Program-made: the position numbers and the translations under genes
Shown here: positions 1-64,000 of the stretch, piece by piece
How the letters are laid out: every line of letters starts with the position of its first letter
Position numbering within the stretch: position 1 is the first letter of the stretch
Notes under the pieces: model-generated
Told to the model about the DNA's origin: nothing
The model's input: the letters and a program-made list of their open reading frames with translations, nothing else
Database searches by the model: none
Assembly (NCBI GenBank): GCA_904373265.1
Contig: CAJFEE010000002.1
Location: 62,001 to 126,000, forward strand
Direction of reading: 5' to 3'
Length of the DNA: 64,000 nt
From: Candidatus Harrysmithiimonas galli
GTDB lineage: Bacteria > Bacillota > Bacilli > CAJFEE01

Positions 1-60
1 CGTCAGCCTGATGATTTGAAATTATATTTTATGAAACGGACTTATATACCACATACATAA
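1..60 (+). CDS. C-terminal tail of a gene entering from the left (partial)
   Basis: The first 19 codons are open in frame 1 and end at a TAA at 58-60. No start lies inside the window, so this could be the end of a plus-strand gene. The stretch is too short to recognise a family. It could equally be a chance open frame. Confidence 0.25.
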   Translation, partial: RQPDDLKLYFMKRTYIPHT

Positions 61-354
61 AAAAGAGAGTGAAACAAAAGAAGTGGATACAAAAAAACAA
101 ACAATGATGCAAAATTTCATATACAATTTTACACCTGTCTGTCCGTCTTTTTTGACTTTATACACTTTGTTATTTAAAAATATTCGTTGTTCAGAATAAA
201 AATTCTTGTTTTTTTCCAGCTACTTTATATCTCTATGATAGATTCCAAATCTTATTGTAAACCTTGGAGAAATCATAGCGTGATGGAATCGTCAAAACTC
301 TTGTAATTATACAGATTTTAGTACCTTGTATTTTTTGATAAGTCTAATATCATT

Positions 355-609
355 CTATTTTTTATACAACGAATAATAATCCAGTTCCATATTCTCCATC
401 ACTTGTCTTTGCCAAATTTGCACATCATCAAGTGCTTGATTATAAACTTCCTTTCCAAGTTTCTCCAAAAAAAATTCCAATATTTCCTGCGCAGCGATTA
501 TCCCGATTTTTTCATCACGTACAACTTGAAAAAAATAAATAATTTCCGTTTCCATTTGTTTTTTCTTCTCATGAGACAACCAGATGCCACCTGCTCCTGA
601 TTTTTTCAT
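355..609 (-). CDS. DUF2164 family protein
   Basis: Small cytosolic protein of 84 residues with the DUF2164 layout: an N-terminal LSHEKKKQ segment, a helix ending in YFFQ, then IGIIAAQEILEFFLEKLG and YNQALDD. Function of the family is unknown to me. The chosen start is the ATG at 609, eight bases after AAAGGA; a GTG one codon upstream is also possible. It stands alone, with about 460 bp to the next gene. No membrane segment or metal-binding motif is visible. Confidence 0.75.
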   Translation of the reverse strand: MKKSGAGGIWLSHEKKKQMETEIIYFFQVVRDEKIGIIAAQEILEFFLEKLGKEVYNQALDDVQIWQRQVMENMELDYYSLYKK

Positions 610-1073
610 CACTTCATTCCTTTCTCAAACACAGAAATCTTAAATCATTTTGCCAATTTCTTTTGCAACTTGCTGCTTTTCTTCCTATAAAAAATATAAA
701 ATTTCAAACCGTCGCTCCAATTTCATTTTCATCACTGCTTTTTTTCACAAACTTCTAACCTAAAATCCAGTTTTACACACAAAATCTTAATCTTTAACAC
801 AAATGATTTTAAATAACATTTTCCCCTTTAAATCATCTTATAAATAAAAAATGTATACTGGAACATCCGACATCCAAACCAAGGATACCCAGTATACATC
901 CCATACACATCAAAATTGCAGCAATCTTAGTATCATATGATGAAATCATTTAGGAAAAGAGAACAGCTGGGATCATGTTTACAATCAATCATTAATCTTT
1001 TCTGCTGGATTCCAAGTCTTCAGTTTGACCTAAAACAATGATCATATTTCTAGACACCAAATAATAGATGTTT
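610..1073. other. Intergenic stretch without a gene
   Basis: AT-rich DNA with no credible ORF. It holds the terminator hairpin of the msr operon near 842-899. Nothing else is recognised. Confidence 0.5.
842..899 (-). terminator. Rho-independent terminator of msrA-msrB
   Basis: An 11-bp perfect stem (ATGTATACTGG pairing with CCAGTATACAT) with a loop of about 27 nt that can itself pair partly. On the minus strand it is followed by TTTTTTATTT. It lies about 175 nt past the msrB stop. Confidence 0.65.
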
Positions 1074-1682
1074 TTATGATTCTTTCTTCTGTAGCAATAC
1101 TCGAAACGCACCATACCCTTCCTTTTCCATTTTATCATATGGAATAAATTGCAATGCAGCACTGTTGATACAATAACGTAAGCCACCAGATTTTTGTGGT
1201 CCATCTGTAAACACATGCCCCAAATGTGAATCTCCAACACGACTACGCACCTCTGTACGTACCATTCCATAACTTGTATCTGTCAGTTCCCTAATTACCA
1301 CTGAATCAATCGGTTTTGTAAAACTTGGCCAACCACAACCAGAATCATATTTATCTGTTGATAAAAACAACGGTTCACCAGTCACCACATCAACATAAAT
1401 CCCCAATTCATCGGTATCATAATATTCACCAGTGAATGGCCGCTCTGTATCAGAATTTTGTGTAACTCGATACTGCTCATCCGTTAACTTTTCACGCAAT
1501 TGCTCATCCGACGGTTTCGTATACTCAAGCGGATTCAATGCAATATCTTTTTCCTTCACTTGTTCTACCACCTCCAGCGTTTGTTGTAAACTTTCATTGG
1601 CTTTGTCCGTTTCATCTGAACATCCTGCCATTGTAGCACCCAACAAAGCCAAGCCCAAAACGGATAAATAAACTTTTTTCAT
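1074..1682 (-). CDS. msrB: Peptide methionine-(R)-S-oxide reductase, lipoprotein
   Basis: Reduces the R-epimer of methionine sulfoxide in proteins, here probably outside the membrane. Residues 1-20 form a lipoprotein signal ending in a lipobox (ATMAGC). The MsrB domain fills roughly residues 65-200, with [17 protein letters not shown] and the catalytic-cysteine motif [10 protein letters not shown]. The two CxxC zinc motifs found in some MsrB proteins are absent. The start is the ATG at 1682, seven bases after AAAGGAGG; an upstream ATG at 1700 lacks a ribosome site. It follows the msrA lipoprotein gene by about 80 bp, so the pair likely forms one surface repair operon for both sulfoxide epimers, comparable with fused MsrAB proteins. 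Confidence 0.93.
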
Positions 1683-1764
1683 AATTTTTCCTCCTTTCAA
1701 ACCACCCTCCTAATAAAACATCCTGTTTCTCTATGAAAAACTATGGTGCAGCTTTACATTTCTT

Positions 1765-2421
1765 TTATTCTTTTTCAAATATTTGTAACCCAGAAAAATC
1801 AACATGACAGTAACCATTTGGATTTTTCTCTAAATAATCCTGATGATAATCCTCCGCCAAATAATAAACGGTAAGCGGCTTTAATTCTACAGCAAGCGGC
1901 TGATCATATTTTGCAGCCTCCTTTTGCATCACCGCTTTTAAAACGGGTAAATCTGCTTTATCCATATAATAAATTCCCGTACGATATTGACTCCCGACAT
2001 CATTGCCTTGACGATGATAGGACAAGGGATTAATTATGCCAAAAAAATGCTCAGTTAATGTTTCCAGACTGACAACATTCGGATCATACTTGACATGTAC
2101 TGTTTCCGCATGTCCAGTTGTTTCTTTACAAACCTCCTCATAGGTTGGATATGCAGTATGACCGTTAGCATATCCAACTGTCACATCATAAACCCCCGGA
2201 ATCAAAGCAAAATATGCTTCCACTCCCCAGAAACAGCCACCTGCATAATAAATTTCTTTTAAATTTTCCAAGTCAATTTTTGTTTTTGGCATTTTGATTT
2301 CTTTTGCCTCCTTATTACCCAAAGGTTGTACTCCATCTATTTCTTGCTGACAAGCTCCCAAACCAACTAACAAAACAAACAAAACAACAAACATATACAT
2401 TATTTTAGATAAATGATGCAT
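1765..2421 (-). CDS. msrA: Peptide methionine-(S)-S-oxide reductase, lipoprotein
   Basis: Reduces the S-epimer of methionine sulfoxide. The signal peptide (about residues 1-24) ends in LVGLGAC, a lipobox, so the enzyme should be tethered to the outer face of the membrane. The MsrA domain follows, with the catalytic motif GGCFWG near residue 61 and the family blocks GYANG, GHAETV, YHRQGNDVGSQYR and EDYHQDYL. The start at 2421 has GGAAAGGGA upstream; the earlier ATG at 2457 has none. First gene of a two-gene operon with msrB. The reductant (a membrane thioredoxin-like system) is not encoded nearby. Confidence 0.93.
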   Translation of the reverse strand: MHHLSKIMYMFVVLFVLLVGLGACQQEIDGVQPLGNKEAKEIKMPKTKIDLENLKEIYYAGGCFWGVEAYFALIPGVYDVTVGYANGHTAYPTYEEVCKETTGHAETVHVKYDPNVVSLETLTEHFFGIINPLSYHRQGNDVGSQYRTGIYYMDKADLPVLKAVMQKEAAKYDQPLAVELKPLTVYYLAEDYHQDYLEKNPNGYCHVDFSGLQIFEKE

Positions 2422-3099
2422 CTGTATTCTTCCCTTTCCAAGCATTTTTGTCATCAATAAATCATTTTACAATTTTAAATAATCATTCAATGCATCTATA
2501 TCTAATCTATTGGGATTGCAAAAACTTTTTTACCATTATACCAAATTTATGTTCGATAATAAATTTTGTCCATTTCATACTGGAAATTCAAATGATATAT
2601 TGCTCCCTTAATACTATCCTCCAAGTTGCACACACCAATATGCAAAGTAAATACGACCAATCTTTCACTTTGAAACAGTGGCTGTAGATCTCTGATTTGA
2701 TTGCAACAAATTATTTTATAACATCTATGCTGCTCTCTTTTAAAACATACAGCCTTTTCACTTCACCATGATTTAAGCACATCAAAAATGGTTTCAGAAA
2801 CATAAAAAATCTCGTTATTGGAAGTTTTTATCCATCTACCATATAACCCATATCATTTTAAAAATTACATAATCAAAAGAATTTTATCTTCTTCAATTAT
2901 ACTGCACAAAATAACAAAAAGGGAAATAGAGCACCTCCCTATTTCCTTTAAATTTGTCTATTTTAATCATTCACAACAAACTTTATAAATAGCAAAACCA
3001 TCCACTAAATTCGACCAACAATCTCGTTTTCTAAACTGTTTCAACCATTACTAGTTTTTATACCTAACCATCTCTCAATCAAAAATATTCGTTATCCCT
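2422..3099. other. Intergenic stretch of 680 bp
   Basis: No credible coding frame on either strand. It contains the terminator near 2915-2948 and should contain the msrA promoter, which I cannot place with confidence. Confidence 0.5.
2915..2948 (-). terminator. Terminator downstream of the M20-like peptidase gene
   Basis: Stem GGAAATAG/CTATTTCC (8 bp, extendable by flanking A-T pairs) followed on the minus strand by CTTTTTGTT. It lies about 150 nt past the peptidase stop. Confidence 0.55.
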
Positions 3100-3879
3100 T
3101 TACATACCTGGATAAACTTTATTACAATCCGGAACAAGCGGAAACTCCATTTGATCTAGCATATTGAAAGTCGCTTGGAGTACACGAACCGTATCTAGCA
3201 TTTCTTCTTCTTTCAAATATTCATCGTCTGTATCTTCATGATAGTATCCGACTGACAGATTAACTGCATTCACACCATGCATAACAAAATTTACAGTATC
3301 CGAACATCCGCCTTTGACTTGCTGCCAGGACAATCCAACTTTTGCTGCAGCTTGCTGTATAAAATCACCAACAACATCTGCACAAAAAGCACAGTCAGAA
3401 TTTGCGATGACAATATCATTTTTTCCTTTTTGATCAAGCACCAAACATAAATCCACATCCAATAGCCAGACAGAATCCATTTCTGCTGAACCAAGAAAAC
3501 CATTTTTCCCATCTCTTGTCAAGGCTACCTTGACAAGCCCTTTAAAACCAGTTTGATCTACAGTTTCCAGCAATTTGAGTATCACAAATATGCCAGCTCT
3601 GTCATCTGCCCCCAATTTTCCTTGATCAGAATACCAAATGCCATCTTCATCTCTTTTGATTCGTCTATTTGCTTTTAGTGGTCCCGCTGTATCCATATGC
3701 GCCGAAAGCAAAACAGTAGCATTGGAATACCCACAATGCTTTTCTGCCAATAAATTTCCATACGCATCAATCCACACTCGATCTGTCAATTGTTCTAAAA
3801 TTGGAAATAAAAAATCCACTACATGATCTTCCTCACCCGATACAGCCTCTATCTCCAATAATTTTCTCAATACCAACAT
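3100..3879 (-). CDS. M20/M28/M42-like zinc metallopeptidase homologue
   Basis: A 259-residue protein with the fold signatures of co-catalytic zinc aminopeptidases: SAHMDTAGP (first metal ligand His with its Asp, about residue 60), LGADDRAGIF (bridging Asp), and GGCSDTVNF followed by SVGYYHEDTDDEYL near the C-terminus. The usual EE pair that supplies the general base is replaced: the matching segment reads LTRDGKNGFLGS. That makes activity uncertain, or places it in a divergent subfamily. The start has GGAGG eight bases upstream. It is monocistronic and has no signal peptide. Substrate unknown. It is shorter than PepT-type enzymes (about 400 residues) because the lid domain is missing. Confidence 0.75.
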   Translation of the reverse strand: MLVLRKLLEIEAVSGEEDHVVDFLFPILEQLTDRVWIDAYGNLLAEKHCGYSNATVLLSAHMDTAGPLKANRRIKRDEDGIWYSDQGKLGADDRAGIFVILKLLETVDQTGFKGLVKVALTRDGKNGFLGSAEMDSVWLLDVDLCLVLDQKGKNDIVIANSDCAFCADVVGDFIQQAAAKVGLSWQQVKGGCSDTVNFVMHGVNAVNLSVGYYHEDTDDEYLKEEEMLDTVRVLQATFNMLDQMEFPLVPDCNKVYPGM

Positions 3880-4415
3880 TTTATTTTCCTCCGCTCATCC
3901 AGACACAATGACTTTATTTCTTTTAAAATAAAATTCTCTATCATTTTATTTCTCCATATATTTTCCATCTTTTGAGCATGACTCTTAAAATTCTTTTCTT
4001 TAAAATTTTTTTTGAACCTCTTCTTTGTGTTATATTTTTTCTATCCAAGCATAACTCGCTCAAACAGAAACTCTTCATTTTGGACTCTCGTAAATATCAG
4101 TTGTTTTGTCTATGTTAAAAACACTAGATGGTTTAAAAAACATATAAAGAATTTTATGCTTACATCTTATACTGATCAGTGATTTAAGAGAATAACGATG
4201 TAAAAAAATCCAACCTCTTATTATCTATCACCCATTCATCTACTATTTTACATGGTCCTTATCATAGCCGACAAGTATTGTAACAATTACATTCATACTG
4301 TACAAAAAGTAAGTTCGCCCATTCTGCCTTTGCCAAAAGCCGATATACTGATAATCATTCCATTTATCATATCTTTTATACAACATATTTCATTTGGCAA
4401 TTGAAAATATTTTTC
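3880..4415. other. Intergenic stretch of 535 bp
   Basis: AT-rich with no ORF, RNA motif or repeat that I can support. Confidence 0.45.
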
Positions 4416-6155
4416 TTAATGCCCAATTTCTATACCAGATTTCTTTAACAAATGGTGAAGCCAAGATTTTAATTCTTGAATTTTCTCAAAGGTTTTAGTA
4501 TACGATGCTTCTTTTACACCGTAATAAAATTTTATTTTCGGTTCGGTTCCAGATGGACGAACCGCTAACCATGCATCATGAACAAAAATCAAACGAATCA
4601 TTGGTACTTTGGGGAATCCAGATAAAATTTCTGTTGTTCCATCTGGAAATTTTACTTTTTGCTCTAAATAATCTTCCATATATAAAACTTCATAATCTCC
4701 AAAAAATCCAGGAATATCTAACGCATAGAATACAGCCATAATCTGCTCTATTTTTTTCATACCTTCCCAGCCGGAAAACATTATACTTTCCGTTTCTTCA
4801 TTAAAATAACCATACTTCTCATATAACTGCTGCAAAACTTCTAACAGACTTTTATTTTGCTTCTTATAATAAGCAGCCATTTCAGTCAAAATCAAACTCG
4901 CTTGGAACGCATCTTTATCCCGAACAACATCTAAAAATAAATATCCATAGCTTTCTTCATATCCCATAAAAAATTGGGTAGAAGCATCCTTTTCAAGCAC
5001 ATGTATCCTTTCAGCAATATATTTAAATCCAATGGGTGTTCGCATATGTTTTAATCCATGAGCAGTCGCAATCGCCGCTGCAAATGGTGATGAAACGATT
5101 GTATCGATCAATGTACCATTTGGAAAAAGAATTTGATTTTTTCTTCGTTGTTGAATCAAATAATTCACACATAACGCAGCAATTTGATTCCCTGACAAAT
5201 ATTCATACGTTCCTTGTAAATTACGCACAACAATACCTAAACGATCCGCATCTGGATCACAGGCAATCACAAGATCCGCCTTTACTTTCTTTGCTTTTAA
5301 AATGGCTTGTGAAAATGCTGCTTTCACTTCCGGATTTGGTACCTCAACAGTTGGAAAATCCCCATTTGGAACGCACTGCTCTTTTACCAAATGTATATTG
5401 GTAAAGCCATTTCTCTCCATCAGATGTGGAAACAAAGTAATTGCTGTACCATGCAAAGAAGTAAATACGACCGAAACATTCCTATCGATTTCTTCAGTTT
5501 TACAAAAACGCAGCGCATCTAAAGTTTGAAGATAGGCATGATCAATTAAATCATCCAAAATTAAAATTTTTCCAGTGCGGATATATTCCTCTTTTGAATC
5601 TGTTTTTAGCAACAACTCATCCTTGATATTCTCAATACAAGCCGCTAATTGTTCTGCTGCAAAAGAAGAAAACTGTGCACCATCTGAGCCATATGCCTTA
5701 AATCCATTATATTCTGGGGGATTATGACTTGCGGTGATCACAATTCCACCTGATAGATTCAAGAACCGAACTGCAAATGATAACAAAGGGGTTGGTCGCA
5801 TATCCCGAAAAAGATATGCGGTTATCCCTTTTGCAGCCAGCGCACAAGCTGCTGCCTCAGCAAATTCGTATGAATGATGCCTGCTATCATACGCAATGGC
5901 AACACCTTGCTCTTTACCTTCTTTTTGGTTTTGAAAAATATAATCTGCCATACCTGAGGCAGCTTTTGAAACGGTAAAAATATTCATACAGTTCGTACCA
6001 AGTCCCATTTTTGCACGTAATCCTCCCGTTCCAAAAGAAAGTGAAGTCCAAAACCGTTCTTTTTTCTCATGGTCGGGCATATTTTTTAACTGATCATATG
6101 CCTCTTTTGTCAAACAATCAGATGTCAACCACCGATTATAATTTTCCTGCCACAA
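4416..6155 (-). CDS. pgcA: Phosphoglucomutase/phosphomannomutase, alpha-D-hexose type
   Basis: Interconverts glucose-6-phosphate and glucose-1-phosphate, feeding UDP-glucose, glycolipid and wall polymer synthesis. All four active-site loops are present: the phosphoserine loop ITASHNPPEYNG, the metal loop DPDADRLG, the sugar loop GYEESYGY and the phosphate loop RPSGTEPKIKFY. Length (579 residues) fits the family. I chose the TTG at 6155, nine bases after AGGGAGG, which gives the family-typical beginning LWQENYNRWL; the ATG at 6194 lies near the end of glpD with no ribosome site. It follows glpD by about 40 bp, the same order as glpD-pgcA in Bacillus subtilis, so the two are probably cotranscribed. 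Confidence 0.95.
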   Translation of the reverse strand: MWQENYNRWLTSDCLTKEAYDQLKNMPDHEKKERFWTSLSFGTGGLRAKMGLGTNCMNIFTVSKAASGMADYIFQNQKEGKEQGVAIAYDSRHHSYEFAEAAACALAAKGITAYLFRDMRPTPLLSFAVRFLNLSGGIVITASHNPPEYNGFKAYGSDGAQFSSFAAEQLAACIENIKDELLLKTDSKEEYIRTGKILILDDLIDHAYLQTLDALRFCKTEEIDRNVSVVFTSLHGTAITLFPHLMERNGFTNIHLVKEQCVPNGDFPTVEVPNPEVKAAFSQAILKAKKVKADLVIACDPDADRLGIVVRNLQGTYEYLSGNQIAALCVNYLIQQRRKNQILFPNGTLIDTIVSSPFAAAIATAHGLKHMRTPIGFKYIAERIHVLEKDASTQFFMGYEESYGYLFLDVVRDKDAFQASLILTEMAAYYKKQNKSLLEVLQQLYEKYGYFNEETESIMFSGWEGMKKIEQIMAVFYALDIPGFFGDYEVLYMEDYLEQKVKFPDGTTEILSGFPKVPMIRLIFVHDAWLAVRPSGTEPKIKFYYGVKEASYTKTFEKIQELKSWLHHLLKKSGIEIGH

Positions 6156-6197
6156 AATGTAAAACCTCCCTATTTTTACCACCTGTATTTCCATCGA

Positions 6198-7862
6198 TTA
6201 TTTTGTTCGCAATTCAGTTGTTGAGAAATAAAGTGTTTTTTCAACTTGTTCACGATGTCTCTGCATTTCCACACTGGTCCAATTATGAAACTGCTGCAAC
6301 ACACGACATACCCGTTCATTGTATGTTTGAACCAACTCTGGTTGAAAATATAACCAATCTGTTCTACGCGCAAAAAAGTCCATGGATGTAATCACCATTT
6401 CTTCTAAAATTCCATACACCAATGAATAGAAAATATGCTCTGGCATCTCCACGTTTTTACGTAAGTCTTCATATTCATTTCGATATTTTAATATTTTATC
6501 AAAATTCCCTGCATATTTGCGAATTAAATATTTAGCTGCCTCTGGGCTCCATCCTTGATTCACTGCATGGTGAACCTGTATTTTTTCAAATTCTTCAAAA
6601 CTCATAATTCCGTTTAAATACCCACCCGATAAAGTTTGTGTATATGTTAAAGAATGAATCTGATTGGTTCGAATCCCCAACTTTTCCTCTTTTAGCAGCA
6701 AATCAACAACGCGCTCAGCTGTTCTTCGATATCCAGTTAAAGTTCCGCCAATTACTGTAATTAAACCTTCCATTCCAATATAGATTTCATCTTTTTGAAT
6801 AAAATTTAAAGCGTCCTTTTTACTATTAGATAGAGAAGTCCGTACGCCCGCCCAAGATGAGATAATATCTTCAACTGAAAGATTCAAATTTGGAAAGGCA
6901 TAATCCAAAGCCTTTAAAATATAAAGGCGATCATTGACATCTGCATATAAGTTAAATTCATTAGGAGAAACAAAATCATCGGTTGTTCCAACATACACAC
7001 TTCCCTTTTTTGGTACAGCTGCCATCATTCTTTTATCTGGTCCTTCAAAGAATACACCTCGATTCAATGGAAATTTCTTTTTTGAAAAAACAAAATGTGC
7101 CCCCTTTAACCAATGAACATCACGCGGAAATGAAACAAGTTTGCCTGCAACCTCCTTAACCCATGGACCAGCAGCATTTACAACGCTTTTTGTGCGTACA
7201 GTGTATTCCTTTTTTGTTAACATATCTTTCAATCGAACTCCACTGATTCTCCCAGACGTTTGTAAAATCTCCTCTGCTTTCATATAATTTAATGCACAAG
7301 CATCATTTCGAATGGCTTCTTTAATTACTTCTAAAGTCAATCTAGCATCTTCAGTTTGGTACTCAATATAAGAAAGTGCTTTATATAATCCATCCTTTTT
7401 TAAATTCGGAATTAATGTATATAACATGTCTTTAGAAATTTCCTGACTTCTTTCTTTCGCACGAACTTGAGCCAACCAGTCATAAATTTTTAAACCAACT
7501 TTCGTTGCAAATGTGCCATGAGTCGAATATTTATAAATGGGTAAAGCCATTTGAATAGGTGAAATCACATGTGGTGCATTTTCATAAACAATGCCACGTT
7601 CCTTAGAAATCTGGGAGATATAACTAAACTCCAGATTGGTCAAATAGCGTAAGCCTCCATGAACAATTTTAGATGAACGCGAAGAAGTTCCTGAGGCAAA
7701 ATCATCCATATCAACAATCAATACGCGTAAATCTCTTGTTACCGCATCCAAAGCAACACCTGCACCTATAATTCCACCGCCAATTACAACCACATCAAAC
7801 TCCAGTTCTTCCAATCTTCGAATCCATCCATACCTTCGACTCAATGTAAACAAACCTCGCAC
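6198..7862 (-). CDS. glpD: Aerobic glycerol-3-phosphate dehydrogenase
   Basis: FAD enzyme on the inner face of the membrane that oxidises glycerol-3-phosphate to dihydroxyacetone phosphate and passes electrons to quinone. The N-terminus has the dinucleotide-binding motif VVIGGGIIGAG (about residues 24-34), then the GTSSRSSKIVHGGLRYL block that is diagnostic for GlpD. The C-terminal helical cap domain is present; total 554 residues is normal. The start is taken as the GTG at 7862, seven bases after AAAGGAGG; an ATG at 7883 overlaps that site. glpF and glpK are not next to it, unlike in B. subtilis. No GlpP antiterminator target was recognised in the 240-bp leader region. Confidence 0.95.
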   Translation of the reverse strand: MRGLFTLSRRYGWIRRLEELEFDVVVIGGGIIGAGVALDAVTRDLRVLIVDMDDFASGTSSRSSKIVHGGLRYLTNLEFSYISQISKERGIVYENAPHVISPIQMALPIYKYSTHGTFATKVGLKIYDWLAQVRAKERSQEISKDMLYTLIPNLKKDGLYKALSYIEYQTEDARLTLEVIKEAIRNDACALNYMKAEEILQTSGRISGVRLKDMLTKKEYTVRTKSVVNAAGPWVKEVAGKLVSFPRDVHWLKGAHFVFSKKKFPLNRGVFFEGPDKRMMAAVPKKGSVYVGTTDDFVSPNEFNLYADVNDRLYILKALDYAFPNLNLSVEDIISSWAGVRTSLSNSKKDALNFIQKDEIYIGMEGLITVIGGTLTGYRRTAERVVDLLLKEEKLGIRTNQIHSLTYTQTLSGGYLNGIMSFEEFEKIQVHHAVNQGWSPEAAKYLIRKYAGNFDKILKYRNEYEDLRKNVEMPEHIFYSLVYGILEEMVITSMDFFARRTDWLYFQPELVQTYNERVCRVLQQFHNWTSVEMQRHREQVEKTLYFSTTELRTK

Positions 7863-8106
7863 ATCAGCTCCTCCTTTTACCATCTATAATAAACAAAACC
7901 AATATTTAATATTCTGTCATATATTTACTATCCTTATAGAGTAAATTGAAAAAGCATAAAATACAATGAACATTTATTGCCTATTTATAGAATAATTATC
8001 GTTAAAATTGACTGGATTTTTTTTCTTTTATTTTCCTACCTCTTTTCTCCTTTGCATTCGTTTTATATAATATAGCTTATCCATTACATTTTACTGAGGT
8101 GAAAAA

Positions 8107-8535
8107 ATGACACAAATAGAAAAAAAAATGAATCTATTCATGTTTATAATTTGGGCAGTTTCCATGATTTCAACTTTTGGAAGCCTATTTTTTTCTATTA
8201 TTCTAGGATATCCACCATGTGATCTTTGCTGGTACCAAAGAATTTTCATCTATCCATGGACAATTATTATGCTCATTGCGATATGGAAAAAAGATTATCA
8301 AATCGGAATATATGTTTTTTGGTGTTCAATCATCGGTGCAGTCATCGCTTTATATCAAAGTATTTTGGTCTGGTTTCCTTCCTTAGAAATATCCACTGGC
8401 TGCGGACCAGTTCCCTGCAATGAAGCCATTATCAATTGGTTTGGATTTGTCACTTTGCCTTTTTTATCATTTATTTCTTTTATCATTATTCTGATTTGCA
8501 GCTTTTTGATGATGCAAATCAGTAAAAAACTATAA
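8107..8535 (+). CDS. bdbC: DsbB/BdbC-like thiol-disulfide oxidoreductase
   Basis: Membrane protein of 142 residues with four hydrophobic helices. It passes electrons from a DsbA-like partner to quinone, so that disulfides form in exported proteins. The first periplasm-facing loop carries CDLC in the motif PPCDLCWYQR (about residue 40) and the second carries CGPVPC (about residue 100), the two redox pairs typical of BdbC/DsbB. The start is preceded by GAGGTG. The DsbA-like partner (BdbD) is not adjacent. It stands alone between divergent and decayed regions. Confidence 0.9.
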   Translation: MTQIEKKMNLFMFIIWAVSMISTFGSLFFSIILGYPPCDLCWYQRIFIYPWTIIMLIAIWKKDYQIGIYVFWCSIIGAVIALYQSILVWFPSLEISTGCGPVPCNEAIINWFGFVTLPFLSFISFIIILICSFLMMQISKKL

Positions 8536-8764
8536 ATACCAAACTGCTTTTTGCAAAATTAAAATGCTGACTATCCTTTGTTATAAAAAATTTTCGCACT
8601 GCAAAGAAAGAACCTTTTTGTATCCCAACAACTACCCATCTTTCTCAGATTAAAAAGAGGGAGCTGGCTTTATGAATCATAGAGACAAACAAACCATATA
8701 AAAATAAAGCACCTTGAAATAACCAATCAAATAAAGAGTCTGGGACAATCCATTCTAAAATGCA

Positions 8765-8807
8765 AAAGCCAGTGAAATTTTATTCATCGTAAAATTTCAC
8801 TGGCTTT
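8765..8807. repeat. Perfect 18-bp inverted repeat
   Basis: Arms AAAGCCAGTGAAATTTTA and its exact complement, separated by a 7-nt loop. No T-run follows on either strand, so it is not a standard terminator. It is preceded by AGAGTCTGGGACAA, which resembles dispersed intergenic repeats of low-GC Gram-positives (recalled, not checked). It sits just outside the dead IS605 element. Confidence 0.7.
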
Positions 8808-8904
8808 GATGGTTTTCACAATAAAATACCAGACCATCTGATAAAAGTAAACTACCCCCTCCTAGCTAAATCTAACGGTTCTTGATTATCTCTAAGCTAG
8901 TGAT

Positions 8905-9178
8905 TGCATTTACAAACCTTCGGTCAGAATATTTTTACTAGCATTTATATCTAGATCATGGTGTGTATGACGAATCGGACAAATCCAGTCTTGGATATTG
9001 AGAGGTTTCTTTTCGTCTTTGTGTCCACATTCTGAATAGATTTGACTGGATGGAAACCATTTATCCATCTTAATGATCTCACGTCCGTACCAGTCTCAGC
9101 TTTATACTGTAACTTGGTGACGAAACTAGACCGTGATACGTTAGAAATACACTTTGCTAGTTTATGATTACACGACAT
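8905..9178 (-). pseudogene. Remnant of an IS605-type tnpB (C-terminal part)
   Basis: The frame begins CNHKLAKCISNVS and FVTKLQYKAE, which are core TnpB blocks. The zinc-ribbon end continues in another frame as NIQDWICPIRHTHHDLDINA and SKNILTEGL, with one zinc cysteine changed to Arg (CPIR for CPxC). The N-terminal two thirds, including the first RuvC acidic residue, are gone, and there is at least one frameshift. No function is expected. It is directly downstream of the tnpA remnant, as in IS605. Confidence 0.85.
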
Positions 9179-9220
9179 ACCCTCTATATTTACATCTCCG
9201 ATAAATAAATTTCTTAATAT

Positions 9221-9521
9221 TTAGAAATCTTGTTTTATCAATCGAGAACCAACAGTTTTATACGCATTGATGAATTTTGATCATTCCGTTTTTGGTTGGG
9301 CTTTGAACGAAATATAAATGTGGTCTTGATTATGATTCCATTCAATTAAAGTAATAGGATAAGATTCTAAAATTCGTTCAAAAGTAGCTTTATCAAAATC
9401 AGATACTTCATCATCAATCACTGGTCTACAATATTTTGTTACCCATATCAGATGATAATAAAGAAAAAATACTGAATGATTATTTTTATCTAATTTAATT
9501 TTTATATCAAATTATTTCTTG
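9221..9521 (-). pseudogene. Remnant of an IS200/IS605 tnpA transposase
   Basis: Translation on the minus strand gives LDKNNHSVFFLYYHLIWVTK, a clear TnpA start, then EWNHNQDHIYISFKAQ. The HUH motif of the Y1 transposase is damaged (HIY instead of HIH). A TGA interrupts after AQPKTE, the frame resumes as SKFINAYKTVGSRLIK and then ends, and the region with the catalytic Tyr is missing. No proper start codon is left. The copy is dead. Confidence 0.85.
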
Positions 9522-9885
9522 TATAGACTGATTATAATATAGGACAAAATAAAAAGGCAAAGCGCTTTATTTGTCGGTTTGCAAGTTACCAAAGATAGCC
9601 CTTATACTAAAATGACATTCATCACCCACTTATAGAGGATGAGCGACTTCTGCTGAAATTGAGTTAAAAATATGATCACCATTTTCTTTTCATAAGTAGT
9701 TTCCTCAAAAGTAGATCAAATATGAAAAGTCTACCTCAGCTTTTTGTTCCTCCTTCTAAATCCTTTCTTTTTCCATTCCCATTCAAGAGTATATCCATGA
9801 TCTTCCAAACACTCAACCTTTTCATTTTGTTCCCAATTTGATTTGGATATGACTTCTTTTATCAAAATTGGGGAAACGTTTATAC
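9522..9885. other. Intergenic stretch, possible IS left flank
   Basis: No coding frame. It contains a short palindrome (AAAGCGCTTT near 9559) and could hold the decayed left end of the IS605 element; I cannot define the end. Confidence 0.35.
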
Positions 9886-9911
9886 ACATTCCTAATCTTT
9901 GCCATATACTA
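9886..9911 (+). promoter_or_regulatory. Candidate sigma-K promoter of the cotD-like gene
   Basis: An AC at 9886-9887, a 15-bp spacer and CATATACTA at 9903-9911 match the sigma-K pattern (AC, 15-16 bp, CATAnnnTA). It lies about 40 bp upstream of the start. Late mother-cell expression would suit a coat gene. Confidence 0.45.
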
Positions 9912-9948
9912 CTTGAGAATCAACGAATAAACGAAAGGATGGATGAAA

Positions 9949-10290
9949 ATGTTTCAAGGAAATACGTTTCAAAAAGGGTGTGGCTGTTACAGCCAAAATC
10001 AAATGATGAACACAACAAATTGTCTGCCAATCCAACCATGCGCTACAAATACGCAAATGCAGACAATGGGAGGATATAACTGTGGAACAAAAACCAATAT
10101 TGCACCACCTGTCTGTCATCCTGTACAAGAAAAAGTGGTGCACACGTATGAAACAACCATTGTGCCACATATTTTCCCAAGCCACACAAAAATGATTCAT
10201 CATCATATGTATCAACTACAAAATCATTATCCGCATACAGTTTCCAATGAAGTGGAACAATGCTGCGTTCAACAAAACTGTGGTTGCTAA
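9949..10290 (+). CDS. cotD: CotD-like inner spore coat protein
   Basis: Protein of 113 residues, rich in Cys, Gln, Asn and His. It shares the CotD core: PPVCHPVQEKVVHTYETT, then VPHIFPSHTKMIHHHMYQ and HYPHT, and ends in Cys-rich CCVQQNCGC. CotD belongs to the inner coat laid down by the mother cell. The start chosen is the second ATG (9949), with AAAGGA at good spacing; the first (9943) is too close. A sigma-K-like promoter lies upstream and a terminator follows. The many cysteines suggest disulfide or metal cross-linking, which is inference. Confidence 0.8.
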   Translation: MFQGNTFQKGCGCYSQNQMMNTTNCLPIQPCATNTQMQTMGGYNCGTKTNIAPPVCHPVQEKVVHTYETTIVPHIFPSHTKMIHHHMYQLQNHYPHTVSNEVEQCCVQQNCGC

Positions 10291-10351
10291 ATTATTTTTT
10301 GTATATGCTTGGAGGAACATTCCTTCATCTCATTCATTGAATGAAACTTTT

Positions 10352-10386
10352 AACAATCCGCTGACCAATAGAGTCAACGGATTGTT
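10352..10386 (+). terminator. Terminator of the cotD-like gene
   Basis: Stem AACAATCCGcTGAC pairing with GTCAaCGGATTGTT (one mismatch) and a 7-nt loop, followed by ATTTATTTA. It begins about 60 nt past the stop. Confidence 0.75.
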
Positions 10387-10547
10387 ATTTATTTACTTGT
10401 AACAATCAAAAACAAAATAAATGACTTTTCGCTTATAGATTCACATACATATTTTGGCACATGACCTATTTCCCCTTTGTCCTTGCATGCATAATTTATA
10501 GAGTATCATATAAATCTTTTTATTTTAAAGAAAGGGTGAGGAGAACA

Positions 10548-11009
10548 ATGACTTACTATCAAAATTTCCAAGGCAGACGAGACAATCCATGCCTATTTTT
10601 TCAAAACCAAAACGGTGGAAATCACGAGGGAGAAAATTGCCAATCTACTTCCAATGGAAATGAGTCTGATACAGAAGGAGTAATCAATGAATCAATCAAC
10701 AGATGTGAATGTACGTGCACTTGCAATTGTAACACAAATTGTGGATGTAACTGTGATAACGCATGTGAACGAATTTGCTTAGATCAATGCCGTTGTCGAT
10801 ATGAACAGCAGGTGCATTGCTGTGAGCAACAATACAAAAGACAGCTGGCTTGTTTACAGCATGACTATGAGTGTTGCTTAGAACGTGCAAAATGTGAATA
10901 TGAACAATGCAAAACTTGCTGTAAATGTCAAAGAAATGATTGTTGTTGCTGCAATTTTGGCAGACGCAATCGTCGCAGGGGCTGGGGTGGAGGATTTTTC
11001 TTTATTTAA
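10548..11009 (+). CDS. Cysteine-rich protein, probable spore coat or crust component
   Basis: A 153-residue protein I cannot assign to a named family. Residues 1-55 are polar and Asn/Gln-rich. Residues about 58-140 are packed with Cys in patterns such as CECTCTCNCNTNCGCNC, CRCRYEQQ, CCEQQYKRQLAC and CCKCQRNDCCCC, and the end is Arg/Gly-rich (RRNRRRGWGGGFFF). There is no signal peptide. The start is the ATG at 10548 after GGTGAGGAG. A CATAATTTA box at 10490 fits a sigma-K -10 element, though its -35 is poor. Its position behind the cotD-like gene and its composition point to the spore surface; metal binding is an alternative. Confidence 0.7.
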   Translation: MTYYQNFQGRRDNPCLFFQNQNGGNHEGENCQSTSNGNESDTEGVINESINRCECTCTCNCNTNCGCNCDNACERICLDQCRCRYEQQVHCCEQQYKRQLACLQHDYECCLERAKCEYEQCKTCCKCQRNDCCCCNFGRRNRRRGWGGGFFFI

Positions 11010-11443
11010 CAAATGTGTCTATCCAAGCATTGTATTTTACAGATTATTTTAGTGCATAGAATTTCCTTTCATTGTTTTACAACAACAATGACCAGAAAAA
11101 TTTATATCAATTTGTATCTTTTTCTTATACTTTCATTAGAAAATATAAGACTTTTTCACACAATATAAAACATGTATGTATGAAAAGCTTGAGATTTTTC
11201 AAAAACTGCTCCTAAATTTTTTATCAAATGAATCTATCCTTCTTAAAAAACAACTAAATCAATAATTTTTCTGATAGCAAACAGAGGATTTCGGTAACCT
11301 TAAACTAACCGAAATTCCTCAATTTTTACTTTTTGAACGTCTTAGTCCTTGTATTTTTCCTAGTTTTTCTAAAAAAACCTAGGAAAAGTTTATTATTCAA
11401 ATTTTATGCATATATAATTCAAAAATTATACATATATTGGTTC
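11010..11443. other. Intergenic stretch with hairpins
   Basis: No coding frame. It holds the terminator at 11285-11332 and a weaker CCTAG-based inverted repeat near 11358-11386. The candidate small RNA starts just to the right. Confidence 0.5.
11285..11332 (+). terminator. Probable terminator of the Cys-rich gene
   Basis: Stem GAGGATTTCGGT pairing with ACCGAAATTCCTC (one bulged base), followed by AATTTTTACTTTTTG. It is 275 nt past the stop, so assignment is tentative. Confidence 0.5.
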
Positions 11444-11471
11444 TTCCATTCTGTAAAATTCATGTTATAAT
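11444..11471 (+). promoter_or_regulatory. Sigma-A-type promoter of a candidate small RNA
   Basis: Consensus -10 TATAAT at 11466-11471 with an extended TG one base upstream; weak -35 (TTCCAT) 16 bp before it. No gene follows on this strand for more than 2 kb. Confidence 0.55.
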
Positions 11472-11477
11472 ACATTA

Positions 11478-11650
11478 TGAAGATGAAACATGATCCTAAT
11501 TAAAATGAAATCATATCATCTTAACCCTTATGGATTGATTGTATTTTGTACCCCCAAATTACAGTCCAGTTCATAGACTCTCTCTCTGTTAAGGACAATT
11601 CCTAAAGGTCCTTAAAAACCGTTAGCTTATGCTAACGGTTTTTGTTTTAT
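11478..11650 (+). ncRNA. Candidate small RNA of about 170 nt
   Basis: A promoter ends at 11471 and a strong terminator ends at 11650, with no ORF of note between. The first 45 nt can fold into a hairpin (AAGATGA with TCATCTT; ATGAT with ATCAT). The middle is single-stranded and contains a C-rich TACCCCCAAATT. A second hairpin pairs TTAAGGAC with GTCCTTAA, and the terminator follows. The C-rich loop recalls target-binding motifs in Gram-positive trans-acting sRNAs. It does not look like 6S, tmRNA or SRP RNA to me. The genes to the right lie on the other strand, so it is not a leader of an annotated gene. Confidence 0.5.
11614..11650 (+). terminator. Strong terminator of the candidate small RNA
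   Basis: AAAAACCGTTAGC pairs perfectly with GCTAACGGTTTTT around a TTAT-type loop, followed by GTTTTATTTT. Confidence 0.8.
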
Positions 11651-11886
11651 TTTACACATACTTCATTCAAGTAAGTAAAAAAACGTTTGAGCAATAAATA
11701 AAAAAATACAGAATTACTTTATACTCCCTTACCAAATATAACAACTCCTTTTTTCTAGTCAGATTCCTCCCTCATAATAAACACTTAAAAAATAATCAAA
11801 TTACACATAATATGTCGATAGCTGATCAAAGCGTATATGAATTATGTAAATACTTATATCACTGCACATGAAAATAATAAATTGGT

Positions 11887-12360
11887 TTAACATAGATTTC
11901 CAAATGCTTGCTGACGTAGCGCTTCATAAATTAACACACAGGCTGTATTGGATAAATTTAAAGAACGAATCTTTTCTGTCATAGGAATCCGCAACGTATT
12001 TTCTTTATATTCTTCAATTAATTCCTTTGGCAAACCTTTCGTTTCTTTTCCAAAAACAAAAAAAATATTCGTCGTAAAATCTGAATAATCACAGTCACTA
12101 TAACATTTTTTTCCAAATTTTGTAATAAAATAAAATTTCCCATCTGGATACTGATCAAATAACTCATTTATGCTGTCATAATATGTAAGATTTACATGTA
12201 CCCAATAGTCTAAACCAGCACGCTTTAACATTTTATCATCGGTTCGAAAGCCTAACGGACGAATTAAATGAAGTGCTGTATCCGTACCTGCACAGGTTCT
12301 TGCAATATTCCCTGTATTTGCCGGAATCTCCGGCTGATATAAAACAACATGAATCGGCAT
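11887..12360 (-). CDS. trmL: tRNA (cytidine/uridine-34-2'-O)-methyltransferase
   Basis: SPOUT-class methyltransferase of 157 residues that methylates the wobble ribose of tRNA-Leu. Landmarks: the N-terminal LYQPEIPANTGNIARTCAGT, the middle block FVFGKETKGLP, and the knot-forming IPMTEKIRSLNLSNTACVLIYEALRQQ. Length matches TrmL (CspR in older Bacillus naming). A ribosome site AAGGAAGG precedes the start. It lies 15 bp after the yhbB-like gene, as cspR and yhbB are neighbours in B. subtilis, so both are probably one transcript. Confidence 0.95.
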   Translation of the reverse strand: MPIHVVLYQPEIPANTGNIARTCAGTDTALHLIRPLGFRTDDKMLKRAGLDYWVHVNLTYYDSINELFDQYPDGKFYFITKFGKKCYSDCDYSDFTTNIFFVFGKETKGLPKELIEEYKENTLRIPMTEKIRSLNLSNTACVLIYEALRQQAFGNLC

Positions 12361-12375
12361 AGTTTTTTCCTTCCT

Positions 12376-13311
12376 TCATATATGAATTTGAATCCATGCA
12401 TATTGAATATTTGGCGTATAAGCAGTTGAATCTGTATAGCTCCAAAAACGTTGTCTACTATTTGTTGTATGTGCATTAACAAATGGCTCACCTTCAGCGT
12501 TTTTATTGACAACAATCGTCGTATGATTAAAGCGACCGTCCCCTTCGAAATCATAACATATAATATCCCCCAGCAACAGTTCCCTCGGATCGGATACAAA
12601 AACACCACGCAAACCACTTTTTGCATGTTTTAAATATAGATAAAGCGCATGGGCAGTTGTCCAAGAATAACTCCAACTCCCATTTCTTATCCACCATCCA
12701 GATGTACGACTTTCTCCATGCATTTTTGCTCCTCCAGCATATAAACATTGTGAAATGAAGTTTGTACAGTCATTTGCAAAAACCGGATAGGCAAAATGGT
12801 GGTCATTCCAGTATCGCTCTGCATACTTTACAGCCGCCAGTGCATCATATCCGCCACGTTGTTGATTGGGCTCGCGCATATGCTGTATTTTTTCTGGTTG
12901 TTTGGAAAAATTTATGTCTTCGTAATTAAAACAATCTATTAATAATAATTGTTCTTCTAAATATCCTTCCTTCTCCATTGATGCATCCTTTATTAGAATC
13001 CCTTTTGTAAAAACTGCACAGTGGCAAAATTGTCCTTCCTCCTGATATATGCAAGATTCTTTTTTCAATAAAAAAGTATAAAAGAGTACATATTCTACCA
13101 CTGTTTCCTCTAAAATTGTGCAAATACGAAGTACACGAAGCTTACATTTCACTTTTAATACTTGAGTATCCAAACTTTTATATTGGATTTTCTTCTTGAA
13201 AAAAAAACGAGCCACAGCATAATTTTCCATGAAACTACTTTCCTGTACATCAGAAAACAAAACATCCATACTATGTTCAATCGTCTGCCGCAATGCATTT
13301 TTATAAAACAT
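12376..13311 (-). CDS. yhbB: YhbB-like protein with putative amidase domain (Amidase_6)
   Basis: A 311-residue protein. The N-terminal 135 residues are a poorly conserved region; the C-terminal part is the Amidase_6 (CHAP/NlpC-like) domain with YDALAAVKYAERYWN, FANDCTNFISQCLYAGG (catalytic Cys expected in NDCTNF), GDIICYDFEGDGRFNHTTIVV (catalytic His expected in NHTT) and NAHTTN. No signal peptide is visible. In B. subtilis the homologue is linked to sporulation, which is recalled and not shown here. GGAGG precedes the start. Substrate and cellular role are unknown; peptidoglycan or protein cross-link cleavage is the likeliest class. Confidence 0.85.
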   Translation of the reverse strand: MFYKNALRQTIEHSMDVLFSDVQESSFMENYAVARFFFKKKIQYKSLDTQVLKVKCKLRVLRICTILEETVVEYVLFYTFLLKKESCIYQEEGQFCHCAVFTKGILIKDASMEKEGYLEEQLLLIDCFNYEDINFSKQPEKIQHMREPNQQRGGYDALAAVKYAERYWNDHHFAYPVFANDCTNFISQCLYAGGAKMHGESRTSGWWIRNGSWSYSWTTAHALYLYLKHAKSGLRGVFVSDPRELLLGDIICYDFEGDGRFNHTTIVVNKNAEGEPFVNAHTTNSRQRFWSYTDSTAYTPNIQYAWIQIHI

Positions 13312-13899
13312 TATCTTTTCCTCCCATCTCTGTATGAGTGTATGAAAAAGACCTTGTCTATATGGATACTATTTCTGGAATTTTCTCAGAAAGTTCTTGG
13401 CACGACTTTTTTTACTAAATCATCAGTTTTATTATAAATTTATCATAAAATATTATAAAATTAAATTTTAATAAAATAACCTAACTTTAAATATACATGC
13501 ATCAAACAATCTGCACCGTATCGCCTTCTAAAGCAACTGCACACCAAAAGGATCGCTTACCAAATCTTTTCTTTATCCAACAACTAAAATTCTTAGTATA
13601 AATCACGATTTATTTCATCTTATACTTTACTTATGAAAAGATAAACAAAACGCAATGGCAATCATGAATTTAACACTTAATAGAAAAATTTCAAATTAAC
13701 TCTTTTCCCAATATCATGTAATTTAAGAATGAAGTCAAATATTCATTTATTCTTTTCAATTTTTTCTGATCTAAAGGGAATTCCTGTCAATTGGATAAAT
13801 GGAAATTTTTTTAACATACACAGTAAAACGCATGCTTTCGTATCTGGAATTGATCTAAAATGTCCGTTCATCCGCATAAGAATTCATTTGTACAATAAG
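13312..13899. other. Intergenic stretch
   Basis: AT-rich and without a credible gene. A plus-strand open frame at 13729-14016 has no ribosome site, has atypical composition and overlaps the strong minus-strand terminator and promoter described next. Confidence 0.45.
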
Positions 13900-13963
13900 A
13901 AAAAACGCAATGCCCCGTTTAACTCGAAACGAAACACTGCGTTGGTAACAAATTTATCTCACG
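13894..13963 (-). ncRNA. Candidate small RNA of about 70 nt
   Basis: On the minus strand a near-consensus promoter (13970-13998) is followed within 20 nt by about 20 unpaired bases and then the 15-bp terminator stem. There is no room for a protein. It is located after the terminator of the upstream DUF1269 gene, so it is likely an independent transcript. Family not recognised. Confidence 0.5.
13900..13941 (-). terminator. 15-bp terminator stem
   Basis: CGCAGTGTTTCGTTT pairs with AAACGGGGCATTGCG (four G-T wobbles) around a 6-nt loop, followed by TTTTTTC on the minus strand. Confidence 0.75.
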
Positions 13964-13969
13964 AAAGTA

Positions 13970-13998
13970 AGTATAGCATGTCTATTCTAAAAGCACAA
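13970..13998 (-). promoter_or_regulatory. Near-consensus sigma-A promoter
   Basis: TTGTGC, a 17-bp spacer ending in an extended TGC, then TATACT. It points at the short terminator-ended stretch at 13963-13894 and at no ORF. Confidence 0.65.
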
Positions 13999-14040
13999 CC
14001 TCTTCTTTACAAATAATGAAAGAAAATGTTTGTTTTTGTA

Positions 14041-14066
14041 GAAAAAGCAGGTAAAAAATTACCCGC
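14041..14066 (-). terminator. Terminator of the DUF1269-type gene
   Basis: GCGGGTAA pairs with TTACCTGC around a 4-nt loop, then TTTTTC. About 30 nt past the stop. Confidence 0.75.
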
Positions 14067-14097
14067 TATCATAACATGGAAATATGAAATAATTTAA

Positions 14098-14721
14098 TTA
14101 TTCGGATTTAATTTTTTTCTTAATTTGCTCAAATTTTTGTTTGATCTCCTGCTTTTTTTCTTCAATTGACTGCTTACGTTTCTCAGATTTTTGGCTTCTA
14201 AGTGTTTTACGCAACTGATCCGCCAATTGCTTTCGAATCATATCTGCTTCCTCAACCTCTTGTTTAATAACTGCAGCGTCCCAACGCAGCGTTGTCGTAT
14301 CAAAAGCTGAAAGTTTCGCATCCAAGAAAGCTTCATTTGTTTCCTGAACCAGTAACATTAACGCTACATCACCATCTTCCAAGCGATTGGCCACATTTTC
14401 TAATAGCGAAGCGTTTTCCATCTTGTCATCTAGATCTGAATTTGCACCGATTAATAATCCAATGCCACCGCCAAGAAGCATCCCAAATGGGCCACCTAGA
14501 ATACCAATTAAGCTACCAAGCAAACCACCTTTTATGGAATCATCCATTGTTTCAATACCAGTATCAAAAGCATCACAAGAAGTTAATTGTCCATTTTCTT
14601 TCTTTATAATTACCGCCTGAGAAATCGTATAAGATTGATTGCTTGGATCCCTTTTCAATTCAGAAAATGCTTGATAAGCCTGACTCTCCACACGAAAAAT
14701 TGACATCATAATATTTTCCAT
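14098..14721 (-). CDS. DUF1269-like membrane protein
   Basis: Protein of 207 residues. The N-terminal half is a ferredoxin-like domain (FRVESQAYQAFSELKRD, SQAVIIKKENG). Then comes a Gly-rich hydrophobic stretch (GGLLGSLIGILGGPFGMLLG and GGGIGLLIGA, about residues 72-100), as in DUF1269 and heat-induced YflT-like stress proteins. After a second domain (GDVALMLLVQE) the tail, about residues 160-207, is a charged Lys/Glu helix, probably coiled coil. Start: ATG at 14721 after GGGAGGAAT. Function is unknown to me; a membrane-associated stress role is a guess from the family. Confidence 0.75.
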   Translation of the reverse strand: MENIMMSIFRVESQAYQAFSELKRDPSNQSYTISQAVIIKKENGQLTSCDAFDTGIETMDDSIKGGLLGSLIGILGGPFGMLLGGGIGLLIGANSDLDDKMENASLLENVANRLEDGDVALMLLVQETNEAFLDAKLSAFDTTTLRWDAAVIKQEVEEADMIRKQLADQLRKTLRSQKSEKRKQSIEEKKQEIKQKFEQIKKKIKSE

Positions 14722-14844
14722 TTGTATTCCTCCCATAGTAAATAATAAATTTAGCCTCATCTTTCACAAAGTAAAATCATATATTACTTCACACTTCAAT
14801 TTTAATACGTAAAAATTTGATTTTCAAATCGCACAAGCTTTATT

Positions 14845-15963
14845 TTATACTTTTGTTTCCAATGAGACAACCTTATCTACTGGGATATAAATCTTCAATT
14901 TCTCTTTATAAATACGAGCGGTTTCTCCAGACTGCTTTTGTTCAAATTGATAAGCCAAAATAAAATCATCTGTACCTACTCCAATCACTTTATAATCCAC
15001 ACGAATTTTTCCAAAAATATCGCTTTCACAATGAATCTCTTTTAACAAATAGGTTTCATTTAAAGTATGCAATTTAAATGTCCGCTTCTTTTGATCTTGA
15101 ATCAATTGTAAATGCCATCCTTCATTTTTTGTATCTTGTAAATCAAATGTATCCTGATTCGCATACAAAATCAGCGCATCAATTCTGTCTATTCTGACAT
15201 AAATGGTCTGAACCTGTTGTAAAGTCTCCGCATCTTTGGCATCATTCCATATATGCAGCGCAATAATTTGATCTTTCATTTCACCAATTTTCACATGGTT
15301 CATCTGTACCTTTTCTTTCTGATAGGCTGGAATCTCACAATTTGGATCATGGAAACCAAAATGATAACCATAATTTTGACCGTTCACGCGCACACCATAT
15401 ATTTCTGTATTTTCCAAGTGCTTTAATCTGGTTTGAAAATCCATCTGCTCTGTATTATTTTCTCCTGATTCATCATGATACTCTGTATGTCTGTCCTCTG
15501 TATCATGCAAATCAGACCGTTCAATATCCATGGGTGGTATATATAGATTCTTATCCTCATAACGATTTTCAACATAGATAACACGTGGCGATGAAGGTAG
15601 CACATTTTCTTGCTCTGGTAGATCTGAAAACCCAAAATGATCAGTATTTGAAAAATGGCATGCAGTGTGTGTATTTCGTAATGATGCTGTCATACCCAAG
15701 TGAGCATCTGGAAAAAAGGCTTGAAAAGACGGATGTCCAGCAGTTGCTTCATTTGCATACCAAAGAGCATGTGGAGTTGGAAAAGTTTGTCTGTAGTTTG
15801 GATTTGAAAAAGACGGGTCAAAAACAAATGGCGCACGACCGTTATGATAAAAATCTTGCAGACAATTTAATGGCTGCATATTTAAATTTTCTTGTTGTGA
15901 CAAGATGGAGGGCGCTTGATTTTCTTTTTTATTTTTTTTACCAAATAATTTTTTTAACATCAT
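14845..15963 (-). CDS. Hypothetical protein with disordered N-terminus
   Basis: A 372-residue protein I do not recognise. It begins with a Lys-rich stretch (LKKLFGKKNKKENQ), is low in structure and rich in Pro, His, Asn and acidic residues to about residue 175, and then has a regular, probably beta-rich domain to the end (GVRVNGQNYGYHFGFHD, QTIYVRIDRIDALILYANQ, IYIPVDKVVSLET). No signal peptide, membrane helix or catalytic motif is seen. The many His and aromatic residues resemble spore coat or morphogenetic proteins, but this is composition only. The ribosome site is GAGAGGGATGA. It lies between two membrane-protein genes with no overlap. Confidence 0.6.
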   Translation of the reverse strand: MMLKKLFGKKNKKENQAPSILSQQENLNMQPLNCLQDFYHNGRAPFVFDPSFSNPNYRQTFPTPHALWYANEATAGHPSFQAFFPDAHLGMTASLRNTHTACHFSNTDHFGFSDLPEQENVLPSSPRVIYVENRYEDKNLYIPPMDIERSDLHDTEDRHTEYHDESGENNTEQMDFQTRLKHLENTEIYGVRVNGQNYGYHFGFHDPNCEIPAYQKEKVQMNHVKIGEMKDQIIALHIWNDAKDAETLQQVQTIYVRIDRIDALILYANQDTFDLQDTKNEGWHLQLIQDQKKRTFKLHTLNETYLLKEIHCESDIFGKIRVDYKVIGVGTDDFILAYQFEQKQSGETARIYKEKLKIYIPVDKVVSLETKV

Positions 15964-16036
15964 TCATCCCTCTCCCTTTTCCATTCTGTTTGCAGTATAT
16001 GAAAAAGGAAAAGCCAAGGGTGCAAAAACCTATTAT

Positions 16037-16098
16037 AAAAACGCCGAGAAATTTATATTTTGACAAAAATAGTTGTCAAAATAGATCTCGACGCTTTT
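16037..16098 (-). terminator. Terminator of the 594-residue membrane protein gene
   Basis: Long hairpin: AAAAGCGTCGAG pairs with CTCGGCGTTTTT and an inner TATTTTGACAA pairs with TTGTCAAAATA. The outer arm ends in a T-run on the minus strand. It starts 40 nt past the stop. Confidence 0.75.
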
Positions 16099-16139
16099 AC
16101 AATGTATATCGCCCAAACAATATCTGACTTCATTATATA

Positions 16140-17924
16140 TTATTTTGCTTCAGTTAATCCCTTTGAATCTACTTCAGATTCATTTTTACTTTCAGACTCG
16201 GATGCTTGATCTTTTATTCCCTCGTTTTGAGCCGCATTTGGCAAATGAGTGGCATCCTCTTTTTGCAATGCATTTTGCTGTTCCTGAATCGTCAAATTTT
16301 CAAAAGTTGAAATCGTAATTGTATCCAACAAATCTTCAATATACGTAATTTTTACTCGATCTCCAGCTTTGGCAAGTGCAATCGTTTGATTTTTCTCAGT
16401 TGTACCAATAAAAGTAATCGGATTGCCTTCCAAAGTAAACAAATAAATGGTTGTATCGTTTTTCATTACCATTCCGATTCGATCAATTGTTCCTTCCAAT
16501 TCGACCTGCATTGCATTTTCTAAAAAATTTAATCCCGAATCACGTGATAAAATCTCAACATAATCATCATAAGCTTGCTGAAGTGTTTCACCAACACCAA
16601 CCACATTGTAATTTTCCACATTTACAAAAGCATAGCTCTTAATTAGACCTTTTTTATCAAGCAATGTAATAAAATAAGTTGGTTGTTTTTGTAAATTAAT
16701 TAAAATCGGATAGGTACCTCGATAGCCATATTGTTGCACTTTGCCTTCTGCTGAGGTAACACCAGCTGATTCAATAGCACCTGTCACTTTATACATCGTC
16801 GTTTCGCCCGTGCGTGTATTTGTTAAATAAAACCCAACTAGACTCTCATCACGATTCACAGAGGTTACACCGGAATAATAGAAACACTCACTTCCGTTAT
16901 AAAGCACTTGCATTCCTTCTGTCAAACGTACTTTATCCTTATTGCTAAAGTTAAATGGCCCGTGAACCAGCATACCGTAATCTTGTAAATGCTCCGTTAC
17001 AACACTTTTAGGTTGAATTCGATCGACCCATTCTGGCGTATCTTCTACCGAATATTTTTTTGTTTCACCTGTCTGAACATCAACAATCAAAGTACCAACA
17101 ATTTTATTTCCGCCAAGGACAACACTTTTCTCATAAAGTGAAACAATCCAGTATGGGCGACCACTGTCATCCAATTCAAATGAGTAATTTTGAATGCCAA
17201 GCTTATTTTCTTGACCAAACACATAGCGGTTGATTTCTGAGCCCAAATAAGCACTTTCCAAATATTTTAAGTTCAGTGGTTTACCATCTAACTCTGTAAC
17301 CAAGCGCGCATCATTTTCCTTAGTTGCATTTACCATTAAGTATCCTGGCGTACCAGAACGATTTTGAAACCATTTAAAAAATCCAGCATGCTCAAGCGGT
17401 GCAACATAAAATAATTCCCCGGCAATTTGCTGCAAAGTGAAATTTCCAGCAACAACTTGCGAACCAAGTGATGCAATTTCACCGAGCTTTTTCTCTCCTA
17501 GATTTCTAGCCAAATCGGCATGAATGATTGGCAGTTTATTTAAGTCAACAAGCTGCAAATCAGTTTCAAATGTTTCCTCCTGGATTTCTCCTGCCAGCGC
17601 ACGCAGCTTTTCATACTGGAAAATACTGGAAGAATAAAGCGGAATGGCAAGTGCAATGAGTAAAATAATAACGGATAACACCAAACCTCGTTTTGCACCC
17701 AACCAAAATGGTAGCAATAAAAAAGCGTTGACCACAATAAATACAGAAGCAATCGGAAATAAAAATGTCCAATCATATGGAATATATAACAAAAATTTAT
17801 TTGCCAAGACAAACACAAGTAATAAGATCACATCAATAATCAAAACCGTTTTTATCATGACCCTCTTTGCATTTTTTGGCATGGAAAAATTAAAACCTTC
17901 AAATCCTCCCATTGTTTTCTTCAA
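16140..17924 (-). CDS. Membrane-anchored protein with large extracytoplasmic domain
   Basis: 594 residues. Three N-terminal membrane helices (about residues 23-43, 50-72 and 78-101) are followed by a large soluble region with repeated beta-type segments (YLMVNATKEND, YWIVSLYEKSVVLGG, GTLIVDVQTGETKKY, YSGVTSVNRDESLVGF). An Ala/Glu/Ser-rich acidic tail of about 45 residues closes it. It binds no motif I can name; related proteins are loosely annotated as cell-shape or hypothetical proteins. The start is a TTG at 17924, seven bases after AAGGAGGG. It is alone in its transcript and has its own terminator. Confidence 0.65.
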   Translation of the reverse strand: MKKTMGGFEGFNFSMPKNAKRVMIKTVLIIDVILLLVFVLANKFLLYIPYDWTFLFPIASVFIVVNAFLLLPFWLGAKRGLVLSVIILLIALAIPLYSSSIFQYEKLRALAGEIQEETFETDLQLVDLNKLPIIHADLARNLGEKKLGEIASLGSQVVAGNFTLQQIAGELFYVAPLEHAGFFKWFQNRSGTPGYLMVNATKENDARLVTELDGKPLNLKYLESAYLGSEINRYVFGQENKLGIQNYSFELDDSGRPYWIVSLYEKSVVLGGNKIVGTLIVDVQTGETKKYSVEDTPEWVDRIQPKSVVTEHLQDYGMLVHGPFNFSNKDKVRLTEGMQVLYNGSECFYYSGVTSVNRDESLVGFYLTNTRTGETTMYKVTGAIESAGVTSAEGKVQQYGYRGTYPILINLQKQPTYFITLLDKKGLIKSYAFVNVENYNVVGVGETLQQAYDDYVEILSRDSGLNFLENAMQVELEGTIDRIGMVMKNDTTIYLFTLEGNPITFIGTTEKNQTIALAKAGDRVKITYIEDLLDTITISTFENLTIQEQQNALQKEDATHLPNAAQNEGIKDQASESESKNESEVDSKGLTEAK

Positions 17925-18385
17925 ATAAATTCCCTCCTTCAGTACTACCTCTTAATTATAGCAAAGTTTTATATGCATGATCTATTTCTAACATAAGAAA
18001 ATGATAACAAATAGAAGATTTATTGATCCTCTTGTAAACTGAAACAAATAACTTTTATTTATGCAAAAAAGCATCTTTCAGATAAAATTCAAGCTAATAA
18101 AACTCAAATTCAACCTGAAGAAGATGCTTTTTACAGAAAAATCGGCTCATTTATATGAAATCAGAAAAATTTACTTTCAAACTTTATTGAATCAATGGAC
18201 TCAATACATGATTCCAATCACTTGAATTAAGAGTGACAAGCCCAAAATCATTCTTCTACAATAAATTTTTCACCTGCCATATTTTTCGCTACAAAACTCT
18301 TTTTCCATTTACATCCAGATATTCTAAATAAAAATAATTATTGATAAATCAGACAATTAGGCTGTTAGAATACTATAAATACATC
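17925..18385. other. Intergenic stretch of 460 bp
   Basis: No gene. It contains the inverted repeat at 18064-18133. Confidence 0.45.
18064..18133. terminator. Long-loop hairpin, possible terminator
   Basis: AAAAAGCATCTTTCAG and CTGAAGAAGATGCTTTTT are complementary apart from two bases; the loop is about 35 nt. T-runs flank both ends, so it could act in either direction. It is 250 nt past the M23 hydrolase gene. Confidence 0.45.
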
Positions 18386-19597
18386 CTAAAAATTGACATA
18401 TTTTCTCGGATTTACCGCGTTGGATTTGCTATTGTTCCATAAACCTTCATGGATTTCAAAGTGTAAATGCACGCCAGTTGAGTAACCAGTTGAACCCATC
18501 GTTCCAATATATTGTCCCTTAGAAACACGCTGTCCCTCTGATACACCTCGGCTTTGCATATGTGCATATACCGTTGTATAAACGCGACCACGAATATTAT
18601 GCGAAATAAATACAACATTTCCATACGAAGGGGAAAGATAAGAACTGATGACAGTCCCTTCCGCCGATGCAACAATTGGCTTCCCAAGCTGACCACCACT
18701 GCCAATGTCGATCCCATAATGTGTGGTACCCCATCTAGAACCAAATTCACTCGTAACTGGACCCACTGCGGGCCGCATAAAATCACCAGAAGTTACTGTC
18801 GGATAAGCTCCAGGGCTCGTACTCTCACCCGCTGCAGCTTGTGCTGCTTTCCAAGCAGCCAATTCACGTTCTGCAGCCTTTTTCTGTGCTGCCAATACTT
18901 TTTCCTGTTCTTCCAAGGATAAAATTTTCTCACGAACCTCTTTACTTTGTTTTTCCAATTCTTCCAGCGCTTCATTTTTTTCAGACTGCTGAGATTCTAA
19001 AGTAGATTGCAAGATTTTAAGCTGCTGTAAACTATCCTCAATCTGTGCAAGCTTTTTTTCCACTTGAACTTTTGTTTCCTTTAATTCTTGCTGATCAGAC
19101 TGCTGCTGTCCCATAATATCCTGATCAGCTTTTACGAGTGTATTCACTGCAGACATTCGCATAAGAAAATCTCCAATGCTGTTTGCTCCTAAAATCACAC
19201 TCATAAAAGAAATGGAACCCCCATTTTCCTGCAGTGCGATAAGACGATTTTTAATTACTTCGTCTCTTTTTTGAATTTTTTCTTCAAGTACAGAAATTTC
19301 CTTTTTTAATTCCTTCACTTCATTTTCTGTTTTCTTTACATCCTCTTCTTTTGAATGAACATTATCAATTGTTTCCCCAATTTTTACATCAAGCTGCTCA
19401 ATTTGTTGTTTTAAAGATTGTTCACTTTTTTGCAATTTATTCAACTCTTGTGTCGCATCATCTTTTTCACCAGAAACTGTCTTTTGTTCTTCACGAATAT
19501 TGTCAATTTTATCTTCAATCGCATTGGCTGAGACATCTAACGAAATCCCGACCACCAACATAAAAGATAAAATACTTAAGATCATTTTTCTCCCCAT
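18386..19597 (-). CDS. Secreted peptidoglycan hydrolase with coiled coil and M23 domain
   Basis: Exported 403-residue protein: signal peptide (about 1-26, ending VSANA), long coiled coil (about 27-250, heptads rich in Lys, Glu, Gln), Ala-rich hinge, and a C-terminal LytM/M23 domain. The M23 zinc ligands are intact: HYGIDIG (His and Asp), then YAH and HLHFEIHEG. This is the EnvC-like arrangement in which the FtsEX complex pulls on the coiled coil to switch on wall cleavage. The gene follows ftsX by 18 bp in the same operon, which supports that. B. subtilis uses the NlpC/P60 protein CwlO for the same job, so the M23 form is a lineage difference. Confidence 0.9.
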   Translation of the reverse strand: MGRKMILSILSFMLVVGISLDVSANAIEDKIDNIREEQKTVSGEKDDATQELNKLQKSEQSLKQQIEQLDVKIGETIDNVHSKEEDVKKTENEVKELKKEISVLEEKIQKRDEVIKNRLIALQENGGSISFMSVILGANSIGDFLMRMSAVNTLVKADQDIMGQQQSDQQELKETKVQVEKKLAQIEDSLQQLKILQSTLESQQSEKNEALEELEKQSKEVREKILSLEEQEKVLAAQKKAAERELAAWKAAQAAAGESTSPGAYPTVTSGDFMRPAVGPVTSEFGSRWGTTHYGIDIGSGGQLGKPIVASAEGTVISSYLSPSYGNVVFISHNIRGRVYTTVYAHMQSRGVSEGQRVSKGQYIGTMGSTGYSTGVHLHFEIHEGLWNNSKSNAVNPRKYVNF

Positions 19598-19615
19598 AAA
19601 ATATGCCGCCTTTCA

Positions 19616-20509
19616 TTATTTACGTAAAAACTTGCGAATTGACATTGTACTTCCCCACATCCCAATGATTGCCCCAATTAAAAGCAATACAGTAGAAACT
19701 TGGAAAAGAAAAATATCTGTTGGAAGCAATCTTAAAAATGATAAGGTTAATTTTCCACCGACAACCTCATAAATCTTCGTATAAGTCCATGCGATCAATG
19801 CAATCGGAATCATTGATCCCATCACCCCTAAAAATAAACCTTCAATTAAAAACGGCCAACGAATAAACCATTTTGTCGCACCTACCAATTTCATAATCTC
19901 AATTTCTCTTCTTCTAGAAAAGATCGTAATTTTAATGGTATTTGAGATTAAAAACATTGTCGTAAATGCCAATGCCGCAATTAATACAAGACCAACATTT
20001 CTTGCCAAATCGGCTGTGCTGAACAATTTATTAATTTCCTCTTGCCCATAATTTACAGTTGTAATTCCGTTAATTTTTCCAACTTGCTTAGCAATTTTTT
20101 CTGTATCACGCGGATCTTCTGCTTTAATAATAAAAACATCTTTCAACGGATTTTCCTGCTCTATCAATTCAAAATCCATACCATCTTCACCGAAACTTTC
20201 CTTTAATGCTTCCAATTCTTCGGTTTTTGATGAGAAAACAACTGAAGCAGCTCCAGGTGTATTTTTGATTTGTTTTTCTATTCTTTCCAAATCTTCCGTC
20301 GTCGCTGTATTTTCAACGAGGGCACGAATCTCAACATCTTCTTCTAAGTTTTTAACAAAATAATTGAGGTTCATCATCACAACAAGGAAAATCCCTAAAA
20401 TAAGTAAAGTTACAGCAACTGAACTGACAGAAGCAAAAGTCATCCAGCCGTTTCGAAATGTATTTTTACCTGCGCTTAAAATATGGCGGAAAAAGGTTCT
20501 AATCTTCAT
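19616..20509 (-). CDS. ftsX: Cell division ABC permease FtsX
   Basis: Membrane partner of FtsE. Four helices: one near residues 20-48, then an extracytoplasmic domain to about residue 165, and three more at about 172-196, 215-240 and 265-290. Conserved pieces include TFASVSSVAVTLLILG, RREIEIMKLVGATKWFIRWPF and EGLFLG. It senses and activates a periplasmic-side hydrolase, here most likely the M23 protein encoded next. The start is the ATG at 20509, with AAAGGGGGA eight bases before it; it overlaps the end of ftsE by 11 bases, so translation is coupled. Confidence 0.95.
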   Translation of the reverse strand: MKIRTFFRHILSAGKNTFRNGWMTFASVSSVAVTLLILGIFLVVMMNLNYFVKNLEEDVEIRALVENTATTEDLERIEKQIKNTPGAASVVFSSKTEELEALKESFGEDGMDFELIEQENPLKDVFIIKAEDPRDTEKIAKQVGKINGITTVNYGQEEINKLFSTADLARNVGLVLIAALAFTTMFLISNTIKITIFSRRREIEIMKLVGATKWFIRWPFLIEGLFLGVMGSMIPIALIAWTYTKIYEVVGGKLTLSFLRLLPTDIFLFQVSTVLLLIGAIIGMWGSTMSIRKFLRK

Positions 20510-21191
20510 AACCATATTCCCCCTTTAATTCATCTCTAACAACCAAACCGCCTTCAATAACAATAACTCGATTTCTAATATTGTTTACAATTTCTTTATC
20601 ATGTGTTGCCATAATAATTGTAGTCCCACGGCGATTGATTTCCATAAAAGTGTCCATAATTTCCCATGTCGTTTCCGGATCCAAATTCCCTGTTGGTTCA
20701 TCCGCAATTAAAACTTTCGGACTATTTACAATTGATCGAGCAATAGAAACTCGCTGCTGTTCTCCTCCTGAAAGTTCATTTGGATAACTACGTGCTCGCT
20801 GTTTTAAATGCACCAGATCAAGTACTTCCAGCACACGACGTTTAATATTTCTTGGGGATTCTTCAATGACTTCCAATGCAAACGCAATATTTTCATAAAC
20901 TGTCAAATTTGGCAACAATTTAAAATCCTGAAAAACTACACCCAAATTCCGGCGTAAATATGGCACTTTTCTCTCTTTTAAAGTTGTTAAATTAATCCCA
21001 TTTATAATAATTGAGCCAGATGTTGGCTTCTCTTCACGATATAGCATCTTAATAAATGTAGATTTCCCTGATCCAGATGGCCCAACAACATAGACAAACT
21101 CGCCAAAGTCAATATTTATATTGATTCCATTGATGGCATGTACACCATTTGGATATTTTTTATAAACATTCTTCACTTCAATCATATTCAT
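20499..21191 (-). CDS. ftsE: Cell division ABC ATPase FtsE
   Basis: Cytosolic ATPase of 230 residues driving FtsX. Walker A is VGPSGSGKST, the signature LSGGEQQRVSIA and Walker B VLIADEPTGNLDPE, with the H-loop in ATHDKEI. It opens with MIEVKNVYKKYPNG, standard for the family. Two possible starts lie two codons apart (21191 and 21185); neither has a strong ribosome site. First gene of the ftsE-ftsX-hydrolase operon. Confidence 0.95.
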   Translation of the reverse strand: MNMIEVKNVYKKYPNGVHAINGININIDFGEFVYVVGPSGSGKSTFIKMLYREEKPTSGSIIINGINLTTLKERKVPYLRRNLGVVFQDFKLLPNLTVYENIAFALEVIEESPRNIKRRVLEVLDLVHLKQRARSYPNELSGGEQQRVSIARSIVNSPKVLIADEPTGNLDPETTWEIMDTFMEINRRGTTIIMATHDKEIVNNIRNRVIVIEGGLVVRDELKGEYGYED

Positions 21192-21613
21192 TTCTCACTT
21201 CTTTATTGGTTTTTATACAATTCTATTAGCATCCATACTTTTTTCATTATACCATCACTCTTACACATTGTGGTACAGATTCAACAAATTTCCACATTGT
21301 ACTAGTTGGAATGTAATATTTGTAATCCAATTGAGAAGTTTATTTTTTACATCCAAAACATAACTTAGATATATTTTCACACTTTCTCATTACGTGTAAA
21401 AACAAACACCAAAAAAGAAACATCTAAAAAAATCATATACTTTTTGTCCAAATAAATAACATAAATTTACTTAATATGAAAAAATTTAAAAAATATTTTT
21501 ATAAATCTTTTTAAACCTTAACTTAAACCAACAAAAAAAGATAAAAACAAACCATCACAAAAATGCGAATACACGTTTTTATCTTTTGTTTTACAAATAT
21601 ATTTCTTTCGCTT
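21192..21613. other. Intergenic stretch
   Basis: AT-rich; contains the terminator of the alcohol dehydrogenase gene and no coding frame. Confidence 0.5.
21533..21587 (-). terminator. Terminator of the alcohol dehydrogenase gene
   Basis: AAAAGATAAAAAC pairs with GTTTTTATCTTTT (25-nt loop), with further T residues on the minus strand. It begins about 25 nt past the stop. Confidence 0.65.
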
Positions 21614-22774
21614 TTACAAACTAGATAGCAAAATTTGTCGAATATCTTTTGCTGTTAACAGCTTAATTTTACCAAGTGGCCGCTTCATGGCATGTGCAAC
21701 CAGTTTCTCAATAGAAGTATCGTCAATTTTATAATCCGAAAGCCGAGAAGGTGCGCCAAGTAAACACCAAAAATGCTGCAAAGCCTCAATTCCTGCATGT
21801 ATTACTTCCTCTGTTGTTTTATGATTTGAATCAATTTGAAACACTCGCGTTGCAAATTGTGAGAATCTTTTTGGATGAAAGGAAGCCACATGTTTCATCC
21901 ATTGTGGATAAATAATCGCCAAGCCGCCTCCATGCGGAATATCATAATATGCCGAAAGCGCATGCTCAATGCCATGTGCAGCCCAGTCTCCGTCTGCCCC
22001 TGTGCTAAGCGAGCGATTCAAAGCAAGTGTACCAGCATACATCAATGTTTCACGCGCTTGATAATCTTCTAAATTTTTTACAACTTTTGGTGCAGTTTCT
22101 ATAATGGTTTGAAGCAGACCCTCACACATTCGATCTAAGATTGGTGTATGCGGCGTACGATGAAAATACTGTTCCATAATATGTGTCATCATATCTACAA
22201 TACCATAGACCGTTTGATCTTTCGGAACCGTTATAGTATAAGTTGGATCTAAAATCGAAAATTTCGGGTACGCCAAAATATGACTCCAAGAATATTTCTC
22301 CTTTGTATTTCTACGGGAAATCACGCTTGTACCGTTCATTTCCGATCCAGTCGCTGCAATGGTTAAAATAACACCAAGTGGTAAAGCCTCTTTCGGCTCA
22401 ACTTTTTGCATAACAATTTGCCAAGGATCCCCGTCAAATTTTGCTGCCACACAAATAAGCTTTGCCGCATCAATACAACTTCCACCCCCAACAGCCAACA
22501 CAACATCTATTTTTTCTTTCTTGCATAAATCTATACCTTCCTGAATGGTTTCCAACTTTGGATTCGGTTCAATACCTGACAGTTCAAAAATTCGCATATG
22601 CGCACGAATTAAACAGCTTTTTATCTCATCATAAAGTCCAGTTCTTTTTACACTGCCACCTCCATAAACAAGCAAAACTGTCATACCAAAGTTTTGCAGC
22701 TCTGGTACAAGATGTTCAATTTGATTTTTCCCAAAATATAGTTTGGTCGGATTATAAAACAAAAATGACTGCAT
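21614..22774 (-). CDS. Iron-containing alcohol dehydrogenase (butanol dehydrogenase-like)
   Basis: Group III alcohol dehydrogenase of 386 residues, of the YugJ/YugK/BdhA type. The coenzyme site shows VYGGGSVKRTG and GGGSCIDAAKLI. The metal site shows the expected His ligands in MTHIMEQYFHR and GIEHALSAYYDIPHGGGLAII. It begins with the family-typical FLFYNPTKLYFG. NAD(P)H-dependent reduction of an aldehyde during fermentative redox balance is the likely role; the exact substrate cannot be read. AAAGGAT precedes the start. Monocistronic with its own terminator. Confidence 0.92.
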   Translation of the reverse strand: MQSFLFYNPTKLYFGKNQIEHLVPELQNFGMTVLLVYGGGSVKRTGLYDEIKSCLIRAHMRIFELSGIEPNPKLETIQEGIDLCKKEKIDVVLAVGGGSCIDAAKLICVAAKFDGDPWQIVMQKVEPKEALPLGVILTIAATGSEMNGTSVISRRNTKEKYSWSHILAYPKFSILDPTYTITVPKDQTVYGIVDMMTHIMEQYFHRTPHTPILDRMCEGLLQTIIETAPKVVKNLEDYQARETLMYAGTLALNRSLSTGADGDWAAHGIEHALSAYYDIPHGGGLAIIYPQWMKHVASFHPKRFSQFATRVFQIDSNHKTTEEVIHAGIEALQHFWCLLGAPSRLSDYKIDDTSIEKLVAHAMKRPLGKIKLLTAKDIRQILLSSL

Positions 22775-22901
22775 TTTTCATACCTATCCTTTATATTTAG
22801 ACTGCTTGAGGCAACCTATAACCTTTCATTAATTTCCAGTGTATAACCCCCAAAAATAACGCCAAAATATAAATGAACCTACATGAAAAGGAGGATCTTA
22901 A

Positions 22902-23132
22902 ATGAGCATTATGCAACGAATTGCATTGATTATTACATTGATCGGTGCTTTAAACTGGGGGCTAATCGGCTTTTTCCAATTTGACCTTGTTGCCTTTATT
23001 TTTGGTGGGCAAAATGCATTGTTCTCCAGAATTATATATGCCTTGGTCGGAATCAGTGCTTTGATTAACATTGGACTTCTATTTAAACCAAGTACAGAAA
23101 CTTCAGATTCAAATGTCATGCAGCGTTCTTAA
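22902..23132 (+). CDS. DUF378 membrane protein
   Basis: Protein of 76 residues with two membrane helices. The pattern ALNWGLIGFFQFDLVA followed by FGGQNALFSRIIYALVGISA is the DUF378 (YuzA-like) signature. Function unknown. GGAGG lies seven bases before the ATG, and a clear terminator follows, so it is a single-gene transcript. Confidence 0.9.
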   Translation: MSIMQRIALIITLIGALNWGLIGFFQFDLVAFIFGGQNALFSRIIYALVGISALINIGLLFKPSTETSDSNVMQRS

Positions 23133-23205
23133 ATTTATCCGTTTTAAAAAATCATTTGTAAAAATTGATTACGATGACTAATTACGGTTAATTATGTTTG
23201 TTTTT

Positions 23206-23254
23206 GAACAGTTGCAGGAATTTTTGATAAATTCTTGTAACTGTTTTTTGTTTT
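23206..23254 (+). terminator. Terminator of the DUF378 gene
   Basis: AACAGTTGCAGGAATTT and AAATTCTTGTAACTGTT pair over 17 positions with two mismatches; TTTTTGTTTT follows. Confidence 0.8.
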
Positions 23255-23275
23255 AACATAGCTATAGAAAAACAT

Positions 23276-23324
23276 AAAATCGGATCTGTTCACTTACATA
23301 CTTAAACAGATGTATCCGATTTTT
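23276..23324. terminator. Second, bidirectional hairpin between convergent genes
   Basis: AAAATCGGAT pairs with ATCCGATTTT and an inner CTGTT pairs with AACAG. A/T runs on both sides allow use by both the DUF378 gene and the S1-domain gene. Confidence 0.6.
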
Positions 23325-23381
23325 CATTTCGTTTTTCATCATTTTACAAACATTCACAGGCATTTCAATAAAATATCTTAC

Positions 23382-23741
23382 TTATATCACTGCTTGACGA
23401 ATCCATTCATCTAGTTTTTTTTGTAAAATAACAAAACCTTGTGATGACGGTCTTGGCACACGCATGGTGTGCTTATAAGCAGGCAATGGCTTGCGATTGG
23501 CATATACACCCTTTAAAGATAAACTCAGCTTCCCGGTTTCTGAATCAATCGATAAAATTTTCACCTGAATTTCCTCACCAAGCTTTACAAAATCCCGGAT
23601 ATCCCGGACATATCGATCGGAAATCTCTGAAATATGAATCAAACCTTGTGTATGAGATTTCATTTCAACAAAAGCACCGTAGGACTGAATTCCGGTCACT
23701 TTTCCTGTTAACACTTGACCGACATGATAATGTTCATCCAT
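23382..23741 (-). CDS. S1 RNA-binding domain protein (YugI/general stress protein 13 type)
   Basis: A 119-residue protein with one S1 domain at residues 4-75: YHVGQVLTGKVTGIQSYGAF, GLIHISEIS, VKILSIDSETGKLSLSLKG. A basic tail with PRPSSQGF follows. Such proteins (YugI in Bacillus, CvfD in streptococci) bind RNA and ribosomes and act in translation or stress control. The start is the ATG at 23741; AAGGTGG lies five bases upstream and a GTG at 23750 falls inside that site. Confidence 0.88.
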   Translation of the reverse strand: MDEHYHVGQVLTGKVTGIQSYGAFVEMKSHTQGLIHISEISDRYVRDIRDFVKLGEEIQVKILSIDSETGKLSLSLKGVYANRKPLPAYKHTMRVPRPSSQGFVILQKKLDEWIRQAVI

Positions 23742-23958
23742 GATACCCACCTTCTTAATTTATTTTTTCTTGATACATACGCACATTTTATCTCATAAAT
23801 AGTATAACATTTTTCATATCTATACACAAAGACGTTTATCATTTTGTTAAAAAATACTTTTGTTGTGTAACATGGGGATGCCAAAAGAAACTTTTTTGTA
23901 TAAATCTGCCTGTTTCCCTATAAAAATGTTATAATAAATAAAATTGAGGAGGATCTTT

Positions 23959-25818
23959 ATGCGAAAAACTATTGGATTTATCATCGTTTTTATCCTAATG
24001 CTTATCGCATGTGTACAATTGTTTCAATCCAAAAATGCCTATGATACATTGCAACAAATATCAAATGCTTATCAAAATTCAGAATTTAGTCTTGCAGCAC
24101 CACAATTGAAACAAACCAGTTATATTCTAGACAAAAAGGGACGAATACTTTCTGAATTCTCTCAAGGAGAAAATCGAATTGCATTAGATAGTGAAGAAAT
24201 CCCACAAATTGTTAAAGATTTATTTGTTTATACAGAAGATCGAAATTTTTATAGTCATAAAGGCATTGACTATATTGGAACAGCACGGGCTTTCTTTACA
24301 AATTTAGCCAACAAAAACATTCTACAAGGCGGAAGCACAATTACACAACAGCTTGCACGTGGACTATATTTATCCAACATTAAAACTTATGAACGAAAAA
24401 TCCAAGAAATCTATCTCTCTATCGAACTTGAAAAAAAATTAAGCAAAGAACAAATTTTAACACTATATATCAATCAAATTTTCTTCGGAAACGGGGCTTA
24501 TGGAATTGAAGCAGCAAGCCAGCAATATTTTAATCGTTCAGTCAAAAATTTATCGCTGGCACAGACGGCTTTTATTTGTGCCATACCAAATAATCCAACA
24601 CTATACGATCCATATACCCATATGGAGCATACAAAAGAACGGCAAGAACGCATGCTTAAACAGTTGCTAGACTACCACATTATTGATCAAAATACATATA
24701 AGAATGCTTGCGAGGAAAAAATTGTGCTGAAAAACCGGGAACGCATTGAAAAAAATGCAGCATATGCCAGCTTTGTTCATTATGAATTACAAGAACTCGT
24801 TGCATCTCAAATGGAATTTGACAAGGATTTGACAAAAGAAGAAAAAGAGACGTTAGTTGTGAAAGAAGTTGAAAAACTATTAACACAAGGAATTAAAATT
24901 TACACTGCCTATGATGAAAATGCGCAACAGGTTGCTGAAACAGCCTTTCACAATGAATTGGATTCATTAAATGTTCAAGGGGCTGTCGTTATTATTAATC
25001 ATCAAAACTATACGATCCCAGCCATTATTGGCGGGAAAAATGTAGGAAAATTTGAATTTAACCGTGCCTATCAAGGGGAACGACAACCTGGTTCCGCCAT
25101 TAAACCTCTATTGGTTTATGCACCTTATTTGGAAACTTTCCAAGCAACGCCATATGATACTGTGGATGCCAATAATGTGTGCTTTGGAGAATACTGCCCC
25201 AAAAATTATGGAGGAGGAGAATATGGAATCGTCACATTAAAAACAGCCATGACTTACTCATACAATACCCCGGCTGTTCGATTGCTGAATGAAACCGGAA
25301 TTGACACGGCTTTTTCTTATTTGGAGCCTTTCCAATGGACACATATTACTCAAGACGATCGCTATTTAAGTGCAGCGCTTGGTGCAGTCAATGTTACACC
25401 ACTTGAAATTACAAATGCATATACGACCTTCAGTCATAACGGTTACTATAAACCAGCACACGCCATTCGTAAAGTTACTGATGCAGATGGTAATTTACTT
25501 TTCAAATGGTCCGAACAGGCAACGCGTGTCTGGTCTATGCGCACCAATGATTATATGAATGAAATGCTACAGAACGTTGTAAAAAATGGAACCGCTCGGC
25601 AAGCTGCGGGTTTACAAATTGACAATATTGGTGGAAAAACCGGAACGACAAATGATGTCAAAGATTTATGGATGGTCGGAAAAGGTGGAAAATATACCAT
25701 TGGTGTTTGGGTTGGATACGACCAACCAGCATCTATGGAAGGCTACATCAATGCTCGGCAACCACAAATTCATATTTGGCGGAATACCTTATCCGGCTTA
25801 ACTGCTCTACCAGAGTAA
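23959..25818 (+). CDS. Class A penicillin-binding protein
   Basis: Bifunctional peptidoglycan synthase of 619 residues. One N-terminal membrane anchor (about 5-23) leads to a GT51 transglycosylase domain with EDRNFYSHKGID (catalytic Glu), GGSTITQQLARGLYL and RKIQEIYLSIELEK. The C-terminal transpeptidase domain has the three penicillin-binding motifs: GSAIKPL (SxxK), SYNTP (SxN) and KTGTTN. It ends soon after the domain, without the long tail of PBP1a/2c. The ATG at 23959 has GAGGAGG six bases upstream. It resembles PbpG-class enzymes; a role in wall growth or the spore wall cannot be told apart here. Confidence 0.93.
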   Translation: MRKTIGFIIVFILMLIACVQLFQSKNAYDTLQQISNAYQNSEFSLAAPQLKQTSYILDKKGRILSEFSQGENRIALDSEEIPQIVKDLFVYTEDRNFYSHKGIDYIGTARAFFTNLANKNILQGGSTITQQLARGLYLSNIKTYERKIQEIYLSIELEKKLSKEQILTLYINQIFFGNGAYGIEAASQQYFNRSVKNLSLAQTAFICAIPNNPTLYDPYTHMEHTKERQERMLKQLLDYHIIDQNTYKNACEEKIVLKNRERIEKNAAYASFVHYELQELVASQMEFDKDLTKEEKETLVVKEVEKLLTQGIKIYTAYDENAQQVAETAFHNELDSLNVQGAVVIINHQNYTIPAIIGGKNVGKFEFNRAYQGERQPGSAIKPLLVYAPYLETFQATPYDTVDANNVCFGEYCPKNYGGGEYGIVTLKTAMTYSYNTPAVRLLNETGIDTAFSYLEPFQWTHITQDDRYLSAALGAVNVTPLEITNAYTTFSHNGYYKPAHAIRKVTDADGNLLFKWSEQATRVWSMRTNDYMNEMLQNVVKNGTARQAAGLQIDNIGGKTGTTNDVKDLWMVGKGGKYTIGVWVGYDQPASMEGYINARQPQIHIWRNTLSGLTALPE

Positions 25819-26189
25819 ATTTGTTCAATCCAACATCTTCTACCGATGAAAAAATGATTTCTTTCTGATTCAATACAGTAAGCTGAAAAGCTGAGATTAG
25901 AATAAAATCCAAAATAGATTCTTCATAGTTTGACCTATTCTTTTCAAGCAAGCTGCTAGGTAAATCCATTCCAAACCATCTATCTGGCTTGCTTGTCCCT
26001 TTTCTCCCATAGATTTTTTCATTTATAAAGATAAAAAATAAATGTTTTTAAAATACAGAACCTAAAACGCTATATTCAGAAAACATATGCATACATTCTT
26101 TGAAAATTATGAAATACATTTATAGAAGCAATTATTCTTTTCTTGAAAATAAAAGCGAACTGTAACAGATAGTTACGATTATCATAACA
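25819..26189. other. Intergenic stretch after the PBP gene
   Basis: No coding frame; two terminator-like hairpins lie further right at 26190-26246 and 26278-26318. Confidence 0.45.
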
Positions 26190-26246
26190 AAAAATAAAAT
26201 TGGCTAGGGTAAGTCTGGTCAAGCCCCATCTTTACTTCCAGCCAAT
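26190..26246 (-). terminator. Terminator of the RraA-like gene
   Basis: ATTGGCT pairs with AGCCAAT, with an inner GTAA/TTAC and GG/CC; TTTATTTTTTG follows on the minus strand. It starts about 165 nt past the stop. Confidence 0.6.
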
Positions 26247-26277
26247 GAATGTACAATATTTAATTTAATCTGTAAGA

Positions 26278-26318
26278 GCGCGTATGACTTATAATTATAA
26301 GCCACGCATTTTTTTATT
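26278..26318 (+). terminator. Hairpin with T-run, possible terminator for the PBP transcript
   Basis: GCGTATGaCTTATAATTATAAGcCacGC forms an almost complete stem and is followed by ATTTTTTTA on the plus strand. It is 460 nt from the PBP stop, so the link is weak. Confidence 0.45.
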
Positions 26319-26411
26319 TGTTTTTCTTCTTTATTATCTGTTCATTCTACCAATTTATACATATGCTATAGCCATCATCTATATATTGGATATAAATTTC
26401 GTACTTTTCTT

Positions 26412-26894
26412 TTACAAATTCAATACCGATTCACTTACAAGAATTCCATCTTCATCACAGTAAACAAATTGTCCCGGCTTCCATTTGATACCACCAAAGG
26501 TCAAAATTTGGTCACGATCACCTTCGCCAAGCTTCATACTTTTTAATGGACAAGTTCCAAGTGCAAAAACACCAATATCCATTTGATTGATTTCTTTACT
26601 GTCACGGATACACCCAAAAACAATCACACCTGCCAATTTCCTTTTAACTGCAATTGCTGCTAAGTTATCCCCCATTAAAGCAACTTTTTTCGATCCGCCG
26701 CCGTCAACAACGAGTACCTCACCAGCTTCAATGGTTTCCAGTGCCTCTTTTACCAACACATTATCATTTAAACAACGAACTGTCCGAATTTTTCCAAAGA
26801 AGTTTTTTTTCTTTCCATAGATTTGAAAAGGCTGCTCACAAATTGAAAGCTGCTCAGAAAATACATCACATAAATCTGCCGTTTTCATACACAT
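26412..26894 (-). CDS. RraA-like protein
   Basis: A 160-residue protein of the RraA/HMG-aldolase fold: KTADLCDVF at the start, VVDGGGSKKVALMGDNLAAI, GVIVFGCIRDSKEI and CDEDGILVS at the end. In Proteobacteria RraA restrains RNase E; low-GC Gram-positives generally lack RNase E. The Gly-Asp-Asn and Arg-Asp residues of the aldolase metal site (GDN, CIRD) are kept, so oxaloacetate decarboxylase or 4-hydroxy-4-methyl-2-oxoglutarate aldolase activity is the better guess. The ribosome site is AGGAGG. It lies 12 bp after the NatB-like gene, so it may share that transcript. Confidence 0.85.
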   Translation of the reverse strand: MCMKTADLCDVFSEQLSICEQPFQIYGKKKNFFGKIRTVRCLNDNVLVKEALETIEAGEVLVVDGGGSKKVALMGDNLAAIAVKRKLAGVIVFGCIRDSKEINQMDIGVFALGTCPLKSMKLGEGDRDQILTFGGIKWKPGQFVYCDEDGILVSESVLNL

Positions 26895-26906
26895 TTTATA
26901 TTCCTC

Positions 26907-28160
26907 CTAAGATTCCTTTTTCCCTAATGTTAACGCATGTTTTAAATCTTTTAAAGAAGTTCCTTTCCCATACATTAACACACCGCCACGATAAATTTTC
27001 GCACCCAGTACAGCCAATAGTATGATTGAAGCAAGCAATAAAATTAAGCTTAAACCGACCTCCCAAAACGGAACATCCAACATTCCAACACGTAAAAACA
27101 TAATCAATGGTGTAAATGGAGGAATAAATGAACAAATTTGAATCAATATGGTATCAGGATTCCCTAATCCAAACATAGAAATTACAAAAGCAACAACAAC
27201 AAGCATTGTCATCGGTGTAATCATTGGCTGAATATCTTCTACTCGGCTGACCAGTGAACCCAAAAACGCAGCCATGACCGCATAAAACAAATAACCAAGC
27301 AAAGCAAAAATGACTGCATAAACAATTGTAGACAGCTTCATACCATCAAATCCAAAAAACTGTAAAAAGTCAATTTCATCCTGTTTACCGATTAAATTAC
27401 GTATCGAAAAATATCCAACCAATAAAAATGCTCCCATTTGCACAAACGATAAACAAGCAATTCCCAAAATTTTTGCAAACATTTGCTTGACTGGCGAAAT
27501 GCTGGAAACCAAAATTTCCATAACACGAGAAGTTTTTTCACTAGCAACCTCAGAAGCAATCATACCTGCATAACCAATCACAATAAAATAAATCACAAAC
27601 AACATCACATATACAAGTCCTCTTGCCGCATTCAATTCTGAAGCCGATTTGGCATTTTCTTCCAAAGAAACGACCTTAAAGGCAGCTGGTGTATATAATT
27701 CTGCAATCTGCATTGCATCTAACTGAATCTCCTCGGTAAACTTTTGATTTTTTACTTCTGTCAATGTAGATTGCAACAGCCTGATGGTGGATTCATCGGA
27801 AATTTTCATTGACTGATACACTGCCTCTGGTATACCTGATCCTTGTATGGTAATTGTTAAAACTCCCTCCCATTCTCCACTTTTGACCTTTTCTATCGCT
27901 TCCAACTCATTAGCATCCTTTACGATCGTAAAAGAATTATCCGTTTGCATAAGTTGATTTTCAAACAAATCTATATATTCACCAGTTTTATCTATTACAG
28001 CGACAGTTCGCTGTTTTTCTTGATTAAACATATCAATCACTGTATTTAAATTTGCCAAAATCAAAACAATTACAATCATAATTCCAGTCGAAATCAAGAA
28101 TGATTTCGTTTTTAATTTAGTTAGAAATGTATGCTTTGTAACAATCCAAAAATTACGCAT
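26907..28160 (-). CDS. ABC-2 type permease (NatB/YhaP-like)
   Basis: Membrane component of 417 residues. One N-terminal helix (about 20-40) is followed by a large extracytoplasmic domain to about residue 180, then five or six helices, the layout of ABC-2 exporters such as NatB. Typical pieces are MRNFWIVTKHTFLTKLKTKSF and EVASEKTSRVMEILVSSISP. The start overlaps the ATPase stop by 8 bases. Export of sodium ions or of an antimicrobial compound is possible; the substrate is not evident. Confidence 0.85.
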   Translation of the reverse strand: MRNFWIVTKHTFLTKLKTKSFLISTGIMIVIVLILANLNTVIDMFNQEKQRTVAVIDKTGEYIDLFENQLMQTDNSFTIVKDANELEAIEKVKSGEWEGVLTITIQGSGIPEAVYQSMKISDESTIRLLQSTLTEVKNQKFTEEIQLDAMQIAELYTPAAFKVVSLEENAKSASELNAARGLVYVMLFVIYFIVIGYAGMIASEVASEKTSRVMEILVSSISPVKQMFAKILGIACLSFVQMGAFLLVGYFSIRNLIGKQDEIDFLQFFGFDGMKLSTIVYAVIFALLGYLFYAVMAAFLGSLVSRVEDIQPMITPMTMLVVVAFVISMFGLGNPDTILIQICSFIPPFTPLIMFLRVGMLDVPFWEVGLSLILLLASIILLAVLGAKIYRGGVLMYGKGTSLKDLKHALTLGKKES

Positions 28161-29052
28161 GCTTTGTCCCTACCTTTTCAATAAAAATTTCATGTAATGA
28201 TGGCTCATCTAGTTGAAACTTCCGAATAAAGCCGCGCGAAAAAATCATCTCCTGAATTTGTTGGACAACTGTTTCATCTATAATTTGCAACCGCACGCCT
28301 TCTGCGGTCGTCTGATAATTGGTTACACCTCTTAAATTCTTCAAATCACTACAATCAAAATCGGCATGAATTGTTAAATTTTTTCGACCGAAATCTTTCT
28401 TTATTTCTTTTAACTTTCCTTGAACAACTGGCTTCCCTCGATCCATAATACATAAATTTTCACATAAATCCTCAACATGGTCCATTTGATGACTGGAAAA
28501 AATAATAGTCGTTCCTAAATTTTTCACATATAAAATAGCTTCTTTCAACAAATCAACATTTACCGGATCTAAGCCACTGAATGGCTCATCCAGAATCAAC
28601 AAATCTGGCTTATGTATAACACTGGTAATATATTGAATCTTTTGCTGATTCCCTTTCGATAATTCTTCCACCTTCTTATTCTTGTAATCTTCAATCCGAA
28701 ATTTCTCCAACCAAAAATCTAGCTCTCGTAGTGTATCTTTTTTTGCCATGCCACGCAGGCTTGCCAAATAAACCATTTGTTCACTAACCTTCAACTTCGG
28801 ATACAGTCCTCGCTCTTCTGGTAAATAGCCAATTTGTCCGCTAATTGAATAATCAATTTTTTTGCCATTCCATGTAATTTCTCCTTCTGTTGGATCAAGT
28901 ATTCCCAAAATCATACGGAAAGTTGTTGTTTTTCCTGCACCATTTGCACCAAGAAAACCAAAAATTTCTCCCTTATCGATTTCAAAATAAATATGATCCA
29001 CAGCCGTAAAACTACCAAAGCGTTTCGTTGCATTTGCAATTTTTAACGACAT
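28153..29052 (-). CDS. ABC exporter ATPase (NatA/YhaQ-like)
   Basis: ATPase of 299 residues paired with the following permease. Walker A is GANGAGKTTT, the signature is the degenerate LSKGNQQKIQY common in this subfamily, and Walker B is LLILDEPFSGLDP. A C-terminal extension of about 80 residues (from DFGRKNLTIHADFD) matches the regulatory domain of drug and sodium exporters. GGAGAGG precedes the start. Confidence 0.9.
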   Translation of the reverse strand: MSLKIANATKRFGSFTAVDHIYFEIDKGEIFGFLGANGAGKTTTFRMILGILDPTEGEITWNGKKIDYSISGQIGYLPEERGLYPKLKVSEQMVYLASLRGMAKKDTLRELDFWLEKFRIEDYKNKKVEELSKGNQQKIQYITSVIHKPDLLILDEPFSGLDPVNVDLLKEAILYVKNLGTTIIFSSHQMDHVEDLCENLCIMDRGKPVVQGKLKEIKKDFGRKNLTIHADFDCSDLKNLRGVTNYQTTAEGVRLQIIDETVVQQIQEMIFSRGFIRKFQLDEPSLHEIFIEKVGTKHA

Positions 29053-29509
29053 ATTCTTTCCTCTCCTTTCAAAATCTTCCCATTCACTATAAAAAACCTT
29101 TTGAAAACTTTATGTTACAATATAAATATGTTAAAATATGGGCACCCCAAAGCTCACCAACAATCCTATATCACAGAACACTCAACTCGATAGTTATAGA
29201 AGCTATGAATAAAAACATCGCCACACCAATATACCAAAATTGTATACACCTTCAATTCTTACAAATGATCTATATCATTATGACATAATCATCTTTCTTA
29301 ATAATTTTTATATTACTATCTAAAAATATAAATCATACATGAATAAAATGATACAAAAAAATATTATAAATTAATTTATAATATTTTAAATATATTTAAT
29401 TTATTAAAAATAATATATTAACTGTTTTCAAGCAAAGACAGAAAATCCCTAATATATAAGAAATTCGAAAAAATCCATGAATTCATATGAATTGACCTCC
29501 ACCCACAAT

Positions 29510-29615
29510 TTATATGTGACACCTGCTTTTCGCTGACTGTTTTCCTATAATCTTCTTTCATTCGTATAAATATTGCATCTGGGGCTATTTTGGAATAACT
29601 ATTTCCTTTACCCAA
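29510..29615 (-). pseudogene. Fragment of an IS1182-type transposase
   Basis: About 30 codons read KGNSYSKIAPDAIFIRMKED, close to the conserved block (SYSKTD, DATFMRMKED) of IS1182-family transposases. The DDE residue Asp sits in this block in the family. Nothing recognisable remains on either side. Confidence 0.6.
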
Positions 29616-30281
29616 AATGTTGAAAACATCTTATATTTTTCTTTCCTAAACATTCAGCCTTCATGGAATTTTTTCATGCTTAATTTATAGGGAAAACTGA
29701 ATGTCATTCTTTTCTTTTACTACCAATGGTAGAGTTTTTTCATTTGTTTATCATAATTTTGTACGTTTTTTAAGTATATGTATATAATTTGTTGAAAATC
29801 TTTATCTACATAGCTTATCTTCTATAAGATATTTCTGAAATGATTTTTTTAGAAACAGGTACTAAATAACTTCTTTATATATCAGGATATTTTTCTTTAT
29901 TTTTTATATTTTTTTGAAATATATAATGCAAGCTATATGGCATTTGCTTCAATTATTTCTGCAAGACCACGTATAATAGAATTGATCTGACAAAACTTTT
30001 AATTTGATAAATTCAGTCCTCGTCTAATCCAATTCATCTTGTAGACAATCTTCACAATGGCATCCAAAAATGAATAAACAATATGTGCATTGCTGTCTAA
30101 TTTCATTTGTTTCTTTTAGTCATTTATATATTTTCGACTCATTATTATAGCATATTATATTTTACAGTTTGAAAGAACGCAATACATCCCCCCTTAACTA
30201 CGAGAGACTTTTTGCTGCCAAAGGTTAAATTTTTGAATTCAAACTCAGAAATACAGGCCACAAGCATATAATCACCATAAA

Positions 30282-30310
30282 GGACAATCGCAAACAATTT
30301 ACGATTGTCC
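30282..30310 (-). terminator. Hairpin after the siderophore ABC genes
   Basis: GGACAATCG pairs perfectly with CGATTGTCC, extended by AAA/TTT. Only a short TTTA follows on the minus strand, so termination may be weak. It is 200 nt past the stop. Confidence 0.45.
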
Positions 30311-30513
30311 AGGCAAATACACATATATAAAAAAATATGATATTATTTTTTTGAAATAATGAAAATTATACTGTTTATAAAAAACAAACGGATTTCATAT
30401 CATCACACAAGTCTACTGTCTCCTATCGAATCCATTTTTTCCTTAAAAATATTTTCTTTTTATGTTATTTTTTCTTTCTCACATAAACAATCAGATTTAC
30501 ACCCTACATGTGA

Positions 30514-32247
30514 TCAAACTGTCCATCCAAGGCTTTCCTGCTGAATACGATATAATTTCTGATACAAACCTTTTTTGTCCATCAATTCTTTGTGTGTTCC
30601 ATTTTCTACCAGTCTACCATTTTCCAAAACAAGAATTTGGTCTGCATCAACTACAGTTCGTAGACGATGTGCAATCATAATCACAGTCTTACCCTCCACC
30701 AGCTTTGCAATCGCTTTTTGGACAAGTACTTCATTTTCTGGATCCAGAGATGCCGTAGCCTCATCAAGCAAAATTATAGGTGCATCTTTAAGTAGTGCAC
30801 GAGCAATCGAAATACGCTGCCGTTCACCACCAGACAATGTACTGCCATTTTCTCCAAGGACTGTCTGATATCCTTCTGACATATCCTGTACAAACTCATC
30901 ACAATATGCTGCTTTCGCCGCCGCTATAACTTGCTCATCTGTTGCATTTGGATTACCAAGTCGAATATTATTAATGATCGTATCATTGAACAAAGTCACA
31001 TCTTGGAAAACAAAGGACATATACTGCATTAAACTTTCTGGTTCTATAGTACGAACATCTTTACCACCCACACGAATTATGCCACTTTGAATATCCCAAA
31101 AGCGTGCAATCAGTTTAGAAAGGGTACTCTTACCACTACCAGAAGGTCCAACCAATGCCGTTACAGTCCCCTGCGAAAGCCTACAGCTCACATCCTTAAT
31201 AACATCCTCTGTATGATAGCAAAAAGTCACATGTTCCAGTTCAATATCATAGTTTGGAATTGTCTTTTCGTCACCTTCCATGGTTCGTATTGTAAAAAGA
31301 GTACGCATACGCTTTGTTACAACATGTAGGTTTAACAGAGTAGAAAGTTGAGAAAAAATTGCAAGTATAGGACCATAAATTCGAGTTACCATCAACATAA
31401 ACATGAAAAGTGGAAGTAGCTCTATGCTGCCATTGACTAGCAAAACAGTTCCTACAAAAATGGTTATACCAATGCCGGCCTGTAATACCATACTGGCACT
31501 AGACATAAATACACCAATGGCCATTTCTACTTTAACAGATATTTTTTTCATAATTCTTAATGATTTATCTAATTCAGAGAAACGAGAACCACTTAAACCA
31601 CAAGATTTAATAATTTTCATACCTTCCAAATATTCTTGAACTTGACCAGATGCAGCCAACTTCGCATCCACCTGACGCGCAAACAATTTCTTCTGATAAT
31701 TACGGCTTAGCCAAATAATTAGAAATGCAATAGGCAGTGTACAAAACATACACAAAGCCAGTCGCCAGTCAAAGAAAGCAAGCAAAATACAAGTCAACGT
31801 AACAGTTATTACATTGGCAACCAGTGGCGGAATGGTACTGCTTAGCATAGATTCCATGCTACTGCAATCTGCCATCATATGAGTTGTAATTTCTGACAAA
31901 TCTTTTGTATTAAAAAAATTCATAGGGAGCCTGCGTAAACGTTCCGCAATCCGCACACGGGTTGCATTCGATTCTTTATAAGAGGCGATGTAGGTTTTCC
32001 GATAGTCATTCTTAGCTGCTAGAAAAATTAAAACAAGAGATATAACTCCTACTCCCCAAAGCATCCAGATATGAGCCCACTGAATCGTACCACCAACAAA
32101 TGGAGTTAACAATTCACTGAAAATCATCACTGTTACGCAAAATGGCAACAACATAGTTAGATTTGTAATTGTACAGGCAATAATAGCCTTTTTCAAACCT
32201 TTATAGCCCTTATCAGATAAAAAGAGCGCTTTTTGTAACCTACTCAT
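30514..32247 (-). CDS. YbtQ/IrtB-like ABC transporter (membrane and ATPase fused)
   Basis: A 577-residue exporter-fold half transporter. Six membrane helices fill about residues 20-300. The ATPase domain has Walker A VGPSGSGKST, signature LSGGERQRISIARALL and Walker B IILLDEATASLDPE. It starts inside the 3' end of its partner (8-base overlap), so the two form a heterodimer. Known relatives YbtPQ (Yersinia) and IrtAB (mycobacteria) have an exporter fold but import ferric siderophores or release their metal. The linkage to an aryl-NRPS cluster supports the same role here. Export of the product cannot be excluded. Confidence 0.85.
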   Translation of the reverse strand: MSRLQKALFLSDKGYKGLKKAIIACTITNLTMLLPFCVTVMIFSELLTPFVGGTIQWAHIWMLWGVGVISLVLIFLAAKNDYRKTYIASYKESNATRVRIAERLRRLPMNFFNTKDLSEITTHMMADCSSMESMLSSTIPPLVANVITVTLTCILLAFFDWRLALCMFCTLPIAFLIIWLSRNYQKKLFARQVDAKLAASGQVQEYLEGMKIIKSCGLSGSRFSELDKSLRIMKKISVKVEMAIGVFMSSASMVLQAGIGITIFVGTVLLVNGSIELLPLFMFMLMVTRIYGPILAIFSQLSTLLNLHVVTKRMRTLFTIRTMEGDEKTIPNYDIELEHVTFCYHTEDVIKDVSCRLSQGTVTALVGPSGSGKSTLSKLIARFWDIQSGIIRVGGKDVRTIEPESLMQYMSFVFQDVTLFNDTIINNIRLGNPNATDEQVIAAAKAAYCDEFVQDMSEGYQTVLGENGSTLSGGERQRISIARALLKDAPIILLDEATASLDPENEVLVQKAIAKLVEGKTVIMIAHRLRTVVDADQILVLENGRLVENGTHKELMDKKGLYQKLYRIQQESLGWTV

Positions 32248-34066
32248 TGATCACACTACCTTTTCCGCTAATTTTCCAATCAACTGCTTCTATATAATGA
32301 TTCCACATCTGTGCATAACGCCCACCAGCAGCCACGAGCTGATCATGCTTGCCTTCTTCTATCAGACGCCCCTTTTCCATAACAATAATCTTGTGAGCAT
32401 TACGGATAGTTGAAAGTCTATGGGCAATAATAATAACAGTCTTACCTTGCATGAGCTCTTCAAATGCCTTCTGGATAAAGTATTCATTCTCTGGATCGCT
32501 AAAAGCTGTTGCTTCATCGAGGACAATAATAGGGGAATCCTTGATGATCGCTCTGGCAATAGCAATACGCTGACGCTCACCACCAGAAAGATGAATGCCT
32601 TTTGTTCCAACGATAGTATGATAGCCCTCCGGCAATTTAGAAATAAAATCATGACATTGGGCAGCTTTAGCAGCTTTTATCACCTGAGCTTCTGTTGCAT
32701 TCTGATTTCCCATACGGATATTGTCCAAAATACTTTGCTTAAACAGGAAAATATCCTGGAATACAAAACTAACATGACGCAACAGATCATCTTGTGCTAT
32801 ATCTCGGATGTCCACATCACCAATTTTTATACAACCATCAGTTACATCCCAAAATCGTGAAATCAGATTTGCAATGGTACTCTTACCACTACCAGAAGGT
32901 CCAACAATAGCAGTAATTTCACCTTTTCTTGCCGTAAAAGAAACTTGATCAATCGCTATTTCACTTTCTTTTCCTGTATAGGAAAAACGAACCTTCTCAA
33001 ATATCACATCATCATTACCAGGTTTTTTAGGATGAATGGATTCTGGCATTTCTGGGATGTGCAAAATTTCATCCATACGTGCTACATTTCCGTTAATTTG
33101 CATAAAAGATTGAGAAATATACATAATTTTATTTAAAATTCCAGCAATTGCAGGAACAAATATTAAATAAAATATAAAAGTTATGGTAAAATTCTTATAA
33201 TCTGTGCTATATGTGCCAATGAAAATACCAAAAGGAACCAAAAGCAAATAAATATTGTTTATAATAGTAGTAAAAGCAGGCATACAGTTCTGCCAACCAA
33301 GAGAGTATTTTAACACCCATTCGGTATAATCATGAATAGCATCCTTCAATCGTTTAAATGAAGATGCAGTCTGATTAAACGCCTTCACTACTGACATACC
33401 ACGAACATACTCTACCGATGCGTTATTCATTTCTTCCAACGCAGTTTGATAGTTTCTCATATTTTCTTTCATATCTTTACTTCCAAATCCAATAAACTCA
33501 GCAACAAAAGCAAGAATAATACCGACCATTGAAACCAAACCAAACCGCCAATCTACAGTAAGTAATAAAATGACCATGACAATAGGGGCGGTAACAGAAG
33601 CAACAAAATCAGGAAATTGATGTGCAATAAATCCTTCTATACTCTCAATATTTTCATCCATGATTTTACGCAGCCTCCCACTGCCGATTGTTAAATGGTA
33701 ACCTAAAGGTAACTTGGTAATATGATCTGCAAACAGAAGCTTTAATTCATAAAGCGTTCCAAATGCTGCTAAGTGGGAACTGAAAATAGCCAAAAAATAG
33801 AACAAGATATTCGCAACAACCCCTCCCAGCGCCATCCAACCATAGCTCATTACAGCACCAATATCCAATTGACTTAGCTCTGGATAAACCTGGATGATAG
33901 AACGGATAATAAAATATACCGCAATATATGGTATATATGATGCAATCGCAGCCAAAGAAGAAAGAATAGCAGAAAGAAAAATTAGTCCCTTCTTATTTGA
34001 TGCCAGTTCCATGCATCGTGCCAAACCTGTTTTGGACTTCATTTGCTTTGGTTTTGCATTCAACAT
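32240..34066 (-). CDS. YbtP/IrtA-like ABC transporter (membrane and ATPase fused)
   Basis: 608 residues, exporter fold. Membrane part about 25-320; ATPase part with Walker A VGPSGSGKST, signature LSGGERQRIAIARAII and Walker B IIVLDEATAFSDPE (Ser-Asp in place of the usual Leu-Asp). The start is the ATG at 34066, nine bases after GAGGAGG; a TTG at 34084 lies in that ribosome site. First gene of a two-gene transcript with the YbtQ-like partner. A near-perfect hairpin palindrome (34089-34135) sits just before the ribosome site and is similar to the one in front of the ECF genes. There is no siderophore-interacting N-terminal domain as in mycobacterial IrtA. Confidence 0.85.
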   Translation of the reverse strand: MLNAKPKQMKSKTGLARCMELASNKKGLIFLSAILSSLAAIASYIPYIAVYFIIRSIIQVYPELSQLDIGAVMSYGWMALGGVVANILFYFLAIFSSHLAAFGTLYELKLLFADHITKLPLGYHLTIGSGRLRKIMDENIESIEGFIAHQFPDFVASVTAPIVMVILLLTVDWRFGLVSMVGIILAFVAEFIGFGSKDMKENMRNYQTALEEMNNASVEYVRGMSVVKAFNQTASSFKRLKDAIHDYTEWVLKYSLGWQNCMPAFTTIINNIYLLLVPFGIFIGTYSTDYKNFTITFIFYLIFVPAIAGILNKIMYISQSFMQINGNVARMDEILHIPEMPESIHPKKPGNDDVIFEKVRFSYTGKESEIAIDQVSFTARKGEITAIVGPSGSGKSTIANLISRFWDVTDGCIKIGDVDIRDIAQDDLLRHVSFVFQDIFLFKQSILDNIRMGNQNATEAQVIKAAKAAQCHDFISKLPEGYHTIVGTKGIHLSGGERQRIAIARAIIKDSPIIVLDEATAFSDPENEYFIQKAFEELMQGKTVIIIAHRLSTIRNAHKIIVMEKGRLIEEGKHDQLVAAGGRYAQMWNHYIEAVDWKISGKGSVINE

Positions 34067-34088
34067 AGTACAAATCCTCCTCAAAATT

Positions 34089-34135
34089 AAAATACATAAT
34101 TAGGTTAGCTTTTTCTAACCTTTATTATGTATTTT
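34089..34135. promoter_or_regulatory. Palindrome upstream of the YbtPQ-like genes
   Basis: Arms AAAATACATAATTAGGTTAG and its complement (one extra base on one side) flank a 6-nt spacer. The core TTAGGTTAG and CTAACCT are the half-sites known from DtxR/IdeR operators, but spaced 6 bases rather than 1 apart. It resembles the element at 37026-37073. It may be an operator, an mRNA hairpin or both. Confidence 0.5.
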
Positions 34136-34234
34136 AATTATATTATCTGCTTTCTTCTACTCCATAACTTTTCTAGTTACTCAAAAATAGCCCGAAATTT
34201 TTATTATTCTATTGAAATAAAAGAAAGTGTTATA

Positions 34235-34852
34235 TTATATAATTCCCGCTTTTTTAAAATGTTTCTTAAATAATATCTTTGTAAGTAACGAGCCAAGCAT
34301 ACCCGCAATAAAAGTTACTGCTATAATTGCAATTAACATGGGACCACTTATAAAACCATATAACTGCTCCATAAAAGCAGAATCAACTCCATTAGAAGAA
34401 GTCATACTATCAATATAATTTGTCATCATAATCACTGGCCAAAAAGTTCCCAAAGCAAAACAGCTCATATAAACAACGTATCCTATGGCGTTACTCCAAA
34501 AATTTTTATAACTACCCATACGGGAAATAAACTCAGCCAATAATGCGCCAATAATAAAACCAAATGCACATGGCCACCCCGCACCAATTAGAAATTCAAT
34601 GACACCAATGACAACTCCACTTAATAAAATACTTCCGATTTTTGGTACCTTAACACGCATTAACATATAAATAATTCCACCCGGAATAGCTGCGATTGCA
34701 GGCCCAAATGCATACGTAACAACAGTTACTGCGCAAGCAAAAATACACACCATTACCACAACAAAAAATAGAGCTGTAAAAATACCCAGTGTTATAAAGT
34801 CTTTTGCTTTCATTTTGTCGGAATTCCCGACTGTTCTTTTTTGGTTACTCAT
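34235..34852 (-). CDS. ECF transporter substrate-binding S component (MptD/Trep_Strep type)
   Basis: Integral membrane protein of 205 residues with about six helices, no signal peptide and no ATPase. It resembles the MptD/Trep_Strep family of ECF S components (LGIFTALFFVVVMV, AIPGGIIYMLMRVKVP, GFIIGALLAEFISR). It would bind the substrate and pair with the T and A proteins encoded directly upstream. In this setting a metal chelate is the likely cargo; vitamins are the usual cargo of other ECF families. AGGAAAGG precedes the start, 26 bp after the ATPase gene. Confidence 0.8.
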   Translation of the reverse strand: MSNQKRTVGNSDKMKAKDFITLGIFTALFFVVVMVCIFACAVTVVTYAFGPAIAAIPGGIIYMLMRVKVPKIGSILLSGVVIGVIEFLIGAGWPCAFGFIIGALLAEFISRMGSYKNFWSNAIGYVVYMSCFALGTFWPVIMMTNYIDSMTSSNGVDSAFMEQLYGFISGPMLIAIIAVTFIAGMLGSLLTKILFKKHFKKAGII

Positions 34853-34878
34853 AATTACAGATTCCTTTCCTTTATTGA

Positions 34879-36297
34879 TTACTGTGATAAAGTTGTAGCG
34901 TCAGCATCCATTCGGATAATACGATTACATATCTTCATCAACAGTTCATTATCATGAGAAATTACCAAAATTGCTTTTCCCATTTTAGATAATGTACGCA
35001 AAATTTTCGCTACACTATCCATATTTTTATAGTCTAAACCACTTGTAGGCTCATCAAAAATAATAACCTCGGTATCCATCAATACCGCCACACCAATAGC
35101 AACACGTTGTTTTTGTCCTCCTGATAACGCCATCGGATGACATTCTTTATATGAAAATAGATTTAGTTTTTTTAAAATATCATTAATTTTTTCTGTTCCA
35201 TAATATTTCTTGCCTGCATTCGCCATTACCATTTCTTGATAAACACTATTGGTAAAAAGCTGGTAATCCGGATCTTGCATCACCATATATGCAGATCGTG
35301 TTCGTTTTTTCCATGAAACATTTTTACCCATAAAAAGAATTTCACCAGAGATTTCCTTTTGCAAACCACATAAAGTTCTTGCTAAAGTTGTCTTGCCACA
35401 GCCATTTTTCCCAATAATCCCAACGATCTCTCCTGGATACACAGAAAAGTTAATCTTTGAAGTAACTGGATGTTTGTCATAACCAACCACAAGATTCTTC
35501 ATTTGTACCACAGCTACATCATCTCGTTTGGGATCCCCCACAGAAAGCGTAAGTTGAGTAGGTGTAAAACTCCTTAGTCCCAGGCTCTCATATACATCAG
35601 AACGAATCTTCTTAAATGCATCTACTGTCCATTCTCCTTTTATTCGTCCCTGCTCCATTACAATAATACGATCAACAATTTCTCTTAAAAAATACAATCT
35701 ATGTTCCGATATAAGAATTGTTTTACCTTGTGACTTGATCAATAGAAGCAGTCTTTGCAATTCCTTAATTGCATCTGGATCAAGATTTGATGATGGCTCA
35801 TCCAAAACAAATATATCCGGATTTGGTGCATAAACACTGGCAAATGCAATGGTTTGCTTTTGTCCACCAGACAAATCAAATATGTTCCGATTGACCAACT
35901 TTTCAATATGTAACTCTGAAATTGTTTTCTGATAACGATCTTGCATTTGTTTATATGGCACACCTTTATTCTCCATACCAAATACAATCTCACTATCTGT
36001 ATTCAAACTGAAAAACTGACTTCTAGGATTTTGAAAAACCGAACCAATCTTTTCTGACAAATCATGTGGTTGTATTGATTCAGTATCAATCCCTTCAATA
36101 CAAACACGACCTGTCATATTCCCCTCATAAAAATGCGGAATGAGCGTGTTCACTAATCTTGTTACACAAGTCTTTCCACATCCAGATTCTCCGGTAAGAA
36201 GTACACATTCTCCCTTATTTATATGAATTGTAACATCATGCAGACTTTCTTCTTCTGCAGCAGAATACCGAAACGATACATTATCTATATCAATCAC
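34879..36297 (-). CDS. ECF transporter ATPase, two fused A domains
   Basis: 472 residues with two ATPase domains in tandem, equal to EcfA1 plus EcfA2 in one chain. Domain 1: Walker A GESGCGKT, signature FDLSGGQKQ, Walker B FVLDEPSSNLD. Domain 2 (from about residue 270): GIIGKNGCGKTT, MALSGGQKQRVAIG, IIFDEPTSGLD. It starts with a GTG two bases after the EcfT stop, following GGGAGAG. It powers the T-S complex encoded on both sides of it. Confidence 0.92.
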   Translation of the reverse strand: MIDIDNVSFRYSAAEEESLHDVTIHINKGECVLLTGESGCGKTCVTRLVNTLIPHFYEGNMTGRVCIEGIDTESIQPHDLSEKIGSVFQNPRSQFFSLNTDSEIVFGMENKGVPYKQMQDRYQKTISELHIEKLVNRNIFDLSGGQKQTIAFASVYAPNPDIFVLDEPSSNLDPDAIKELQRLLLLIKSQGKTILISEHRLYFLREIVDRIIVMEQGRIKGEWTVDAFKKIRSDVYESLGLRSFTPTQLTLSVGDPKRDDVAVVQMKNLVVGYDKHPVTSKINFSVYPGEIVGIIGKNGCGKTTLARTLCGLQKEISGEILFMGKNVSWKKRTRSAYMVMQDPDYQLFTNSVYQEMVMANAGKKYYGTEKINDILKKLNLFSYKECHPMALSGGQKQRVAIGVAVLMDTEVIIFDEPTSGLDYKNMDSVAKILRTLSKMGKAILVISHDNELLMKICNRIIRMDADATTLSQ

Positions 36298-36299
36298 TT

Positions 36300-37004
36300 T
36301 TAAACTCTCCCATAAATTTTATATTTGTAATAAAACAATAAAATGAATAATGTAACAAAAATACTCAAAACCAAAACATCGCTTTTATGTATCTTAAAAA
36401 TCACAAATGATGATCTTTTTTCCGGATTATCAAGTCCCCTTGTTATAGCAGAAGCAGAAAGTTCTTCTGAAATGGAGGCAGACCGCATGATAATTGGAAC
36501 AAACATCGCTTCTAATAATATGAATGGTCTGGTCAATATATTTCTTAACGAAAAAGTAATCCCTCTAAGCTTCATTGCATCATAGATATTACGCATTTCT
36601 TCACCGAATGTCGGAAAAAAACGCAATGTCATAGCAAATGTAATAACAATGCTTCGAGGTATTCTAAGTGAATACATGGCCGCAATCATTTCATTCACCT
36701 TAGTCGTTGCAATAAATGTAGAAGCAAAAAGTACAATTGGAATCATTACTCGGATAAACAAAGTAAAAATTGACACAATACTATATATAGATTGTGGTGC
36801 ATAACTGCATACTTCTTGGATTAGCACAATAACTATATAAAATATAGCGTATTTGCATACCCGTTTCTTTTGTCCCATCAACAAGACCAGTAGACAAATT
36901 GCTATAAAACATATACTACCAAGCACAAAATCTTTTAATCCAAATACCATAAAATTAATCATGACAAAAAGAATCAACTTCATACGTGTATCTATAACGA
37001 ACAT
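36300..37004 (-). CDS. ecfT: ECF transporter transmembrane component EcfT
   Basis: 234-residue membrane coupling protein with about five to six helices. The CbiQ/EcfT family signature appears as AMTLRFFPTFGEEMRNIYDAMKLRG and the second coupling helix as SASISEELSASAITRGLDNP, both carrying the Ala-Arg-Gly type motif that contacts the A domains. The start is the ATG at 37004 after AGAGG; an ATG at 37037 falls inside the palindrome upstream. First gene of the ecfT-A-S transcript. Confidence 0.88.
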   Translation of the reverse strand: MFVIDTRMKLILFVMINFMVFGLKDFVLGSICFIAICLLVLLMGQKKRVCKYAIFYIVIVLIQEVCSYAPQSIYSIVSIFTLFIRVMIPIVLFASTFIATTKVNEMIAAMYSLRIPRSIVITFAMTLRFFPTFGEEMRNIYDAMKLRGITFSLRNILTRPFILLEAMFVPIIMRSASISEELSASAITRGLDNPEKRSSFVIFKIHKSDVLVLSIFVTLFILLFYYKYKIYGRV

Positions 37005-37025
37005 CCTACCGCCTCTTACTAAAAT

Positions 37026-37073
37026 AAAATATGCCATTAAAGTTAGAAATAACTAACTTCAATGGCATATTTT
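37026..37073. promoter_or_regulatory. Near-perfect 21-bp palindrome upstream of ecfT
   Basis: Two 21-base arms with one mismatch around a 6-nt spacer. The inner part is AAGTTAG-6 nt-CTAACTT and the outer parts are AT-rich (AAAATATGCCATT). It lies between the AraC gene stop and the ecfT ribosome site. See the similar element at 34089-34135. Confidence 0.55.
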
Positions 37074-37142
37074 ACATCATATTCAATTTCTTTTCTGCTC
37101 CATTCATTTAAAAAACGAACGAAAATAACCCATTCATTCTAT

Positions 37143-38084
37143 TTATTTTTGCTTTTTCCTATAATCTTTAGGAAGCTCATCATAAACAGATTGAAATGCT
37201 TTTGCAAATTTACTGGCATTACTATATCCCAATTCAGCCGCAATTTCTCCTATTTTCCGTTTTCCTTCTAATAAATACTGCGCAGCTAGATTCATTTTAT
37301 ATTTTTTCAAATATGCATAAGGTGTATCTCCATATATCTGCGCAAAAATTGAATGAAATAGTGAGAGATTTATATGTTCCTCCTTTGTTAATTTATTTAA
37401 AGAAGGTCTTTCGTCCAAATGAGATACCAAATAATCATGTATTCTTTTCGTCGCTTGAATCTGTCCTTTGTCAAAATACTTAAAATCACATCCATTATTC
37501 AGCGTCAATTGATCCATATGATAGAGTAATTCTATAGCTTTTATTTTAAAATATCCTATCTGCTCTATTCCATTAGCAGCGTACAATTCAGAAAACAACT
37601 GCTGCAATTTTGACGGCGTATTGCTAACATACCAACCTTTCTCCAAGTCTAAAGTTGTCCCGATTTTTTCTAAATGAATGGGTACCATTCCCATCATCCA
37701 ATGCATACCAGGATCTAAAGCCTGTTTATCAATAACTAAAGACACGCCACTATATTTTTGCAATGAAAACGAAAAAGAAATAGGCAAATATTTTGTTCCA
37801 TTTACACTAAAATACCCCTCTGGCAAATATGCCATTGTATGATTTGCAAATTCGCATTCATACCTTCCAAACCTGCAATGGCTAATCGCAATAATATCAG
37901 AATTAAATTTTTGAGATTCAAACACTTCCGTTGTATTAAATTCAAGAAAACTAATTTGTACCCCGGCAAATAAATTATAATTTGTTACAGTTCCTTTACC
38001 TTCACACCCATAATCCACTATATTATAATTTTCCTTCTGCTCAATTACTTTCGCCTGGGCACCATACCATTCTTGTTTAAACAT
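37143..38084 (-). CDS. AraC-family regulator (YbtA/PchR-like position)
   Basis: 313 residues. The N-terminal two thirds form an effector-binding region; the C-terminal 100 residues are the double helix-turn-helix AraC domain with ATKRIHDYLVSHLDERPSL, FAQIYGDTPYAYLKKYKM and KIGEIAAELGYSNASKFAKA. YbtA and PchR regulators of yersiniabactin and pyochelin are of this family, and respond to the ferric siderophore. By position this protein should activate synthesis, uptake or both. The start is the ATG at 38084 behind AGGGGGGATGG; an upstream ATG at 38126 lacks a site. Confidence 0.88.
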   Translation of the reverse strand: MFKQEWYGAQAKVIEQKENYNIVDYGCEGKGTVTNYNLFAGVQISFLEFNTTEVFESQKFNSDIIAISHCRFGRYECEFANHTMAYLPEGYFSVNGTKYLPISFSFSLQKYSGVSLVIDKQALDPGMHWMMGMVPIHLEKIGTTLDLEKGWYVSNTPSKLQQLFSELYAANGIEQIGYFKIKAIELLYHMDQLTLNNGCDFKYFDKGQIQATKRIHDYLVSHLDERPSLNKLTKEEHINLSLFHSIFAQIYGDTPYAYLKKYKMNLAAQYLLEGKRKIGEIAAELGYSNASKFAKAFQSVYDELPKDYRKKQK

Positions 38085-38117
38085 GATCCATCCCCCCTTT
38101 TTATATAGGTTCGTTTT

Positions 38118-38138
38118 GACTAGCAATAAACTCTAGTC
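38118..38138. promoter_or_regulatory. Short palindrome upstream of the AraC gene
   Basis: GACTAG and CTAGTC separated by 9 bases, 34 bp upstream of the AraC start. Similar in kind to the TTAG/CTAA elements near the transport genes, though shorter. Possible operator. Confidence 0.3.
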
Positions 38139-38154
38139 CTATTTTTGCTATTTG

Positions 38155-38932
38155 TTAACTTTTCTGTCCTTGCATGTATTCAATCAGTATTTTGCTAATC
38201 TGATTAGGGTATTGACTCAAAACCTCTGCATGCCCCATTCCTGAAAATTCTTTAGAAAAAAATTGCCCTTTAACTCTTTTTCTCAAAATTTCTTTTGACT
38301 GAATTGCAAACACCTCTGCCTCACCATATAAGAATACTACTGGACAGACAAGTTTTTTTTAAAATATTATATTTATAACACTCATAAGCGGATTGATATA
38401 AAGTTTTTAAACCAATCTTGTCATTCATCATTTTTGAAAGTATCTTAATCTCATCTTTATTCTCATACCCCAACTGTTTTTTAACATATGAATTCATATA
38501 TTTCTTCGATAAAATCCTTTTAAATTGCAATGTCATTACAAAGGCAGATATTTTACACTTCCACCCCATATTTACAAATTGTGCACCATCTAATACCAAC
38601 ATACTTACATGAATTATTTGTCTATCACACAGCTCTGTAACAATAGTGGCACCAAATGAAATTCCATATGCCAAATCAACACTGTCAACCTTCTTCTTCC
38701 TAAGGACTGCTTCAATGCCTGAAACAATATTCATAATAGCAATTTTGGCCTTTTTATCCTCTTCATTGCGATGTCCAGGAAGCTCTGGAATAATCATAAA
38801 ATATTTATCCTTTAGTTTTTCTATAATGTTCTCAAAACATTTTTTCCAATAAAACCCCATTCCATGTACAAGAATTATTTTTGGATTCCTTTTATTACCA
38901 ATAAAATGACAATTATATGTATCCTTCCTCAT
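38155..38932 (-). pseudogene. Alpha/beta hydrolase with frameshift in an A8 tract
   Basis: An alpha/beta hydrolase-fold protein of about 258 residues if read through. It has the oxyanion stretch ILVHGMGFYWKK, the nucleophile elbow GISFGA (GxSxG), and a C-terminal part with LVCPVVFLYGEAEVF and the catalytic-His region SGMGHAEVLSQYP. The frame breaks after ILKK (about residue 190) at eight consecutive A residues (38353-38360 on the plus strand as T8); seven would restore it and the stop would be at 38155-38157. As written, the product ends at 38321 and lacks the catalytic His. It overlaps the reductase gene stop by 20 bases, so it is the last gene of the biosynthetic operon. A role as thioesterase or siderophore hydrolase is inference. 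Confidence 0.8.
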
Positions 38933-40007
38933 AAATTTCCGCTCCTATTTCGTTTTTAAAAATCTCGTCATTACAGTACACTTGTATTTTGCTTGCAGCA
39001 ATAATAGATTTCATTTCATGGAAAGCAACTATATCCGGTGCATAATATATTCCAGGTTTCATTTTTTTATTTATTATTGATTCAATTACAGAACACAAAA
39101 CAACTGCACTAATATCACTGCTATTTTGGGCTTTTAATACAATATTCTTTTTCTTTTTTTCTTCTTGCACATATCCGATCACTGTGATATTTATTTCACA
39201 ATTTCTCTTTATGCCGATTTCTTTACTAACAATCTGACGAATTTGTTGAGCACATTGCTTAAGTACTTCTATTTCCTTTGAATCCATATATGACCAAACT
39301 GCTTTTTGCATAATATGCATAATTTCATCACTTAACACAGGAGCATACCATATTGCCGATTCAGGTTTATATTTTTTTGCTATTCTATCAATCTCTGCTG
39401 TATAATATTTTTGCGTCATGAATTCATTATTTTCATAGTCTCTTATTTCCACATAATTTTTATCCCGTTTTTTCGAACCTTTGTAGTAATAACAACCTGA
39501 TTCACCAAATCCTTTTATTCCACTCAGAATAAAATCCACTACCCCATATAAACTGGGTACTTGATTATCAATATGGATCCCATAAATCTCGTTTACTTTG
39601 TCCAAAGTTTCACATAAAACACACATTAATATACCTGTCATTCCAGGAAAACAGCCACTCGATAAAACAGCCAGCCCTTTGTCCTTATATTCTATTAATT
39701 TTTTCTCCAGACTTTCAGCTCCAAAAGGATCAATATACACAACACCTGCCTCTAATGTAGCCTTCGCTATAGTTTCACTAGTTAAAAATGAAGCTCCAGC
39801 ACAATTAACTACAATATCACATTCCTCAATAAACTTTTGTAATTCCTGTTTTTTTTCTACATCCACCTGAAAATATTTTACCTGATCTATCATTTTACTT
39901 GGAGATTTCTGGTGATATGTGGCTTTTATAGTAAATTTCTTATGCAGCAGTTCAACTACACGTTTGCCAATTTCTCCAGTACTACCTAAAATTCCAATAT
40001 TATCCAT
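38913..40007 (-). CDS. Saccharopine dehydrogenase-like NAD(P) reductase
   Basis: 364 residues with an N-terminal Rossmann domain (IGILGSTGEIGKRVVELL, then VNCAGASFLT) of the saccharopine dehydrogenase/SDH-like family and a C-terminal mixed domain. In yersiniabactin and pyochelin clusters a different family (YbtU/PchG, Gfo/Idh-like) reduces one thiazoline to a thiazolidine. By position, this protein is the candidate for that step. As far as I remember, the equibactin cluster also carries a protein of this kind. It follows the TE-containing NRPS by about 70 bp with GAGAGG before the start. Confidence 0.78.
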   Translation of the reverse strand: MDNIGILGSTGEIGKRVVELLHKKFTIKATYHQKSPSKMIDQVKYFQVDVEKKQELQKFIEECDIVVNCAGASFLTSETIAKATLEAGVVYIDPFGAESLEKKLIEYKDKGLAVLSSGCFPGMTGILMCVLCETLDKVNEIYGIHIDNQVPSLYGVVDFILSGIKGFGESGCYYYKGSKKRDKNYVEIRDYENNEFMTQKYYTAEIDRIAKKYKPESAIWYAPVLSDEIMHIMQKAVWSYMDSKEIEVLKQCAQQIRQIVSKEIGIKRNCEINITVIGYVQEEKKKKNIVLKAQNSSDISAVVLCSVIESIINKKMKPGIYYAPDIVAFHEMKSIIAASKIQVYCNDEIFKNEIGAEIYEEGYI

Positions 40008-40079
40008 TTTTTATCCTCTCTATTATTGAAGGGCATATTAACAAGAATACCTTGATATTCCTACAATATGCCCACAAAT

Positions 40080-43000
40080 TTACTTACTAAAATCTAAAAT
40101 TTTCTTTGCATTATATTCAATATACGGATGATTCATACAAGAAATATGATCCCCCTTCATCGTTCCAAAATGGAAATCATTTTTCGCATAGGGTTCCCAC
40201 GTTTCCTGATCTTCTGAAAACAGGCTAGGAAAGAAATTGGCAATCGCATCCTCACAATTAAATACCCTTAGTTTCCCTGAATACAATGGGGGTTCATAAA
40301 AAGAGACACATCTAAAATTCTGTGCAAAAACTCGAAATAATACATTCAACATTTTTCTTTGATGTTCCATTAATTGTCCATTCGGTCTTTCTATTGTGGC
40401 ATACAAATCATTCATTCTTTCTGTTGCACTCATATCGGCTAAACGGGTAAACTCCTCACCAGCCTCCGCAAATTCTCCTTTTAAGCTACATAAATCTTTA
40501 ACTGTAATCTGACCTTCATGATTAAAAATCAAAAATTCAATTATTCTCTGTAATGTACTATTATCTACTTTATGTCCTGCTTTCTGTATATTGGCATCTA
40601 TTAAACGAGCAAAAGTGCGCTCTAATAGCAATTCATTATATAAGCTTGTCTGAACTGCATGATAAAAAATTTCTTGAGGTAATTCTGCAAGTACAGTTTC
40701 TTTCTTTTTATGTGGAATGCTCGTACTCAACAAAGTAACACTAGAAACGTTTTTGTCATGTTTTTGCAAATATTGTGCAGTTTCCAGTGCAATCAATCCA
40801 CCGACACAATGACCAATTAATACATATTCAGAATATCCTAGCTCCGCTAATATCTTGCCATATTTATCCCCTAGAACTTTGAATATTTTTTCCGTTGGAA
40901 TTGCTAAATACTCAGCTTCATCTCCAAAAGTAAATCCATAAACTGCATCACCTTCACCGCTTCTTTCATTGATATAAGCTATCAATGAATGATAAGGTGT
41001 GAGCGTTCCTGTTCCTGCATGAAACACCACAGTCACTTTATTTCTGTTTTGCAATGGTTCTTTTATAACAACCAATGACTTGTCTTTCTCCACATTATTT
41101 CTGTTTTCCGTTAAACTTTTAGCAATACCGCGTATTGTTGGCATTTTCATCATTTCTTTTAATAAATCATCCCATTGCCATGTCCTAGCTTCTATTATTT
41201 TTTCTCTCATTTTTGCAATTACTTGTGCTATTAAAAGTGAATCTCCTCCAACTAAGTAGAAATTATCATTTCTGCCAATCTGATCGACATTTAATTCTTT
41301 ACACCAAATTTTTGCTATTTCTTTCTCCAACCCTGTTTGTGGTAGATCAGCACCACCCATGTTGCTTTCGTCACTTGCCTGGTCAGAAAACCATTCTGCA
41401 ATTTTCTTTCTATCAATTTTTCCATTCGATGTTTGAGGCAGTTCTGGAACAAATAAAACTTGAGATGGCACCATATATTCTGGCAATTTTTGTTCTAATT
41501 TATCCAACAATCTCTCTTTTTTAATCCTTGCATATGCTTCTTTAAACCGAATCACATATACTGTCTGACCTGCCATTTCTAAAATATCGCCTTTTTGGGG
41601 AAACTCATAGATAATTTCTGCATTGTTCTGTTCAAATATATCTTCCCATTGTTTTCTGGTAAAGAAGGTTTGATTATTCTCCTCTCTTTCATCTGTAAAT
41701 CCGGTTAATCCATCTTTAAATTCCATAGACGTTAATAAAGTATAGGATTCCCTTGTTTCCTCCAGTATTATCATTCTTCCGTTTGGTTTTAATAATTTTT
41801 TCAAGTTTTCAAAGACATCATGTATGTTTTTTGCATTATGCAATACATTTGCAGCTAAAATGATATCAAAGGAAAATGCCTTATACTTTTGTTCTATTAC
41901 ATCAACATTAATATCAAAAATCCCATACTTTACCCATTCATACTGACCAAACTTTTCTTTTGCATGATTCAAAAAGAATGTTGATAAATCAGTAAAATAG
42001 TATTCAGCACCTGTACCATCAAGCGCTGGAATGACATCCACCGATGTACCTCCAACACCCGCTCCAACTTCCAGCACTTTAATCGAATTCTCTATCTTAT
42101 ATTTAGCCAAATAAGATATTTCTGCTTTTGCTAATCCGTTCATAATCTTATTGATAATATTATCGTGATAGGCTGCCATAGCTACATCCATTTCACCTTT
42201 AGGAAATAACAAATTTAACGGATCTTCCTTTCCTGCCATTAGTTCTGGAAGCATACTGCTGGATGTTTTTAAATAATCCAGCAGTTTTTTGCTGTAATGA
42301 AGTTTATCTTCTACCGCATACATCGTCTTCCATAAATCTGTATCTGAATACGCTATTGCTACTATGCTATTAACTTTATATCCCCCGTTTTCACTATGAA
42401 TTATAATATTTTCTTTGCATAAAACATTCAACCATCTACTCATTAATTTGTGTAATTTTTCAGGAACATTTAATTGATTAATAATTTCTTTGAAACTATA
42501 TTCTCTTGATTCTTCATGAAAGATTCCTTTGTTATACAGAGTCAAAAAGATATCCGATAACACAACTTTGTTAGCCGTTTCAATCCAAAGTGGCAGCAGA
42601 TTTCTATCAATCTCTTGTGTAAGTTCACTTTCACATTTATCAATATTTTTTAACTCATCTTCTCTTATATATATGTCATGAAACATTTCTTTTTTCTTTG
42701 GAACAATGACAGTTGCAATGTACATATCTTCTTGGGCATTACCTAAAACAACGGAAACAACCTCCTGGATATCTTGATCATCGCTTAAAATAGAATCTAT
42801 CTCGGATAACTCTATTCTATGCCCTCTTATTTTTACCTGATTATCGGATCTACCCAAAAATTCGATCATACCATTTTCATCATATTTTCCAACATCGCCG
42901 GTTTTATATATTCTTTCTTTGGTCTTTAAGTATAAGAATTTCTCTCTTGTAAGCTTTTCATCCTTAAAATATCCAACAGCAAGACCTTCTCCTGCGATAT

Positions 43001-45614
43001 ACAAATCTCCTGGTACACCATCTGGGCAATTCTGTAGCCCTGCATTAAGAATATAAAATTTTTGGTTACTTAATGGATATCCATATGGAATGCTGTTCTT
43101 TTTTTCATATCCAATTGGAACTTCATAGTAAATGGACCATATGGCAGCTTCAGTTGCTCCACCCAAACTGATAACTCTTACACCTGGGATCTTTTGGTAA
43201 ATACTTTCTGGTAAATCAACTGGTATCCAATCTCCAGACATCAATACGACTTTTAACCCGCATATAATTTCTGAATCCAAACCATCCATGTATGTAACCA
43301 ACATTTTCATTTGAGCAGGCACGGAGTTCCACACGGTTACTTTGTGAATGATGAGTAGATCTAAAATATGTTTGGGATTTTTTTTCAATTTATCATCAGG
43401 AAGTACCAATGTACCCCCAACTGCAAATGAACCAAAAATATCATATACAGACAAATCAAATGCCAAATTTGCCAATCCCAAAAATACATCATTCTTATTT
43501 ATTCCAAATTTAGAATTAATATCGAATATTGTATTTATAGCAGCCTTATGTGTGACGACTACGCCTTTAGGCTGTCCTGTAGTGCCAGATGTATAAATAA
43601 TATATGCTGGCTCGTCATTACGTTGGTTCGTAGTTACGATTTCCTTATAACTATCTTTTTTATTTAATTCTAATATATTTATAATATTTAAATCATCATT
43701 ATATATGATTTCTTCGTTTTTTTCTGTAAAAATATATTTTACACCAGAATCTTCTATTATAGCGCTTCTTCTCTGAGCTGGCTGCATCGGATCAATCGGT
43801 AAATATACACCTCCCACCATTAAAGTACCCAATACACTTGCAATTTGCCATACGCCCTTAGACAGCATAATTGCAACAAGCGAGCCTGGAGTTAAGCCTC
43901 TGTTTAAAAGTTCTTCTTTCACAGTTGCCACATACTGTGCCAACGCATGATAGGTATATTCTCCTTCTTTTGTTATCAACGCAGTTTTATTTGGATATAA
44001 TTTTAAACTGTTAACAAACCCATCTGTAAGCAATGCATCTGGATATTTATAAGCCACATTGTTCACTTTATTTCGGATGTGATTTGTACTTACTGGCAAA
44101 TCAACAGGATCATACCTATCTAAAATATCGTACTCTTCTTTACTAAACCGATCCAAGATTCTACAAAATGCTTGGAACATCTGTTTAATTACAGAGTGAT
44201 TGAATATACCTGCCCTATAGTCCCAATTTACTGTAATGCCATCATTTTCTTCTGCAATTTGACAATCTATCCAAACTTGGGGCGTTTGACTAATTTTATA
44301 CGAAATGTGACTTCTTGATAAAAAAGAATCATCAGAATTTGTCACACCCAATGTACTTGTATATACAACTGGGATGATAATATTTTCTTTTTTACTTCGT
44401 CCCAAATCTCTCAACACCTCAATACCTGACACTGAACTATGCTGTAGATCTTCCCACAAATCCATTTGTATCTTCATAATTCTGTCTTTAAAACATTTTG
44501 GTTCGCTATAGTCCAATGACAAGACACTTACATCCGTGAAATCTCCTACTACCTTTTCAATATCTGGAATTGATTTATCCCGATTTAACATGGTTAAATT
44601 AATGCAAAATTTTGAGTTTTTAGACCATCGATTTATTATTTCACTAAAAGCAGCAAGAATAAGTGTAGACGGTGTCACTTTCATTTGCTGTGCAAATCTG
44701 GTAATGCTTTCTTTTCCATGGAGATGAATAAAGTATTTTACTTGCTCAAAAGCTACTTTTTCTGATATCTCCTCTGAAAAATCAACTATTAATTCAGGAG
44801 CTGCACCCATATCAACAATTTTTTTACTCCAATATTGTTCATCCTTTTTACGCTTTTCTGACTTTTGATGCTCCAACTTTTTATTGTGAATCACAATATC
44901 CCTATATAATGTAGCTACTACAGGTTCTACTGGCTCTCCATGATAGTAACGATCCAAATCATCCAAAATCAGATTTGCACTCATAAAATCCGTGATTAAC
45001 ATATCTAAAGAGAAATGAATTACACTCTTTCCGTTTCGTACAGATAAAACAATATCACATAGTGGCCAAGTTCCTAATTCATACTGTTTTTCAGCATATA
45101 TACTGCGAATGAATTCTTCTTCCTTTAACAGTGTAATATCATCACACGCTCTTAAATCATAATATGGAATATTCACATATGGAACATACGCCTGTACTTT
45201 TTGATAGCCTTCAGGATAAACAATTACTCGTAACATGTCATGTTTGAATATAACTTTATTCCAAGCTTCTTCTAATTTCTTATGATCCAATTCTTCTTCA
45301 TAAGTTATTTCTATATAACCATGACAAGTGACATTGCCCAAATTATATGCTCTATTTCGTCCCACTACATATGAATTTTGGATATTGGTCAATGGAAATT
45401 CTTCATATCTATCTTCTGGATGTTGTTCAAACTGTACTTTCTCTTCATTTAATTGAAAATACTGTATCATTGCCCGTTTCTGTTCTTTTAATTTCGATAA
45501 GATTTGTTGATTCATAACACTTTTAGGTGCTTGATAACGGATTTTTCCATCTTCTATCCATATTCTAATTCCTTTTCTTGATAAATTTTCCAATAATTTT
45601 TTTGTATTCTCCAT
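40080..45614 (-). CDS. NRPS: TubC docking-Cy-A-methyltransferase-carrier-TE
   Basis: 1844-residue terminal synthetase with the PchF architecture plus an N-terminal docking domain. Residues 1-55: TubC-type docking (LLENLSRKGIRIWIEDGKIR). About 60-490: heterocyclization domain with DMLITDFMS (DxxxxDxxS) and SQTPQVWIDCQ. From about 530: adenylation domain; TSGTTGQPKG at 675, and pocket residues in FDLSVYD, TVWNSVPA, VLMSGDW, SLGGATEAAIW that match the cysteine pattern D-L-Y-N-L-S-L-I-W. A SAM methyltransferase is inserted at about 1120-1390 (VLEVGAGVGG). A10 is NGKIDRKK at 1400; the carrier serine is in VGGDSLL at about 1458. The C-terminal thioesterase has GHCVGG: Cys1603 replaces the usual serine nucleophile. 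It should activate Cys, cyclise and methylate it and release the product. Confidence 0.92.
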   Translation of the reverse strand: MENTKKLLENLSRKGIRIWIEDGKIRYQAPKSVMNQQILSKLKEQKRAMIQYFQLNEEKVQFEQHPEDRYEEFPLTNIQNSYVVGRNRAYNLGNVTCHGYIEITYEEELDHKKLEEAWNKVIFKHDMLRVIVYPEGYQKVQAYVPYVNIPYYDLRACDDITLLKEEEFIRSIYAEKQYELGTWPLCDIVLSVRNGKSVIHFSLDMLITDFMSANLILDDLDRYYHGEPVEPVVATLYRDIVIHNKKLEHQKSEKRKKDEQYWSKKIVDMGAAPELIVDFSEEISEKVAFEQVKYFIHLHGKESITRFAQQMKVTPSTLILAAFSEIINRWSKNSKFCINLTMLNRDKSIPDIEKVVGDFTDVSVLSLDYSEPKCFKDRIMKIQMDLWEDLQHSSVSGIEVLRDLGRSKKENIIIPVVYTSTLGVTNSDDSFLSRSHISYKISQTPQVWIDCQIAEENDGITVNWDYRAGIFNHSVIKQMFQAFCRILDRFSKEEYDILDRYDPVDLPVSTNHIRNKVNNVAYKYPDALLTDGFVNSLKLYPNKTALITKEGEYTYHALAQYVATVKEELLNRGLTPGSLVAIMLSKGVWQIASVLGTLMVGGVYLPIDPMQPAQRRSAIIEDSGVKYIFTEKNEEIIYNDDLNIINILELNKKDSYKEIVTTNQRNDEPAYIIYTSGTTGQPKGVVVTHKAAINTIFDINSKFGINKNDVFLGLANLAFDLSVYDIFGSFAVGGTLVLPDDKLKKNPKHILDLLIIHKVTVWNSVPAQMKMLVTYMDGLDSEIICGLKVVLMSGDWIPVDLPESIYQKIPGVRVISLGGATEAAIWSIYYEVPIGYEKKNSIPYGYPLSNQKFYILNAGLQNCPDGVPGDLYIAGEGLAVGYFKDEKLTREKFLYLKTKERIYKTGDVGKYDENGMIEFLGRSDNQVKIRGHRIELSEIDSILSDDQDIQEVVSVVLGNAQEDMYIATVIVPKKKEMFHDIYIREDELKNIDKCESELTQEIDRNLLPLWIETANKVVLSDIFLTLYNKGIFHEESREYSFKEIINQLNVPEKLHKLMSRWLNVLCKENIIIHSENGGYKVNSIVAIAYSDTDLWKTMYAVEDKLHYSKKLLDYLKTSSSMLPELMAGKEDPLNLLFPKGEMDVAMAAYHDNIINKIMNGLAKAEISYLAKYKIENSIKVLEVGAGVGGTSVDVIPALDGTGAEYYFTDLSTFFLNHAKEKFGQYEWVKYGIFDINVDVIEQKYKAFSFDIILAANVLHNAKNIHDVFENLKKLLKPNGRMIILEETRESYTLLTSMEFKDGLTGFTDEREENNQTFFTRKQWEDIFEQNNAEIIYEFPQKGDILEMAGQTVYVIRFKEAYARIKKERLLDKLEQKLPEYMVPSQVLFVPELPQTSNGKIDRKKIAEWFSDQASDESNMGGADLPQTGLEKEIAKIWCKELNVDQIGRNDNFYLVGGDSLLIAQVIAKMREKIIEARTWQWDDLLKEMMKMPTIRGIAKSLTENRNNVEKDKSLVVIKEPLQNRNKVTVVFHAGTGTLTPYHSLIAYINERSGEGDAVYGFTFGDEAEYLAIPTEKIFKVLGDKYGKILAELGYSEYVLIGHCVGGLIALETAQYLQKHDKNVSSVTLLSTSIPHKKKETVLAELPQEIFYHAVQTSLYNELLLERTFARLIDANIQKAGHKVDNSTLQRIIEFLIFNHEGQITVKDLCSLKGEFAEAGEEFTRLADMSATERMNDLYATIERPNGQLMEHQRKMLNVLFRVFAQNFRCVSFYEPPLYSGKLRVFNCEDAIANFFPSLFSEDQETWEPYAKNDFHFGTMKGDHISCMNHPYIEYNAKKILDFSK

Positions 45615-45624
45615 TAATTTCTCC

Positions 45625-46365
45625 TCATGATTTTAAATATTTACTGGCAATTTCATTAATCATATCTAATACCTTTATTAGTTCTGACTTTATAAAAAAA
45701 TGATTCCCATCAAAAACTTTCATAGTAAAGAGATCTGAATAGTCTTTCCATTGTCTCATGTCTTCTTCATTCGCTTCTACATCATGTTTCCCGCAAAAAG
45801 CGGTAATTGGACAGTTCACTTTCTTTTTACTTACATCATAATATTCTTCATCCATGGTAAAATCAGTCTTTAATAATGGTAAAAATAGTTTCATTATTTC
45901 TTTATTTTGTAGAACTTCCACAGGCGTTCCTTCAAATCTATATAACTCCTTTAAAAAAGCTTCATCTGGCAAATGACCTATCGGTTTAGGTTCTGGTATA
46001 TGTGGAGCTCTACTACCAGAAACTATTAGTTCAACACTCCCCATCGCTTTCAACGCCATCGCCTTCTCTAATTCATACGCCACTTTCGCTCCCATGCTAT
46101 GTCCAAAAAGAATATATGGTTTTTGGACCACTACATCCATTTCCTCTAGCAAATCAGGAATCATATCATGAATGGATTCGTATGGTGTATCCACAATACG
46201 ATTCTCCCTTCCTGGCAATTGAACCGCATATAACCCAACTTTAGAATTTAGTCTTTTTTTCCAAGCATAGTATGCAGACGCACCTCCTCCAGCATAAGGA
46301 ATACAAAGCAGATTCACTTCTTCTCGTTCTTTTGCCATCGATATTTTTTCAATCAATTTTTCCAA
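45625..46365 (-). CDS. Type II thioesterase (proofreading)
   Basis: 246 residues, GrsT/PchC family. Landmarks: LLCIPYAGGGASAYYAWKK, QLPGRENRI, the nucleophile elbow FGHSMGA (Ser at about residue 88), an Asp in CGKHDVEA and the His in DGNHFFI. It removes wrong or blocked groups from carrier domains. The TTG at 46365, six bases after AGGAGG, is the likely start; the ATG at 46392 lies inside the preceding NRPS gene without a site. It is placed between two NRPS genes, 10 bp on either side. Confidence 0.9.
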   Translation of the reverse strand: MEKLIEKISMAKEREEVNLLCIPYAGGGASAYYAWKKRLNSKVGLYAVQLPGRENRIVDTPYESIHDMIPDLLEEMDVVVQKPYILFGHSMGAKVAYELEKAMALKAMGSVELIVSGSRAPHIPEPKPIGHLPDEAFLKELYRFEGTPVEVLQNKEIMKLFLPLLKTDFTMDEEYYDVSKKKVNCPITAFCGKHDVEANEEDMRQWKDYSDLFTMKVFDGNHFFIKSELIKVLDMINEIASKYLKS

Positions 46366-46375
46366 TGGTCTCCTC

Positions 46376-49300
46376 CTATATTGCCCCTTCATCTAAAAGT
46401 GAACTTTCTACTAATCTTTGTTCAATTTCTGTACTTAATGTTTTTATTGTAGAATTCAAAAATAGATCTTTCATTTCTAATTTTACATTGGGATAATTTT
46501 TATTGATCCGACTGACTACCTCTACAGCACGTAAACTATCTCCTCCACATTGAAAGAAATCATCGTTTCGCAAAAATTTATTTTTATATTTAAGGACTTC
46601 TTTCCATATTTGTCCAATGGATTTTTCCAACTCAGTGAATAAAAATTCTTCCTCTAACCTCCCATTTTCACCTTTTTGTACATTCGCCCATAATTGTTTT
46701 AAATCAACCTTCCCATTTTCATTCAATGGCATTTCACTCACCACACAAATCGTATCTGGCAAATAATAATCGGGCATTTTTTTCTTCAATGAAGCCATTA
46801 ATTTCTCCAAATCAATAGAATTCGTTCCCTTGGCACATACAAAAGCGTATATTTTATAATCTTTATAGCCCACTTTAGCTTGCTTCACATATTCAATACT
46901 CTGTAAAACATTTTCTATTTCTCCTAGTTCTATCCGGTATCCTCGTTTCTTAATTTGTGTATCTTGTCTGCCTAAAAACCATATACATCCATGGATCAAT
47001 TTCCCACGATCTCCAGTTTTATAGATGCGTTCCCCCAATTCATTGTTATATAGAAATTTACGTTCAGTTAAATCCTTATGATTTAAATATCCATCTGCAA
47101 GTCCTGCTCCAGCTATGTATAGTTCACCTTCCACATATTCAGGACATAATAATAAGTCTTCATTCAAAATATAATATTTTTGGTTCGTCAATGGATAACC
47201 ATAGGGTATACTGGGCCAATCCACATCTATTTCTTTCGGTTCGTAATAATTAGACCATATAGCGGCTTCCGTTGCCCCACCTAAACAAACTATACGTGCC
47301 TGTGGCATAATCAAATGAATTCTACTTGGTAAATCTTTATTAATTTTATCACCACTTAATAAGATCAAACGAACTGTAGCAAATTTTTCTATTTGGACAT
47401 CATTCATTTCTACATATGTGCATAACATTTCCATGAATGTTGGCACTGAGTTCCATATTGTAATAAAATTCTCATGGATTAGTTCAACCCATTTCCGTGG
47501 ATTTTTAACATCTTCCTCTCGCGGTACTACTATTGCAGCTCCTGCCTCAAACATGCCAAATACATCATACACAGAAAGATCAAAGGCAATATTAGACAAT
47601 GCCAAAACTCGATCATTAGAGCCAACAGAATATCTTTTATTTATATCTAGTATGGTATTATTAGCAGCTCGATTTGATATAACTACTCCTTTCGGAATGC
47701 CTGTACTACCAGATGTAAAAATAATATAGGCAATTTGATTCTCTCGTACATAATCTACATCTCTATAATTAATCTTCTGAGAAATTTCTTCTACGCATAT
47801 ACATTTTGTATTGAATTGGTTTTCCATTTGATTCAGGAGTCTTCTGCTTGTTATGAGAACATCAATCTCTGCTTCTTTTATGATGGTATGGACTCTCTTT
47901 TCTGGGTTATGAATATCAATTGGAATATAGGTTGCCCCTACCATAGTTGCCGCAAGTACACTTTCAACTTGTTTGATACCTTTTTCCAAAAAAATTCCTA
48001 TTCTTTTACTGTGTAATAATTCAACAGATAATTGTTTTGCTGCATATTTACAATCTCTATAAGAATATTTACTGTTATCATAAATTATGGCTATGTTATC
48101 AGGCGATTTCTTGTATGAATTATAAAAATATTCATATAAATTATTTTCTGATAATAGCGTGGTATCTAATTCTGTCTTAGGTACTGTTTCGCTTAAAATC
48201 TTAATATGGCTTCGCATAGGTTTTTCCCATAATTCTTTTTGATCCAAAGAACCCAAAAACTGCTGATAACACTCAAACATATGTTGTATCATACATGTAT
48301 GAAATTTTCCCTTTAAGACATCCCAATTAAAATATAGTTCCCCTTTATATTCACGTACTTGATAGTCTAGCCAAACTTGAGGTGTCTGAGTCAAACCATA
48401 GGTATATTTTCCTGGCATACTCAGTGAATCAGCACTTCCCAACATACTTGTAAATACAATCGGAAACGCATTTCCCAAAGGCACTTCATTTTCTTTTGTC
48501 CAAATTCTTTGTATCTCCAAGCCATCAAAATAACTATAATTCATATTTTGAACGACTTCGCTTTGCACAGCCTTGCACTTATCTATAAATGTAATTTCTT
48601 TTCCGTTTTCTATAGATACCAACACGATATCTGTAAATTCTCCAAGAACAGATTCATACACAGTATCATATAATCCTTTTTTATTCACTGTCACATTGAT
48701 TGTAAATTTCTTTTCACTACACCATCGGTATAAAACTTCAGAAAAAGCAGTAAGCAAAATACTACTCGGTGTTAAACCATAGGCATTTGCCAGAGATTTA
48801 ATGTGATTCCATTTTTCTGCTGGCAAAATTTCCATCATCCTAAAAAATTCACCAGTAATATTTTTATTTAATATCGGAAGTTCTGGCTTACCTACAATCG
48901 TTCTGATTTTTTCTCTCCAGAATACTTCAGAAACCCTATAATTTTCTGTATCCTTAATCAAACTCAAGCTTTCTACATAATCCCTAAACGGTTTACCAGC
49001 ATTCACAGTCTCAAATTTGTTTCCATTATATAAATATTCCCATTCATCCAGTAGTAAACATATGCTGCTTCCATCCAATATAAGATTGTCAAAACTGATA
49101 TGTATGCAAAAATTGTGTTGCATAGATTTTGAAATTCGGATATCAAAAATAGGCCAACGTTCTACATCCAGGACTTGAGTTTCCATCTGCTTTCGTAATT
49201 CTAAAAATTTATCTTCCTGAGCGCCAAAATCATAAAATTCCAAACGATACTTAGGAGATTTTTCCAATATATATTGAGACATTGTTTTTTTATCCATTAC

Positions 49301-49768
49301 AATCCGTAATGCCTCGTATTTACCAATCAACAAATTCCAAGTATCTTCTAAAAATTCGATATCTAATTCATCTCTTTCCAATTCAATATAAAAATGTGAC
49401 GATACTCCATAACTTCCCAAAACGGTCTCTCTTCCTAATAAATATGCTTTTTGTATAGGTGTTAATGGAAAATATTTTTCAGTTACATCATATTTAGGAA
49501 GCGATATTTTAAAAAAGTTATTGGGTTGCATCATCTGCAATTCCTGTATCCGTGCCGCCAGCAATGCAATCGTAGGATAATCAAAAATATCCTGAAAATT
49601 TATCGTAACAGAAAATGTTTTCCTTATTTTCTGAAGTATTTTTACAGCAAGAATAGAATTTCCTCCCATAGCAAAAAAATTTTCATCTGTACTGGCAATT
49701 TCTATATTTAATTCCTGTTCAAATATTTCCTTTATATTCTCTTGTAGATGAACTAGACTTTTCTCCAT
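46376..49768 (-). CDS. NRPS: carrier-Cy-A-carrier
   Basis: 1130 residues. Carrier 1 with MGGNSILA (Ser about 35); Cy domain with DNLILDGSS at about 228 and SMLGS, TQTPQVWLDYQ; adenylation domain with FTSGSTGIPKG at about 685 and NENGKVDLKQ at about 1019; carrier 2 with CGGDSLRA at about 1076. The pocket residues (FDLSVYD, TIWNSVPT, LILLSGD, CLGGATEAAIW) fit the cysteine code. The extra N-terminal carrier in front of a Cy is the arrangement that needs loading in trans or a preceding Cy from another protein. The start overlaps the previous NRPS gene by 50 bases. Confidence 0.92.
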   Translation of the reverse strand: MEKSLVHLQENIKEIFEQELNIEIASTDENFFAMGGNSILAVKILQKIRKTFSVTINFQDIFDYPTIALLAARIQELQMMQPNNFFKISLPKYDVTEKYFPLTPIQKAYLLGRETVLGSYGVSSHFYIELERDELDIEFLEDTWNLLIGKYEALRIVMDKKTMSQYILEKSPKYRLEFYDFGAQEDKFLELRKQMETQVLDVERWPIFDIRISKSMQHNFCIHISFDNLILDGSSICLLLDEWEYLYNGNKFETVNAGKPFRDYVESLSLIKDTENYRVSEVFWREKIRTIVGKPELPILNKNITGEFFRMMEILPAEKWNHIKSLANAYGLTPSSILLTAFSEVLYRWCSEKKFTINVTVNKKGLYDTVYESVLGEFTDIVLVSIENGKEITFIDKCKAVQSEVVQNMNYSYFDGLEIQRIWTKENEVPLGNAFPIVFTSMLGSADSLSMPGKYTYGLTQTPQVWLDYQVREYKGELYFNWDVLKGKFHTCMIQHMFECYQQFLGSLDQKELWEKPMRSHIKILSETVPKTELDTTLLSENNLYEYFYNSYKKSPDNIAIIYDNSKYSYRDCKYAAKQLSVELLHSKRIGIFLEKGIKQVESVLAATMVGATYIPIDIHNPEKRVHTIIKEAEIDVLITSRRLLNQMENQFNTKCICVEEISQKINYRDVDYVRENQIAYIIFTSGSTGIPKGVVISNRAANNTILDINKRYSVGSNDRVLALSNIAFDLSVYDVFGMFEAGAAIVVPREEDVKNPRKWVELIHENFITIWNSVPTFMEMLCTYVEMNDVQIEKFATVRLILLSGDKINKDLPSRIHLIMPQARIVCLGGATEAAIWSNYYEPKEIDVDWPSIPYGYPLTNQKYYILNEDLLLCPEYVEGELYIAGAGLADGYLNHKDLTERKFLYNNELGERIYKTGDRGKLIHGCIWFLGRQDTQIKKRGYRIELGEIENVLQSIEYVKQAKVGYKDYKIYAFVCAKGTNSIDLEKLMASLKKKMPDYYLPDTICVVSEMPLNENGKVDLKQLWANVQKGENGRLEEEFLFTELEKSIGQIWKEVLKYKNKFLRNDDFFQCGGDSLRAVEVVSRINKNYPNVKLEMKDLFLNSTIKTLSTEIEQRLVESSLLDEGAI

Positions 49769-52700
49769 CTGCGTTTAACTCTCCTTTTAATTTGCTAATA
49801 TATCTTGCCAATTCTTGAATGTTAGGATGTTTGAATATATCATACGGAGATAGTTTTATACCAAATTGACTTTTTACTTTAGCTGCTATTCGCATAGCAG
49901 AAACAGAGTCTGCGCCCATAGCATAAAAATCATCTTTCAAATTTATTTCATTTTCCCAAAAAATCTCTTGACAAATAAGAACCAATTCCTTTTCAAACTT
50001 GGAACTCTCCAATTGTATATCCATTTTTTTTGGAACCAAGTATCGCTCTAATTCTTTACGATCTATTTTTCCGTTTCGATTTATCGGCATATTAAACAAT
50101 CGATATATATGAGTCGGAAGCATATCATTTGGAAGTTGCTTTGCCAACTCATCTCTAATATCCTTTTCTTTGATATTTGCACACTTAGTATAAAAAGCAG
50201 CAATCCTTTTTTGTCTTTTCTGAAATATAACTGCCGCACTACCTACTCCCTCAATAGAATTCATAACTTTCTCGATTCCATCTAATTCAATTCTTCTTCC
50301 ATTGATTTTAACTTGCCGATCTTTTCTTCCCAAAAACAGAATCTCCCCATTTTCAAGATACTTGCCGCAATCCCCAGAATTATAAACTCTGGTATCTTTA
50401 TATTGCATAAACTTTTCTTGACCATCCTGTCCTACATAACCAGGAGAAACGCCCTCTCCAGCAATATACATTACTCCCTCTTTTCCAATCGGACATAACT
50501 GCATATCTTTTCCTAAAATAAAATATTGCGTATTAGGGAAAGGTTTCCCATATGGAATCTTACCCTCTAGAATGTCTGCATAGGATACTTCATGATAAAT
50601 ATTCCATATTGTCGTTTCTGTCGGTCCGCCTACATTAAATACCCTACATTTCTGGTTTATTTCCTTAATTTTTTTAACAGTTGCAACTTGTAAATAATCG
50701 CCTCCTTGAATCACTACTTTTAAATTTTTAAGCACCTTTTTTAATTTGTCCTTTTCAACCAAAATAAGCATTTCCAAAAAAGCGGGTACGGAATTCCAGA
50801 CTGTAACTGCATATTTAGTCATCAAATCAACCCATATGTCCGGATTTTTATAATTCTTCTGATCAGGAATAACAATTGTTCCACCAATATAAGACATACC
50901 TAAAATATCAAATATGGACATATCATGGCTATAATTCGTTAAATTAAAAATCACATCATTTGCTGTTATACCAAAAATATTTGAAGACATTTGAATACAA
51001 TTTATAATTCCCTCTTTTTCTAATTTCACCGTTTTAGGAAAACCCGTTGTACCTGATGTATTTATCAATATCATAATTTCATTTCGTAATGGTTGTATAT
51101 ATTCTGTATCTTCACAATAATCACTAACTGTACTCCCCATTCGGAGAAGTTGCATACCAAATTTCTGTATGCAGTCTAATTCACTTGTCAAATCTGTGAT
51201 GAGCATCTTTATCCCTATATTCTTGATACAATATTCAATTGCTTCTTTAGGAAGCGCATAATCTAATGGAATAAAGGGAATATTCATGTAAGCTAAAGCT
51301 AACTCGCATGCAACTTGTATTGTACTTTTTGGCATATATATCCCTACAATATCACCAGTTTGTAATTTATATTTTTGTATAAATATTTTACCTATATTTT
51401 TGCAAAATCTTTCTAATTGTCCATAAGTAATTTTCGTATATTGATCTATAATGACAGGTTTATCCTTATAATCGGAAAAATTCATTCTTAACTTCTCATG
51501 GAATGAGCTTCCTTTTTCCTTTTCTATTATTTTATGAGTTCCTTCAATAATCTTCCTATCTGTTTCTATAAGTGGAATATCTGTCATTTCATGCAAAAAG
51601 CATTCATTATATCCAATACAATTTAATGTTTCAATAAAGTAATCTGCTATTTTTTCAGGAATCATACGTTCAAACATCTCATCTACATAGCTTAAAGTAA
51701 ATAGCACTCCTTTTGATGTTTTAGTCATTAGCCCTTCAAGCCATACCTGACTGGTATATGTTTTTGTACATATTTTTCTAAAATGTACATTTTGTTCCGG
51801 TTTACTGTTTAATGTACTTGTAAAAACAACAGGAGCAATTATTTCTTCTTTTCTAGTATGCCTTAATAATTTGGTTTGATCCGACCCCATAAAATACATT
51901 CCATACTCTCTTATTTCAAATAATTTTTCCTGATTGATTTTTATCTGTTCCATAAGACTGATTTCTTTATCATTATGAAAATCCAATAAAATAAAATTCG
52001 AACATAAACCAATCAAATGCTCTATTCCTTTTAGTTCTACTGGCCGCTGCATCACAGGAAGGTTAATAAGAAATTTCTCATTATACGAATATTTCCCTAT
52101 CACCTTACCAAAAATCGTTAATAATAAAGCAAAAACCGTTACACCATTTTCTTTTGCAATTTCACACAATTTCTTATACTGCTGGTCACTTATTTCTTTA
52201 GAAACGATTTTAACCATTGGATTTTTTATTTCTTCAGGAGCTCTTTTTAATGGTAATTGTGGTTTCATATCATACCCATCAAATCTTATACTCAAGGCTT
52301 CTTTTGCCTCTTTATATTGTTCTGTTTCTTTTATCTTTAATAAATATTCAGTGTATTCAGGGAATGTTATATGTTCTTCTACTTTTTGACCGTAGTAATA
52401 TCTTTCAAGTTGTCTTAGTATGATTTGATGGCTCTCTCCATCCGCAATTATCCCATCATGACATAAATGTACAATTGTCTTTATATCGTCCATCCGAACT
52501 ATTAAGAAACGTATAAGCGGTCCTTTTTTTATATCAAATTCTTTGCTAAACATTTCTTCAGACAATCTCTTAGTTATGACTTTTTTCTCTTTTTCTTCTA
52601 CATCTCTAAGATCTTTATATTCACACCAGAATTTTGCTTCTTCATTGATATACATTGTATCCTCATTTTCAATTCCTGCTCTAAGCATTTCCTGAGAGAA

Positions 52701-53090
52701 CACCAATTTTCTAATCGCAGCTTCAAGGCGAACTTCATCAATTTCTTCTCCCTCAAAGGCAAAATATGCATGCGACCCGAATCCGCCTAAAATCATTTCT
52801 TCTTTTCTGCCGAGCAAATATGCTTTTTGCAGATCAGTCATTTTAAACAAATTCCTGTTCTTTGGTTTCTCACTCTTTTCATTAAGTAAGTTATATAAGT
52901 CATTAAGATTACCATTCGAAAATAGTACCCGAATTGGAATTCTTAATCCATATACTTTTTTTATCTCAACTTGCAATCTTCCAAAAAACAAAGAGTCACC
53001 ACCATATTTTATAAAAGATTCACCCTCATCAATTTCTTCTCTATTTAATAAATACAAAATATTTCTTTTTAAATCTTTTTTATTTATCAT
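49719..53090 (-). CDS. NRPS: (aryl) carrier-Cy-A-carrier
   Basis: 1123 residues. The N-terminal carrier (YGGDSLFFGRL, Ser about 30) is the likely aryl carrier partner of the AMP ligase. Cy domain: HDGIIADGES at about 215 (DxxxxDxxS), YTSQVWLEG. Adenylation: INTSGTTGFPKT at about 680, NRNGKIDRKE at about 1005. Carrier 2: MGADSVSA at about 1058. The adenylation pocket differs from the other two modules (SHDMSIFD, TVWNSVPA, VVIQGGD, NVGGPTETTIW), giving roughly D-M-F-N-(I)-G-V-I-W, so cysteine is not certain. The start is taken as the ATG at 53090, directly after the upstream stop; a TTG at 53108 is possible. It matches the first part of PchE/HMWP2. Confidence 0.9.
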   Translation of the reverse strand: MINKKDLKRNILYLLNREEIDEGESFIKYGGDSLFFGRLQVEIKKVYGLRIPIRVLFSNGNLNDLYNLLNEKSEKPKNRNLFKMTDLQKAYLLGRKEEMILGGFGSHAYFAFEGEEIDEVRLEAAIRKLVFSQEMLRAGIENEDTMYINEEAKFWCEYKDLRDVEEKEKKVITKRLSEEMFSKEFDIKKGPLIRFLIVRMDDIKTIVHLCHDGIIADGESHQIILRQLERYYYGQKVEEHITFPEYTEYLLKIKETEQYKEAKEALSIRFDGYDMKPQLPLKRAPEEIKNPMVKIVSKEISDQQYKKLCEIAKENGVTVFALLLTIFGKVIGKYSYNEKFLINLPVMQRPVELKGIEHLIGLCSNFILLDFHNDKEISLMEQIKINQEKLFEIREYGMYFMGSDQTKLLRHTRKEEIIAPVVFTSTLNSKPEQNVHFRKICTKTYTSQVWLEGLMTKTSKGVLFTLSYVDEMFERMIPEKIADYFIETLNCIGYNECFLHEMTDIPLIETDRKIIEGTHKIIEKEKGSSFHEKLRMNFSDYKDKPVIIDQYTKITYGQLERFCKNIGKIFIQKYKLQTGDIVGIYMPKSTIQVACELALAYMNIPFIPLDYALPKEAIEYCIKNIGIKMLITDLTSELDCIQKFGMQLLRMGSTVSDYCEDTEYIQPLRNEIMILINTSGTTGFPKTVKLEKEGIINCIQMSSNIFGITANDVIFNLTNYSHDMSIFDILGMSYIGGTIVIPDQKNYKNPDIWVDLMTKYAVTVWNSVPAFLEMLILVEKDKLKKVLKNLKVVIQGGDYLQVATVKKIKEINQKCRVFNVGGPTETTIWNIYHEVSYADILEGKIPYGKPFPNTQYFILGKDMQLCPIGKEGVMYIAGEGVSPGYVGQDGQEKFMQYKDTRVYNSGDCGKYLENGEILFLGRKDRQVKINGRRIELDGIEKVMNSIEGVGSAAVIFQKRQKRIAAFYTKCANIKEKDIRDELAKQLPNDMLPTHIYRLFNMPINRNGKIDRKELERYLVPKKMDIQLESSKFEKELVLICQEIFWENEINLKDDFYAMGADSVSAMRIAAKVKSQFGIKLSPYDIFKHPNIQELARYISKLKGELNADGEKSSSSTREYKGNI

Positions 53091-53092
53091 AT

Positions 53093-54370
53093 TTATTTTT
53101 TTCTCCAATTCCCAATATCATTTAATTTTAAAATATATTTAATATATGTATTGAATATATTTGCAATTTCAACCTCATCCAATACCTCTTTCAAAATCAC
53201 CCATGTAAAAAATAATCCATCATCTTTCCGATAAACCTGTGCATCTAACCATACTCCTGGTGTTTGGGAAATTATATATACCAACTCTCCAATATTACTT
53301 GTAAATTCCGCTGTAACAATTGGCATATTCAAACTAGGTGAAAACACAAATGGTACTGGATATTTTTCGTTAGTTGATTTTTTTATAATGGTTTGAATTG
53401 ACAATCCATCTAGGCAGCAATGTGACCAATCTTTCCTATAAATCTCATACATTGAATCAAAAAACTTCTTAAAACACATATCCGTTTCAGATTCACATTT
53501 AAAAATAATACTCTTTGTAAAATCCCCCACTATATTCAAATTTCTTTGATTCCTTTCAGACAAAAGATAATTAACCAAAATTCTCTTCTTCCCTGTTTCT
53601 TGTAAAACCACATAACAAAGAACAATTAAGAGATACACCTCTACTGTAACACCCTGTTTTACTGCTAATTTAACAATTGAATCATATTCTTTATTCTCAA
53701 TTTCTGATTGAAAGCTTATATAATTATATTGAGATAATTCCTGGATATTCTTTTGCACTTTAAATGGAAATTCTATATAATCATTTCCCATCCGCTCTTG
53801 CCAATATCTTTTTGCTTTTAATACCTCATCCTGACAAATGATATTTTTTACTTCTATTTCTTCACCCGACTGATAAAATATACCTTTACCATCTCGTATT
53901 TTCATATACATATCCGCTAAGTCTTTTAATATCACTTGAAAACTATGTACATCACAAATTACCAAATCCAATTCAAATCCAATACGACAGATCTTATCTT
54001 GAGATTTTATTACATGCAGTTGACACGCGACTTCATTTTCAACATCCAGAATCTGATGAGAAATTTTCTGTCTTATATTCTTTCTTTCAAACTCACCAAT
54101 ATCCCACTCCTTATATGCCTTATAACATTGTATTTGCTTAAAATCACCAATATATAAAATTCCACAATCATCGCAACGTGCCCGCATCATTGGATGAATT
54201 TTGAACAACTCTGCCCATGCTGCTTTTAAACTTTTTTCTTCAATATCTTTTTTTGTTTGAAATTCCATGTATACATGGCATGGAACCCCCATATTTTCAG
54301 CAGTGTTTTTTCTTTCAATCATATATGCACATTGCAATGGAGTCATTAGTACCATTTTTTCCTCGTTCAT
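53093..54370 (-). CDS. Stand-alone heterocyclization (Cy) domain protein
   Basis: 425 residues, one condensation-superfamily domain and nothing else. It has the cyclization motif DLVICDVHS (DxxxxDxxS) at about 142 in place of HHxxxDG, and late Cy motifs FVFSPSLN and ISQTPGVWLDAQ. It should join a carrier-bound amino acid to the growing chain and close a thiazoline or oxazoline ring, acting in trans. It lies between the AMP ligase and the first NRPS. The start is the ATG at 54370 after GTGAGGTG; the upstream stop overlaps this site. Free Cy domains are rare compared with embedded ones. Confidence 0.88.
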   Translation of the reverse strand: MNEEKMVLMTPLQCAYMIERKNTAENMGVPCHVYMEFQTKKDIEEKSLKAAWAELFKIHPMMRARCDDCGILYIGDFKQIQCYKAYKEWDIGEFERKNIRQKISHQILDVENEVACQLHVIKSQDKICRIGFELDLVICDVHSFQVILKDLADMYMKIRDGKGIFYQSGEEIEVKNIICQDEVLKAKRYWQERMGNDYIEFPFKVQKNIQELSQYNYISFQSEIENKEYDSIVKLAVKQGVTVEVYLLIVLCYVVLQETGKKRILVNYLLSERNQRNLNIVGDFTKSIIFKCESETDMCFKKFFDSMYEIYRKDWSHCCLDGLSIQTIIKKSTNEKYPVPFVFSPSLNMPIVTAEFTSNIGELVYIISQTPGVWLDAQVYRKDDGLFFTWVILKEVLDEVEIANIFNTYIKYILKLNDIGNWRKK

Positions 54371-54378
54371 GTTACACC

Positions 54379-55914
54379 TCACAATAAGTCACATAATTTT
54401 TTCTTATCTATTTTCCCAACTGCTGTATAAGGAAATTGCTCTACAATTTTCAATGTATCTGGAAGTTTAAACGATGCCAGCCCTTCATCTGTTAAAAATT
54501 CCCGCATTTCATCTAATCCAATTTCTTTCCTACAAGTCACATACGCACAAATTCTGTTGCCTAAAATAGAATCTTCAACTCCTACAACTGCACAATCAAT
54601 AATATTCGGATTTATTTGAATTATTTCTTCAACTTCACTAGGCATAATCTTTTCTCCTGCTCGATTGATTTGCTCACGAACACGTCCCAAAATTTGGATA
54701 TTTCCACCATGAACTACTCTTGCCTTATCTCCTGTTAAATAAAATCCATCTTCATTAAAATAACCTTGCTGATCTGACAACAAATAGTAGTCCCGAATCG
54801 TGTATGGACCCTTCGTTATTAGCTCCCCTATTTCACCCTTTAAAACCTCATTTCCATTCTCATCTACAATTTTGATTTGATCCAATTCACTAATTGGTCT
54901 TCCTTGACAAGAAACTCTAATTTCATATGTGTCATCTGGAGAATTCATACAAATTAATCCTTCTGCGGTGCCAAATACTTGTATTAATTTTCCGTTTAAT
55001 ACTGCATCAACTTTTCTTGCTGTCTCCTCTTGCAGCATGGCACCACCAACTAAAATCATTTCTAAGGACGATAAATCATCACAATCATCTATATTTCTAT
55101 ACGCCATACACATTTTAAGGATAGATGGCACAAGCGCCATATATGTTACCTTTTCTTTCTCAATTAAAGAAAAAATTTCAATAGGTGCTGCATCCTGACA
55201 TATAACAACTGTGCCACCATTCATTAAAGTTCCTAAAAGTCCAGGATTTGCCAAAGCAAAATTATGTGCCATCGGTATAACAGCCAAAAAAATACTTTGA
55301 TCATTCACTTTACATCTCTGTGAAACTTTTTGTACATTGTATATATAGTCTCCATGGGTTCGGGGAATCAACTTGGGTATTCCTGTAGTACCTCCAGATA
55401 ATAAAAGCAATGCCACATCATCTGGATTTATTGGATGAATGGAATGTTGCCCTTTCTTACTGATACGCATTCTTACATCAATCGCTTGCGAAAAGAATGC
55501 TTTATCTAATTTGCCAAAGCAGATATGATTTTCCTCTATTAGTTTTTCAATATGCTTATTTTTTGTATCATAAATGTACATTTTAGGATGCACAGTTTTT
55601 AATATTCCTTCAATCTCTCGAGTCTTTTGTGCTGGCAATATCAAGATCGGAATGACTCCCATCGCAAGAAACGTCAAGATACACACAACGAACTCCGCAT
55701 GATTCTCCATTTGAACTGCTACTTTATCGCCCTTTGAAAGTCCAATTTTTTCTAATTTTTCCCAACAGTAATCTACCATTTTCCCTAATTCTTCATATGT
55801 TATTCTTCGGTTTCCATCCACTAAGGCTGTTTTACTTTCAAATGTTTCTGTCCAGTTTAAAATTTCTTTTGAAAAAACATACTCATTCCATTTTTCTTGT
55901 ATCAGTTCAATCAT
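54379..55914 (-). CDS. Aryl-acid AMP ligase (DhbE/YbtE-like)
   Basis: 511 residues. It adenylates an aromatic acid and loads it on an aryl carrier domain. Motifs: LSGGTTGIPKLIPRTH at about 175, MAHNFALANPG at about 217, FGTAEGLICM at about 316, TGDKARV and the catalytic lysine in AVGKIDKKK. Known ligases carry HNxxLSS (2,3-dihydroxybenzoate) or HNxxLxC (salicylate) in the second motif, as I recall; here it is HNFALAN, and Ile stands where dihydroxybenzoate enzymes have Val and salicylate enzymes Leu. The substrate may therefore differ from both. The start shares ATGA with the preceding stop. Confidence 0.88.
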   Translation of the reverse strand: MIELIQEKWNEYVFSKEILNWTETFESKTALVDGNRRITYEELGKMVDYCWEKLEKIGLSKGDKVAVQMENHAEFVVCILTFLAMGVIPILILPAQKTREIEGILKTVHPKMYIYDTKNKHIEKLIEENHICFGKLDKAFFSQAIDVRMRISKKGQHSIHPINPDDVALLLLSGGTTGIPKLIPRTHGDYIYNVQKVSQRCKVNDQSIFLAVIPMAHNFALANPGLLGTLMNGGTVVICQDAAPIEIFSLIEKEKVTYMALVPSILKMCMAYRNIDDCDDLSSLEMILVGGAMLQEETARKVDAVLNGKLIQVFGTAEGLICMNSPDDTYEIRVSCQGRPISELDQIKIVDENGNEVLKGEIGELITKGPYTIRDYYLLSDQQGYFNEDGFYLTGDKARVVHGGNIQILGRVREQINRAGEKIMPSEVEEIIQINPNIIDCAVVGVEDSILGNRICAYVTCRKEIGLDEMREFLTDEGLASFKLPDTLKIVEQFPYTAVGKIDKKKLCDLL

Positions 55915-56663
55915 GATTTTCTCCTTTTTACCTCATTTACTATCTGATTTATGCTTGATATAAGTTCCTTCTCATTATTGAGAAATGCGTAATGCCCCCC
56001 TCTAACCACTATCTTTCTAAACTGCTCTGTATACTGATTCCAGCCTAAAACATTTATTTCTTTTATTTTTGAATCATTTGGATCATACATTGCAATAATT
56101 GGACATTTAAATTTTTCTTTTGTAACCAAATAATTTGCATATAATCTAAAATCTTCACGAAGTATAGGGAAATAATATTCAATAAATTCAGGAATATACA
56201 AAATTTCTTTTTCAACTAAGTTTTCATTTATTAAATATTCCATAATAACGGCATCATCTGCATCACACATTACTTTTGCTTCTTCTGGTACAATTGCTGG
56301 TTGCTGTGAACTTGATACAATTAGAAATATTGGTTCCACCCCATAAACCTTCTTTGCTATCCTTGCAATTTCATAACCTAATATGGCTCCCGTACAATGA
56401 CCAAAAATGGCATACGGCTTTGTAAGTAATTCTGCATTCTCCGTTATAAAATCCATAGCTAATTTTGATACACTCTCAGGCATATTCTCTTTCCTTCGTG
56501 AATCTCTAAATGGCAATAAAATTGGACAAATTAAAATATTTTGTTCAAAATCACTTTGCCATTTTGCAAATAAACTCGCACTTGCTCCGGCATAGGGAAT
56601 ACACAATAACGATATTTCTTTATCATTTATTTCATCACTTCCAATAATCCATTTGTTTTTCAT
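55911..56663 (-). CDS. Type II thioesterase with Cys nucleophile
   Basis: 250 residues, same family as the second thioesterase in this operon: SLLCIPYAGASASLFAKWQ, LPFRDSRRKENMPES, then the elbow IFGHCTGAILGYE at about 89 with Cys in place of Ser, an acidic region MYDPNDSKI and the catalytic-His region RGGHYAFLN. Probable editing enzyme for the assembly line; the Cys may alter specificity towards thioesters. It overlaps the phosphopantetheinyl transferase gene by 29 bases and the AMP ligase by 4. Confidence 0.88.
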   Translation of the reverse strand: MKNKWIIGSDEINDKEISLLCIPYAGASASLFAKWQSDFEQNILICPILLPFRDSRRKENMPESVSKLAMDFITENAELLTKPYAIFGHCTGAILGYEIARIAKKVYGVEPIFLIVSSSQQPAIVPEEAKVMCDADDAVIMEYLINENLVEKEILYIPEFIEYYFPILREDFRLYANYLVTKEKFKCPIIAMYDPNDSKIKEINVLGWNQYTEQFRKIVVRGGHYAFLNNEKELISSINQIVNEVKRRKS

Positions 56664-57336
56664 TTTCTAAGCTTATCCTTTCCTGCATAACATTTAAATC
56701 AACAACTTTAAAATGCATTGTTTCTTTGGCACAGCTTGCAATAAAAATATTACCTATCCTTTTTGTCATAAACTTACATTGATAGGCCTCGAAATTTGTT
56801 AATATCTCAAATTGTGAAAAATCCAGACTATCCAATCTATCATTTAATCCGATTCCCACATATTTCAGGTAACTTTCTTTTAATGTCCAATACCATGTAA
56901 ATAATTCTTCTGGGTTATGATCATCACAAACTCTTCTAATTTCATTCTGACATAATGACATTTTTAAAATATCTTTAATTTCTTTAATACAATCTGAAAT
57001 ATCAACACCCACAGCATGATTTGAAAACGCACAACAGACAGCTTTTCTACAATTTGCAATATTAAAGTACTTTCTGGATAGAGTAGCAAAATACGGTTTA
57101 CCGAATCTTGTACACTTCAATTCATCTGATGTAATATTCAGTTTATTAATGATGCAAGCATATTGAAAAAGAGAATACGATAAAGTATATTGAATTTTAT
57201 CAATCCTATGACGATAACTGTTCACCTGTTTTCTCCTAAACAGTGGCAGATGTGAATAGAAAAAATGATATTGAGCAGCACTCATACTTTCCTCATTGAA
57301 TTCACATATATAAATTTCACCATTTATTTTCATTCT
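56635..57336 (-). CDS. 4'-phosphopantetheinyl transferase (Sfp type)
   Basis: 233 residues. It attaches the phosphopantetheine arm to the five carrier domains of this cluster. Sfp motifs: LKCTRFGKPYF, AVGVDISDCIKEI (metal-binding Asp, about 112) and WTLKESYLKYVGIGL (Lys/Glu pair, about 152). The ATG at 57336 is five bases after GGAGG and gives the family-typical MKINGEIYI; a longer reading from 57390 has a weaker site. First gene of the biosynthetic operon. Confidence 0.9.
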   Translation of the reverse strand, partial: RMKINGEIYICEFNEESMSAAQYHFFYSHLPLFRRKQVNSYRHRIDKIQYTLSYSLFQYACIINKLNITSDELKCTRFGKPYFATLSRKYFNIANCRKAVCCAFSNHAVGVDISDCIKEIKDILKMSLCQNEIRRVCDDHNPEELFTWYWTLKESYLKYVGIGLNDRLDSLDFSQFEILTNFEAYQCKFMTKRIGNIFIASCAKETMHFKVVDLNVMQERISLENEKQMDYWK

Positions 57337-57422
57337 TTCCTCCAGCAACACAGTTTCCATATCAATACGTACATAAATAAGAAAAAGCATTTTATCCTTA
57401 TCTTATAAATTTGCTGTTAAAA

Positions 57423-57437
57423 TCCATATGATTTTCA
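57423..57437. promoter_or_regulatory. Inverted repeat ahead of the biosynthetic operon
   Basis: On the minus strand ATATGA, three A residues, then TCATAT. It lies about 90 bp before the first gene. The length and 7-1-7 symmetry are like Fur-family boxes, but the sequence is not a good match to the Fur consensus. Candidate operator only. Confidence 0.3.
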
Positions 57438-57454
57438 TATTCATATCATTCTAA

Positions 57455-58010
57455 CTCACGCCAAAACACATGGGCACGGGTTCAGGAATCCAAGTGTTCC
57501 CTTCCAGTCGTTGTACCTTTCCTCATCTTTGTATTCTTATACAAATTAGTTACCTTACATAAATTGTGGAATGATCTGTCAGAAAAGATACTATTTCACA
57601 TATTTCAATTTTTGTCGCCACTTTCATATAAAACTTCTAATGTACGTCCTAATATATTTTTAAACTTTTTCCTAATAATTGCGGTTTCAACAATAGCAAC
57701 ATTGGTCTATCATCAATGAAGAACTTTTCTCCAATCTTATTTCTAGGTGAATATGAAGCTCTATATATAATCATGAGCACATTCTGCCATAATTTTGGAT
57801 GAAATGGACACCTCAATATATAAAATCTATAAGCAACCCTTTGTATCATAATTGCAAAAGATTCTAGGCGAGTTACAATAATTTTATAAGATTTTAAACG
57901 ATAGAGGCACTTCCATATGCTGATTGTATACCTGAAATAACCGATTGCTTATTCCTGAGAACGAACCAATAAATTGTTGTATAACTTCATTCTGGTCCAT
58001 AGACTCATCT
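57455..58010 (-). pseudogene. Decayed serine O-acetyltransferase (EpsC/CysE, long form)
   Basis: Several frames together spell out a serine acetyltransferase: IQSAYGSASIV, then FAIMIQRVAYRFYILRCPFH and YSPRNKIGEKFFID (compare the EpsC pattern FAIxxYRIAHxLY and HPGAKIGxxFFIDHG), then after a frameshift NVAIVETAIIRKKF and ILGRTLE (VVIGETAxIG and GVTLG), and finally NTWIPEPVP (NVWITESVP). Stops and frameshifts are many. The enzyme would make O-acetylserine for cysteine synthesis, the likely building block of the neighbouring NRPS, so its loss is notable. Confidence 0.7.
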
Positions 58011-58244
58011 CAGATATATACCCTATTTCTGTTCCAAATTTTCTACAGGCTTGCCATTAAATACGGTCTTCTTCTTAGAAAAAATAATCAAAATAGAATA
58101 ATTATTTAAATGAATATTAATTTATTTGTTTATCTAAAATGAAATTGCCTGAAAACAGGGTTACATAATTTTTTATGCCGCTTTCGCATACATGTCAATT
58201 TATTCTTCGTTATATTTTCTACTTTTACCAAAGATTAGCTTTGA

Positions 58245-58826
58245 CTAACTCTTGGGTAAAAAAATTTCTTTGAAATAGCCCAATATAAGACTTATTGACA
58301 AGATTATATGCGCCAACATCATACCTTTTGAAACCCATGAATATCCTATCATAAAAGTCAAACAGATGATTAAACATTCAATCCATAACAAGATTCGCAA
58401 ACGTTTTTTATAGACCATCCTCTCTATCAAATCAAGTTTTTTATTCCTGCATCCCACTGGTGATAAAGAAAAAATGCAACCCATTGCCACAATCCATAAC
58501 AAAAATGTAGCAAATGTAGGTACAGATACCTCTCTTAAATATATTCCCACTACACAAACCAAAACTCCTGACACCACAATACATTTCTCTGTTTTTTCTA
58601 AATGAATTCCACCAGCATACTGCCGCAAAGGAATAAACGCCAATAAAAACACAATAATTTCCTTTAAACTTCCCAACCATATGCCCAATACAACAATCAA
58701 CAAATACACAATCACTCTACAAATCAACAGGTTGTATGCATATTCATACAAATTACGCTCTTTCTCATCCAGCATCCCACACCTACATTGAGTGTCAAAC
58801 AATTGCTTGGCTACTTTCTCAATCAT
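58245..58826 (-). CDS. agrB: AgrB-like autoinducer peptide protease
   Basis: Integral membrane cysteine protease of 193 residues that trims AgrD at its C-terminus and closes the thiolactone. The catalytic pair is present in the family motif LRQYAGGIHLEKTEKC: His75 and Cys82, seven residues apart. Five to six helices follow. The ATG directly follows the agrD stop (TAAATG), so the two are co-translated. Residues around 24-31 (NLYEYAYNLL) match the N-terminal AgrB helix. Confidence 0.92.
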   Translation of the reverse strand: MIEKVAKQLFDTQCRCGMLDEKERNLYEYAYNLLICRVIVYLLIVVLGIWLGSLKEIIVFLLAFIPLRQYAGGIHLEKTEKCIVVSGVLVCVVGIYLREVSVPTFATFLLWIVAMGCIFSLSPVGCRNKKLDLIERMVYKKRLRILLWIECLIICLTFMIGYSWVSKGMMLAHIILSISLILGYFKEIFLPKS

Positions 58827-58985
58827 TTAAAATTTCCTCATTTTTTTTGCTTCCTCTGGTTCTTTTGGTTGTCCTAAAATCCACGCACAAGCTGTATTTG
58901 CTGTCCGAGCTACCAATACCATGGAAAAATAATTCACTATACGCATAAATTTCATAAAAATCTTAGATTCAACTAACTTTTTCAT
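58827..58985 (-). CDS. agrD: AgrD-like autoinducing peptide precursor
   Basis: 52-residue peptide, not found by length-limited gene calling. Residues 1-27 are an amphipathic leader (MKKLVESKIF, MKFMRIVNYFSMVLVA), residues about 28-37 the signal region (RTANTACAWIL), and the rest an acidic AgrD tail (GQPKEPEEAKKM) with the P-x-x-P-E-E spacing. By analogy with clostridial and listerial AgrD peptides, the AgrB cut falls after Leu37, giving a five-residue ring CAWIL closed between Cys33 and the Leu carboxyl, perhaps with one to three residues in front. AGGAGAT lies upstream of the ATG. Confidence 0.88.
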   Translation of the reverse strand: MKKLVESKIFMKFMRIVNYFSMVLVARTANTACAWILGQPKEPEEAKKMRKF

Positions 58986-59107
58986 ATAACAAAATATCTC
59001 CTTTTTTATTTTCTATCCTAAATTTAATCATTTATTCGCATTTTTACAATCCTATTGGCAAAAATGACATCTAACTTGGAAATTTTTGCTAAAAAAAGCA
59101 CTTGCAG

Positions 59108-60433
59108 CTATTGTCTATCACTTCTATCAATTGGAAAAATAATTGAGGCATTAAATTCCAAGTCATCTATATCAATCTTTAATTTTCCACCATAGGACTG
59201 TACGATCTTTTCCACAATATGAATCCCTATCCCATGTTCATCCTTACTATATTTACTTGTAATAAATCCTTTCCTTCCTAAAACCGGTGATGTCAGAAAA
59301 TTATTACGCATTTCCCAAACCATAAAATGTCCTTCATTTGCCATAAACATTTTAATTTTTACAAATCCGTCTTCTGACAATTTTGACGAAGCTTCAATTG
59401 CATTATCAATCAAATTTCCAACAATAGAAATCAAATCCATATCATCAATATGATCTACATATAAATCCTGTGAAAGATTGATATGATACTTTATTCCCAA
59501 CTCATCGGCCTTTATTTGTCTTTCATGTAAAATGGCATTTAAAATTTTATTGCTGCAATAATTTACATACGAAGTGCTTTTTATTTTGATGTCCAATTTT
59601 TCAAAGATTTGCAGTGCATGATTGGTATCTTTCGCTTGAATCAAATCTGCAGCGGTCCGAATATATTTTTTAATATCGTGCAATAAAGTTTTATACTTAT
59701 TATGAACATGCTCCATCTGCTGATAATATTTATTTTCTGCTGCACTTTTTACATACAATCGTTCCATTTTATTCGCCTTAGCCATCGTTGTTATTAATTT
59801 ATCAAAAATATAAAACATAAATATATTTACAAATAACAACATAATTACTCCTATTTCCAAAAACAATTTGTTCTTTTCAGGGATATGAATATCTGCATAA
59901 AACAAACCAACCAACAAAACCATTGTTGCAACTGGCAGCACAAGAAGATAACAGAATATCCCATTTCTAACCTCATCATATTCTTTCTTTTTATAAATCT
60001 GTTCCACACACTTCACAATAATAAAGGTGATCATCTTAGCTGCCAGGAGCAGACATAATCTGCTTAGTTCATTTTCTAAGACTTTCTCTGCATCATGATA
60101 GTTGCTCAAACTAAATATAGTCGATATTACAAATTCTGGTACCATTGCAAGCATATAAAAGCAGACCGCGCTACTAATACATTTCAAAATAGATTCTGAG
60201 TAACTGATAATTGTATAAATACAGTATATGACTGGAACACTAAATAAATTTGCTAATGTATTGTGAAAGCTATTAACCAATGCTAGGATACCTACTACAA
60301 AAAACATCATGATAGGAACATAAAATCCCTTATACCTTTTCCGATTCCCCAATAAAGTCTTCAAAAAGCAATTTAGCATCATTACTTCAAAACAACAGGT
60401 CAATAATATTTCTCCCATTTTAAATACGATCAC
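59108..60433 (-). CDS. agrC: AgrC-like GHKL sensor kinase
   Basis: 441 residues. About six membrane helices occupy residues 1-215 and bind the peptide signal. The kinase core has the phosphoacceptor His252 in LLHDIKKYIRT, an N-box DLISIVGNLIDNAIEAS and a G-box DEHGIGIHIVEKIV, with the HATPase_c_5 (GHKL) pattern of AgrC, ComD and VirS. The start is either the GTG at 60433, which overlaps the agrA stop, or the ATG at 60418. Partner of the response regulator directly upstream. Confidence 0.9.
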   Translation of the reverse strand: MIVFKMGEILLTCCFEVMMLNCFLKTLLGNRKRYKGFYVPIMMFFVVGILALVNSFHNTLANLFSVPVIYCIYTIISYSESILKCISSAVCFYMLAMVPEFVISTIFSLSNYHDAEKVLENELSRLCLLLAAKMITFIIVKCVEQIYKKKEYDEVRNGIFCYLLVLPVATMVLLVGLFYADIHIPEKNKLFLEIGVIMLLFVNIFMFYIFDKLITTMAKANKMERLYVKSAAENKYYQQMEHVHNKYKTLLHDIKKYIRTAADLIQAKDTNHALQIFEKLDIKIKSTSYVNYCSNKILNAILHERQIKADELGIKYHINLSQDLYVDHIDDMDLISIVGNLIDNAIEASSKLSEDGFVKIKMFMANEGHFMVWEMRNNFLTSPVLGRKGFITSKYSKDEHGIGIHIVEKIVQSYGGKLKIDIDDLEFNASIIFPIDRSDRQ

Positions 60434-61161
60434 TTCCTCTTATACCTCAATCGTAAAAAATCAGAAAATCTATCATCAAAATTTTTCTGTTTGGATCTTG
60501 AGATGTTTAACTCCGTCCTATCTTTTAACATAATCACATTTTTAGTGACACGAATGATATTTGCCATGTTGACAATATAACTGTTATGAGCATATTCAAA
60601 CCCTTCTCCTGACAATCTGAAATATAACTCTTTAACCGTTTGACGACAAAACAACTTCTCACTCTCTTTACCAGGATAGTAGCAAATTGCAGATCCTCTC
60701 TTTATCACTGATATATATAAAATCTGATTGATTGGAATTCTATATACTTGACCATCCTCTGTAATATTTAGATATTGTACATTTTTACGGCCAATCATCT
60801 CCTGAATAATATCTGACATCTCTTCCTTTGCCATCTGATTATACAAATCTTTCATAATATATCTATATGGCTGCACTTTAAATGACTCAGGCGTTGGATC
60901 TTGATAATTTGTACAGAATACCAAAACAGCTTCTTTATTAACATTCCGAAATGCTTTGGCAGTTTCATTTCCGTCTATTCCTGGCATCTGGATATCTAAA
61001 AAGAGTAGATTGTGCATCTGCCCAATATCTGCTAACAACTCCTCTCCAGAAGAATATTCATAAAAAAGTACATCTCTACATAACGTATCATTAGCTGCAA
61101 TCAAATTTCTAATAGACTTTCTGTAACTAACATCATCATCACAGATTGCCACTTTGAACAT
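60430..61161 (-). CDS. agrA: AgrA-like LytTR response regulator
   Basis: 243 residues. Receiver domain 1-125 with the acidic pocket CDDD and phosphoacceptor Asp56 in LLFLDIQMPGIDG. LytTR DNA-binding domain from about 140: ILYISVIKRGSAICY, FEYAHNSYIVNMANI, NISRSKQKNFDDRFSDFLR. Its targets would carry LytTR direct repeats; I could not place a convincing pair upstream of agrD. Ribosome site AGAGGAG. Confidence 0.92.
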   Translation of the reverse strand: MFKVAICDDDVSYRKSIRNLIAANDTLCRDVLFYEYSSGEELLADIGQMHNLLFLDIQMPGIDGNETAKAFRNVNKEAVLVFCTNYQDPTPESFKVQPYRYIMKDLYNQMAKEEMSDIIQEMIGRKNVQYLNITEDGQVYRIPINQILYISVIKRGSAICYYPGKESEKLFCRQTVKELYFRLSGEGFEYAHNSYIVNMANIIRVTKNVIMLKDRTELNISRSKQKNFDDRFSDFLRLRYKRK

Positions 61162-61178
61162 AACATCACTCCTCTTAG

Positions 61179-61192
61179 TTAGTCATGACTAA
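61179..61192. promoter_or_regulatory. Perfect 14-bp palindrome upstream of agrA
   Basis: TTAGTCATGACTAA lies between the XRE regulator gene and agrA, 18 bp before the agrA start. Candidate operator for the XRE protein or for the cluster regulator. Confidence 0.4.
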
Positions 61193-61236
61193 TCAATATA
61201 CAATAAAAAACCATCCATCAGCCTAAAACAAAACTC

Positions 61237-61479
61237 TTATTTCAGTTCCTGTTCTAAATCTGAAAAGATGGTATCCTCAAAGAAATCCTGAATTGAAATT
61301 TCTAAACCATCGCATAGCGTCTTAATCGTAACAATACCAACATTCTTACTTTTTCCGTACAAAATATTCTTTAATGTTGATGGCGGTATTCCAGATCGCA
61401 CAGCAGCTTCATTCACTGTAATTCCTTTTCGCATAATTTCTTTATTAATTCTTTCAATGACGGCTTCTTGTATATCCAC
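61237..61479 (-). CDS. XRE-family helix-turn-helix regulator
   Basis: 80-residue DNA-binding protein. A Cro/C1-type fold covers residues 8-70: INKEIMRKGITVNEAAVRSG (helices 1-2), IPPSTLKNILYGKSK (recognition helix), TIKTLCDGLEISIQDFF. It starts with a GTG nine bases after AAGGTGG. It lies 75 bp upstream of agrA on the same strand and is the likely local repressor of the agr genes. Confidence 0.85.
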   Translation of the reverse strand: MDIQEAVIERINKEIMRKGITVNEAAVRSGIPPSTLKNILYGKSKNVGIVTIKTLCDGLEISIQDFFEDTIFSDLEQELK

Positions 61480-62564
61480 TACATATCTCCACCTTTATAT
61501 GAATTTGAATATATTTTATATTAATCGCCCACAAAAGATCGTCATTATAAAGTCTTTTTACTTTAAGCAACCTTTGTATGTTTTACTTTAGTCCATTATG
61601 CTTACTTTTATATTCTTCTAAACGACCCAACTGAACCATTTAAAGGAGAAACAAACTGCTCTCAAGTATTATTCATAATAAAAACAATAATTTTAAAAAA
61701 AGAAATTAACTTTCTGTTAAATTCTGTTATCTGTAACATAAGGAAGTATCCCCACACAAAACACCAATGCAAAATAAACGAATATACAAATGACTGTCTT
61801 CCTACAATCCTTTTTACAAAAACAGATGTCTTTTGGTACAGCTTATACGAATCAATTTATACAAGATACATTTTAAATGTAAAAAATGAAAACATAAAGC
61901 TGCTTTACTATAAGGGAAATGAAAAAACAGGACAGTCTTTACTGAAACTGTCAAGCTGGTAAATAAAAATAGAAAGAATACGGCTTTTCCAATCACTTGC
62001 ATACACTTGTTTCGTTCATTTCATTGCACATGAATGGATTTATTCCCTAACGATTTTTTCCTGGTAAAACGATGCTTTATCTTGAGCCAATTATATATTA
62101 TGCGAAAACCATCTCTCAGTAAAAAAATACAAAATGAATGATCGTTCATCAATTGAGCCCTATTTTTCATTTTATCTCAATCTTGGATCTAGGTCATACA
62201 TTTACAAATTAAAATCTCCAGTCTTTTAGACAACTTTCTTCAGATGATTAAATATCATTTAAAATATTGGAGGCTCACTTTAAGTTAGAAACAGAGATAA
62301 AAATCAAAAATGGTTTCTTTACATTTGAATCACTTTCTTCCAAAAAATGTTAAACGCTCTGGCAAAATACTATCTTACTTGGATTTTTACACCTGGCAGC
62401 TCACTTAGGAAAAAATCTAAAAAATGGATTTTGAAATAAAATTTCTTCTTGATCTCAACCTTTTCACATCATTTTTTATAAACCATGTCATTATGACCTA
62501 TATAAAAAATTGACATATCAATATTATGAATGAATTTAGACTTTATATTTTTATTTCATAAAAA
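61480..62564. other. Gap of 1.1 kb between agr locus and pdaA
   Basis: No gene with a start codon. A plus-strand frame from 61567 to 61962 is open for 131 codons but has no ATG, GTG or TTG in its first 40 codons and no ribosome site, and I do not recognise its translation. The rest is AT-rich filler. Confidence 0.45.
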
Positions 62565-62600
62565 AACACCCCGTTTGGCTTATGGTACAAACGGCGTGTT
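62562..62600 (-). terminator. Terminator overlapping the end of pdaA
   Basis: AACACGCCGTTTG pairs with CAAACGGGGTGTT (one mismatch) around a 10-nt loop and is followed by TTTTTTATG. The 5' arm contains the last codons of pdaA. Confidence 0.8.
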
Positions 62601-63383
62601 TTGATTTTTTTGTTCAAATGTGATGGCATCCAAGCTTTCAAACATATAACCTTTTTCTCGACAAGCATCAATAATTTTTCCCAATGCCTCAGCGTTGTCA
62701 TGAGAAATGGAATGTAAAAGCAAAATTGCACCTGGATGAATCCGTTGCATCACCGCATCAAATGCATGTGCAGCACCCTGCTGACCATTCACATTCCAGT
62801 CTCGATAGGCAAGCGACCAAAATACATGAGTATAGCCAAGTTGATTTGCATGTACAAGCGTTTGTTCTGAAAAAACTCCTTCAGGTGGACGCATATATTT
62901 TGATACAGGCATACCCGTCACTTCTTTGACAGAATCGGCTAATTTTTGCAGTTCCTCTTCAAATCGTGCCGCATTTACCATGCATAAATTTGGATGACGC
63001 CAGGTGTGATTACCAATCAAATGTCCTTCTTTGATTATTCTTTTTAACAAATCCGGATTTTCTTTCACAAATTGGCCCGTTACAAAAAAAATGGCTGGCG
63101 CCTTTTTCTCTTTAAGAGTATCTAGAATTTTCGGCAGATTTCCGTTTTCATAACCGCAGTCAAAAGTTAAAAATAACTGCTTTTTCTTTGAACTGCCAGT
63201 GTACAATGCTCCATATTTCTCTGTCAAATTGCGAAAGGTTTCACCTGGATCAGCTGGCTGCTCATTTTTTGCACTTGGAATTCCCCAGCTAAGTGGTGCA
63301 TTTGAAGATGACGCAGCCCCGATTGATGAGAAAAAAAATGCAAGAAAAAGAAAAAAGGGTAAAGTTTTTCGTAAAACAAACAT
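62580..63383 (-). CDS. pdaA: Polysaccharide deacetylase, PdaA-like (muramic delta-lactam)
   Basis: 267 residues with an N-terminal export signal (FFLFLAFFFSSIGAASS). The NodB domain has FLTFDCGYENGN (catalytic base Asp and metal Asp), GHLIGNHTWRHPNL (metal His pair), MRPPEGVFSEQ and ILLLHSISHDN. The FDCGYEN form and the preceding SWGIPSAKNEQPADPG stretch are PdaA-specific. PdaA deacetylates muramic acid during spore cortex synthesis, which is needed for germination. The start at 63383 is the better of several close ATG/GTG codons. Confidence 0.92.
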   Translation of the reverse strand: MFVLRKTLPFFLFLAFFFSSIGAASSSNAPLSWGIPSAKNEQPADPGETFRNLTEKYGALYTGSSKKKQLFLTFDCGYENGNLPKILDTLKEKKAPAIFFVTGQFVKENPDLLKRIIKEGHLIGNHTWRHPNLCMVNAARFEEELQKLADSVKEVTGMPVSKYMRPPEGVFSEQTLVHANQLGYTHVFWSLAYRDWNVNGQQGAAHAFDAVMQRIHPGAILLLHSISHDNAEALGKIIDACREKGYMFESLDAITFEQKNQNTPFVP

Positions 63384-63580
63384 TGCGAACACCATCCTGA
63401 GTCAAGTTTTCAAAATTAGTGTTCACGAATTTTACAGACTTATACATATTGATTTCATTGAAACCAAAAGAAGGTCGCAATCACATACCCTGTTAACACT
63501 TTGAAAAAATTTCCAAACCCAATCTGAAGTCTATACACTAAGAATCGTTTCAAATTTTGGAAACAACTTTCCCTAACTCT

Positions 63581-64000
63581 TTACCATTTTTGTGTCATTT
63601 TTGCAAACGAAGCATCTGCAATTTCCTGATGCAGAGAGTTTCCATGCGCATCCATGGTTACAACCGCTAAGAAACCCTCTACATTCAGATCCCACATTGC
63701 CTCAGGAATTCCAAATTCTAAATAATTAACGCCCGCTACATTTTTTATCGTATCACTGTAAAATTGTGCACAACCACCGATTGCGTTTAAATATACACCA
63801 CCATGCTCAGCTAATGCACTTAAAGTATTGGAGCCCATACCACCTTTTCCCATAATTGCACGAATACCATATTTTTTCATAACAGCTCCTTGATATGGCT
63901 CTTCACGAATACTCGTGGTTGGTCCAGCCGCCTTGACATGCCAAACCCCATTTGCATCTTTTAGCATCACTGGACCACAATGATATACAATCTGTCCGTT
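63581..64000 (-). CDS. Class I fumarate hydratase, C-terminal part (partial)
   Basis: The last 139 codons of an iron-sulfur fumarase (or the beta subunit of tartrate dehydratase/fumarase); it runs off the right edge. Family blocks: YHCGPVM, AAGPTTSIREEPYQ, IMGKGGMGSNTL, GGVYLNAIGGCAQFY and LEFGIPEAMWDLNVEGF. It interconverts fumarate and malate. Whether it is a single-chain FumA or a separate beta subunit cannot be seen. The next gene, pdaA, is 200 bp downstream on the same strand. Confidence 0.92.
   Translation of the reverse strand, partial: NGQIVYHCGPVMLKDANGVWHVKAAGPTTSIREEPYQGAVMKKYGIRAIMGKGGMGSNTLSALAEHGGVYLNAIGGCAQFYSDTIKNVAGVNYLEFGIPEAMWDLNVEGFLAVVTMDAHGNSLHQEIADASFAKMTQKW

Follow-up and report, generated by a model that had tools for sequence, protein, structure and literature searches.

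Does the gap between a putative coat gene and trmL in Candidatus Harrysmithiimonas galli hold a small RNA gene of its own and, if so, of what kind? The locus lies in a 64,000-nucleotide stretch of contig CAJFEE010000002.1 (hereafter the window), in which a first-pass annotation had proposed a stand-alone transcript at 11478-11650. On sequence grounds, the candidate is a credible new orphan gene for an sRNA of a known kind. We assign a probability of roughly 60% to its being a lineage-restricted, independently transcribed non-coding sRNA that probably acts in trans by blocking Shine-Dalgarno sequences. Counted in favor of this reading were the fold, the enrichment of promoter-terminator pairs, a terminator-like hairpin belonging to the coat gene itself, the lack of a translatable ORF, the unpaired C-rich stretches and the existence of published analogues. 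Counted against it were the lack of any relative, the equally good pairing of shuffled loops, the commonness in gaps of hairpins with the raw stability of H2, and a weak -35 element.

Anatomy, promoter and coding potential

The upstream neighbor of the candidate is a putative, cysteine-rich coat gene (10461-11009) that has no Pfam match and is preceded by a CotD gene (PF11122). Downstream, both trmL and an amidase gene lie on the minus strand, as had been noted at first pass. No convincing plus-strand gene follows soon after the RNA, so a role as a leader or riboswitch is unlikely. Relatives of TrmL occur in Bacillus, Gottfriedia and Listeria and, together with the presence of a spoIIA operon, they suggest that the host is a spore-former of class Bacilli. 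Elsewhere in the window, translations reveal a large nonribosomal-peptide-synthetase cluster (40080-57390) with thioesterase-like and phosphopantetheinyl-transferase-like genes, whose product is perhaps a siderophore, as well as overlapping short minus-strand frames (8910-9178) that by eye resemble the disrupted C-terminal part of a TnpB-like transposon protein.

Table 1. Coordinates in the window of the candidate RNA, its parts and adjoining features.
Feature	Position	Strand	Remarks
Terminator-like hairpin, 12-nt loop, T-rich tail	11284-11335 (hairpin 11284-11320)	+	-14.9 kcal/mol
Extended -10 TGTTATAAT	11463-11471	+	directly 5' of RNA; predicted +1 at ~11478
Candidate small RNA, ~170 nt	11478-11650	+	fold z -7.4; no Rfam family
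Hairpin H1	11480-11522	+	z -2.6 for 11478-11526
Unpaired AACCC, abutting H2 on its 5' side	11523-11527	+	from pair probabilities
Hairpin H2, apical hexaloop UACCCC at 11549-11554	11528-11576	+	z -4.9 for 11524-11580
CU-rich linker ACUCUCUCUCUGU, unpaired	11577-11589	+	from fold prediction
Hairpin H3, 11-nt loop AAUUCCUAAAG, most of loop unpaired	11590-11614	+	z -2.4
Intrinsic terminator, perfect 13-bp stem, T-rich tail	11614-11652	+	stem near-symmetric
trmL, convergent neighbor	11887-12360	-	SpoU methylase family, PF00588

The fold of the candidate RNA is far beyond chance. Its predicted energy of -49.6 kcal/mol (z -7.4) was equalled by none of 200 shuffles, and a second test gave z -7.0 for the full RNA and -2.8 after removal of the terminator (5 of 500 shuffles equal). 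The fold contains three hairpins, not the two of the first-pass annotation, and H2 taken alone (z -4.9) was equalled by none of 500 shuffles. The single-stranded C-rich sequence of that annotation is recovered in the predicted pair probabilities, in which the C run forms the loop of H2; the long unpaired stretch that follows H2 is CU-rich, and the AACCC on the 5' side of H2 is also unpaired. The description of the terminator as perfect is borne out as well, as its arms (11614-11626 and 11631-11643) form 13 of 13 pairs around a 4-nt loop and are followed by a T-rich tail.

In raw energy the region is unexceptional: 15 of 320 stretches of 135 nt were equally stable, and 57-nt stretches of similar or lower GC that are at least as stable as H2 occupy 192 distinct gap places in the genome sample, terminators included. 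The frequency of stable hairpins in gaps speaks for an alternative in which the locus is not a gene, and consists of a bidirectional terminator shared by the convergent coat gene and trmL, chance hairpins and a chance -10. The terminator itself also fits this alternative, as the reverse strand of its stem matched itself in the DNA search, which marks it as a near palindrome. The alternative is harder to reconcile with an H2 that outperforms all 500 of its shuffles and with the terminator-like hairpin at 11284-11335, already in place upstream, which probably ends the coat-gene transcript ahead of the RNA's promoter. Taken with the promoter-terminator pairing and the same-family comparison described below, these points leave the shared terminator as a possible but unlikely explanation. 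The proposal of a stand-alone transcript accordingly stands as the best reading of the anatomy, with the qualification that the near-symmetric terminator may serve trmL too, from the opposite strand.

The upstream hairpin also bears on a second alternative. Small RNAs derived from 3' UTRs are known, and with the coat gene on the same strand only 0.5 kb upstream, the RNA could be processed from the coat-gene transcript and have no promoter start of its own. This origin seems improbable, as the terminator-like hairpin lies in between and the extended -10 is placed at exactly the spacing expected for the +1. Coding is less plausible still. The candidate has no ORF of at least 40 aa, in agreement with the ~170 nt without an ORF reported earlier, and its ATG frames of 8, 23 and 28 codons all lack a Shine-Dalgarno sequence. 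The two longer frames would be needed for a small mRNA encoding a peptide of 23-28 residues, or for a dual-function RNA, and we judge either to be very improbable, given Shine-Dalgarno energies of -1.5 and -1.7 kcal/mol (the median for 999 sampled genes is -10.2) and the passage of the frame through the stable H2.

The extended -10 had been correctly recognized, and it sits just 5' of position 11478, the expected +1. Such motifs occur in the window at chance frequency (7 versus 7.7 expected), which favors the shared-terminator explanation. Four of the seven lie 17-86 nt before a same-strand gene start in a hand-chosen gene list, an interval into which ~5% of positions fall. The -35 element is a poor one, and a -35/-10 scan did not include this promoter among its 12 listed sites; by eye, the promoter looks sigma-A-like and not sigma-F/G-like. 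The pairing of promoter and terminator argues against a chance -10. When extended -10 motifs were required to lie 50-400 nt upstream of a strong terminator on the same strand and in the same gap, 8 cases including the candidate were found among the 111 strong intergenic terminators in a 44% sample of the genome, whereas two control motifs of the same composition gave 1 and 2. One of the seven other pairs precedes a tRNA gene and serves as a positive control.

Six more such pairs (at L149, L156, L178 and L196) have no known RNA at them, and L178 also carries a CRISPR array. Within the window, a 1.4-kb gap (29053-30513) without a listed ORF of 110 aa contains a minus-strand extended -10 (30152-30144) and a strong hairpin (~30277-30333), and is a possible second orphan transcript. 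Just 5' of the candidate's promoter, a 22-bp direct repeat (11391-11434, 82% identical, spacing 22) could be an operator or an AT-rich chance occurrence. Comparison with consensus sequences for the Fur, PerR, Rex, CodY, ResD, FNR, Zur and Spo0A operators gave nothing convincing at the promoter. The best fit to the Fur-box consensus has 6 mismatches in 14 fixed bases; elsewhere in the genome the same consensus has 9 palindromic places at one mismatch, as compared to 1 for a control.

Relatives and known families

Searches for relatives returned the candidate itself and a few weak matches. It was the only match in a DNA search of 41 genomes and in a search of 39 genomes with a core pattern that allowed three mismatches. 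A more sensitive search of 39 genomes matched five, namely the host and four others at 19-20 bits that were judged from their context to be chance. A covariance model built from the single sequence (R1) and run on 398 genomes of the class matched three, the host and two weak matches also judged to be chance. Of these two, the one at L114 is no more than a strong hairpin with no counterpart of the third hairpin, and the one at L115 is antisense within a large ORF. This class-wide search was limited to scoring at most eight candidates per genome and may therefore have missed weak relatives. Nothing beyond one match at E 0.87 appeared in 80 named trmL neighborhoods. Plasmids contained no match to the RNA, viral contigs contained no exact match to its core, and phages yielded a single weak AT-rich match located upstream of the RNA proper. 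In G001, the only same-family genome compared, the trmL-amidase pair is kept and another gene and a GC-rich repeat take the RNA's place, a replacement that is in keeping with the shared-terminator explanation. The repeat-like element (L004:1285-1395) adjoins trmL at the position expected for the RNA.

An Rfam search, named beforehand as a check that could overturn the proposal, found no family that covers the RNA at either gathering or relaxed thresholds; its only matches were far below the cut-offs (for example, 28 bits against a cut-off of 55 for the Pseudomonas rnk leader). As the candidate matches no known RNA family and was not found in any other genome searched, it probably represents a new regulator of an ordinary type.

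The UACCCC in its hairpin loop, as in the RoxS of G001, raises the alternative that it belongs, in diverged form, to the RoxS/RsaE or FsrA family. The covariance model of RoxS/RsaE (RF01820) did not match the candidate, and that of FsrA (RF02273) had no match in 11 genomes, the host's included. In G001, the RoxS/RsaE match is sited between genes that we take, from their sequences and the known gene order, to be pepF and yjbH. The host has a diverged relative at the same place, between pepF-like and yjbH-like genes (L232:936-1052 on G000 C4; 32.1 bits versus a gathering score of 79). At this score it would escape a scan at the curated cut-off. The candidate is not at the pepF-yjbH place typical of RoxS. 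Because the genome has its RoxS relative elsewhere, and because the candidate's promoter lacks a Fur box although the genome has such boxes, the RNA is neither RoxS nor FsrA; membership in either family, for which an Rfam match is also lacking, is mostly refuted and hardly credible. The candidate is a further C-rich RNA, distinct from the genome's RoxS relative.

Predicted target pairing

In the mechanism that we propose for the sRNA, a sigma-A-type extended -10 promoter would drive a transcript of ~170 nt that would end at its own intrinsic terminator. Its three hairpins are predicted to keep four elements unpaired: the UACCCC loop, the AACCC linker, the CU-rich linker and a UUCCU loop. By analogy with other C-rich sRNAs of low-GC Gram-positives, the C-rich loop, widened to UUUUGUACCCCCAAAU when the top four pairs of H2 open (as the fold predicts), would pair in trans with the G-rich Shine-Dalgarno sequences of mRNAs and block ribosome binding.

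Duplex energies were calculated for the start regions of 999 predicted genes from the genome sample. The loop paired with them at a mean of -9.3, as compared to -8.2 for coding interiors and -9.6 for the reversed loop. At -15 kcal/mol or better, the loop reached 57 of the 999 genes, the reversed loop 77, and 40 shuffled loops a mean of 56, with 17 of the 40 reaching 57 genes. As the loop pairs no better than its reversed or shuffled versions, duplex energy by itself does not support any specific targets. A first anti-loop pattern had 20 sites versus 27 for its control. The complement of 11549-11564, with wobble pairs permitted, was found in 2 of the 999 start regions at up to one mismatch (equalled by 41 of 2000 flank-shuffled loops), in 3 at up to two (179 of 2000) and in 6 at up to three (893 of 2000), and a whole-genome search with it returned 10 sites besides the RNA itself, as compared to 6 for the control. 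The flank-shuffle signal is borderline and partly post hoc.

Four predicted targets emerged from this work (spoIIAB, refZ, cas3 and a gene for a NapG-like ferredoxin), and they are leads only. The gene for the anti-sigma factor of sigma F, spoIIAB, which is part of a spoIIAA-spoIIAB-sigF operon, ranks second of 999 with a duplex of -22.4 kcal/mol that extends across its GGGGG ribosome-binding site and start codon and consists of 10 bp, one bulged A and at least 5 further bp. A Gumbel fit gives this duplex p 0.005, which corresponds to ~14 equally good genes per genome if ~2600 genes are assumed. The other three, all high scorers, have an exact 14-mer, TTGTATTTTGGGGG, in their start regions, although the start codon of the NapG-like gene is uncertain. 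This 14-mer consists of the RNA's own 5' stem arm and the complement of its loop, so that strand displacement by these targets could open the hairpin. Its carriers (L144:3391-4038, L176:14937-17531 and L182:3963-4619, all on the minus strand) have unrelated flanks. A 16-letter pattern built on TTGTATTTTGGGGG has exactly three perfect matches genome-wide, all at or near the refZ, cas3 and NapG-like starts, and 19 matches at up to two mismatches, as compared to 3 for the control. Fifteen 14-mers occur in at least three of the 999 start regions; 12 belong to a CRISPR repeat, two reflect common Shine-Dalgarno contexts and the last is TTGTATTTTGGGGG, whose rarity is post hoc because the 14-mer was noticed after ranking.

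That a lineage-specific sRNA tunes entry into sporulation by pairing its C-rich loop with the spoIIAB start region and with the TTGTATTTTGGGGG of refZ, cas3 and the NapG-like gene is a long shot. Apart from spoIIAB, only two of 18 proteins scanned from the loop's own list have names linked to sporulation or germination, refZ and a YodN-like germination protein; in the reversed-loop control, 0 of the 7 family-matched genes in the top ten of sample 2 are named for sporulation. A literature search of titles found none that refers to an sRNA directed at spoIIAB, and this gene is not named in the main text of a paper from 2025 on the control of sporulation by RNA. If the spoIIAB or refZ lead were true, it would add a post-transcriptional input into sigma-F activation.

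Comparison with C-rich RNAs of Firmicutes

The C-rich, Shine-Dalgarno-blocking sRNAs of Firmicutes are a functional kind and not a homology family. The same design and mode are described for IsrR, RoxS, FsrA and LhrC; in RoxS, IsrR and LhrC, it is the C-rich regions that are reported to bind, at Shine-Dalgarno regions or at G-rich sequence close to the start codon (PMC4409812, PMC8216469, PMC9410917, PMC4132741). A C run in unpaired regions, a feature of this kind, is present in the candidate in terms of predicted pair probabilities. If it is transcribed, the candidate would be a C-rich sRNA confined to a single lineage and existing beside a RoxS relative, and it would shed light on how such regulators originate.

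RoxS/RsaE RNAs share with the candidate C-rich loops with UACCCC, an intrinsic terminator and proposed Shine-Dalgarno blocking (PMC4409812, PMC8216469), whereas the candidate has no sequence or covariance match to RF01820. FsrA and CsfG of Bacillus subtilis likewise have C-rich regions predicted to be unpaired (PMC8216469). However, FsrA has no match in the host genome and the candidate lacks a Fur box, and CsfG differs in that the candidate's promoter looks by eye sigma-A-like and not sigma-F/G-like. LhrC of Listeria resembles the candidate in its CU-rich motifs, located in loops and linkers, but it is described as having several copies and UCCC motifs (PMC4132741), whereas the candidate is single copy, has no UCCC in its unpaired stretches and has no Rfam match. 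The nearest known RNA in design is IsrR of Staphylococcus (PMC9410917). Both are built from three hairpins followed by a terminator, with a C-rich unpaired loop and a C-rich stretch directly 5' of H2. IsrR acts on nitrate-respiration genes, and the candidate's top predicted partner is the NapG-like ferredoxin gene, which adjoins an nrfA-like gene. The two RNAs differ in that IsrR is described as being under Fur control, whereas the candidate's promoter has no Fur box and its context is a coat gene and trmL.

Follow-up and report, generated by a model that had tools for sequence, protein, structure and literature searches.

The question raised by this locus is whether an agr-type quorum-sensing cassette controls the metallophore-type biosynthetic operon next to it. 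The window, i.e., the whole stretch of 64,000 nucleotides analyzed here, comes from a genome of 2.7 Mb and has a GC content of 33.5%. An earlier note on this DNA had claimed a complete agr-like system. Five genes were indeed found where that note had placed them, all on the minus strand and in the order XRE-agrA-agrC-agrD-agrB, and they passed the family tests. The first one encodes an XRE-type (HTH_26) regulator (61237 to 61479; PF13443, 3.6e-9). It is followed by agrA (60430 to 61161), encoding a response regulator with a LytTR DNA-binding domain (PF00072 and PF04397), and agrC (59108 to 60433), encoding a sensor histidine kinase (PF14501 [HATPase_c_5], 2e-20). Next come agrD (58827 to 58985), for a signal precursor of 52 amino acids (TIGR04223, 41 bits with a cut-off of 19), and agrB (58245 to 58826), for a signal-processing membrane peptidase (PF04647, 109 bits with a cut-off of 23). 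All five look intact; the ends of agrA and agrC share 4 bp, and agrD directly abuts agrB. The match of AgrC to the staphylococcal AgrC model was weak (1e-9), and its His is located in LLHDIKKYI. His75 and Cys82 of AgrB, which we take to be the catalytic pair by comparison with AgrB of Staphylococcus aureus, were aligned and invariant between the window and locus L066 (see below). A structure search with the AgrB sequence matched no solved structure. As far as sequence can tell, membership in the AgrB, AgrD, AgrC, and AgrA families confirmed that these genes form an agr quorum-sensing system.

The core of AgrD reads TACAWIL and is followed by GQPKEPEE. Following the pattern of known pentameric signals, the predicted thiolactone ring is CAWIL (codons at 58875 to 58889, minus strand, from the translation). 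This ring, already proposed earlier, was backed by an alignment of the window AgrD with four other AgrDs, and Eubacterium plexicaudatum encodes an identical core. Other loci in which agr is linked to a nonribosomal peptide synthetase (NRPS) operon have the predicted rings CAWIY, CNWLY, and CDWLY, the CNWLY core being common to Blautia, Anaerobutyricum, and [Ruminococcus] faecis. The ring chemistry would be that of a CAWIL thiolactone.

What does the neighboring operon make? All its genes are on the minus strand, as in the cassette. The first one after agrB encodes a 4'-phosphopantetheinyl transferase (56635 to 57390; PF01648) and is followed by genes for a type II thioesterase (55911 to 56663; PF00975) and an aryl-AMP ligase (54379 to 55914; TIGR02275 at 1e-142, under the cut-off of that model). 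The best PDB match of the ligase was 5wm2; its nearest solved structure is a salicylate-AMP ligase. Then follow a stand-alone heterocyclization (Cy) domain (53093 to 54382; PF00668, with the motif DLVICDVHS), two NRPS modules with Cy domains (49719 to 53108 and 46376 to 49768), a second thioesterase (45625 to 46392; PF00975), and an NRPS with Cy, A, methyltransferase, carrier, and thioesterase domains (40080 to 45614). A putative thiazoline reductase (38913 to 40007) matched only NAD-binding families, and its role is proposed from its position and from the equibactin locus. The remaining genes encode an alpha/beta hydrolase (38321 to 38932; PF00561), an AraC-type regulator (37143 to 38126; PF12833), the T, A, and S components of an ECF transporter (34235 to 37037), and two ABC transporter halves of a type that accompanies such clusters (30514 to 34084); homologues of these half-genes adjoin the operons in L047, L054, L055, and L059. 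The heterocyclization motif DxxxxDxxS was present in all four condensation domains, and HHxxxDG was present in none of the four. Judged by these domains, the operon is a thiazoline NRPS cluster of the equibactin/yersiniabactin type, and its product would chelate metal. No IdeR-like repressor of the EqbA type was found among the scanned genes between the XRE gene and the ABC genes, and the cluster was therefore not filed as equibactin itself.

The agr genes had been said to lie on the strand of the operon at a distance of about 0.9 kb, and the distance from the end of agrB to the next operon gene is 855 bp. This gap contains a decayed remnant of cysE, the gene for serine O-acetyltransferase (57445 to 57885, minus strand). 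A tblastn comparison of the gap with the CysE of E. plexicaudatum gave an E value of 6e-13 with in-frame stops, and blastn gave 68.7% identity over 262 bp. A short open reading frame in the gap was considered as a MarR regulator and rejected, since it had no Pfam match and the comparison with E. plexicaudatum identified the gap as a decayed cysE. An open-reading cysE is found at the corresponding place in the loci of E. plexicaudatum (L067) and genome G929 (L117). The presence of cysE beside the cassette would fit a supply of cysteine for thiazoline rings.

We then asked how agr could act on the operon. A promoter-like footprint with two half-sites 21 bp apart, a candidate AgrA site, lies before agrD (59047 to 59079, minus strand) and is conserved over seven loci, with 18 alignment columns invariant across them. 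In the agrC-agrD spacer, AAAATTTCCAAGTTAGATGTC and TTTTGCCAA..GGATTG are common to the window and E. plexicaudatum, and they were read as the half-sites. Even when up to 3 mismatches were allowed, the genome contained a single copy of the 25-base core of the footprint; the core is single in the window, and it had zero occurrences in shuffles of the window. A candidate -10 box of the agrD promoter (TAAATT, 59021 to 59026, minus strand) was picked by eye from its position relative to the footprint, and such a box follows the footprint by about 18 to 20 bp in the loci read by eye. Promoter matches in the window were no commoner than in shuffles. An RNA structure between agrC and agrD was rejected as a shared element, with a z score of -3.6 for the Blautia-type loci and 0.0 for the window, and an Rfam search gave no match. 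In the Blautia-type loci (L066, 4280 to 4380, and relatives), a long agrC-agrD hairpin overlaps the candidate operator; it is absent in the window.

From agrD to the operon, the minus strand showed no terminator-like site, and in L066 the gap between agrB and the thioesterase gene is about 84 bp, compared with the 855 bp in the window. Together with the footprint, these features suggest a single AgrA-driven transcript running through agrDB into the operon, with AgrA binding and read-through as its presumed steps. The sign of the regulation could also be the opposite, with AgrA repressing the operon at high density and the metallophore being a low-density product. The direction of regulation is not readable from sequence, and the 855-bp gap could hold a separate promoter for the operon. 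However, the position of the footprint relative to the agrD promoter is that expected of an activator site, and the lack of a detected terminator after agrDB, with the operon genes so close in L066, also speaks against repression. We consider repression very improbable, and activation by read-through is the reading retained below.

Is the linkage conserved in relatives? L066 is a 20-kb human-gut scaffold filed as phage (MT835721.1), in which XRE-agrA-agrC-agrD-agrB are followed directly by genes for a thioesterase, a phosphopantetheinyl transferase, a ligase, and an NRPS. Its proteins are 71% (XRE, at the matching place), 42% (AgrA), 33% (AgrC), and 49% (AgrB) identical to those of the window. 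MT835721.1, labeled "Bacteriophage sp." in GenBank, matches a chromosomal contig of Blautia wexlerae at 99.97% identity over 15 kb and looks like a bacterial fragment, perhaps borne by an integrative and conjugative element (ICE), rather than a phage. A genome scan with a single AgrB query returned nothing; an alignment of two AgrBs (window and L066) recovered relatives in E. plexicaudatum, B. wexlerae, Anaerobutyricum hallii, VE202-01, and [Ruminococcus] faecis. In all five genomes agr lies directly upstream of an operon of the thiazoline NRPS type and on its strand; in E. plexicaudatum this operon is a decayed remnant. Three further genomes (G1103, G931, and G929) have agr on the same strand directly upstream of an NRPS operon; several of the linked loci are near-identical recent transfers, and not all of them are independent. 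The XRE gene is present in most NRPS-linked loci and was not found in L116 and L067. In E. plexicaudatum ASF492 (L067, 7457 to 14182), the cassette is decaying: the agrA and agrC frames are split, the XRE gene is mostly lost, the phosphopantetheinyl transferase gene is interrupted by insertion sequences, and no NRPS was found within about 18 kb.

Among the AgrB matches in 397 genomes of the Blautia family, four scored above 200 bits, all of them NRPS linked, and the remainder scored at most 116 bits. The linked AgrBs formed one clade (support, 100/99) against ten free AgrBs. No relative was found in IMG/VR or in a plasmid collection. Every sampled member of this AgrB clade stands, on the same strand, upstream of a thiazoline NRPS operon or of what remains of one. 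A ligase or NRPS gene was found near none of 33 agr loci outside the high-scoring group, within the fetched flanks (the loci came mostly from the Blautia-family search, and a few flanks were shortened by contig ends). Density control of the metallophore, which had been proposed from proximity, is thus well supported by these comparisons as a probable link. The source genome of the window carries two other loci. One (L150 on contig C22, 10216 to 12523) has agrC-agrD-agrB with a predicted ring of CSYWV and no NRPS neighbor. The other, a third agr-type locus (L149 on contig C10, 7120 to 9376), has agrA, agrC, and agrD with a predicted ring of CVFTA and no agrB nearby; its AgrD precursor may rely on another AgrB.

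Cassettes and operons have also swapped partners. AgrC of G931 is 60% identical to that of the window and 37% identical to that of Blautia; for the ligase of G931, the identities are 39% with the window and 65% with Blautia. AgrC of G929 is 63% identical to that of Blautia, and the NRPS in G929 has three Cy modules and ends in a thioester reductase domain, with an AMP ligase that is separate and distant. In the locus of that genome (L117, 672 to 17262), the agr cassette is followed by the open-reading cysE and then by this different NRPS machine. In a ligase tree, agr-linked operons fell in two separate places, each next to agr-free ones, although several rows were long and the placement is unsure. 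At a finer scale, G1103 and Blautia are 84 to 91% identical through agr and 96 to 100% identical immediately past agrB, and Blautia and A. hallii are 97 to 100% identical through agr and 86 to 94% identical immediately past agrB. Between G1103 and Blautia, dS was 0.17 to 0.60 in the cassette and 0.03 to 0.09 in the next genes tested, and the recombination breakpoints were at the boundary between agrB and the operon (agrB/TE). These shifts in identity and dS indicate that the agr block was exchanged at this boundary, yet it stays attached to an operon of this kind. The dN/dS ratio within the cassette (0.06 to 0.29 for the same pair) indicates genes under purifying selection.

Could agr be an independent regulator that only shares a mobile island with the metallophore operon, without controlling it? 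Blautia, Anaerobutyricum, and R. faecis have nearly identical agr-operon blocks, which points to recent transfer, and a review describes ICEs with siderophore nonribosomal peptide genes in A. hallii (PMC13303155). However, the identical gene order recurs at 33 to 37% AgrC identity with different biosynthetic partners, and free agr loci, including one in the source genome, have no NRPS neighbor. What argues most for a functional tie, and against such hitchhiking, is that the agr block was exchanged at the agrB/TE boundary and was still kept on an NRPS operon. We therefore regard mere cotransfer as improbable and the functional tie as the better reading.

In 9 of 12 Lachnospiraceae with the ligase, the operon has no agr; the upstream flank was also read for 14 class members, and agr was absent in each case. 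The majority of such operons thus lack agr, which makes agr optional. This fits a reading in which metal supply, acting through the AraC regulator or an unseen metal repressor, is the main control and agr a minor modulator; equibactin is under the control of EqbA, an IdeR-like repressor (PMC3672683), and the AraC gene lies inside the operon. A Fur box before the operon was sought and rejected, since the window has 6 sites, fewer than the 19 that shuffles lead one to expect by chance, and none of them is near the operon. The agr tie, moreover, was kept through repeated exchanges. Predominant metal control appears rather unlikely to us, and a dual control by metal and agr is compatible with the main explanation.

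We thus consider it likely that, at quorum, a dedicated agr cassette activates its own expression together with that of the metallophore operon. AgrB would cut and cyclize AgrD into a CAWIL thiolactone, possibly N-extended, which AgrC would sense before phosphorylating AgrA. AgrA would bind the repeated site before agrD and drive agrD-agrB transcription in a positive feedback, and transcription would continue into the thiazoline-metallophore operon. Further inputs may come from the XRE and AraC regulators. The costly, shared metallophore would be produced only at a high density of producers; that is, the bacterium probably makes it only with enough neighbors. Metallophores are a textbook case of public goods, for which theory expects density-gated production. 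More tentatively, and with slightly less than even confidence, this distinct agr lineage may be a plug-in density switch for the thiazoline-metallophore operons of gut Bacillota, exchanged as a block across chemistries, in which case identical rings (CAWIL; CNWLY) would make metal scavenging shared or eavesdropped on across species. The pairing recurs in the common human gut species B. wexlerae and A. hallii. The predicted signals are synthesizable five-residue rings, and the agr-free relatives of the operons are natural controls, making the coordination of metal competition by peptide signals among commensals, as well as signal sharing across species, directly testable.

How does the locus compare with known systems? 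In the literature searchable here, we found neither an agr lineage devoted to metallophore operons nor an account of how it swaps partners, and no described quorum system dedicated to a metallophore in Gram-positive gut commensals. antiSMASH regions of the hybrid type "NRPS.cyclic-lactone-autoinducer" have been listed in Anaerobutyricum as an automatic label, in a text without mention of quorum or AgrD (PMC13303155). These regions have an AgrD-like gene beside an NRPS cluster, as in the window, and almost certainly include the A. hallii locus found here. With equibactin (Streptococcus equi, ICESe2) and yersiniabactin, the window shares the thioesterase, phosphopantetheinyl transferase, aryl-AMP ligase, and Cy-domain NRPSs, as well as the reductase-like and hydrolase genes and the ABC/ECF transporters. 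Unlike the equibactin locus, it has XRE-agr and an AraC regulator, and its NRPS is split into more proteins. With agr of Staphylococcus and the pentameric autoinducing peptides of Listeria and clostridia, it shares the AgrB, AgrD, AgrC, and AgrA families, the LytTR regulator, the Cys followed by four ring residues, and the conserved tail. It differs from them in its XRE-A-C-D-B order, its link to one biosynthetic operon, and a footprint that occurs once in the genome. All the parts belong to known families; it is their arrangement that is new.
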